Part shown: positions 1 to 24,616 of the stretch, one piece after another | How positions within the stretch are numbered: position 1 is the first letter of the stretch | Layout of the letters: every line of letters starts with the position of its first letter | IMG/VR virus record: IMGVR_UViG_3300025147_000409 | Coordinates: 1-24,616 of that record | Strand: one strand, 5' to 3' | DNA: 24,616 bases | From: a virus | Notes under the pieces: model-generated | Told to the model about the DNA's origin: nothing | What the model saw: only the letters and a program-made list of their open reading frames with translations | Database searches by the model: none | Program-made: the position numbers and the translations under genes

Positions 1-2
1 AA

Positions 3-272
3 TCCATCCGTCGCAACTTGGCACTTAAAGTGTATGAGAGTAAGGAAACCCATGACGGTAAACAAATTACCTTCACAATCAAGTTTGTTAAGAAAAATGG
101 CGAACTCGTCTTTATCCCAAAAGCTGTGGCCGCTGGACTTCCATTCAATGGTAAAGAAAACCGAATTCGAGGAGTTCTGCCAGTTGACAAGGATAATAAT
201 GCTTCAGGTCATGTAACCCCCATACATATTGACGGAATTATCGAGTGGAACGGAAAGAAAATCAAACTATAA
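3..272 (+). CDS. 3' part of an unidentified phage gene, cut by the window edge
   Basis: The reading frame is open from base 3 to the TAA at 270-272. A TTG at 18 could start it, but the frame continues upstream as S-I-R-R-N-L, so the gene most likely begins outside the window. The visible part is about 90 residues, rich in Lys, Gly and Val, with no membrane segment and alternating hydrophobic residues that suggest a small beta-rich domain. I do not recognise the family. The stop codon overlaps the ATG of the probable portal gene (TAATG at 270-274), so the two are probably translated as a coupled pair. A place directly before a portal gene suggests a head-morphogenesis protein, but that is only inference from position. 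Confidence 0.6.
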   Translation, partial: SIRRNLALKVYESKETHDGKQITFTIKFVKKNGELVFIPKAVAAGLPFNGKENRIRGVLPVDKDNNASGHVTPIHIDGIIEWNGKKIKL

Positions 273-1630
273 TGGCAGATATTCTTTTCAATAAATCGGG
301 TGTTCCGTTGATAGCTTATGGAAAAAGCTACCAGGCAACCACCACCGGCACACCCGTCGAAAAGCCAAAAAACACCTCACAACCTAAAAATCCGGATGAG
401 GATAAACTGACAGTCGGGAATATTCAGGTATCAGCGTGGGGTCCCGCCAACGATTTTCCAAAAAAGGCCGATGAAATCATTAACTGTGTTGGTGTTCTCA
501 ATACCGGTTTGAAGTTTACGCGTAACTTCACGATGGGTCAAGGCATATTTGCTTGTAAAGTGTCCGATTACGATGAACAAGGGAATGAGATCCTTGAACG
601 AGTAAAAGATAAATCACTAATCACGCTTGCCAACTCAAGGCTGATCCGAAGGTTTATGTCCAAAGCTTTACGTGATTACCTCAAGTTTGGTTGCGCTTTT
701 GTGCAAATATTGATGAATGCAGATGGCAGTCAGATTGTAGGGATCAATACCATCAATGCAAAATATTGCCGCTTAAGCATGGCTGATCAAAACGGTGTGA
801 TCACCCAATGTTTTGTATCCGGAAAATGGCCCGATACACCATCCGAAGGATTTTACCAGGTTTATGATGTGCTTGACGAATATGATCCGTTTGCAGATCT
901 TCAACGCCGCCGATACGGAAATAAGGTTGCCGGAAAATCGTTTATCTATGTGATCCGCGATAGCTGGGGCAATGGTGAATATTACAGCTCAGCCATTTGG
1001 TGGGCTGCATACCTTGCCGGATGGATCGATATTGCGAAAAAAGTTCCTTCGTTTCTGAAAAAAGCCTACGAAAACCAGATTACCTGGAAATGGCATATTC
1101 AAATACCGTATGCTTTCTGGGATAAACAGTTCCCGAAAACAGATTTTCCGGATACTGAATCAAGGAAGCAGTCCATCGAAAACTATATGGACAGTATTGA
1201 AGCAAATCTTTGTGGCACTGATAATGCCGATAAACCGATCTTCACTTTCTTCGAGATCAATCCCCAGAACGGACGTGCAGAAGAACAATGGATCATCAAG
1301 CCTCTCGAAAACAAACTGAGTAACGAACAGAACCTTGTGACTTCAGCAGCTGCCAACTCCGAAATCATGTTTTCGATCATGGTCAATCCCAACGTCCTTG
1401 GTGCGGGAATGCCCGGAGGAACTTATGCAGGGAACCAGGGAGGCAGCAATATTCGCGAAGCATATCTTGTGAACATTGCCAACTGCTGGCTCGATCGCCA
1501 GGACCTCCTTGATCCGCTTGAACTTTTTATCCGCTACAACGGTGCAGAAGAAGATATCGAATGGCGATTCCGGAACACGGTACTCACTACGCTCGACACC
1601 GGCTCCGGCACGACTAAGACGCTCTCATAA
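272..1630 (+). CDS. Probable phage portal protein
   Basis: The 452-residue product starting MADILFNKSG is the best candidate for the portal, the ring at the head vertex through which DNA passes. I chose the ATG at 272 because it overlaps the previous stop codon; an in-frame ATG at 245 lies inside the previous gene. Portal-like traits are an N-terminal segment rich in Pro/Lys/Thr (about residues 20-55), a mixed alpha/beta core, a long Trp- and Tyr-rich stretch around the middle, and a late Gly-rich segment (MPGGTYAGNQGGSN) followed by an Arg/Glu-rich helix, as in portal stem and wing regions. Length fits the family. The assignment rests on overall likeness to Bacteroidota phage portals and on gene order, not on one diagnostic motif. 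A 75-base gap separates it from the next gene. Confidence 0.6.
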   Translation: MADILFNKSGVPLIAYGKSYQATTTGTPVEKPKNTSQPKNPDEDKLTVGNIQVSAWGPANDFPKKADEIINCVGVLNTGLKFTRNFTMGQGIFACKVSDYDEQGNEILERVKDKSLITLANSRLIRRFMSKALRDYLKFGCAFVQILMNADGSQIVGINTINAKYCRLSMADQNGVITQCFVSGKWPDTPSEGFYQVYDVLDEYDPFADLQRRRYGNKVAGKSFIYVIRDSWGNGEYYSSAIWWAAYLAGWIDIAKKVPSFLKKAYENQITWKWHIQIPYAFWDKQFPKTDFPDTESRKQSIENYMDSIEANLCGTDNADKPIFTFFEINPQNGRAEEQWIIKPLENKLSNEQNLVTSAAANSEIMFSIMVNPNVLGAGMPGGTYAGNQGGSNIREAYLVNIANCWLDRQDLLDPLELFIRYNGAEEDIEWRFRNTVLTTLDTGSGTTKTLS

Positions 1631-1705
1631 TGTGTTCCCATTCGTGAAATTCGCCTTAATCCGTGTAATTCTTTTTCAATGTAATCCGTGTAATCCTTTA
1701 AAATC
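1631..1705 (+). repeat. Intergenic ATCCGTGTAATC-type repeat, first cluster
   Basis: The gap between the portal gene and the next gene is built from imperfect short units: ATTCGTGAAATTC near 1640, AATCCGTGTAATTC near 1659 and AATCCGTGTAATCC near 1683. The same unit recurs in the gap at 2705-2745. The units precede start codons, so they could act as a spacer, leader or binding site. Function unknown. Confidence 0.6.
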
Positions 1706-2704
1706 ATGTTATTCACAAAAGCTAAAAACCAAAAAATGGAGGAGATCCGCGAGTTTCTCCCTGTCAGTTCCTCCTCCGATTTCGACAGTGTCGCACCGCA
1801 TATCCTCAATGCAGAGCGAGATTATTTGGTTCCTGTAATCGGAGTCGCGATGTATGAGGAACTGGAAGAATTTTACGAAATGGATGCAATCTCCAATCCA
1901 TCCGCAGTTCAGCTAAAAACAGCTGAATTACTCCGATTGGTTCAATCGGCAGTTATCCATATCGCCTACTGCATCGGGTTCGATCTGTTGAATGCCCATA
2001 TCTCCGATGGAGGATTCAAACGTACAGAGTCTACAAACGTGAAAGGACTTTTTAAATACCAGGAAGAAAATCTCAAATCCTACTTTCGTACAAACGGTTT
2101 CAATTGTCTCGACACGGTTCTGCAATACCTGGAAACAAACAATGTAGCTTTTGGAGAATTCGCTGCATCATCCGCTAACACACTTTTAAAATCAGCTTTT
2201 ATCCCGACAACAGACATTTTCAATGAGATCGTTTTTATCAATAAAAGCAGGCTGACATTCCTGCGGATGAAGCCACATATGCAATTGATTGAAGATAGCG
2301 AAGTCTCAACCATTCTGGGAACTACTGCTTTTACTTTCGTAAAATCGGAGATGGCTAAGACAGATCCGGACACAAAAGTAAAAGCCATACTTCCGTATAT
2401 CCGGAAACCCATTGCTTACCTCGCCTCTGCCCTGCTTATGGAAGAGAGTGGCGCAGACCTGACAGACAACGGTCTTTTCTTTACTTCGACCGCAGCAGGT
2501 TACAACAACGACACCGAACGGAAACCTTCAGCTAACGATCGGATTGCGATTCTTGTAAAACGTAACCGAAATACCGGAAATGCTTATCTCGATCAGCTCC
2601 GTTCCTATCTGGCCGCTAATGCTTCAGATTGGACCAACATAACGCCATCAACCGGAAAAGTTTTCCGGCGTGACAACACAAACAAGAAAACCTTTTGGGC
2701 TTAA
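1706..2704 (+). CDS. DUF6712-like phage structural protein (putative head-tail adaptor)
   Basis: The gene encodes 332 residues with no signal peptide or membrane segment. The N-terminal part (about residues 10-130: REFLPV..SDFDSVAPHI..AERDYLVPVIG) resembles the DUF6712 family I know from Bacteroidota phages, where it follows head genes; the helical pattern recalls small head-tail adaptors. The second half repeats a similar helical layout, including another 'L..E..A.TFVKSEMAKTDPDTKVKAILPYIRKPIAYLASA' type segment, so the protein may contain two related halves. An in-frame ATG ten codons later (1736) is a possible alternative start. Position after the portal supports a connector role. Family assignment is from memory of the sequence pattern; the function is inferred. 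Confidence 0.5.
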   Translation: MLFTKAKNQKMEEIREFLPVSSSSDFDSVAPHILNAERDYLVPVIGVAMYEELEEFYEMDAISNPSAVQLKTAELLRLVQSAVIHIAYCIGFDLLNAHISDGGFKRTESTNVKGLFKYQEENLKSYFRTNGFNCLDTVLQYLETNNVAFGEFAASSANTLLKSAFIPTTDIFNEIVFINKSRLTFLRMKPHMQLIEDSEVSTILGTTAFTFVKSEMAKTDPDTKVKAILPYIRKPIAYLASALLMEESGADLTDNGLFFTSTAAGYNNDTERKPSANDRIAILVKRNRNTGNAYLDQLRSYLAANASDWTNITPSTGKVFRRDNTNKKTFWA

Positions 2705-2748
2705 CCAATCCGTGTAATCATTTTGAATCAGTGTAATCAGTGCTAAAC
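2705..2748 (+). repeat. Intergenic ATCCGTGTAATC-type repeat, second cluster
   Basis: The gap contains AATCCGTGTAATC (2707 onward), then GAATCAGTGTAATCAGTG (2725 onward). These match the unit seen at 1659-1696. Both clusters sit immediately before a start codon on the + strand. Confidence 0.6.
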
Positions 2749-3513
2749 ATGATCGATATTGCAATAGAATACCCGTGTCTGTTTTTCAAACGGAGAGCAA
2801 TAAGTAAGACTCCTTCATCCTGGGCTGAGTTGACAGAGCGGCAGTTTATATCCATTTCACGAATGATTAATGGAACCGAACCTGACTTTCGTTTCCTTTC
2901 AATACTTACCGGAATAAGGCAAAAGCTGATTAAAAGACTCTCCCCTTTCGAGCTCTTCAAACTCTCAGAAGGAATTGATTTTGTCGGTCAAGCCGGGAAT
3001 TCGCATTCTGCTTTTATCATTGGGAGAATACCAGGAACTGATTTCGTTTCTCCCAAACCAAAACTTGCCGGGTTGACTTTCGGTCAGTTTATTTTTACGG
3101 AATCGTATTACAACGATTGGATGTCAACGAAGGATGAAAAGGTGTTGAATAATTTCATCGCTTCGCTTTATCTTCCATCCAATGAAAAATTTGCAAACGA
3201 ATCGATTCCAAATCGAGTAGAGAAAATCGCTAATACAGATTTGGATATCCGAAAAGCAATTGCATTTAATTACTCATTGGTAATGATCTGGCTGCAAAAA
3301 GCTTATCCGTTAATTTTTCAGACATCTTCTGGTGATCCCGATATCGCCCGGGCAGATGGCATCCGTCCAAAGCAATCCGCGTGGCTGAAACTTTTTGAAT
3401 CGTTTGTTGGAGATGACTTAATTAACCGGGATCGGTATGCCGAACTTCCATTGCATACAGTTTTAAGACATCTCACCACCAAATACAAAGAGAGTGTACG
3501 TAAATCCGTTTAA
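2749..3513 (+). CDS. Unidentified phage morphogenesis protein
   Basis: I take the ATG at 2749 as start (254 residues, MIDIAIEYP); a GTG at 2740 in the same frame is possible but lies in the repeat-like leader. The protein is mostly helical and soluble. It contains the segment SSWAELTERQFISISRMINGTEPDFRFLSILTG (about residues 22-54), the kind of helical start seen in small chaperone or adaptor proteins of Bacteroidota phages, and a C-terminal part with conserved-looking Trp and aromatic residues (about 175-235). I do not recognise a named family. It lies 45 bases after the previous gene and 11 bases before the next, so it belongs to the same transcription unit. A role in head completion or tail assembly is inferred from position only. 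Confidence 0.5.
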   Translation: MIDIAIEYPCLFFKRRAISKTPSSWAELTERQFISISRMINGTEPDFRFLSILTGIRQKLIKRLSPFELFKLSEGIDFVGQAGNSHSAFIIGRIPGTDFVSPKPKLAGLTFGQFIFTESYYNDWMSTKDEKVLNNFIASLYLPSNEKFANESIPNRVEKIANTDLDIRKAIAFNYSLVMIWLQKAYPLIFQTSSGDPDIARADGIRPKQSAWLKLFESFVGDDLINRDRYAELPLHTVLRHLTTKYKESVRKSV

Positions 3514-3524
3514 TTCAATTCCTA

Positions 3525-4043
3525 ATGATAACAAGATTCTCCGACCTGATCCAATATTTCAGAACCATCGCTTCCCAGCATGTAGCTATTGGCCACTCCT
3601 CCAATGAAAAACACTTCTACCGTTTCGAACTTGATGAAGTTCTTACCGGGCTCAAAAAAGTAAACTATCCTGCCTTGATATTGGAAGGTTACCGCTATTC
3701 GCTTACTGACAAACAAAGTGATAATGTAATGAAGGAACGATCCGGAGCATTTATGCTGTTGGGGCATTTGAACGATATCGGAGATTTCGATGCAATGCAC
3801 CAGCTTTGGGATCAGCTGGAAACTATTTGTGATGATATCATCATTCGTATTAAAAGCGATAAACGCAATCCGAATGCCATGGCTATCCGTGATTTCGATT
3901 TGGGAAGTGTAAATGTGGCATTGATCGCGAATGAGAACGATAAGAACTATGGTGTCCGGTGCACTTTCACGATCTCCTCGCCTCTTTGCAGTGATGTAAA
4001 TCCGGAGAGGTGGAATATTGATGTCGTTGTACCGGAATATTAA
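3525..4043 (+). CDS. Unidentified small phage protein, possible tail-terminator or neck protein
   Basis: The 172-residue product has no membrane segment. An N-terminal helix (about 1-20, ITRFSDLIQYFRTIASQH) is followed by mixed strand and helix, with hydrophobic strands near the end (VNVALIANENDKNYGVRCTFTIS). Size and alpha/beta mix are like tail-terminator or neck proteins, which sit between connector and tail genes in siphophage and myophage maps. No diagnostic motif is visible, so this is inference from size and order. It starts 11 bases after the previous stop and ends 12 bases before the next ATG, in an apparently single operon. Confidence 0.5.
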   Translation: MITRFSDLIQYFRTIASQHVAIGHSSNEKHFYRFELDEVLTGLKKVNYPALILEGYRYSLTDKQSDNVMKERSGAFMLLGHLNDIGDFDAMHQLWDQLETICDDIIIRIKSDKRNPNAMAIRDFDLGSVNVALIANENDKNYGVRCTFTISSPLCSDVNPERWNIDVVVPEY

Positions 4044-4055
4044 ATAGCTTAATCA

Positions 4056-4550
4056 ATGGCAATAACTCAAAGCGGAATATATGGAAGCGATTTCGATGCA
4101 AAAGCACAGAATGAAGCGGTTTCCAGATGGGCATCAATGGTGCAACGCAAGTTAAGGGACCGAACTTCCTGGTTTGATCATGGCAAACGGGGAACAACAA
4201 ACCGTCCCGGGCGAATTGAGAAAAACCTTGGTGACAGTATCAAATCGGTGACAAAGAAACAATATGGAGTAATCGACCGAGTAACCTACACTTTCGAACG
4301 ACATGGTGTGTTTGTCCATAAAGGTGTAGGTCGTGGATACGAAATGCAAGGTGGTATGGTTGTTCGCACTGCCAAATCGGAAGATCCGGCCACCCGTCAA
4401 CCAACCTGGTGGGGAGATGATCCACGTCCCCGACTTCCAAATGAATGGTTTAATCCCTTACTGGAACAAACCCTTCCGGAACTAGCTGACAAACTTGCTG
4501 AAATTAATGCTGATGCGGTGTTGAATGCAACAAGGATGATGATAAGTTAA
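4056..4550 (+). CDS. Probable tail-completion or HK97-gp10-type protein
   Basis: This gene encodes 164 residues. It has an N-terminal helical part rich in Arg and Lys (about 15-45), a basic middle (RIEKNLGDSIKSVTKKQYGVIDRV), then strands carrying the segment FERHGVFVHKGVGRGYEM (about 88-105), and a C-terminal helix. This helix-plus-barrel layout, with an aromatic/His/Gly patch in the middle, is typical of small tail-completion proteins in Bacteroidota phages. Pfam-level membership cannot be shown from reading alone. It is the last gene of the first structural block; the usual next genes, the major tail protein and assembly chaperones, do not follow. Confidence 0.5.
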   Translation: MAITQSGIYGSDFDAKAQNEAVSRWASMVQRKLRDRTSWFDHGKRGTTNRPGRIEKNLGDSIKSVTKKQYGVIDRVTYTFERHGVFVHKGVGRGYEMQGGMVVRTAKSEDPATRQPTWWGDDPRPRLPNEWFNPLLEQTLPELADKLAEINADAVLNATRMMIS

Positions 4551-4551
4551 G

Positions 4552-4615
4552 GGCAGGCCTAATTGTCTTTCTGCGGATTCAAGTGCCAGTTTTTTTGTGT
4601 TAACCTGCCTTTTTT
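4552..4615 (+). terminator. Possible long-loop terminator after the first structural block
   Basis: GGCAGG at 4552-4557 pairs with CCTGCC at 4604-4609, followed directly by six T residues (4610-4615). The loop is long (46 bases), so the structure is weaker than a classic terminator, but it lies just after the last gene of the block. Confidence 0.4.
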
Positions 4616-4794
4616 ATCCAAATCGGTTTGTAAAAGTTCCATGAGGCTGTGTAATTTATCCGATTGGCATAGTAAATGTCCGGAAGCCCGCTGTGAATAA
4701 TCAAATAACAATATTTTAAATTGGCTATTAGAAAAATGGAAACGGCTAAGAATAAATATTTTTAATTGCGACTTCTTTTTTAATTAATTTTATT
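4616..4794. other. Gene-free AT-rich spacer before the sigma factor
   Basis: I see no open frame worth calling here on either strand. Base composition becomes very AT-rich toward 4740-4860, as expected for a Bacteroidota promoter region. Confidence 0.6.
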
Positions 4795-4802
4795 TATTTT
4801 TG
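4766..4802 (+). promoter_or_regulatory. Candidate promoter of the sigma factor gene
   Basis: TATTTTTG at 4795-4802 is a perfect match to the Bacteroidota -7 element TAnnTTTG, 68 bases upstream of the ATG at 4870. No TTTG lies at the usual -33 distance. A TTGCGACTT at 4766-4774 ends exactly 20 bases before the -7 element, the same spacing as in the four phage promoter-like sites (see findings), although the sequence match to TTGTCCTTT is only partial. Confidence 0.45.
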
Positions 4803-4869
4803 TTATTATATCCAGACTAAAAAAATTCTCTTCGTAATCTTGTCTTTATAACCTAAATACCTCTTTATT

Positions 4870-5733
4870 ATGAGACAATTGGTGATTTCAAAGAATTTCA
4901 CATGCAGAGATTCAATATCTCTGGAACTTTATTTCAATGAAATTAAGAGGATTCGCCTTTTAGAAGTTGATGATGAGGCTCTTCTTGCACAAAGGACGAA
5001 AGAAGGTGATCGCAAGGCATTTGAGATCCTGGTTACCGCGAATCTTCGTTTCGTGGTGTCGGTTGCAAAACAATATCAAAACAGGGGTTTAACACTTTCC
5101 GATTTAATTAATGAGGGAAATATTGGCCTTATAAAAGCGGCCGAACGATTTGACGATTCAAGAGGACTTCGGTTTATCTCTTATGCAGTATGGTGGATCA
5201 GGCAATCGATATTGCTGGGTATTTCCGAAAGTGCAAGGATTGTACGTATTCCGTTGAACAGGAGTAATCCAATTACAAAGGTGAGCAACGCGTTTGCCAA
5301 ACTCGAACAGGAATATAATCGTGAACCTATGCCGGAGGAGATTGCCGAATTGCTCCAATTTCAAGTTAAAGTTGTAGAGGATACTTTAAATATTTCAGAT
5401 TTTCCGGTATCATTTGATGCCCCGATATTCGAAGAAAGTGATAGTACAATGGTGGATATTTTTGTCAATAAGGATGCTGTAAGTCCGGATAGGGATCTCG
5501 TAAATGGTTCATTAAAAATTGAAATTGACCGGCTTCTTGCAAAATTACCTGATCTTGATAAAACTATTCTACGCTATTATTTTGGATTGCAAAGCGAGAT
5601 GGCTTTATCCCTCGAAGAAATCGGTATAAAAACAGGATATACCCGCGAAAGGGTTCGTCAGCTTAAAGAAAAAGCTATTAAAAAGTTGAAGGACAAGCAG
5701 AAATGCAGTCTTTTGCGATCATTTTTGGGATAA
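4870..5733 (+). CDS. RpoD-family (sigma-70) RNA polymerase sigma factor, prophage-borne paralogue
   Basis: The 287-residue product has the length and layout of Bacteroidota primary sigma factors. It starts MRQLVISK, has region 1.2 (about 15-45), region 2 (about 50-120; NLRFVVSVAKQYQNRGL, LINEGNIGLIKAAERFD, FISYAVWWIRQSI), region 3 (about 120-195) and a region 4.2 helix-turn-helix near the end (LSLEEIGIKTGYTRERVRQLKEKAIKKL). It should bind core RNA polymerase and direct it to promoters. It differs from the usual housekeeping protein at places I would expect to be invariant, such as GISESARIVRIPLN where ALAEQSRIVRLPLN is typical, so it is read as a paralogue. It stands alone, with its own promoter and a downstream palindrome, inside the prophage. 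It could drive the unusual late promoters in this window or divert host polymerase; neither is shown. Confidence 0.93.
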   Translation: MRQLVISKNFTCRDSISLELYFNEIKRIRLLEVDDEALLAQRTKEGDRKAFEILVTANLRFVVSVAKQYQNRGLTLSDLINEGNIGLIKAAERFDDSRGLRFISYAVWWIRQSILLGISESARIVRIPLNRSNPITKVSNAFAKLEQEYNREPMPEEIAELLQFQVKVVEDTLNISDFPVSFDAPIFEESDSTMVDIFVNKDAVSPDRDLVNGSLKIEIDRLLAKLPDLDKTILRYYFGLQSEMALSLEEIGIKTGYTRERVRQLKEKAIKKLKDKQKCSLLRSFLG

Positions 5734-5810
5734 AATGTCATTTAACTTTCAATGAATCTAATTCTTAATTTCTTTACTTTGATGATATTTTTTGTTTATA
5801 TGAAAATGAT

Positions 5811-5843
5811 TATTAGTTAGTTTGTTAGTAGTTTTTAGTTAGA
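5811..5843 (-). repeat. CTAAC-rich element, copy A (inverted)
   Basis: Read on the - strand this tract contains CTAACTAAAAACTACTAAC followed by AAACTAACTAA. It is closely similar to + strand tracts at 6442-6473 and 8431-8460. As in those copies, a hairpin (here 5858-5885) lies just before it in the reading direction. Confidence 0.55.
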
Positions 5844-5857
5844 CGTTAATTTTCGAT

Positions 5858-5890
5858 ACAACGAAGGGGAATTCCCCTTCGTTGTTGATT
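5858..5890. terminator. Perfect 28-bp palindrome, probable terminator after the sigma gene
   Basis: Bases 5858-5885 form a perfect palindrome centred on GAATTC (arm ACAACGAAGGGGAA). A stem of at least 12 pairs with an AATT loop is followed by TGATTTTA. It lies 125 bases after the sigma stop. The T tract is short, so it could also be a processing or binding site. It adjoins the CTAAC-rich element at 5811-5843 on the other strand. Confidence 0.5.
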
Positions 5891-6411
5891 TTACTTCTGG
5901 CTATTTCTTAGTAGTTTTACTACTCTTATGTCCCAATAATTCTTGTATACATTAAATCTGCCCCCCTATTCCAAGAGCCAATTGGCAGTAGATCGCTGCA
6001 ATCTGTGGTTCCTTCTCAGATGCTAAGTTTAGTACTACGCATTGAAAATGTTGTAAATGTGTCATTTTGCTGGAAGTGACAATAGGATTACCTGGCCAGT
6101 GCCGATTCCCCTGCACTGATAGATTCCATTCTGGCTGTTACTGTTCGTGGAATAACCCACGATCTACATTCAGGCGATCTATCTATCTACTTTGGAGAGA
6201 ACGTGATAAAAACCTCAAACGGTAAGGCCAGAAATCAAACTCTAAGACTCTCATGAGGATGTCAGCGTGTACTGCTTATTGTCTGGAACCAACCTGCCGG
6301 GCTCTCGAAAGGACCTGTGAAGCATTTTCGTGGATCAATTTAAAAAGTTGTGGGGACTTGATTATTATGCATAGATTAAGGGCATATCATGTGTCTGCCC
6401 TATTAATGTTG
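5891..6411. other. Stretch without a convincing gene, possible decayed coding sequence
   Basis: About 520 bases with a less AT-rich composition than the surrounding spacers but no frame with a sensible start and length. Three neighbouring open stretches read like protein but end in stops or change frame. One (about 5918-6076) contains SQMLSLVLRIENVVNVSF. Another (6086-6256) contains IDSILAVTVRGITHDLHSG. A third begins at 6258 (DVSVYCLLSGTNLPGSRKD). This could be a broken gene or chance; a structured RNA is also possible, since CAGTGC at 6096-6101 can pair with GCACTG at 6113-6118. Confidence 0.3.
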
Positions 6412-6443
6412 AAAAGGATGAAACCAGGCGGTTCCATCCTTTT
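6412..6443 (+). terminator. Hairpin with T tail preceding CTAAC element B
   Basis: AAAAGGATG at 6412-6420 pairs exactly with CATCCTTTT at 6435-6443. AACC/GGTT continue the stem across one A-C mismatch, with loop AGGC. This has the shape of an intrinsic terminator, although no clear gene lies just before it. Confidence 0.55.
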
Positions 6444-6473
6444 ACCAAACTAACTAACCTAACTAAACCTAAC
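6442..6473 (+). repeat. CTAAC-rich element, copy B
   Basis: The tract ACCAAACTAACTAACCTAAC continues with TAAACCTAAC. It follows the hairpin at 6412-6443 directly, and shares GGTTCCATCCT...ACCAAACTAACTAAC with copy C at 8420-8460. Confidence 0.6.
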
Positions 6474-6565
6474 ATCAAGATTATTACAATTATCGAGCCA
6501 TTATAATTACTTCCTAAAGGTTTTTTAGTTAATAAATAATAAAAGAACAGGAAAGAATTCCAAAC

Positions 6566-7396
6566 CTATTTTTTTTGGGCTTCATTGTAAGGCTTGGATA
6601 GCTGAATTCGTTGTTCCATGGTTAGGAAAGTGTGTTTTTCCTTAGCTGGTTCCCTCGGAACAGGAATTGGTTTTATTTCTGATAAAAGTTTTTCCCCAAT
6701 TGGATTCAACATGGAGGGATCATTTATACCCTCCATCGTTGCCATTTCCGAAACCGGGTATGCATTCATCTTTTCATACGGGTAAGCATTAAGCAATCCT
6801 AATACATCAGATAAATGGTTCGATGCTCTTATCCATTCCATTTCCTCCGATCTTGATAAAATTACCGGCATCCTTTTAACGCCGATGCTTTGCAATAACG
6901 GATTGGCCGTTGTAGTAATAATTGTATATGAGAAAACAGTTTCCTTCGTATCCGGGTTTTTCCATTGATCGTATAATCCGGCAAAGGCAAATGGTCTTTT
7001 CTTATTTCGCAAATAGACAAGATAGGGTTTATTCTGAGTGGACCATTCGTAGTAGGCATCAGCAATCACAAGGCACCTTTGAAATTGAATGGGTTTCCGA
7101 AAGGCTTGTTTCAAAAAGATGGCTTTCGATCCATTGTATCCTGGATCGTTAACGCTGTTTTTATCCCCTTCAGCCCTCGCATTTAGGAGATTCATCGGTT
7201 CTTTCGCATAAAATGGCGTCATCCCAAATTTGAATACCTGTAACTGGTGCGGATCCTGGCAAGTGATGACATAGGTATTATCACCACCAGAAACGGCGTA
7301 CAATTTGGATATTTCAACAGTATTTGGATCGAGGTGGGCATTAAACCGGGCCTCAATTCGTTGAAGGTCACTCGCCAAAACAAACTTCTCACACAT
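6566..7396 (-). CDS. SRAP (YedK/HMCES-like) protein lacking the active-site histidine
   Basis: The 276-residue protein belongs to the SRAP family, which bonds covalently to abasic sites in single-stranded DNA through the cysteine exposed after removal of Met1. Cys2 is present, the conserved Asn is N72 (LLNARAEG), and the catalytic Glu is E117 in ADAYYEW. The usual I-H-(D/N)...R-M-P motif reads I171-G172-V-K-R-M-P, so the conserved histidine (His160 of E. coli YedK) is replaced by Gly and the loop is shortened. In YedK this His is linked to chemistry at the crosslink and its reversal, so this paralogue may hold crosslinks longer; that is inference. A charged C-terminal tail follows the domain (about 240-276). 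The start codon lies inside a 44-bp palindrome. The gene is downstream of a second SRAP gene, with 75 bases between them. Confidence 0.9.
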   Translation of the reverse strand: MCEKFVLASDLQRIEARFNAHLDPNTVEISKLYAVSGGDNTYVITCQDPHQLQVFKFGMTPFYAKEPMNLLNARAEGDKNSVNDPGYNGSKAIFLKQAFRKPIQFQRCLVIADAYYEWSTQNKPYLVYLRNKKRPFAFAGLYDQWKNPDTKETVFSYTIITTTANPLLQSIGVKRMPVILSRSEEMEWIRASNHLSDVLGLLNAYPYEKMNAYPVSEMATMEGINDPSMLNPIGEKLLSEIKPIPVPREPAKEKHTFLTMEQRIQLSKPYNEAQKK

Positions 7397-7437
7397 GATT
7401 ATATTTTAATCAAATTTTTGATTGTAATATAATCATG
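7394..7437. promoter_or_regulatory. 44-bp near-perfect palindrome covering a SRAP start codon
   Basis: The 21-base arms 7394-7414 and 7417-7437 match as inverted repeats with two mismatches around a TT centre. The outer end is CATG on both sides, and the left CAT is the start codon (read on -) of the downstream SRAP gene. In mRNA the hairpin would bury that start codon; in DNA it could be an operator. There is no T tract, so a terminator is unlikely. Confidence 0.75.
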
Positions 7438-7471
7438 TTTTAAGGACGTTGTTCCCAAAAGTGTGTTAAAT

Positions 7472-8209
7472 CTAAAAAAAACTCAATTCCGGGTAATCAA
7501 CCTTCTCCAGACTCTGAGCAACATTACGGTTGTTCTTTGCGCTATTTACATTCTGCGAAACAGTGTAGGCGGACATGTCTGATTCCGGGTATGGTTTTAT
7601 AAGATCATTGATTTGAGCCTGCGTCAAATTTGGTTCAATCCATCTCTTTTCATCCTCCGGCGAAAGAATAAGCGGCATTCGCTTTTTTAGGTTGTGAATA
7701 CTTTCCATCAGGGGATTTGCAGGAGTCGTTAAAATACTAAACGTATTTCTGATTTCGCCGGTGCCCTTGTCAACCCACGATTCATAAATGCAGCCCAGGG
7801 AAAAAATGTCACTGCTTTTAGTGTGGATGAAGTAAGGGTACTTCACTTTATTCAGGTCGCGCCACTCATAGAAACCGTTAATTCCAAGTAAACACCGCTT
7901 TGTGGTAATGCTGTTTCGAAAGGATGGTTTTTCAAATACAGTCTCCCCAACAGCATTTAACGTCATGTCCTGTATATCTTTGGCTGCCTTGTTATCCTTG
8001 ATCCAGAATGGAATAAGCCCCCATTCAAAGGAAAATATTCCGTCATGTTTAATGATCGGCAACTGCGGATGTGAGAATCCACTCACAAAATAATAGGCGG
8101 GTAATTCATTCTGGATAGCTTGTCTGATAGCGTTATCAGGTAAAGCCTCTTTGTAACGTTCTGCATATTTCAGCAGTTTCTTTTCCATGTATGCAATGTT
8201 GTAACACAT
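7472..8209 (-). CDS. SRAP (YedK/HMCES-like) protein with complete active site
   Basis: I chose the ATG at 8209, not an upstream in-frame ATG at 8269, because SRAP proteins need Cys as residue 2 and this start gives MCYNIAYMEKK. The 245-residue product has all the key residues: Cys2, N85 (TLNAVGETVFEKPSFR), E115 (NGFYEW) and H172 (IHNLKKRMPLIL). SRAP proteins form a thiazolidine link with abasic DNA and shield it from breakage; in bacteria they are often linked to DNA-damage responses. It is upstream of the second SRAP gene on the same strand, so the two probably share a transcript. Both leaders end in a similar AATCATGTGT, which suggests an old duplication of gene plus leader. Two small palindromes precede it. 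Confidence 0.92.
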   Translation of the reverse strand: MCYNIAYMEKKLLKYAERYKEALPDNAIRQAIQNELPAYYFVSGFSHPQLPIIKHDGIFSFEWGLIPFWIKDNKAAKDIQDMTLNAVGETVFEKPSFRNSITTKRCLLGINGFYEWRDLNKVKYPYFIHTKSSDIFSLGCIYESWVDKGTGEIRNTFSILTTPANPLMESIHNLKKRMPLILSPEDEKRWIEPNLTQAQINDLIKPYPESDMSAYTVSQNVNSAKNNRNVAQSLEKVDYPELSFF

Positions 8210-8222
8210 GATTCTTATTTTT

Positions 8223-8280
8223 AATACTTCGTTAAGTATAATGCTTTTGCAATCTTTAGAAGGCTGCAATTAACAATTGC
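8223..8280 (-). promoter_or_regulatory. Two small palindromes upstream of the first SRAP gene
   Basis: ATACTT (8224-8229) and AAGTAT (8234-8239) form an inverted repeat around CGTT. GCAATT (8266-8271) and AATTGC (8275-8280) form another around AAC. Both lie within 75 bases of the start codon at 8209 and are candidate operator half-site pairs. Confidence 0.4.
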
Positions 8281-8403
8281 TTATACGTACGGCAAAATCA
8301 AATATTCGTTTCCTTTTTTTATCACGAATAGGAAAGGAGTTTTCAACCTTTAGTTCAATGGAAAACAAATAAGCCTAAAGAGGATCGTGATGGGCAAAAA
8401 AAA

Positions 8404-8431
8404 CAGGACGAAACGTGAAGGTTCCATCCTG
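8404..8431 (+). repeat. Hairpin preceding CTAAC element C
   Basis: CAGGA at 8404-8408 pairs with TCCTG at 8427-8431; AAC/GTT extend the stem with mismatches. The 3' side GGTTCCATCCT is identical to that of the hairpin at 6412-6443, so this is a diverged copy of the same structure, without the T tail. Confidence 0.5.
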
Positions 8432-8460
8432 CTAAAAACTAAAAACCAAACTAACTAACA
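8431..8460 (+). repeat. CTAAC-rich element, copy C
   Basis: The tract GCTAAAAACTAAAAACCAAA continues with CTAACTAACA. It lies directly after the hairpin at 8404-8431. Copies B and C flank the SRAP gene pair as direct repeats. Confidence 0.6.
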
Positions 8461-8560
8461 ATACTTTATAAAATTAGGGTCTTACACGAGGTAGGGTAAA
8501 GCAATTGACAACAAATTAATATCTGTAAAATTGAATTAAAATCAGGACACCGGAATTAGT

Positions 8561-8593
8561 GTAAACCCTCATAATTGACTGGTAAACCCTCAT
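8561..8593. repeat. Two GTAAACCCTCAT repeats, 21 bases apart
   Basis: GTAAACCCTCAT occurs at 8561-8572 and again at 8582-8593. The 21-base offset is two helical turns, placing both copies on the same DNA face, as in many activator or repressor sites. The rest of 8281-8772 holds no gene I can support. Confidence 0.6.
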
Positions 8594-8772
8594 TAATGGG
8601 GGAAAAACAATGGTAATAACCCTTACTTTAATGTACAGACAAAGTGTTTTTTAACCTTGTGATCAACAATATAGTAAGTATATATCTATTGATCAGATAA
8701 ATGGCGTTGAGAGTAATTGATATTTTCTTGTCTTCGCGATTTTTTAAGGTACTTGTTGCCATTAAAAAAAAT

Positions 8773-8809
8773 CTGTCCTTTCCCTCCCCTTTGCATGCTA
8801 TTATCTTAG
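8773..8809 (+). promoter_or_regulatory. Phage promoter-like site 1 (truncated tape-measure copy)
   Basis: CTGTCCTTT (8773-8781), exactly 20 bases, then TATCTTAG (8802-8809), a one-mismatch form of TAnnTTTG. The start codon follows at 8826. The site belongs to the duplicated segment shared with 10617-10653. Confidence 0.65.
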
Positions 8810-8825
8810 CCAGAAACAATCTTAA

Positions 8826-9752
8826 ATGGCAACAAGTTACAACCGAAGAATCAATTTATTCATTAACGGGCAACAGGTTAGCAATGATGTAAGAAGCATC
8901 CGTGCCGAGATGCAACGACTTGTGAATGAACAGGCCCGGATGACACTTGGCAGCCAGGAATACATTGCGCATGCACGCCGGATACGGGACCTTCGGACCA
9001 TTCTGGCAGAGCACAACCAGCAGATTGCTGCGGTTTCAAGATCGTGGAGTCTAAGCAGGATGGGTGATGCTTTCAACCGATACTTTGCACTGGTTACAGC
9101 TGCTGTAGCATCTATTACCGGCCTGATCATGGGTTTTAAGGCTTTGGTCAAAACCTTTAACGATTACGAAGAGCGGGTTGACAACCTTTCGGCGCTCACC
9201 GGTCTGGCAGGTTCGTCACTCGACTGGCTGTCGCAGAAGGCAAAAGACTTAAGTACCGCAACACTCGAAGGTGGAATCCGGGTAACACAGGGCGCCCAGG
9301 AAATTGTGGATGCTTTTACAAAGACAGGATCGGCAAGGCCGGAGTTACTCAAGAACAAGGAGGCACTGGCCCAGGTAACGCAGGAGGCGATCATTTTAAG
9401 CAATGCAGCCAAGACAACGCTTCAACCGGCGATTGAAGCGCTGACCATGGTGATGAACCAGTACAATGTTCCGGCATCAGAGGCACGCCGGATCATTAAT
9501 GCGCTGGGTGCTGGTTCCAAAGAAGGCGCCGGTGAGATACCCTACCTGACCACCGCATTCGAAAAAGCAGGTACCGTTGCCGCTGATGCAGGTCTGAGCA
9601 TTGAGACGATGGTAGCCACCATCGAGACACTGGCTCCCCGGATTTCACAACCTGAGATTGCCGGGCGTTCGCCTTTGTCCCCCCTGCTTAAATTTCAGCC
9701 ATTTTTAATCCGTATTTCTCCAATAACATTGGTGTCCTGTCTGGATAGTTAG
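8826..9752 (+). pseudogene. Truncated N-terminal copy of the tail tape-measure gene
   Basis: The first 282 codons (8826-9671) match the start of the intact tape-measure gene at 10669 with only four amino-acid differences (Q30T, T58S, V94I, Q183E). Homology then stops abruptly after GRS, and the frame runs 26 unrelated codons into the end of a cupin gene on the other strand. The break falls within the region that carries the PhageMin_Tail/TP901-type domain, so it cannot work as a full tape measure. No internal stop or frameshift is present and its promoter-like site is intact, so a 308-residue product could still be made. Differences from the intact gene are mostly synonymous, which argues for import from a related phage instead of a recent local duplication followed by decay. 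Confidence 0.85.
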
Positions 9753-10381
9753 TAAACCCATACTTTTTTGCAACTGGTTCAAATAAATCTTGTGCTTCCT
9801 TTGACTCAGGTGAAATGTTCTCCGTCTTGCACTTATTTACAGTTCTAATAATTTCGTCCAAAAAATTATCAAAGTCCTGATTTAGAAACATATCATTGAA
9901 CTTAGCTGGTTTATCTGTCTGATTCCAATAAGCGTGAGGAATACCGTGAGGTCTTAAATGCCAGTCACCAGCATTAACTTCAAAAACTTCGTCCCCGACA
10001 AGAACATGAACAGTCCCTTCCAAAACATGCATTATTTCGTCCAATTTATCGTGCATGTGAACTGTAACTCCCAGAGTTTTTGGTTGAAGTGTTTCTTCAG
10101 TACAGCTAAATTGTCCATTGGTCTGGTTACTCCTTATTTTGAATCCAAAGTCAATGCCGTCATTCGCTTTAACAGTTGTCCCAGCCTTAGTTAAAACAGG
10201 AGATAAAGGTTTGTCAATATTAGTTTCAGTCACAGGACTTTCTCCTTTACTAGTGCAGCTAAGATTTGTAAAAATAACTCCACTTAGAGCTCCAAATGTT
10301 AACTTTCTAATAATGTCTCTTCTAGTCTGATTTGAGTCCATAGTTTTATCTTTTTGATTAGTAATTACAAAGGTGACGCCC
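9663..10381. repeat. Imperfect inverted repeats bounding the cupin gene
   Basis: GGGCGTTCGCCTTTGT at 9663-9678 reads inward on the + strand. Its near match GGGCGTCACCTTTGT reads inward on the - strand from 10381 to 10367. They bracket the cupin gene closely. The left one overlaps the last nine bases of tape-measure homology, so chance is not excluded. Confidence 0.4.
9688..10341 (-). CDS. Cupin-domain protein with Tat-like/lipoprotein signal
   Basis: I take the ATG at 10341, which gives 217 residues (MDSNQTRRDIIRKLTFGALSG); an ATG 14 codons upstream would put residues before the signal. The twin Arg (7-8), hydrophobic stretch (about 14-27) and Cys29 suggest Tat export and perhaps lipidation, though the residue three before Cys is Asn, not the usual Leu. 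The single cupin domain has HMH (95-97), E102 and G109, then a perfect second motif G125-x5-P-x-G-x2-H136-x3-N140. These residues would bind a metal, as in quercetinase-like or other small cupin oxygenases and isomerases; the substrate is unknown. It lies between the two tape-measure copies, reads against them, and is more AT-rich, so it looks like imported cargo. Confidence 0.85.
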   Translation of the reverse strand: MDSNQTRRDIIRKLTFGALSGVIFTNLSCTSKGESPVTETNIDKPLSPVLTKAGTTVKANDGIDFGFKIRSNQTNGQFSCTEETLQPKTLGVTVHMHDKLDEIMHVLEGTVHVLVGDEVFEVNAGDWHLRPHGIPHAYWNQTDKPAKFNDMFLNQDFDNFLDEIIRTVNKCKTENISPESKEAQDLFEPVAKKYGFTNYPDRTPMLLEKYGLKMAEI

Positions 10382-10616
10382 AACTACTAAATAGCGGAAA
10401 GTTTACAGTACTTTCATGTACTTCAATTGTTTTCAATCTGCTATGTTTTTCATAGTACTTTACTTCATCTCGCTTATCTGCAAATCAATCCTACCTAATT
10501 CCATTTTTTTACTAAATGAATGTCGATACGTATTAATTTCATTAATGTTACATTTTCTTCATAATTATTTTCATCAAGTGCATATGTCATTTTGTTGCTC
10601 TGGGCGTAACTAAAAT
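10382..10616. other. AT-rich spacer between the cupin gene and the intact tape-measure gene
   Basis: No supportable gene. The longest item on the - strand is a frame of about 31 codons at 10495-10590. GGGCGT appears again at 10602-10607, close to where homology with the first tape-measure copy resumes. Confidence 0.5.
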
Positions 10617-10653
10617 CTGTCCTTTCCCCCTCCATACTCCTCCAGTAAATTAG
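10617..10653 (+). promoter_or_regulatory. Phage promoter-like site 2 (intact tape-measure gene)
   Basis: CTGTCCTTT (10617-10625), exactly 20 bases, then TAAATTAG (10646-10653), a one-mismatch TAnnTTTG. The ATG is at 10669. The 20-base spacer differs from that of site 1 in sequence but not in length. Confidence 0.65.
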
Positions 10654-10668
10654 CCAAAAACAACAAAA

Positions 10669-13600
10669 ATGGCAACAAGTTACAACCGTAGGATCAATCT
10701 ATTCATTAACGGGCAACAGGTTAGCAATGATGTAAGGAGCATTCGGGCCGAGATGACAAGACTTGTGAATGAACAGGCACGGATGACACTCGGGAGCCAG
10801 GAGTACATTGCTCACGCACGTCGCATTCGTGATTTACGGAGTATCCTGGCTGAACACAACCAGCAAATTGCTGCGGTTTCAAGATCATGGAGCCTAAGCA
10901 GGATGGGTGATGCTTTCAACAGGTACTTTGCACTGGTTACAGCGGCCATTGCATCAATTACTGGCCTGATCATGGGTTTTAAGGCTTTGGTTAAAACCTT
11001 TAACGATTACGAAGAGCGTGTTGACAACCTTTCGGCTCTTACCGGACTTGCCGGTTCATCACTCGATTGGCTGTCACAGAAGGCAAAAGATTTAAGCACC
11101 GCCACGCTCGAAGGAGGAATCCGGGTAACACAGGGTGCCCAGGAGATTGTGGATGCTTTCACAAAAACAGGATCGGCACGCCCGGAGTTACTCAAGAACA
11201 AGGAGGCACTGGCGGAAGTAACTCAGGAAGCAATTATCCTTAGTAATGCAGCTAAAACAACACTGCAACCTGCGATTGAAGCGCTTACAATGGTTATGAA
11301 CCAGTATAATGTTCCGGCATCAGAGGCACGCCGGATCATTAATGCGCTTGGTGCTGGTTCCAAAGAAGGCGCCGGTGAGATACCTTACCTGACCACCGCA
11401 TTTGAAAAAGCTGGTACCGTTGCCGCTGATGCAGGTCTTAGTATTGAAACCATGGTAGCCACCATCGAGACGCTTGCCCCGCGGATTTCTCAGCCTGAAA
11501 TTGCTGGTCGATCACTTAAAGGGGTATTGCTTGATTTACAACAGGGAGCTGATGATATCAACCCTTCAATTGTCGGTATGACAACTGCCCTGGAAAACCT
11601 GGGTAAGAAAAACCTCAGTATTACAGAGCTTACCAAAATGTTTGGTAAAGAGAATATTACAACAGCGGCAATTCTGATCAACAATGTTGAAGAGCTGAAG
11701 AAATACGAGAAAGCGGTAACCGGAACCAATGTTGCCATCGAACAGGCAGCGATTAATACCGATAACAACAACGCCAAACTGGCGCAGGCAAAAAACAGGA
11801 TCAACATCGTATCGATCGAACTGGGAGAAAAGCTGGCACCTGCGATGTCGCTGGTTACCGGTTATTTTGGAAAGACACTAAAGTTTGTTTCTGTCCTGGT
11901 GGATGTTTTCACCGTTTACGGAAGAACAATTATTACCGCAACCGCGGCTATTGTTGGCTATACGCTCGCTGTGAAACTTCAGACAATGTGGATCAACCGA
12001 TCCAACCAGGCCACACTTAGTCAGATCATTGCCTCTAAAGCACATGCCATCATCACAACGGCAGAAATTGTGGTCACCCAATTATGGGCTGCAGCGATGA
12101 TGGTCCTAACAGGGAATCTCCGGGGAGCGAACCAGGCACTTCGTGTACTGACCAATACCATGAAGCTGAATCCGATCGGTCTTCTCACTACTGCAATAAT
12201 AGCCGGAGCTTCAGCCCTTCAATATTACACACAAAAGAAAAAGGAAGCCGCTGCTGCCGCCAATGCAAATAACCAAATCCTCGAAGAAGAAAAAATGTTG
12301 CTCAATGGTTACTCCTCGGAAATTGTTAAAGAGCGTGATAACCTGAATGCAATGGTTGGTTCCATCATCCGGACCAACGAAAATGAAGAACTTCGGGGGA
12401 CACTGATTAAAAAGCTGAAAGATCAATATCCTGCCTTTTTGGGGATGATCGAAAATGAAAAAATAAGCAATGAACTGTTGGCGGTTAGGTTGGCGGAGGT
12501 AAATACGCATTACAGCGAGAAAATTAGGCTTGCTGCCCTCAAGGCAAAAGGGGAAGCCATCAACAATGCAGCCGTAAAGGCGGAAGAAAGAAAACTGGCG
12601 ATCGAAGAACGCCTGGTGCAGATTGAAAAGGAGAGTTACCGTACCGATGGCAAAAAGAAACAAGCAGAGGTTAACGCCCTTAATGCAGAGTACAATCAGT
12701 TAAACCTCACACTCTCGGATTATAAAAAAAGGCAGGAAGAGATAACCACAGCTTCCACCAGGCTTGACACCGAAATAAAGGAATACGATACTCTTCCTTA
12801 TGTGGAAAAGCAGCTTTCCGGATTATTGTCGGCAAGAAAAACTTATGGCGAGGGCCTCAAAAAAGCAATGGCGTCAGAGAACCAGGAGGAGATCGCTCAT
12901 TACCAGAAACAATTGAATCTTACTGACTCACAAATCAAACTTTTTGAGGATAAGAGAGAAGCACTTTTAGCTTCAGCAAAACAAATTAAACCTGTAACCC
13001 CAATAAACCACGATGATCCCGATGAAAGTGATGGTTCAGGTAGCGAGGGTAAAAAGGTCAAAAAAACCGAAGCTGAAAAAGATGCTGAAAAGCTCCGCAA
13101 ATTCTTCGAACTGGATAATGAAGAGCAAAAGGATGCTATCCGGACAGAACTCAATAAACTGGGGAAAGATGGTGTAGCAGCTTTGGCGAAAGGGATTGAG
13201 GATGAAATGGCTGATGCAAAGGATACGAACAGGTTGCTCACTGAAATGATGACTCCTGAAAAGGAGAAAGTTGACGAGGCAGGTGACTATGCGCTGAAAA
13301 AATATTACGAAACGTTGGAGGGTCAGCAAACCCTGCTCATGGCTCAACATGAAGCCGGTTTGATCAGCGAACAGGAGTTCCAGGATAAAATTGTTGAAAT
13401 TCAGAAAAAGGCAATCGATGAAAAGCTGGAAAAGCAGGTAGAAGGTGCAAAGAAATATCAGGAGGTAACCACAGCTGCGGCCAACTTCGTGAGCGTATTA
13501 ATGGAGGCTGAACTGGCTGATGCCGGTGATAACGAAGAGAAAAAGAAGCAGATCAAAAAGAAATACGCCGATGCAAATATGGTCGTTACCATCGGACAAA

Positions 13601-14181
13601 TCATCTCGGCGACTGCATTGGGAATTATGCAGTCGTTTGCACAACTCGGACCGATTGCCGGAGCTATTGCAGCTGCCTTTATCGGAACAACAGGTGCCGT
13701 ACAAGTGGCTATGTCCGTATCGGAAAGGAACAGAATGAAATCGCTGCACATCGGAGGCTTCACCGGCGAAGGCGGAAAGTATGAACCGGCTGGCGTGGTT
13801 CACAAAGGAGAATATGTGATCCCGCAGGAGGGAGTTAACAACCCCAGACTTCAGCCGCTGATCAGTCTTTTTGAAACAGCCAGACGCAATCATACCCTTG
13901 CACGTCTTGAACTAAGTCCGGTTGTGCAGACAATTCACCAGTCACGCGGATATTCTTCAGGAGGATATACTTCAGGCGCTTCCTCCGGTCCACTACCCTA
14001 CGCTGTTGCACAGGATAGCGGCAAAAGAGATGGAGATCCGGAACTAAAGCAACTTGTGCAGGAATTGAACAAGTTGCTAAAGGCGGGTATTCAGGCGAAT
14101 ATTCCAAGGTATGGAACCAACAGCCTGTCAGACGCTATGGAGGAAATCACCCGGTTTAACGCTAAAATTTTCAAGAAATGA
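10669..14181 (+). CDS. Phage tail tape-measure protein
   Basis: The 1170-residue protein sets tail length and is ejected ahead of DNA during infection. Its layout is typical: an N-terminal helical part (1-110), a TP901/PhageMin_Tail-like domain (about 120-380, with the run SRSWSLSRMGDAFNRYFALV before it), hydrophobic segments (about 420-450, 500-520 and 970-1015, the last rich in Ala/Gly), and long charged coiled-coil stretches (about 525-930, with Lys/Glu-rich blocks near 780-830). Near the C-terminus it carries GGFTGEGGKYEPAGVVHKGE (about 1029-1048), a motif I associate with Bacteroidota tape measures. The stop codon overlaps the next ATG (ATGA at 14178-14181), so the two genes are coupled. 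The tail tube should be about 0.15 nm per residue long, that is roughly 175 nm, by the general rule for this family. Confidence 0.93.
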   Translation: MATSYNRRINLFINGQQVSNDVRSIRAEMTRLVNEQARMTLGSQEYIAHARRIRDLRSILAEHNQQIAAVSRSWSLSRMGDAFNRYFALVTAAIASITGLIMGFKALVKTFNDYEERVDNLSALTGLAGSSLDWLSQKAKDLSTATLEGGIRVTQGAQEIVDAFTKTGSARPELLKNKEALAEVTQEAIILSNAAKTTLQPAIEALTMVMNQYNVPASEARRIINALGAGSKEGAGEIPYLTTAFEKAGTVAADAGLSIETMVATIETLAPRISQPEIAGRSLKGVLLDLQQGADDINPSIVGMTTALENLGKKNLSITELTKMFGKENITTAAILINNVEELKKYEKAVTGTNVAIEQAAINTDNNNAKLAQAKNRINIVSIELGEKLAPAMSLVTGYFGKTLKFVSVLVDVFTVYGRTIITATAAIVGYTLAVKLQTMWINRSNQATLSQIIASKAHAIITTAEIVVTQLWAAAMMVLTGNLRGANQALRVLTNTMKLNPIGLLTTAIIAGASALQYYTQKKKEAAAAANANNQILEEEKMLLNGYSSEIVKERDNLNAMVGSIIRTNENEELRGTLIKKLKDQYPAFLGMIENEKISNELLAVRLAEVNTHYSEKIRLAALKAKGEAINNAAVKAEERKLAIEERLVQIEKESYRTDGKKKQAEVNALNAEYNQLNLTLSDYKKRQEEITTASTRLDTEIKEYDTLPYVEKQLSGLLSARKTYGEGLKKAMASENQEEIAHYQKQLNLTDSQIKLFEDKREALLASAKQIKPVTPINHDDPDESDGSGSEGKKVKKTEAEKDAEKLRKFFELDNEEQKDAIRTELNKLGKDGVAALAKGIEDEMADAKDTNRLLTEMMTPEKEKVDEAGDYALKKYYETLEGQQTLLMAQHEAGLISEQEFQDKIVEIQKKAIDEKLEKQVEGAKKYQEVTTAAANFVSVLMEAELADAGDNEEKKKQIKKKYADANMVVTIGQIISATALGIMQSFAQLGPIAGAIAAAFIGTTGAVQVAMSVSERNRMKSLHIGGFTGEGGKYEPAGVVHKGEYVIPQEGVNNPRLQPLISLFETARRNHTLARLELSPVVQTIHQSRGYSSGGYTSGASSGPLPYAVAQDSGKRDGDPELKQLVQELNKLLKAGIQANIPRYGTNSLSDAMEEITRFNAKIFKK

Positions 14182-15821
14182 AATTAACCATAGGCGGCAA
14201 ACAAATCGCACTACCCCAGGATGCAAAGATCAGTATTCAAAGATCATCACCGGCATTAAACGAAGATACAGGATCATTTTCATACCCGTTTCCGGTACCA
14301 ACATTGCCAAATCAGCAGATCCTGGGATGGCCGGGCAAACTTCAAAGAGCCGGAGAAATCGCAGACCAGTCTTTTGTACTCGAAGATTCGGGACTGCAAG
14401 TCTTCAGCGGTGAAGTGGATTACGATCTGATCACCAGAAATGAGATTGGGGTTATCCTGAAATCCGGTTACACTGTTTTCAGGAGTAAAATGTCAGGTAA
14501 AAAATTAGGAGATATTGATTACGGTTCCGAGAACTGGCTTCCTTTGTACTATACTACCCAGCAGGTTACTGCAAAACTGGCAGAATGGGATGCAGCAAAC
14601 ACAAACGGAAACGGGAAATACTATGTGTCTCCCGTCGCAATCAATGATGCTTTGAACACCACTTCAGTAAATGACTATGTGAATAAAATTGACAAATTAA
14701 CAGGGAAACTGAAGTACGATTCGGGAGGAACACGCCTAAATGTAAACCTTTATATGCTTCAGTTCCGGGCCAGTTTTATGCTTGAAAAGATCTTTGAAAG
14801 TGCCGGTTACACAGTTCTGGCAGACGAATTAAAAACAAGTGAGTTTGGTAAACTGGTCGTTTTCTCCCGGATTATCAATGTCACTTACGGGTCAATCCGG
14901 TTTGGAATTCCAGGGCTTGAACAGACAGACATTCTGCATTACGCGAAGCTCATGCCCGATGTACTGGTCCTGGAATTTGCTGACAACATCGCAAAACTGC
15001 TCTGCCTGATGTACGACATTGACGAGCGCAGGAAAACAGTCAGGATACTTTTCAGAAAGAATATTTTTGCACCCGGCAATGTGGACAATCTTAAAATGGT
15101 TGAGTTGGCCGGATGGCAGCACAGCGAAGAACGAAATGCCGGAGGCTTTAAAATAAGTTTCAAATCCCAGGATTCTGACCTCGATACCAAATCAGATTAC
15201 ATTCCGGATAAAGATGTAGACTGGCTTCCTGTCCCTTCGATTGATGGTGAAGTTGTTCATGTTATTTCGCAGGATGCGGATTACATCACAGTAACTACAG
15301 GTGAAATAAAAGAGTGGAAACAGATTGGACGGTTAAAAGAATACATCTCCGGTAATGGTGCCGAGAGTGTTGAACTGGCCCTGAAAATTCCGGGGGCTGT
15401 GGCGCATCCTGACGGATATCCATTACCAAAACTGGAACTGACTCCCTTAAACAGGTCCTACGCATTCGAAACCATGAAAGAAACAATTGTTTCGATCTAT
15501 CATGGCCGGAAAGAAGTAAACACTGTTGGTATCCCTTACCTTTCCGCTGACTGCTGGGGAATAGCGGCCGGATGGTCAATCGGATTGACTCCGTACCTGG
15601 CACCGGCATACCTCTATGAAAAAGTTTACAAGGAGTTTCTGAACTGGAAAGCATTTAAAGCACGCGGTTTCATTAAGTACATTGAATTAACACTGCCACA
15701 GGTATTAGCGCTTCGATGGGATAAAAAATATAACATCGAGGGAATCGAAGTGATTCTGGATAAAATTAACTTCGAATTGCCACATTACGGAATGGTGAAG
15801 ATAGAAGGGTTTACTGTATAA
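14178..15821 (+). CDS. Tail-associated protein, probable distal-tail or baseplate component
   Basis: The gene encodes 547 residues and starts in a 4-base overlap with the tape-measure gene. The N-terminal part (1-100: MKLTIGGKQIALPQDAKISI, then PALNEDTGSFSYPFPVPTLP) is beta-rich and resembles the start of tail-tip proteins of Bacteroidota phages. The rest is mixed alpha/beta with no signal or membrane segment. In long-tailed phages the gene after the tape measure is usually the distal tail protein, followed by the hub. I recognise no catalytic motif. The function is inferred mainly from its position; the gene itself is beyond doubt from length, composition and coupling. Confidence 0.7.
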   Translation: MKLTIGGKQIALPQDAKISIQRSSPALNEDTGSFSYPFPVPTLPNQQILGWPGKLQRAGEIADQSFVLEDSGLQVFSGEVDYDLITRNEIGVILKSGYTVFRSKMSGKKLGDIDYGSENWLPLYYTTQQVTAKLAEWDAANTNGNGKYYVSPVAINDALNTTSVNDYVNKIDKLTGKLKYDSGGTRLNVNLYMLQFRASFMLEKIFESAGYTVLADELKTSEFGKLVVFSRIINVTYGSIRFGIPGLEQTDILHYAKLMPDVLVLEFADNIAKLLCLMYDIDERRKTVRILFRKNIFAPGNVDNLKMVELAGWQHSEERNAGGFKISFKSQDSDLDTKSDYIPDKDVDWLPVPSIDGEVVHVISQDADYITVTTGEIKEWKQIGRLKEYISGNGAESVELALKIPGAVAHPDGYPLPKLELTPLNRSYAFETMKETIVSIYHGRKEVNTVGIPYLSADCWGIAAGWSIGLTPYLAPAYLYEKVYKEFLNWKAFKARGFIKYIELTLPQVLALRWDKKYNIEGIEVILDKINFELPHYGMVKIEGFTV

Positions 15822-15839
15822 ATAGAAGTGAAAACCGGA

Positions 15840-16148
15840 CTAAATTTTCTTGATTTTCTCTGGATTCTGCCTGCAATCGAATACAGATGAAATCGTAATA
15901 AGGTTTTCCTTTTTCCAGTAAATTATTTTATAGTTGCTTTCAACAAGGTATCGGTAATCTTCGGGATATTCGTTCAGAAGTTCTTCTTTCGGACCAGCAA
16001 ATGGGTTGCTTTCCAATATCGAGACCCTATCGATTATTCGGTTAATCATCTTTCTGGCGAGTGAGAGACTCACCTCAGTTGAATAGTAATCAAATATTTC
16101 CTTGAGTTGTCTTTCAGATAAGTCAGACCATTCAATCCTTATTTCCAT
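15840..16148 (-). CDS. RelE/ParE-family toxin
   Basis: The 102-residue protein has the ParE/RelE plan: start MEIRIEWSDLSERQLKEIFDYY, helix pair through ARKMINRIIDRVSILESNP, then strands FAGPKEELL, YRYLVESNYKIIYWKKENLI and SSVFDCRQNPEKI. ParE-type members poison gyrase and RelE-type members cut mRNA on the ribosome; which applies here cannot be read from sequence. It overlaps the end of the antitoxin gene by 10 bases, the usual order and coupling. The pair lies on the - strand between tail genes, and its stop is only 18 bases from that of the tail gene ahead, so the two transcripts converge. Likely role: stabilising the prophage or acting against other phages. Confidence 0.88.
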   Translation of the reverse strand: MEIRIEWSDLSERQLKEIFDYYSTEVSLSLARKMINRIIDRVSILESNPFAGPKEELLNEYPEDYRYLVESNYKIIYWKKENLITISSVFDCRQNPEKIKKI

Positions 16149-16381
16149 GTTTTGACCTTCTTTTTCAGATCCTGGTGAGAAATAACCCTTCCAGCATCAC
16201 TATCGAGTTTCGCCTGGTCAATCATATCGTGGAATTCGTTCAATGACATGGGTTTTAAGTTCCTCTCATGAGATATTTTCTTTTCTTCCCTGATAAATGA
16301 TTCAAGTTTAATGATGAGACTTTCATCACTAATCCGAAGGAATTCCTCAATTAAACCCAGTTTTCTTGCTTGAATGTTCAT
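16139..16381 (-). CDS. Antitoxin of the RelE/ParE-type pair
   Basis: I take the ATG at 16381 (80 residues, MNIQARKLGLIEEFLRISDE); an ATG 12 codons upstream gives residues unlike the family. The start closely follows a pattern common in Bacteroidota antitoxins (MN.QA.KL.LI..LL.I.DE..I.KL..F), which leads into a charged C-terminal part (about 35-80) that should wrap the toxin. Such antitoxins usually bind their own promoter. Order and overlap with the toxin gene fit a type II module. A -7-like element lies 18 bases upstream. Confidence 0.85.
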   Translation of the reverse strand: MNIQARKLGLIEEFLRISDESLIIKLESFIREEKKISHERNLKPMSLNEFHDMIDQAKLDSDAGRVISHQDLKKKVKTWK

Positions 16382-16398
16382 GACATTAATTCTTTCTA

Positions 16399-16406
16399 CA
16401 AATATA
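16399..16406 (-). promoter_or_regulatory. -7 element of the toxin-antitoxin operon
   Basis: On the - strand TATATTTG matches TAnnTTTG perfectly, 17 bases upstream of the antitoxin ATG. It does not have the TGTCCTTT element 20 bases upstream, so this operon appears to be controlled differently from the phage late genes. Confidence 0.5.
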
Positions 16407-16471
16407 AAGATTTTCAAAGGGAAAAATATTGTTTCCTCAATTTTTACCCTTGATGCAACACATTACAAAAA

Positions 16472-16508
16472 CTGTCCTTTTATAACACTTCCCGCTGCCA
16501 TACTTTCG
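16472..16508 (+). promoter_or_regulatory. Phage promoter-like site 3 (tail fibre)
   Basis: CTGTCCTTT (16472-16480), exactly 20 bases, then TACTTTCG (16501-16508), a one-mismatch TAnnTTTG. The fibre ATG is at 16547. It is divergent from the toxin-antitoxin promoter. Confidence 0.65.
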
Positions 16509-16546
16509 GTGAAAATAGCAGACTTAGGATAACATTTTTCATTTGT

Positions 16547-19500
16547 ATGAGTACGATCATTCAACAACCCGATTCGCTTTCCTTTTCTCAAAATCTCAGG
16601 AAGTTTGTCATCTCTTCCAGCGAAATAGTTTCGCTTAAACTAAACAAGGGAGAAGAGCAGATTCTGGATGAAATTTACCAACCGGGAGCGAACAATCAGA
16701 TTGAAGTTGACCTTCATTCAATCGTCGACAGCGTACTGTCAGTTAGCTTACCATGCACCGGACTAGTCACTGAACAAGTTGCCGGAGTTGCTGACTTTAT
16801 AGCAACGGTTGATGGCACAGCAATAGCCTTCCGGGTGATCAAAGGTGGCGTTTCGGAGCTTCAGGAAATGGTCACATCGTTTACAAATAATCATTTTCTT
16901 TCCTGGCAGGTACAGGATAAAAAGGTGCTTCAACACCAGCCTGAATGGCTGACAGTTTATTCCAATGCTCCCCGGAATCTTAAGGCAAAAACATATTACC
17001 TGGATAATTCGGAGGCCTCAATACTGCTTGCATCACTTGCCACGGGAAAGCTACTGTCAGTAGATGTGAGCTGGGCATCAATCAATGCTTTAGCCGAAAA
17101 GAAAATCCCAATTGCCTGGGATGTGTGGTTCGAAGATGACGATGGTACCAGGTTAAGCTATGTCCAACGTTATTGCCTAAGAAATCCGGATGTGGGTGAG
17201 AAAATATTTATCTGGGCAAATACCCTGGGAGGAATTGACACGATTTCATTGACTGGCAGTGATGAAGATGACAAGAAACTGGAGCATTTAATAGCAGAAA
17301 TGGGTGATGATTCGCTTTTGCAATATCAGACCAGTAAAAACCGGGAAGTCAAACAATCGACCGGATATCTGACAAGCGAAGAAAGCAGGTGGATAGAAGA
17401 TTTCTTCTATTCGCAACGTCGATACCTACTTGATAATGAAGGATCAGTAAGACAAATTGTGGTTGCAGGTTCCAAAATTGTCAGTTCAAATGCTGATGAC
17501 CTGTTTGACTACGAGTTTACTTACCGGTTTGCAACAGAAAGCCAGTTATTAAATCTTGACAGATCATTCGATCCCCTACCGGTATTGGAGGTACCGGCAG
17601 ATTTTTTTTTAACTGAGTTACTGTCCGGGCTTCCGGTAGCTCCTTATTCTGACAGTCTGCTTTTGGCTGTTCAAAGCCCTTTTGCCCAGGCATGGCAGAA
17701 ATTATCAATGGCACAACTTTGGAATTCTGCACTTCCGGATCTTGTTGACGGGTCAACAATTTCTGTAATCAATGGCAAACTTCAGGTTCATGGTGTATCC
17801 GGAGGTATCGGAGCTGCAACCTGGAGTGAACTCCAAAACAAACCTTTCAAAGCCCTGTCAAACTATTTTTCGGTAGACCAGCAAGGTATTTTAACGCTGG
17901 CGAATAGTTATGCCCTGATTCATACTCACCCCTATTTATCGAATGCCGATCCGCAAATATCAAACTGGAATAACGCCTTTGGCTGGGGCGATCATGCAAA
18001 AATAGGATATGCGATAGCTCATACACATCCCTATCGTCCGGATACCTGGATTCCGGGATGGGGAGAAGTAACAGGGAAACCGGTCTGGACTGAAAAAATG
18101 GGCTGGAACGGAACTGCCGTTACAGTTTCCAACGATCTTCACATCACCGGGAAACTAATTGTAGATGATACAATCATGTTTTACGGTTTAGGGACCGGAG
18201 GAGGATCAGGCGCCGGAGCTTCAGCACTCTGGCAATTGAGCGACGTGGCGGATGATGTTGCCAATTCTGTATATGGAGATTTGATCATGTATAATGGTAC
18301 CCACTTTTCGAGGATCAACCAATCATCCCTGGCACCATCGGTACATGGCCATACAATCACTCAGGTATCAGGTTTGCAGGGTATTTTGGATGCAAAAGCT
18401 GATATTCATGCTCATCCGTACCTTTCAGATTCTGATGCACGAATTGCAACATGGACGGCGAAACAAGCAGCGCTCTCCGGAACTGGCTTTGTGAAGTCAA
18501 CAGCCGGGACAATTAGCTATGACGATACAAATTATATTCCTTTAACAGGCGGTGCTTTAGCACAAACATCAACATTGGGCGTTGGAAGAACCTTTAAACT
18601 ACAAGCCCCACTTATCGTAGCAACCAATTACGCAAGAGGTTTCATAGGAGGCAATTTGTCTTTTGACACCGTTTCAGGTTTATGGAAAAATGATGCTGCT
18701 ATTGGAACAGACATAACAGGTATTCTATTTGCTAACGAGGGCGTTATCGAAATATTTGCTAATAAAAGTCAATCATTACAAACCACTTACACACAAGCGC
18801 AATTAGATGCACTTGCAACAATGAAGATAAGTCCATCTGCATTTTTAGTAAATGGAACGGGAACATTTACTGGTAGCACAAGTGCCTTATCGTTTATAAA
18901 AACTGGTGGACTCGCGACTGAATTTTTAAAAGCAAATGGCACAATCGACACCAACGTTTACATCCCAAGATTAAACCCACAATTTGGCGGTGACCTTAAC
19001 ACTATTATTACAAACGGATTTTCTGGATTAGGTTTAGCAACCAATGCCCCGGTTGGTAATAATTATGCTTCGTCAATAATTTCAATTTCGGGTGGCGACA
19101 CTAATCATACAACTCAACTGTATTTGAATGCATTATCAAAAGATATACAGATCAGAGGCCGGGTAAGTAACGTTTTCGATACTGCATGGACGAAAGTATT
19201 TACTGAAAAAAATTTGAATCTTATAACGGTCCCATTTACAGCAGCATCCCTTAATTTAGGTGCACCTCTTTTACGCTCAAAACTTCATATACACGATGGA
19301 GCAATTACGTTATCAGATACCGATGTAGTTCATGGAATGACAGATTATTATTACGAAGGTACTTTTGGAGTTCTTGGAGCTTTATCACAAACCGCTGGAG
19401 GCTTAAGCATATCCGGAGTATCAGATATTGACAATACACCTATGCGAATAACTGGCACAATCGGTTCTGAAGTTCCATATTCAGCAGCAATAATTTTAAA

Positions 19501-22030
19501 TGGCACAAAGAAAAGCCTAGCAACCATTCAGGCATTAGCAGCAACGGAGTCAATATATAAAGTAACCAATAACGGCGCGGTAGTTCATACCGTTCTGGGA
19601 AATGGAAATTTTGGCATCGGGAAAACCCCAACAACAGCGCTGGACGTAAATGGGACAGTTGCAACAATAGATTTTATTTGCGGAGCACATCGGTATAATT
19701 CGGAGATTGGCTTTACAAATATCGCTGGAACAAATTGGCAGAATATAAGAGCTGGTGTGATAAATGGCGCAAGTGCTGTTTTTTCAGGTACAGTTACAGC
19801 ATCAGGAATAATTTCACCTGTAATGAGAAGTAGCTCAACTATAACATTTACAGATATTGCTGGTTCAACTTATCAGACAGTCCAAACTGGAAATCTTAAT
19901 AGTTGGGAATTTACAGCAATTACTGGAGTATTTTCAAGTATAGTAACAGCATTAGGAGGAAATTCAACACAATGGAACACGGCATATAATAAAACAATCC
20001 CACTCACAGTAACAGGACTGACGAGCACCGGGGAAGTCGGCATCGACAGGAACCTAAGAGTTTTAGGAAACCTAATTGTGGACGGAACAATCCAATTCTA
20101 CGGGGCAAGCACTGGCGGAACCGGAGGAGGCGGGGCCACGGCATTTTGGCAGCTTTCAGATGTTGCGGACGACGTCGCCAACGCAGTATACGGCGACCTT
20201 GTCATGTACAATGGTACCCACTTTGCAAGGATCAACCAATCAGCACTCGCTCCAGCCGTGCACACGCACACCATCACACAGGTAACCGGGTTGCAGACAG
20301 CGCTAGACGGGAAGAGCGACTTACACACTCATCCGTACAGAGCAGACAACTGGACACCGGGCTGGGGAGAGGTGACCTCAAAACCAACAACACTATCCGC
20401 TTTCACCAACGACCTCGGCAATTACGGTGGGTTTGCATTGGCACATACGCATCCATATCTTTCAGACAGCGACTCCCGGATTGCAAACTGGAATACCGGG
20501 TACGCCCATAGCCAGTCAGCGCATTATACGGGTGCCGATATTTTTGAATGGGCTAAAGCGGCAACAAAGCCAGCTTACACCAAAGCGGAAATCGGACTAG
20601 GAAGCACAGATAACACAGCGGACGCAGCGAAGTCGGTAGCCTACGCAGCAAACGCAGGGCTACTGCTTGGTAGGTCGGATTACTCACTCACAAGCCACAC
20701 ACACAGCTACGAGCCAGTCAACGATTCAATTTTTAAATTAAGAGACAGCCTGAACGTTACTGATATTAACACGTTTATAAATCGCCAAAGTGGAAATTAT
20801 ACAGTAACACATCCGGGATACTCAAGCCTGTTGACGGTTTTTAGAAACAGCGGAGGAAGCACTTCTGCATTGGAAGTATGGAGCGAATATACTGGAGTTT
20901 TCAGACTAAGGCCAACGGTTGATAGCAACCGATACGGCAGCTGGGCGACACTTTGGCACGATGGAAATTTTACACCATCCAATTACGCGCTCACACACAC
21001 GCACCCTTACCTTTCAGATAGCGACTCCCGGATTGCAAATTGGAACAGCGGGTACACCCATAGCCAGTCAGCGCATTATTCAGGTGCTGATATTTTTGCA
21101 TGGGCTAAAGCGGCAACAAAGCCAGCCTACACCAAGGCGGAGATCGGACTAGGAAGCGCAGATAACACAGCGGACGCAGCGAAGTCGGTAGCCTACGCAA
21201 CATATATTAAATCAGTTTCGCATCCTAATGATTTCTGGTTGTCAAATACGTGGGACGGGACGTACTGGCAGTTAACATCCAATCACGCGTCGCCAGTAAA
21301 CGTCGGGCATGCGGACAACGCTGGTTTATTAAATGGCAGATCAGATTACCTACCACTGACGGGAGGAACGATCTCAGGATCGATAACAGCAACAGAGATT
21401 TATAACAACGGATGGTTTAGAACCAATAACTCAGGCGTGGGATTATTCAACCAGGCAACATCAAACCACTTTTATTCAACCGGAGGGTTTTGGAATATCG
21501 GGTACGCCGGGACGCAGGGAATCTGGCTAAAGAACGGACACGAGGGTGCAACATTAGGAGCTTTGTACGCAGAGTCAAACGGAAACATGGGATTGCTGAA
21601 TTCATATGGAAATTGGGCAGTTCAGGTTTATAATGGAGCAACCGGAGGAGGATATCTGCATGGCAGTTGGGGTTGTAGCGGAAATTTCACGGTTCAAGGC
21701 ACAATCCAATTTTACACCGCATCCGACCGCAGGTTAAAAACTGACTTAGAAGCCATTACCAATCCGATCGCAAAAATAAAATCACTGACCGGGTATTTTT
21801 TCAATTATACTGATCAGGCTCTGACACTCGGATCTTATACATCCAGGCGCGATGTTGGATTGATTGCCCAGGATGTTGAACTGATATTACCCGAGGCAAC
21901 CGGTAAACTTTGGGGTACCGAATTTTTAGGTTACAAAGCGGATAAGTTGATTCCGCTTTTGGTGGAGGCGATGAAACAACAACAGGTTGAAATTGAAAAT
22001 TTAAAACAACAATTAAATGGCCGGTTATAA
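16547..22030 (+). CDS. Large mosaic tail fibre with C-terminal S74 intramolecular chaperone
   Basis: The product is 1827 residues. The N-terminal third (about 1-420) is probably the virion-anchoring part. The middle consists of repeated fibre modules with HTHPYL motifs, Gly-rich linkers and GNFGIGKTPTTALDVNGT-type segments. The last 102 residues form a Peptidase_S74 (endosialidase-type) chaperone domain. The cleavage site is A-SDRRLK, with Ser1726 and Lys1731 as the expected dyad, and a C-terminal coiled coil (LVEAMKQQQVEIENLKQQL) follows. In this family the domain helps the trimer fold and then cuts itself off. Repeats include residues 562 and 1201 onward (WQLSDVADD) and a 206-base pair at 20442 and 20994. 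Codon and base use change between about 18540 and 19980. It probably binds the host surface. The next gene overlaps its end by 14 bases. Confidence 0.9.
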   Translation: MSTIIQQPDSLSFSQNLRKFVISSSEIVSLKLNKGEEQILDEIYQPGANNQIEVDLHSIVDSVLSVSLPCTGLVTEQVAGVADFIATVDGTAIAFRVIKGGVSELQEMVTSFTNNHFLSWQVQDKKVLQHQPEWLTVYSNAPRNLKAKTYYLDNSEASILLASLATGKLLSVDVSWASINALAEKKIPIAWDVWFEDDDGTRLSYVQRYCLRNPDVGEKIFIWANTLGGIDTISLTGSDEDDKKLEHLIAEMGDDSLLQYQTSKNREVKQSTGYLTSEESRWIEDFFYSQRRYLLDNEGSVRQIVVAGSKIVSSNADDLFDYEFTYRFATESQLLNLDRSFDPLPVLEVPADFFLTELLSGLPVAPYSDSLLLAVQSPFAQAWQKLSMAQLWNSALPDLVDGSTISVINGKLQVHGVSGGIGAATWSELQNKPFKALSNYFSVDQQGILTLANSYALIHTHPYLSNADPQISNWNNAFGWGDHAKIGYAIAHTHPYRPDTWIPGWGEVTGKPVWTEKMGWNGTAVTVSNDLHITGKLIVDDTIMFYGLGTGGGSGAGASALWQLSDVADDVANSVYGDLIMYNGTHFSRINQSSLAPSVHGHTITQVSGLQGILDAKADIHAHPYLSDSDARIATWTAKQAALSGTGFVKSTAGTISYDDTNYIPLTGGALAQTSTLGVGRTFKLQAPLIVATNYARGFIGGNLSFDTVSGLWKNDAAIGTDITGILFANEGVIEIFANKSQSLQTTYTQAQLDALATMKISPSAFLVNGTGTFTGSTSALSFIKTGGLATEFLKANGTIDTNVYIPRLNPQFGGDLNTIITNGFSGLGLATNAPVGNNYASSIISISGGDTNHTTQLYLNALSKDIQIRGRVSNVFDTAWTKVFTEKNLNLITVPFTAASLNLGAPLLRSKLHIHDGAITLSDTDVVHGMTDYYYEGTFGVLGALSQTAGGLSISGVSDIDNTPMRITGTIGSEVPYSAAIILNGTKKSLATIQALAATESIYKVTNNGAVVHTVLGNGNFGIGKTPTTALDVNGTVATIDFICGAHRYNSEIGFTNIAGTNWQNIRAGVINGASAVFSGTVTASGIISPVMRSSSTITFTDIAGSTYQTVQTGNLNSWEFTAITGVFSSIVTALGGNSTQWNTAYNKTIPLTVTGLTSTGEVGIDRNLRVLGNLIVDGTIQFYGASTGGTGGGGATAFWQLSDVADDVANAVYGDLVMYNGTHFARINQSALAPAVHTHTITQVTGLQTALDGKSDLHTHPYRADNWTPGWGEVTSKPTTLSAFTNDLGNYGGFALAHTHPYLSDSDSRIANWNTGYAHSQSAHYTGADIFEWAKAATKPAYTKAEIGLGSTDNTADAAKSVAYAANAGLLLGRSDYSLTSHTHSYEPVNDSIFKLRDSLNVTDINTFINRQSGNYTVTHPGYSSLLTVFRNSGGSTSALEVWSEYTGVFRLRPTVDSNRYGSWATLWHDGNFTPSNYALTHTHPYLSDSDSRIANWNSGYTHSQSAHYSGADIFAWAKAATKPAYTKAEIGLGSADNTADAAKSVAYATYIKSVSHPNDFWLSNTWDGTYWQLTSNHASPVNVGHADNAGLLNGRSDYLPLTGGTISGSITATEIYNNGWFRTNNSGVGLFNQATSNHFYSTGGFWNIGYAGTQGIWLKNGHEGATLGALYAESNGNMGLLNSYGNWAVQVYNGATGGGYLHGSWGCSGNFTVQGTIQFYTASDRRLKTDLEAITNPIAKIKSLTGYFFNYTDQALTLGSYTSRRDVGLIAQDVELILPEATGKLWGTEFLGYKADKLIPLLVEAMKQQQVEIENLKQQLNGRL
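20442..20647 (+). repeat. 206-base direct repeat within the fibre gene, unit 1
   Basis: This unit encodes HTHPYLSDSDSRIANWNTGY through to ADAAKSVAYA. It recurs at 20994-21199 with the same length (offset 552 bases) and few substitutions. Confidence 0.9.
20994..21199 (+). repeat. 206-base direct repeat within the fibre gene, unit 2
   Basis: This is the second copy of the unit at 20442. A distinct segment encoding about 116 residues separates the two, so recombination between units could remove or swap that segment. Confidence 0.9.
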
Positions 22031-22991
22031 GAGGAGATATGCGTTTGGTGGACGTACAGGACAGGATTTAAAGAATTCAGCCTCAATTCCAGGCCCCGAT
22101 GGAATTATTGTCGGGGCAGATTATATCGACTGCAGTCTTGTGGACATTCCAACTGAAATCAGGGATGTAATAGGTGAATCGAGCAATGACCTGGGAACAA
22201 TCTATACCAGCAGCAAAGTAAATAAGTGGAGCTGTTTTGGTCCATGGAAGCACGAGATACATGCAGGAATGCTGGTACATATTATTATTTCAAATCCTTA
22301 TGACATGAGTAATTTTTGCGGATATAATCACAATGCGATTGCACCAGGATTTATGTCCGGAAAACCAACTTCATTCACCTATACCCCATCGGACACAACA
22401 AAAATATTGTCAACCGGCCTGCAGGGAGGCGAAATTGATTTTGCATCGATGATGGCCGCAACTCATGTTAAGTGGGTAGTAAGAGACGGGGCGAATGTTG
22501 TGGGATCTACCACTGTTCCCTTAGGTATATATCTTACCTCTTACCCGATTATTCCGCAGGTTACAATTAGTCTTTCAGGCTTTAATGGAACCAAATCACT
22601 TGACTCCAGAATTTATTTATCCGATTCCGCTCAAAATGAGCTGGCAATGTTTCCAAATACAGATGCATGGACGATAACCGCAACAATGATCAGTAACCCG
22701 ACTACAAGTCAGCAAGGCACAGTGGGTATTTTATTTGTTGTGGGCACATCTTCAATTAACTTCAATGAAGCGTTCACATGCAACATCACCAATTTAACAG
22801 CAACCAATTTCCAACCCTACACAAAACGAATCAACATACAAGCGCGGGTTTATAATGCCGCCGGCACTTTAATTCACACCCAACAAATAACAACAGCAGA
22901 CTACGCCAGAAATTACAGCGGAACAATTGGGGTACAAGTTGATTATGGTTATCGCATAGATTTTATAGTATCAAATTATGACTCAATTTAA
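22017..22991 (+). CDS. Unidentified late protein after the tail fibre
   Basis: The 324-residue product starts MAGYKRRYAF in a 14-base overlap with the fibre gene. It has no signal peptide. Residues 60-80 contain SSKVNKWSCFGPWKHEI, a 'KVNKW...P' pattern I have seen in Bacteroidota phage proteins of unknown role near fibre genes. The remainder is rich in Thr, Ser and Asn with alternating hydrophobic residues (about 155-320), which suggests a beta-sandwich fold as in virion surface or fibre-accessory proteins. It could be a receptor-binding accessory or fibre cap; that is inference from position and composition. Confidence 0.6.
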   Translation: MAGYKRRYAFGGRTGQDLKNSASIPGPDGIIVGADYIDCSLVDIPTEIRDVIGESSNDLGTIYTSSKVNKWSCFGPWKHEIHAGMLVHIIISNPYDMSNFCGYNHNAIAPGFMSGKPTSFTYTPSDTTKILSTGLQGGEIDFASMMAATHVKWVVRDGANVVGSTTVPLGIYLTSYPIIPQVTISLSGFNGTKSLDSRIYLSDSAQNELAMFPNTDAWTITATMISNPTTSQQGTVGILFVVGTSSINFNEAFTCNITNLTATNFQPYTKRINIQARVYNAAGTLIHTQQITTADYARNYSGTIGVQVDYGYRIDFIVSNYDSI

Positions 22992-23011
22992 TTTTTAATT
23001 TAATTTTCAAC

Positions 23012-23326
23012 ATGGAACTAATTTCAGAAAAGAAGAGGTTGATTACTACCAGAGTTGGTAAAATCACAGGAGTTGAAGTAAACTTCAACTTCGAAAACAA
23101 CGTAGGCGAAACACCTATGAGTATTAATGCGAATTGCATTATTCCGGGAACTGCTCCAGCTACGCCGGGAGCCGGATCATGCAACATTTCGATAACAAGG
23201 CAATCAAACGGGCAAAAATCGACAACCATTAACGGGAATAAGGGTGTTGTTGAGCTTTATCCAATTATTGAAGAAATTGAAAATGAACTTGAACTAATCG
23301 CTATTGAGGAGGGCAACGCAGAATGA
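23012..23326 (+). CDS. Unidentified small late protein
   Basis: The 104-residue product starts MELISEKKRLITTRVG, is beta-rich in the middle (about 15-75, with PGTAPATPGAG as a flexible turn), and ends in a strongly acidic helix (about 82-104, EEIENELELIAIEEGNAE). No signal or membrane segment. The stop overlaps the next start (ATGA), so the two are co-translated. Function unknown. Confidence 0.6.
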   Translation: MELISEKKRLITTRVGKITGVEVNFNFENNVGETPMSINANCIIPGTAPATPGAGSCNISITRQSNGQKSTTINGNKGVVELYPIIEEIENELELIAIEEGNAE

Positions 23327-23661
23327 AAATTAAAATTACAGCGTCAGAGCGATTGAGTATTGCTCAGTTCTTGCCTTCAGAAGGTAACACCTCTGAACAG
23401 ATGATCGGAAAGAGTATCCTGGATAAAACACGGCTCTCAAAAGAAGAGAAGGTAAAAGTGAAGCCCGACGTGATTTACCAGGGAGAGATTGATCCCGATA
23501 CTGACTTCAGTAGGGAGTTTGACTTCAGCACGGAAGAGTTTAATCTGATGTATTCGGAATACCGAAAAAAAGAAGATGACAAGAAGTTGAACAAAACCAA
23601 TATTTCCATGGCGCTGCGACTTATTGAAGCAAAGGACAACATCAAGGAAAAGAAATCCTGA
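23323..23661 (+). CDS. Unidentified small charged late protein
   Basis: The 112-residue product overlaps the previous gene by 4 bases. It is rich in Lys, Glu and Asp, mostly helical by eye, and has no Cys or membrane segment. The middle (RLSKEEKVKVKPDVIYQGEI) is followed by an acidic segment and a basic C-terminal helix. I do not recognise it. The hairpin downstream ends the transcript that carries it. Confidence 0.6.
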   Translation: MKIKITASERLSIAQFLPSEGNTSEQMIGKSILDKTRLSKEEKVKVKPDVIYQGEIDPDTDFSREFDFSTEEFNLMYSEYRKKEDDKKLNKTNISMALRLIEAKDNIKEKKS

Positions 23662-23667
23662 CTTGTG

Positions 23668-23696
23668 AAACCCGACCCGACCAGGCCGGGTTTTTT
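23668..23696 (+). terminator. Intrinsic terminator
   Basis: AAACCCG (23668-23674) pairs with CGGGTTT (23687-23693), and the T run reaches 23696. An alternative inner pairing ACCCG/CGGGT is possible. The T run leads straight into promoter-like site 4. Confidence 0.75.
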
Positions 23697-23731
23697 GTCC
23701 TTTTGGCCCAAAAGACGTACAAATATTTTTG
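23696..23731 (+). promoter_or_regulatory. Phage promoter-like site 4
   Basis: TGTCCTTT (23696-23703), exactly 20 bases, then TATTTTTG (23724-23731), a perfect TAnnTTTG. The ATG follows at 23745. This is the best match of the four sites. Confidence 0.7.
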
Positions 23732-23744
23732 AAATAAAAACGAA

Positions 23745-24077
23745 ATGGAATCAATTACCGGCCTCCTCACTCCCATTGTTACGGCTCTTGCAGCATGGTT
23801 TTTCGCACGCCGGAAAAACAATGCTGATGCTAAAACCTCAGAACTGGACAATGTTGAAAAAGCCATCTCAATCTGGAGAAAGCTTAGTGAGGACATGGAT
23901 TTACGATTTAAGGCAGAGATAGAAGACTTAAGAAAAGAAAACTGTAATTTGCAGAATCAGATCACACAGGTAATGAAGGAGAATGAGAGTTTAAAATCAC
24001 AAATGAATATTCTTGAGACTGAAAACAAGAAACTCATCAGCCAGTTGAAAATTTTCAATAAAAATAATCCGCAGTAG
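23745..24077 (+). CDS. Membrane-anchored coiled-coil protein, possible lysis protein
   Basis: The 110-residue product has one N-terminal hydrophobic segment (about 5-20, TGLLTPIVTALAAWFF) followed by basic residues (ARRKNN). An almost uninterrupted coiled coil follows (about 30-108, with heptad-like Leu/Ile/Asn spacing: LRKENCNLQNQITQVMKENE). The charge pattern would place the N-terminus outside or across and the coil in the cytoplasm. Similar proteins occur near lysis genes of Bacteroidota phages; a holin-associated or regulatory role is possible. No endolysin is next to it. It has its own promoter-like site. Confidence 0.7.
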   Translation: MESITGLLTPIVTALAAWFFARRKNNADAKTSELDNVEKAISIWRKLSEDMDLRFKAEIEDLRKENCNLQNQITQVMKENESLKSQMNILETENKKLISQLKIFNKNNPQ

Positions 24078-24089
24078 AAGGTCTTTTGT

Positions 24090-24160
24090 TGTGTATAGAT
24101 TTTCGGATTTTCTATACACATCCAAGTCCATAGGTATAGATTTTTAAATATTCTGTACAA
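24090..24160. repeat. Two tandem inverted repeats near the prophage end
   Basis: TGTGTATAGA (24090-24099) and TCTATACACA (24111-24120) are perfect arms. A weaker version, GTATAGA...TTCTGTAC, follows at about 24132-24155. No T run follows, so these are more likely protein-binding sites, perhaps for an integrase or excision factor, than terminators. Confidence 0.5.
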
Positions 24161-24511
24161 ACACTTTAAAATGGAGCCACTGAAAGCTTTTTTAATCATT
24201 CCCTGGCTTTTAGTCATTTTTTAAAGTTTTATCAAGGAACAAAAAATCACTTGAATAAATCAAAGATTTTTTTTACTTTTGAATTATAATTGTGTTCAAA
24301 AATAATTTTTCAAACATAATGATGGCCTTTTTTTGACCATAAATCAAGGCTTTTTTGAATAAATTTAGAGTGAATTGACTGGAAATTATACTACTCCAGT
24401 TTCACAAAAATCAATAATAAAAAAATGCGTTTCAAAAATGTTTTACGAATAATTACTTCATTATCTGTATATTATTGATTAACAATAATATATATTCCGT
24501 TTAATTTTTCA
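24161..24511. other. Gene-free AT-rich prophage end
   Basis: No open frame I can support. AAAAAATC (24241-24248) and GATTTTTT (24265-24272) could form a weak hairpin with a T run. The composition is typical of the region around a phage attachment site. Confidence 0.5.
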
Positions 24512-24553
24512 TTCGTAATGAGCAGGTCGAGGGTTCGAGTCCCTTTAGTGGCT
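24512..24553 (+). other. 3' half of a tRNA-Thr(CGT): probable prophage attachment site
   Basis: From 24512 the sequence is TTCGTAA (anticodon loop, anticodon CGT), TGAGC (3' anticodon stem), AGGTC (variable loop), GAGGG-TTCGAGT-CCCTT (T arm, fully paired), TAGTGGC (3' acceptor strand) and T73, without an encoded CCA. No D arm or matching 5' acceptor strand (GCCACTA) lies upstream, where the sequence is AT-rich phage DNA. Many integrases recombine in the anticodon loop, leaving the displaced 3' half at the far end, as here. The native tRNA terminator seems to follow. Confidence 0.85.
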
Positions 24554-24581
24554 CTCTATAAAATACTGATTATCAGATAGC

Positions 24582-24615
24582 AAAAAAGCCTTTCGCAAAA
24601 GCGGGAGGCTTTTTT
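24582..24615 (+). terminator. Strong intrinsic terminator (host tRNA-Thr terminator)
   Basis: Bases 24582-24596 pair over 15 bases with 24601-24615, including two G-T pairs, around an AAAA loop. The stem ends in AAAAAA/TTTTTT, so it can act in both directions. It lies 29 bases after the tRNA 3' half, as expected for the original host gene. Confidence 0.9.
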
Positions 24616-24616
24616 G

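Follow-up and report, generated by a model that had tools for sequence, protein, structure and literature searches.

Rigidly spaced sequence elements suggest an apparently undescribed late-promoter class in Bacteroidota phages, with a small viral protein as candidate activator

Two kinds of described phage system come closest to the one considered here. At the middle promoters of phage T4, which depend on MotA together with AsiA, a phage activator box replaces the host −35/−33 element, and the host −10/−7 box is kept. Mor and the P2 protein Ogr are small, pre-late phage proteins that activate several late promoters through the host polymerase, and the sites bound in the Mu C/Mor and P2 Ogr systems are longer and dyad-symmetric. 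The Mu late activator C is itself a small phage protein that activates late promoters via the host polymerase (PMC4461284). In Bacteroidota, the primary sigma factor (sigma-ABfr) uses TTTG near −33 and TAnnTTTG at −7, with a variable AT-rich spacer between them (PMC7366714), and the −7 box spans positions −12 to −5 (PMC9723704). We found no description of a late-promoter class or a late activator of Bacteroidota phages in the open literature searched, and no paper there in which TGTCCTTT occurs with phage and promoter; the two papers in which it occurs with Bacteroidetes appear from their titles to be unrelated. The genomic survey reported here suggests that one rigid switch appears to drive the late (particle-building) genes of many Bacteroidota viruses, and that its key is likely an uncharacterized small viral protein that accompanies the motif, not a neighbouring sigma factor.

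The window, that is, the whole stretch of 24.6 kb that was analysed, is a viral contig that constitutes its own database record and represents an incomplete phage without most of the early and head region. It contains four sites (Table 1), all of which match TGTCCTTT-N20-TAnnTTnG with no mismatches. The initial annotation of this DNA had described them as promoter-like sites of identical layout; the layout holds for all four, but the starts given for three of them were one base too early. Its further statements, that the second octamer departs from TAnnTTTG by at most one base and that each site lies 13 to 38 bases before a start codon, agree with our counts: sites 1–3 are each off by one base, and the distances from the end of the −7 box are 16, 15, 38 and 13 bases for sites 1–4, respectively. 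A comparison with shuffled controls, a kind of check it had called for, gave 0.004 exact matches per shuffled window (both strands) against four in the window; with up to two mismatches to the pattern allowed, five matches were observed and 1.1 expected from shuffled windows. Sites 1 and 2 are duplicates, as had been noticed, with positions 8767–9669 and 10611–11512 sharing 87.4% identity over 903 bases, and an equivalent site stands ahead of the tape-measure genes of relatives. Counterparts of site 3 occur in four related loci (L086 at 15763, L087 at 15811, L089 at 11506 and L091 at 16008) and those of site 4 in two contigs (G002 at 625 and G008 at 44824). Site 1 lies downstream of a minus-strand insert with SRAP genes and site 3 downstream of a minus-strand toxin–antitoxin insert. 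As for the products, repeats and a C-terminal peptidase_S74-like end suggest that the 1827-aa protein is a tail fibre, and the 110-aa protein has weak PHROG matches to hol-like and holin families.

Table 1 Coordinates of the candidate late promoters and of the genes beside them in the window
Feature	Position	Strand	Remarks
Candidate late promoter 1	8774..8809	+	Box TGTCCTTT 8774-8781, spacer 20, −7 box TATCTTAG 8802-8809; ahead of truncated tape-measure copy
Candidate late promoter 2	10618..10653	+	Box TGTCCTTT 10618-10625, spacer 20, −7 box TAAATTAG 10646-10653; ahead of full tape-measure gene
Candidate late promoter 3	16473..16508	+	Box TGTCCTTT 16473-16480, spacer 20, −7 box TACTTTCG 16501-16508; ahead of 1827-aa putative tail fibre gene
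Candidate late promoter 4	23696..23731	+	Box TGTCCTTT 23696-23703, spacer 20, −7 box TATTTTTG 23724-23731; ahead of hol-like gene
Truncated tape-measure gene copy (308 aa ORF)	8826..9752	+	Downstream of promoter 1
Tail tape-measure protein gene (1170 aa)	10669..14181	+	Downstream of promoter 2
Large tail fibre-like gene (1827 aa)	16547..22030	+	Downstream of promoter 3
Small hol-like/lysis-type gene (110 aa)	23745..24077	+	Downstream of promoter 4; cluster 22 of the protein clustering
RpoD-like sigma factor gene (287 aa)	4870..5733	+	Named in the initial annotation as possible reader of the four sites; rejected here

With the tape-measure protein as query, 24 viral contigs (31–93% identity) were retrieved, 23 of which contain the strict promoter pattern; in nearly all 24, TGTCCTTT stands at corresponding places, with diverged spacers. 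Motif statistics were computed on 19 non-redundant loci with tape-measure relatives (346 kb, window included). Here, TGTCCTTT is the most over-represented octamer (65 copies versus 5.1 under a first-order model), with 65 copies on the coding strand and four on the other. TA..TT follows at exactly +20 in 52 of the 65 coding-strand copies and at 21 in one, and at 16–19 or 22–30 in none. The sites lie mostly 4–79 bases upstream of late genes, portal, tape-measure, tail and lysis genes among them, the commonest being the tape measure, the gene before portal, a tail gene and the hol-like gene. The sequence downstream of the −7 box is A-rich.

Set against a sigma-ABfr promoter, these sites share the −7 box, in that TAnnTTnG is present at all four window sites and its G in 39/51 non-redundant sites (T28, A29, T32 and T33 being fixed by the site definition), and the T run of TGTCCTTT occupies the place of TTTG. 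Since the host −7 box spans −12 to −5, the phage box would lie at about −40 to −33, in the place of the −33 element. The −33 TTTG itself is lacking: the window has TTTC or TTTT, and of the 51 non-redundant sites just 5 have a G after TTT. By contrast with host promoters, the phage box has TGTCC upstream of the T run, the spacers are C-rich rather than AT-rich, their length is not variable but exactly 20 in 52 of the 53 sites with TA..TT at 16–30, and, in the sequences tested here, the layout is confined to late genes of phages. Because the host TTTG/−33 element is replaced and the host −7 box kept, TGTCCTTT-N20-TAnnTTTG is well supported as a late-promoter class of Bacteroidota phages, and its rigid geometry and placement are apparent at the level of sequence. 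On our reading, the constant spacing implies that one protein complex contacts both elements.

The layout recurs in dozens of phages, related and unrelated, including phages of Bacteroides, Porphyromonas, Polaribacter and Cellulophaga. In the cultured Bacteroides thetaiotaomicron phage BT-TP2, a site at 25811 precedes a tape-measure-like gene, and two more, at 10591 and 17977, have the weaker −7 boxes TTTCTTTG and CACCTTTG. Additional IMG/VR records (G026, G028, G029, G030 and G031) and Cellulophaga phage Ingeline_1 also carry it, as do Porphyromonas gingivalis siphophages, with three sites each. All six TGTCCTTT copies of Polaribacter phage Leef_1 lie 40–70 bases upstream of a CDS (0.39 expected), with diverged −7 sequences, several of which end in TTGC. 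The assignment to a phage late-promoter class, already made in the initial annotation, is thus upheld by orthologous placement before late genes, the 65:4 strand bias, the rigid spacer of 20 and recurrence in unrelated Bacteroidota phages, and the class is apparently both widespread and undescribed. Separately, the matches listed from a scan of GTDB genomes were mostly chance ones, and among them N20 outnumbered N19 or N21 both within and outside Bacteroidota; the scan was therefore left out as evidence.

Some phages are known to encode sigma factors of their own for late genes, and the window encodes a full RpoD-like protein that had been proposed to read the four promoters. It is nevertheless very improbable that this sigma factor recognizes TGTCCTTT and TAnnTTTG. 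Beyond that precedent and the location of its gene in the window, the proposal can draw on one contig (G025) that has both a 60% identical sigma factor and one site, but the same contig also encodes a protein of the gp8-like family described below. None of the 24 tape-measure relatives, records of 44–66 kb among them, encodes the sigma factor, although 23 have the promoter pattern; conversely, 40 other phage contigs encode relatives of it and 39 of these lack the motif, the exception being a single copy in a 232-kb contig. These two counts largely refute the sigma factor as the reader of the class. Its own leader does contain TTGCGACTT-N20-TATTTTTG, at 4766, as the initial annotation had it, but the TGTCC of the box is absent there. 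A hidden ECF-type sigma factor was also considered and set aside: a Sigma70_r4_2 scan gave scores above the cut-off in just G027 and MT835542, the remaining matches being weak and largely to GerE-type proteins.

Clustering the proteins of 20 genomes brought out a widely shared, not evidently structural family (cluster 9) that we term gp8-like. Its members, which include BT-TP2 gp8, Leef_1 gp39, Ingeline_1 gp41 and gp42 of Flavobacterium phage laban6-1, are 156–193 aa long, and their gene lies just upstream of the head genes and downstream of the early region. BT-TP2 gp8 is annotated merely as 'transcriptional regulator'. The gp8-like proteins have no match above cut-offs in Pfam, PHROGs or NCBIfam, six of them used as queries gave no match to the Pfam Mor family at E <= 1, and the subfamilies are linked only weakly by sequence (hhalign E 3e-4 to 4e-3, low probability). 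The window contig contains no gp8-like gene; a relative with a 64% identical tape measure (G008) encodes one, and the window's own activator gene would lie on the missing part of the phage.

The family and the motif occur together. Contigs retrieved by the gp8-like protein carry the motif in 10/10 cases versus 1/40 controls (p = 1e-9), the controls being other phage types, with lineage effects possible in this comparison. In a second comparison, contigs were drawn from a scan for the pattern that made no use of the protein, with 20 kb as the minimum length: the family was present in 18 of 26 with N20 and in none of 17 with N19 or N21 only (p = 3e-6); some of the 26 were already in the family profile, so the sampling was blind and the profile partly dependent. 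The family was undetected in eight of the N20 contigs, six with a single site and two with two sites. In P. gingivalis, there are three sites in each of three phages that encode the protein, whereas the two Mu-like phages without it have none. Leef_1 gp39 was reached by structure search at 15% identity, and the Leef_1 genome then showed its 6/6 boxes ahead of CDSs. The co-occurrence is partly confounded with phage lineage.

The box also varies alongside the protein. In the group of contigs closest to BT-TP2 (G033–G046) the boxes are TGTCCTTC, TGTCTTTT or AGTCCTTT, with the spacing unchanged. The genome of laban6-1, whose gp42 is a divergent homologue, has no TGTCCTTT promoters; all five copies of TGTCACAA in it are on the late strand, 50–69 bases upstream of genes (0.9 copies expected), and all five are followed 20 bases on by a −7-like sequence. 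A changing box within a fixed geometry is what would be expected of a DNA-binding activator and its site. The same observations bear on an alternative in which the box is recognized by a host factor, either an alternative sigma factor or a conserved activator, and the gp8-like protein does no more than mark a lineage. We regard this as unlikely. It would accommodate the host type of the −7 box and the near-invariance of TGTCCTTT from marine Flavobacteriia phages to gut Bacteroidales phages, but the layout is not used by the Mu-like phages of P. gingivalis or by Flavobacterium phage FCV-1, the box of laban6-1 is altered with its spacing retained, and a promoter map of Flavobacterium psychrophilum describes no motif as TGTCC: SM1-3 are primary-sigma −7 variants, and SM4-6 resemble sigma-54, TAnnTTGY and ECF promoters.

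Another phage protein could act as the activator, such as a LuxR/GerE-type early regulator, which has a clear helix-turn-helix domain and is encoded in G008, G016, G022, G025, G031 and MT835542, by a divergent member in G024 and, by annotation, in Leef_1 (gp22) and laban6-1 (gp54). Two features make this decidedly improbable: such a protein was not found (E <= 0.1) in the promoter-bearing BT-TP2, G011, G017, G026, G028, G029 and G030, and its gene, next to that of the repressor, opens the early region rather than closing it. Absence from several promoter-bearing phages thus makes the LuxR/GerE-type protein a less likely reader of the box.

For the gp8-like protein, AlphaFold2 gives a confident model (pLDDT 87.6, pTM 0.81) that ends in three helices and a basic tail. 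The last helix contains R144, invariant among 25 members, and K140, nearly invariant. Foldseek and a second structure comparison against the PDB did not match the model significantly to any DNA-binding protein of known structure; the best PDB rows, with Z of 4.0 or less, were MntR, the sigma factor of a Thermus initiation complex, DosR and homeodomains. Likeness to helix-turn-helix and homeodomain-like folds in these structure searches is weak, so that DNA binding by gp8-like proteins is something we infer, as we do their activating role and timing.

We propose, at a probability of roughly 0.7, that the window sites function as late promoters in a tailed Bacteroidota phage, belonging to an apparently undescribed class and served by a gp8-like activator together with host RNA polymerase and its primary sigma factor; activator-dependent late promoters read by host RNA polymerase are most likely what these sites represent. 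Early transcription would yield the activator of 156–193 aa, whose C-terminal three-helix domain and basic tail would bind the octamer next to where region 4 of sigma would make its −33 contact. The activator would then hold the host polymerase with its primary sigma factor in place of that missing contact, at promoters in which the −33 element is absent and the −7 box often weak, and would turn on all late operons, also those that resume after inserted genes. Promoters 1 and 3 of the window would serve such a restart, past the SRAP and toxin–antitoxin inserts, respectively. Extended across the phylum, it is probable that gp8-like late activators replace the primary-sigma −33 contact at a rigidly placed octamer, with the octamer (TGTCCTTT, TGTCCTTC or TGTCACAA) having co-evolved with them at a constant spacing of 20 across marine flavophages and the Bacteroidales phages of gut and mouth.

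Such an arrangement would share with T4 MotA/AsiA an activator box in place of the −35/−33 element and a retained host −10/−7 box, and would differ from it in the box, in the host polymerase, which belongs to another phylum, and in its use for late genes; the gp8-like family has no sequence match to a named family, and MotA is absent among the fold-search matches listed, in which similarity to helix-turn-helix-like folds is weak. With Mu C/Mor and P2 Ogr it would have in common a small, pre-late phage protein that serves several late promoters; unlike their sites, the box here is a short octamer, asymmetric and placed directly at −33. The Mor/C fold is absent among the matches listed for the gp8-like model, though such a fold may still be present. 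In gut and oral bacteria, Bacteroidota phages are frequent. If the proposal is correct, the motif directly marks late operons in metagenomic phages, a protein family with no Pfam, PHROGs or NCBIfam match gains a function, a phylum with few genetic tools gains a phage-controlled expression switch, and a mechanism becomes open to test, namely the way in which a small protein takes over the −33 contact of an unusual primary sigma factor.

The pattern is known by position and conservation, and it might instead be an operator or a processing signal of late leaders rather than a promoter. This is highly improbable given that the second element, at a constant distance, is the −7 box of host promoters, followed by A-rich sequence, and that terminator-like hairpins lie upstream of many sites. 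The upstream folding energy is below −10 kcal/mol at 35 of 127 sites versus 9% in shuffles, which suggests that late operons are ended and then restarted. Hairpins within the spacer, found at 8 of 127 sites versus 2.9% in shuffles, were too few to be taken as part of the mechanism. In the window, promoter 4 stands directly downstream of a terminator-like hairpin.

Four copies of the TGTCCTTT box (at 13088, 17597, 19632 and 28689) occur in the compared record L470 (MZ447863.1, deposited as 'Microcystis phage Mea-Yong924-1'), all of them followed by TTTG where the -7 box would lie and by a CDS 40-71 bases downstream. The same record encodes, at 8848-9447, a homologue of the gp8-like family of candidate late activators, and the phage may in truth infect a member of the Bacteroidota and not, as its name says, the cyanobacterium Microcystis. 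Extra TGTCCTTT copies are found directly 3' of the gp8-like gene in BT-TP2 (L387; 6028) and Ingeline_1 (L468; 33305), and at neither of these two sites was a recognisable -7 box found at +20. In a few promoters, listed in the table, a terminator-like hairpin lies within the 20-base spacer; because the T run of the hairpin is itself the -7 box, terminator and promoter seem to be overlaid at these sites.

In the window, the RpoD-like sigma gene at 4870-5733 is a variable insert that the relatives lack, and its leader contains TTGCGACTT-N20-TATTTTTG at 4766. The tape-measure promoter and the beginning of the tape-measure gene are partially duplicated (8767-9669 versus 10611-11512, 87.4% identity across 903 bases), which could reflect either an assembly join or a gene insertion accompanied by duplication. 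Minus-strand genes interrupt the late region, including a pair that, judging from sequence alone, looks like a ParE-type toxin with its antitoxin and that sits immediately before promoter 3.

Minus-strand genes in the late region of the window, and promoters with a hairpin in the spacer
Feature	Record	Position	Strand	Location
SRAP (HMCES-like) gene	window	6566-7396	minus	inserted between phage late operons
SRAP (HMCES-like) gene, adjacent to the first	window	7472-8269	minus	inserted between phage late operons
Cupin-like gene	window	9688-10383	minus	between the two tape-measure copies
Putative ParE-type toxin and antitoxin pair	window	15840-16148 and 16139-16417	minus	inserted between tail genes
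Spacer-hairpin promoter	L388 (MT835542.1)	7563		
Spacer-hairpin promoter	G030	25049		
Spacer-hairpin promoter	G044	23827		
Spacer-hairpin promoter	G047	24685

What the first reader, a model, noticed from the sequence alone, without database searches (positions are those of the whole stretch)
8826..11514. Truncated tape-measure copy whose differences are nearly all synonymous
Seen: over 282 aligned residues there are four amino-acid differences, but in codons 1-60 alone I count 22 differing codons, 20 of them synonymous. Homology starts at the promoter-like site and ends abruptly at 9671. Inference: both sequences diverged while under selection as working genes, so the fragment was probably brought in from a related phage recently, or it still has a function as a short N-terminal protein. 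A simple local duplication followed by decay would not give this pattern.
Basis: partly seen in the sequence, partly recalled or inferred. Interest (0 to 1): 0.65.

Follow-up and report, generated by a model that had tools for sequence, protein, structure and literature searches.

The report
Scar of two recombined tail genes
A phage of Bacteroidota-type bacteria carries the first quarter of a second tail-length gene, most likely the leftover of an off-register crossover between two related phages at a spot where such phages swap passenger genes; it is a good fossil of ordinary phage mosaicism and probably not a working gene.

Summary
In detail: 90 of 282 codons differ, 86 synonymously, 4 amino-acid changes (20 of 22 synonymous in codons 1-60); dN/dS about 0.02; homology runs from the leader (8768) to 9670/9671. 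The fragment is as far from its neighbour as either is from another phage, L004 (dS 0.648, 0.652, 0.636), and has no amino acid of its own among 37 sequences. So the divergence arose between phage lineages, and the truncation is recent or still constrained.

Context decides what it is. The interval between a 164-aa tail gene and the tape measure gene is a cargo hot spot in this family (defence and toxin genes in relatives). The fragment ends its own hot-spot unit: hairpin element, two SRAP genes, leader, tape-measure start. That element matches sequence directly after the tail gene in relatives, and a 9-bp repeat ties it to the window's own tail gene. Hence the fragment probably belongs with the left arm; cupin, full gene and right arm come from a second phage, joined by one off-register crossover at 9671. 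None of 50 related contigs has a second copy. An old local duplication is not excluded by the tree (p-AU 0.154).

The parts
4056..4550 (+). conserved tail gene (164 aa, called g167 in my calls) that forms the left border of the hot spot
   Evidence: homologues at the same place in 40 related loci; no Pfam match
4547..4555 (+). 9-bp direct repeat TTAAGGGCA, left copy, spans the stop codon of the tail gene
   Evidence: second copy 6376-6384, no third on either strand
4556..6375 (.). inserted sigma-factor module between the two 9-bp repeats
4870..5733 (+). sigma-70 family gene (regions 1.2-4), 287 aa
   Evidence: Pfam; at most 59% to sigma genes of 11 related genomes
6377..6470 (+). hairpin element homologous to sequence just downstream of the tail gene in L049, L055, L058
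   Evidence: 78% to L049:4550-4645; fold z -2.7
6566..7396 (-). SRAP (HMCES/YedK-type) peptidase gene 1
   Evidence: PF02586 7.9e-43
7472..8269 (-). SRAP peptidase gene 2
   Evidence: PF02586 3.6e-47
8768..8825 (+). leader of the tape measure gene, fragment's copy (CTGTCCTTTCCC...TTAGCC)
   Evidence: alignment of 37 TMP starts
8826..9671 (+). 5' fragment of a tape measure gene (codons 1-282); ORF runs on to 9752 with 26 unrelated codons
9671..9672 (.). recombination junction; cupin stop codon lies 17 bases beyond
   Evidence: the junction sequence was found in no other viral contig
9688..10383 (-). cupin-domain gene, cargo of the second phage
   Evidence: PF07883 1.7e-13
10382..10606 (.). intergenic stretch shared with L004 only
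10612..10668 (+). leader of the complete tape measure gene
10669..14181 (+). complete tape measure gene, 1170 aa
   Evidence: PF10145 4e-16, phrog_28 3.9e-31

Best explanation
The window is a recombinant of two related phages. Phage B supplied the left arm up to its tail gene, its hot-spot cargo (two SRAP genes) and the first 282 codons of its tape measure gene. Phage A supplied a cupin gene, the leader, a complete tape measure gene and the tail genes to the right. One off-register (illegitimate) crossover, from codon 282 of B's tape measure gene to just beyond the 3' end of A's cupin gene, made the junction; selection kept it because A's tape measure gene is whole and has its own leader. The truncated copy is a recent by-product. 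A sigma-factor module was inserted at the end of the tail gene, probably as a separate event. Shown: two divergent tape measure copies, hot spot, element homologies, absence in relatives. Inferred: single crossover, direction, lack of function.
For: Three-way equal divergence frag/full/L004, dS 0.648/0.652/0.636; site patterns 14/13/8 for the three possible pairings. All four residues that differ from the full copy are shared with L003 or L004, none is unique among 37 sequences. 0 of 50 distinct related contigs has a second N-terminal copy. The fragment sits where a tape measure gene should: after a leader and after hot-spot cargo. 6377-6470 matches the sequence just past the tail gene in L049/L055/L058, and TTAAGGGCA occurs at 4547 and 6376, so tail gene and SRAP unit were probably once adjacent. 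An SRAP gene pair occurs in a related prophage (L131, with the portal-like homologue at 69%). The flank 10382-10606 upstream of the cupin gene belongs to an L004-like phage. Truncation cuts PF10145 at position 127 of 201.
Against: The parent phages A and B were not found; scans with SRAP1, SRAP2, cupin and the junction gave no carrier of the same arrangement. Left and right arms cannot be told apart by similarity to L003/L004. A tree with fragment and full gene as sisters is not rejected (p-AU 0.154). The 9-bp repeat may instead be a target-site repeat of the sigma insert or chance.
Confidence: 0.68

Rival explanations
1. The unit SRAP1-SRAP2-leader-TMP start was carried in from another phage as an insert with two crossovers, into a phage that already had cupin and the full gene.
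For: The same divergence data; cargo differs in nearly every member of the family, so units do move.
Against: Needs two junctions; the left one coincides with the tail-gene border and a 9-bp match to the window's own tail gene, which one crossover explains more simply.
Confidence: 0.14
2. The truncated product (282 residues of tape measure N terminus plus 26) is made and works, for example by blocking tail assembly of competing phages.
For: Intact reading frame, leader conserved, no private amino-acid change; tail assembly is a known defence target: Tab recognises the tape measure protein (PMC10884400, passages read).
Against: Domain cut at 127 of 201 positions and an unrelated tail; absent from 50 related contigs; recent arrival explains the intact frame; it would be expected to harm the phage's own tails (inference).
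Confidence: 0.06
3. Old local duplication of the 5' end, kept under selection since about the time of the split from L004.
For: Fragment plus full gene as a clade is not rejected (p-AU 0.154).
Against: L004, L003 and all other relatives have one copy; pairing frag+full is supported by no more sites than frag+L003 (13 against 14); the fragment has different upstream cargo.
Confidence: 0.06
4. Misassembly of two co-occurring phages in a metagenome.
For: The record is a virus contig of a metagenome-type collection and the junction is unique.
Against: Chimeras normally form at shared k-mers (general knowledge); the two sides of 9671 show no such shared stretch; both borders of the unit are anatomically sensible.
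Confidence: 0.06

Closest known systems
Illegitimate or relaxed recombination between related phages (phage mosaicism)
   Same: abrupt joint inside a gene, partial duplication of a flanking gene, functional copy retained
   Different: the duplicated piece is still present and undecayed; usual mosaics show only the trimmed product (general knowledge, not from a call)
Anti-phage hot spots of P2/P4-type elements (PMC9122126, search listing and start of abstract only)
   Same: fixed core genes flank a slot with different defence or toxin genes in each relative
   Different: other phage family (Bacteroidota), slot lies just before the tape measure gene, cargo mostly antisense to the tail genes in the closest members
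Tab / Tai tail-assembly interference (PMC10884400, PMC11364771; passages)
   Same: tape measure protein or tail assembly is involved
   Different: those are dedicated proteins, not truncated tape measure copies; no functional evidence here

Membership tests
Tape measure proteins (PF10145 / phrog_28) | full gene matches the family over the conserved domain | tested here: met
   10669-14181: PF10145 4e-16, positions 2-188 of 201; phrog_28 3.9e-31
Tape measure proteins (PF10145 / phrog_28) | fragment holds the whole conserved domain | tested here: not met
   8826-9752 matches PF10145 positions 2-127 of 201 only
Off-register crossover scar | two copies diverged like copies of different phages, not like a recent duplicate | tested here: met
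   dS 0.648 frag-full against 0.652 and 0.636 to L004
Off-register crossover scar | parents with each arm exist | tested here: inconclusive
   not found with SRAP, cupin or junction queries
Phage cargo hot spot | same core genes flank different or no cargo in relatives | tested here: met
   of 40 related loci 9 have a 76-179 base gap without an ORF of 60 aa or more, 31 have at least one such ORF (near-identical records included)
Integron cassette insertion (attC) | attC-like element at the 3' end of the window's cargo | tested here: not met
   no match in the window to a model of the attC-like repeat; matches in L068, L015, L029 and elsewhere in L004
Functional truncated protein | expression and phenotype | not testable with these tools
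   no transcript or protein data

The most novel reading that the evidence does not exclude
The slot between the tail gene and the tape measure gene in these Bacteroidota phages is a defence-gene landing site fed partly by integron-type cassettes from host genomes, and swapping of slot contents between co-infecting phages throws off truncated tape measure genes like this one, a few of which may act as tail-assembly poisons against rivals.
Probability: 0.15. Interest if true: 0.65.

Novelty: new member of a known kind. Interest (0 to 1): 0.36.

Why it matters
Off-register crossovers are assumed to be the raw step of phage mosaicism, but their untrimmed products are rarely caught (general knowledge); here the redundant gene start is still in frame. 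The hot spot it marks, in front of the tape measure gene, holds different defence or toxin-antitoxin genes in nearly every close relative and is a place to look for new systems.

Tried and rejected
Tried without result: Rfam on the window (one sub-threshold snoRNA match); viral scans with SRAP2 (one 56% partial relative without the tail genes), cupin (none), SRAP1 (none), junction sequence (none); sigma scan (80 loci kept, none carries the other window genes I queried). Linking the arms to L003 or L004 by identity in 400-base bins failed. Trees did not resolve the four-taxon group.

Considered and rejected for the window: integron cassette insertion (no attC-like element; a GTTRRRY-like core beside the cupin start is seen by eye only, motif recalled). 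The attC reading of the repeat in other loci is itself mixed: 25 of 27 copies lie within 100 bases 3' of a same-strand ORF against 8.9% for random places, but arm pairing beats letter shuffles at z -2 or lower in only 6 of the 22 elements tested, the model built from it held only 9 base pairs, and integrase hits in the 11 host-type genomes were all below the curated cut-off, as in the 14 controls.

Papers: PMC9892861 abstract and outline; PMC10884400 and PMC11364771 passages; PMC9122126 search listing only. No paper on this fragment or this slot appeared in the listings; I read no further than said.

Full report
Observation. The 308-aa ORF 8826-9752 matches codons 1-282 of the tape measure gene 10669-14181. 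Changes fall 9/2/87 on codon positions; dN/dS is about 0.02 by two methods. The DNA match runs 8768-9670 against 10612-11513 at 87.4%. Both copies start behind the same leader; of 37 tape measure starts aligned, 27 hold GTCCTTTC within 75 bases upstream and 17 hold TTAGCC, both window copies included in each. After 9671 the ORF continues for 26 unrelated residues, and the cupin stop codon lies 17 bases on.

Age and origin of the divergence. The nearest relatives in IMG/VR, L003 and L004, have one copy each. The fragment differs from the full gene by dS 0.648, from L004 by 0.652, and the full gene from L004 by 0.636. Informative sites split 14 (frag+L003), 13 (frag+full), 8 (frag+L004). Trees leave the group unresolved; fragment and full gene as sisters give p-AU 0.154, fragment with L004 0.06, full gene with L004 0.13, and fragment with L003 is the best tree's choice at 78/87. 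So a duplication as old as the split from L004 is not formally rejected, but a recent local copy is out. The fragment has no private residue among 37 sequences. As most random changes alter a protein (general knowledge), only very few neutral changes can have followed the truncation, unless the product is still selected; this test cannot tell those two apart.

Relatives. Counting distinct contigs by name (51, of which L024 lacks the N terminus), 50 have a tape measure N terminus and none has a second copy within the DNA held. Limits: flanks were at most 10 kb, some records are short, and some are near identical.

The hot spot. The gene left of the interval (4056-4550) and the tape measure gene flank a variable slot. 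Of 40 related loci with both borders, 9 have only 76-179 bases between them and 31 hold at least one ORF of 60 aa or more. In the seven closest members cargo differs each time: L003 PDC-S49 (PADLOC 2.6e-224, a KAP NTPase), L027 AbiA-like reverse transcriptase, L028 zeta toxin and L029 caspase, L049 HepT with nucleotidyltransferase, L004 two proteins without a family above cut-off, and the window. The main cargo genes of these seven are antisense to the tail genes, except the window's sigma gene. A leader at each tape measure start may be what makes an antisense insert tolerable just there (inference).

Anatomy of the window. From left: tail gene; a sigma-70 gene (+); two SRAP genes (-); leader and tape measure fragment; cupin gene (-); a flank shared with L004 only (10382-10606); leader; full tape measure gene. 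The stretch 6377-6469 is 78% identical to L049:4550-4645, which starts just after the tail gene's stop, and also matches L055 and L058 there. TTAAGGGCA stands at the window's tail-gene stop (4547) and at 6376, in the same register, and nowhere else. I read this as: before the sigma module came in, the SRAP unit followed the tail gene directly. Then tail gene, SRAP unit, leader and fragment are one ordinary hot-spot unit of phage B, cut at codon 282, and cupin plus full gene are the unit of phage A. One off-register crossover suffices. An SRAP pair also occurs in a related prophage (L131, with the portal-like homologue at 69%), so SRAP genes are at home in this family.

Against this: neither parent was found; the arms show no different affinity to L003 and L004; the 9-bp repeat could be a target-site repeat of the sigma insert, which changes little, or chance.

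Function. The fragment keeps 127 of 201 positions of PF10145 and has an unrelated tail. Tail assembly is a known defence target (Tab, PMC10884400), so a poison role is conceivable, but nothing here supports it beyond an intact frame. I put it at about 6%.

A side result. In three hot-spot loci (L068 with its twin L074, L015 with its twin L063, and L029) the cargo's 3' end carries a repeat of about 130 bases that also sits behind genes in Bacteroidota genomes. It looks like an integron attC site, but the structural test is mixed, and the window has none.

Verdict. Ordinary mechanism, unusually fresh example, at an interesting hot spot.

Noticed in passing
L068:5023-5156, L015:9787-9925, L029:3003-3138 (hot spot) and L004:768-902: A repeat of about 130 bases at the 3' end of cargo genes, attC-like in outline, also present in host-type genomes (26 matches in G008, 10 in G007, 7 in G011), 25 of 27 copies within 100 bases 3' of a same-strand ORF against 8.9% at random; arm pairing mixed. 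Suggests integron cassettes as one source of phage cargo; precedent for attC in phages PMC9892861 (abstract).
   Followed up: partly
L089 (G008:C15:14000-22500): Run of small same-strand genes, several followed by the same repeat, as in a cassette array.
   Followed up: partly
window 6411-6443; L049, L054, L055, L057, L058 left borders: Repeated hairpin AAAAGGAT..CCATCCTTTT, several copies per locus in L055, L057 and L058, perhaps a terminator.
   Followed up: no
window 4870-5733: Phage-borne primary-type sigma factor, best relatives 59% in G001 and in viral contig L136.
   Followed up: partly
window 20442-20650 and 20994-21202: 209-base direct repeat, 91% identical, inside the 1827-aa gene with an S74-peptidase domain.
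   Followed up: no
window 9664-9679 and 10371-10385: Short imperfect inverted similarity (GGGCGT..CCTTTGT) at both ends of the cupin stretch, seen by eye; may have helped the crossover or be chance.
   Followed up: no
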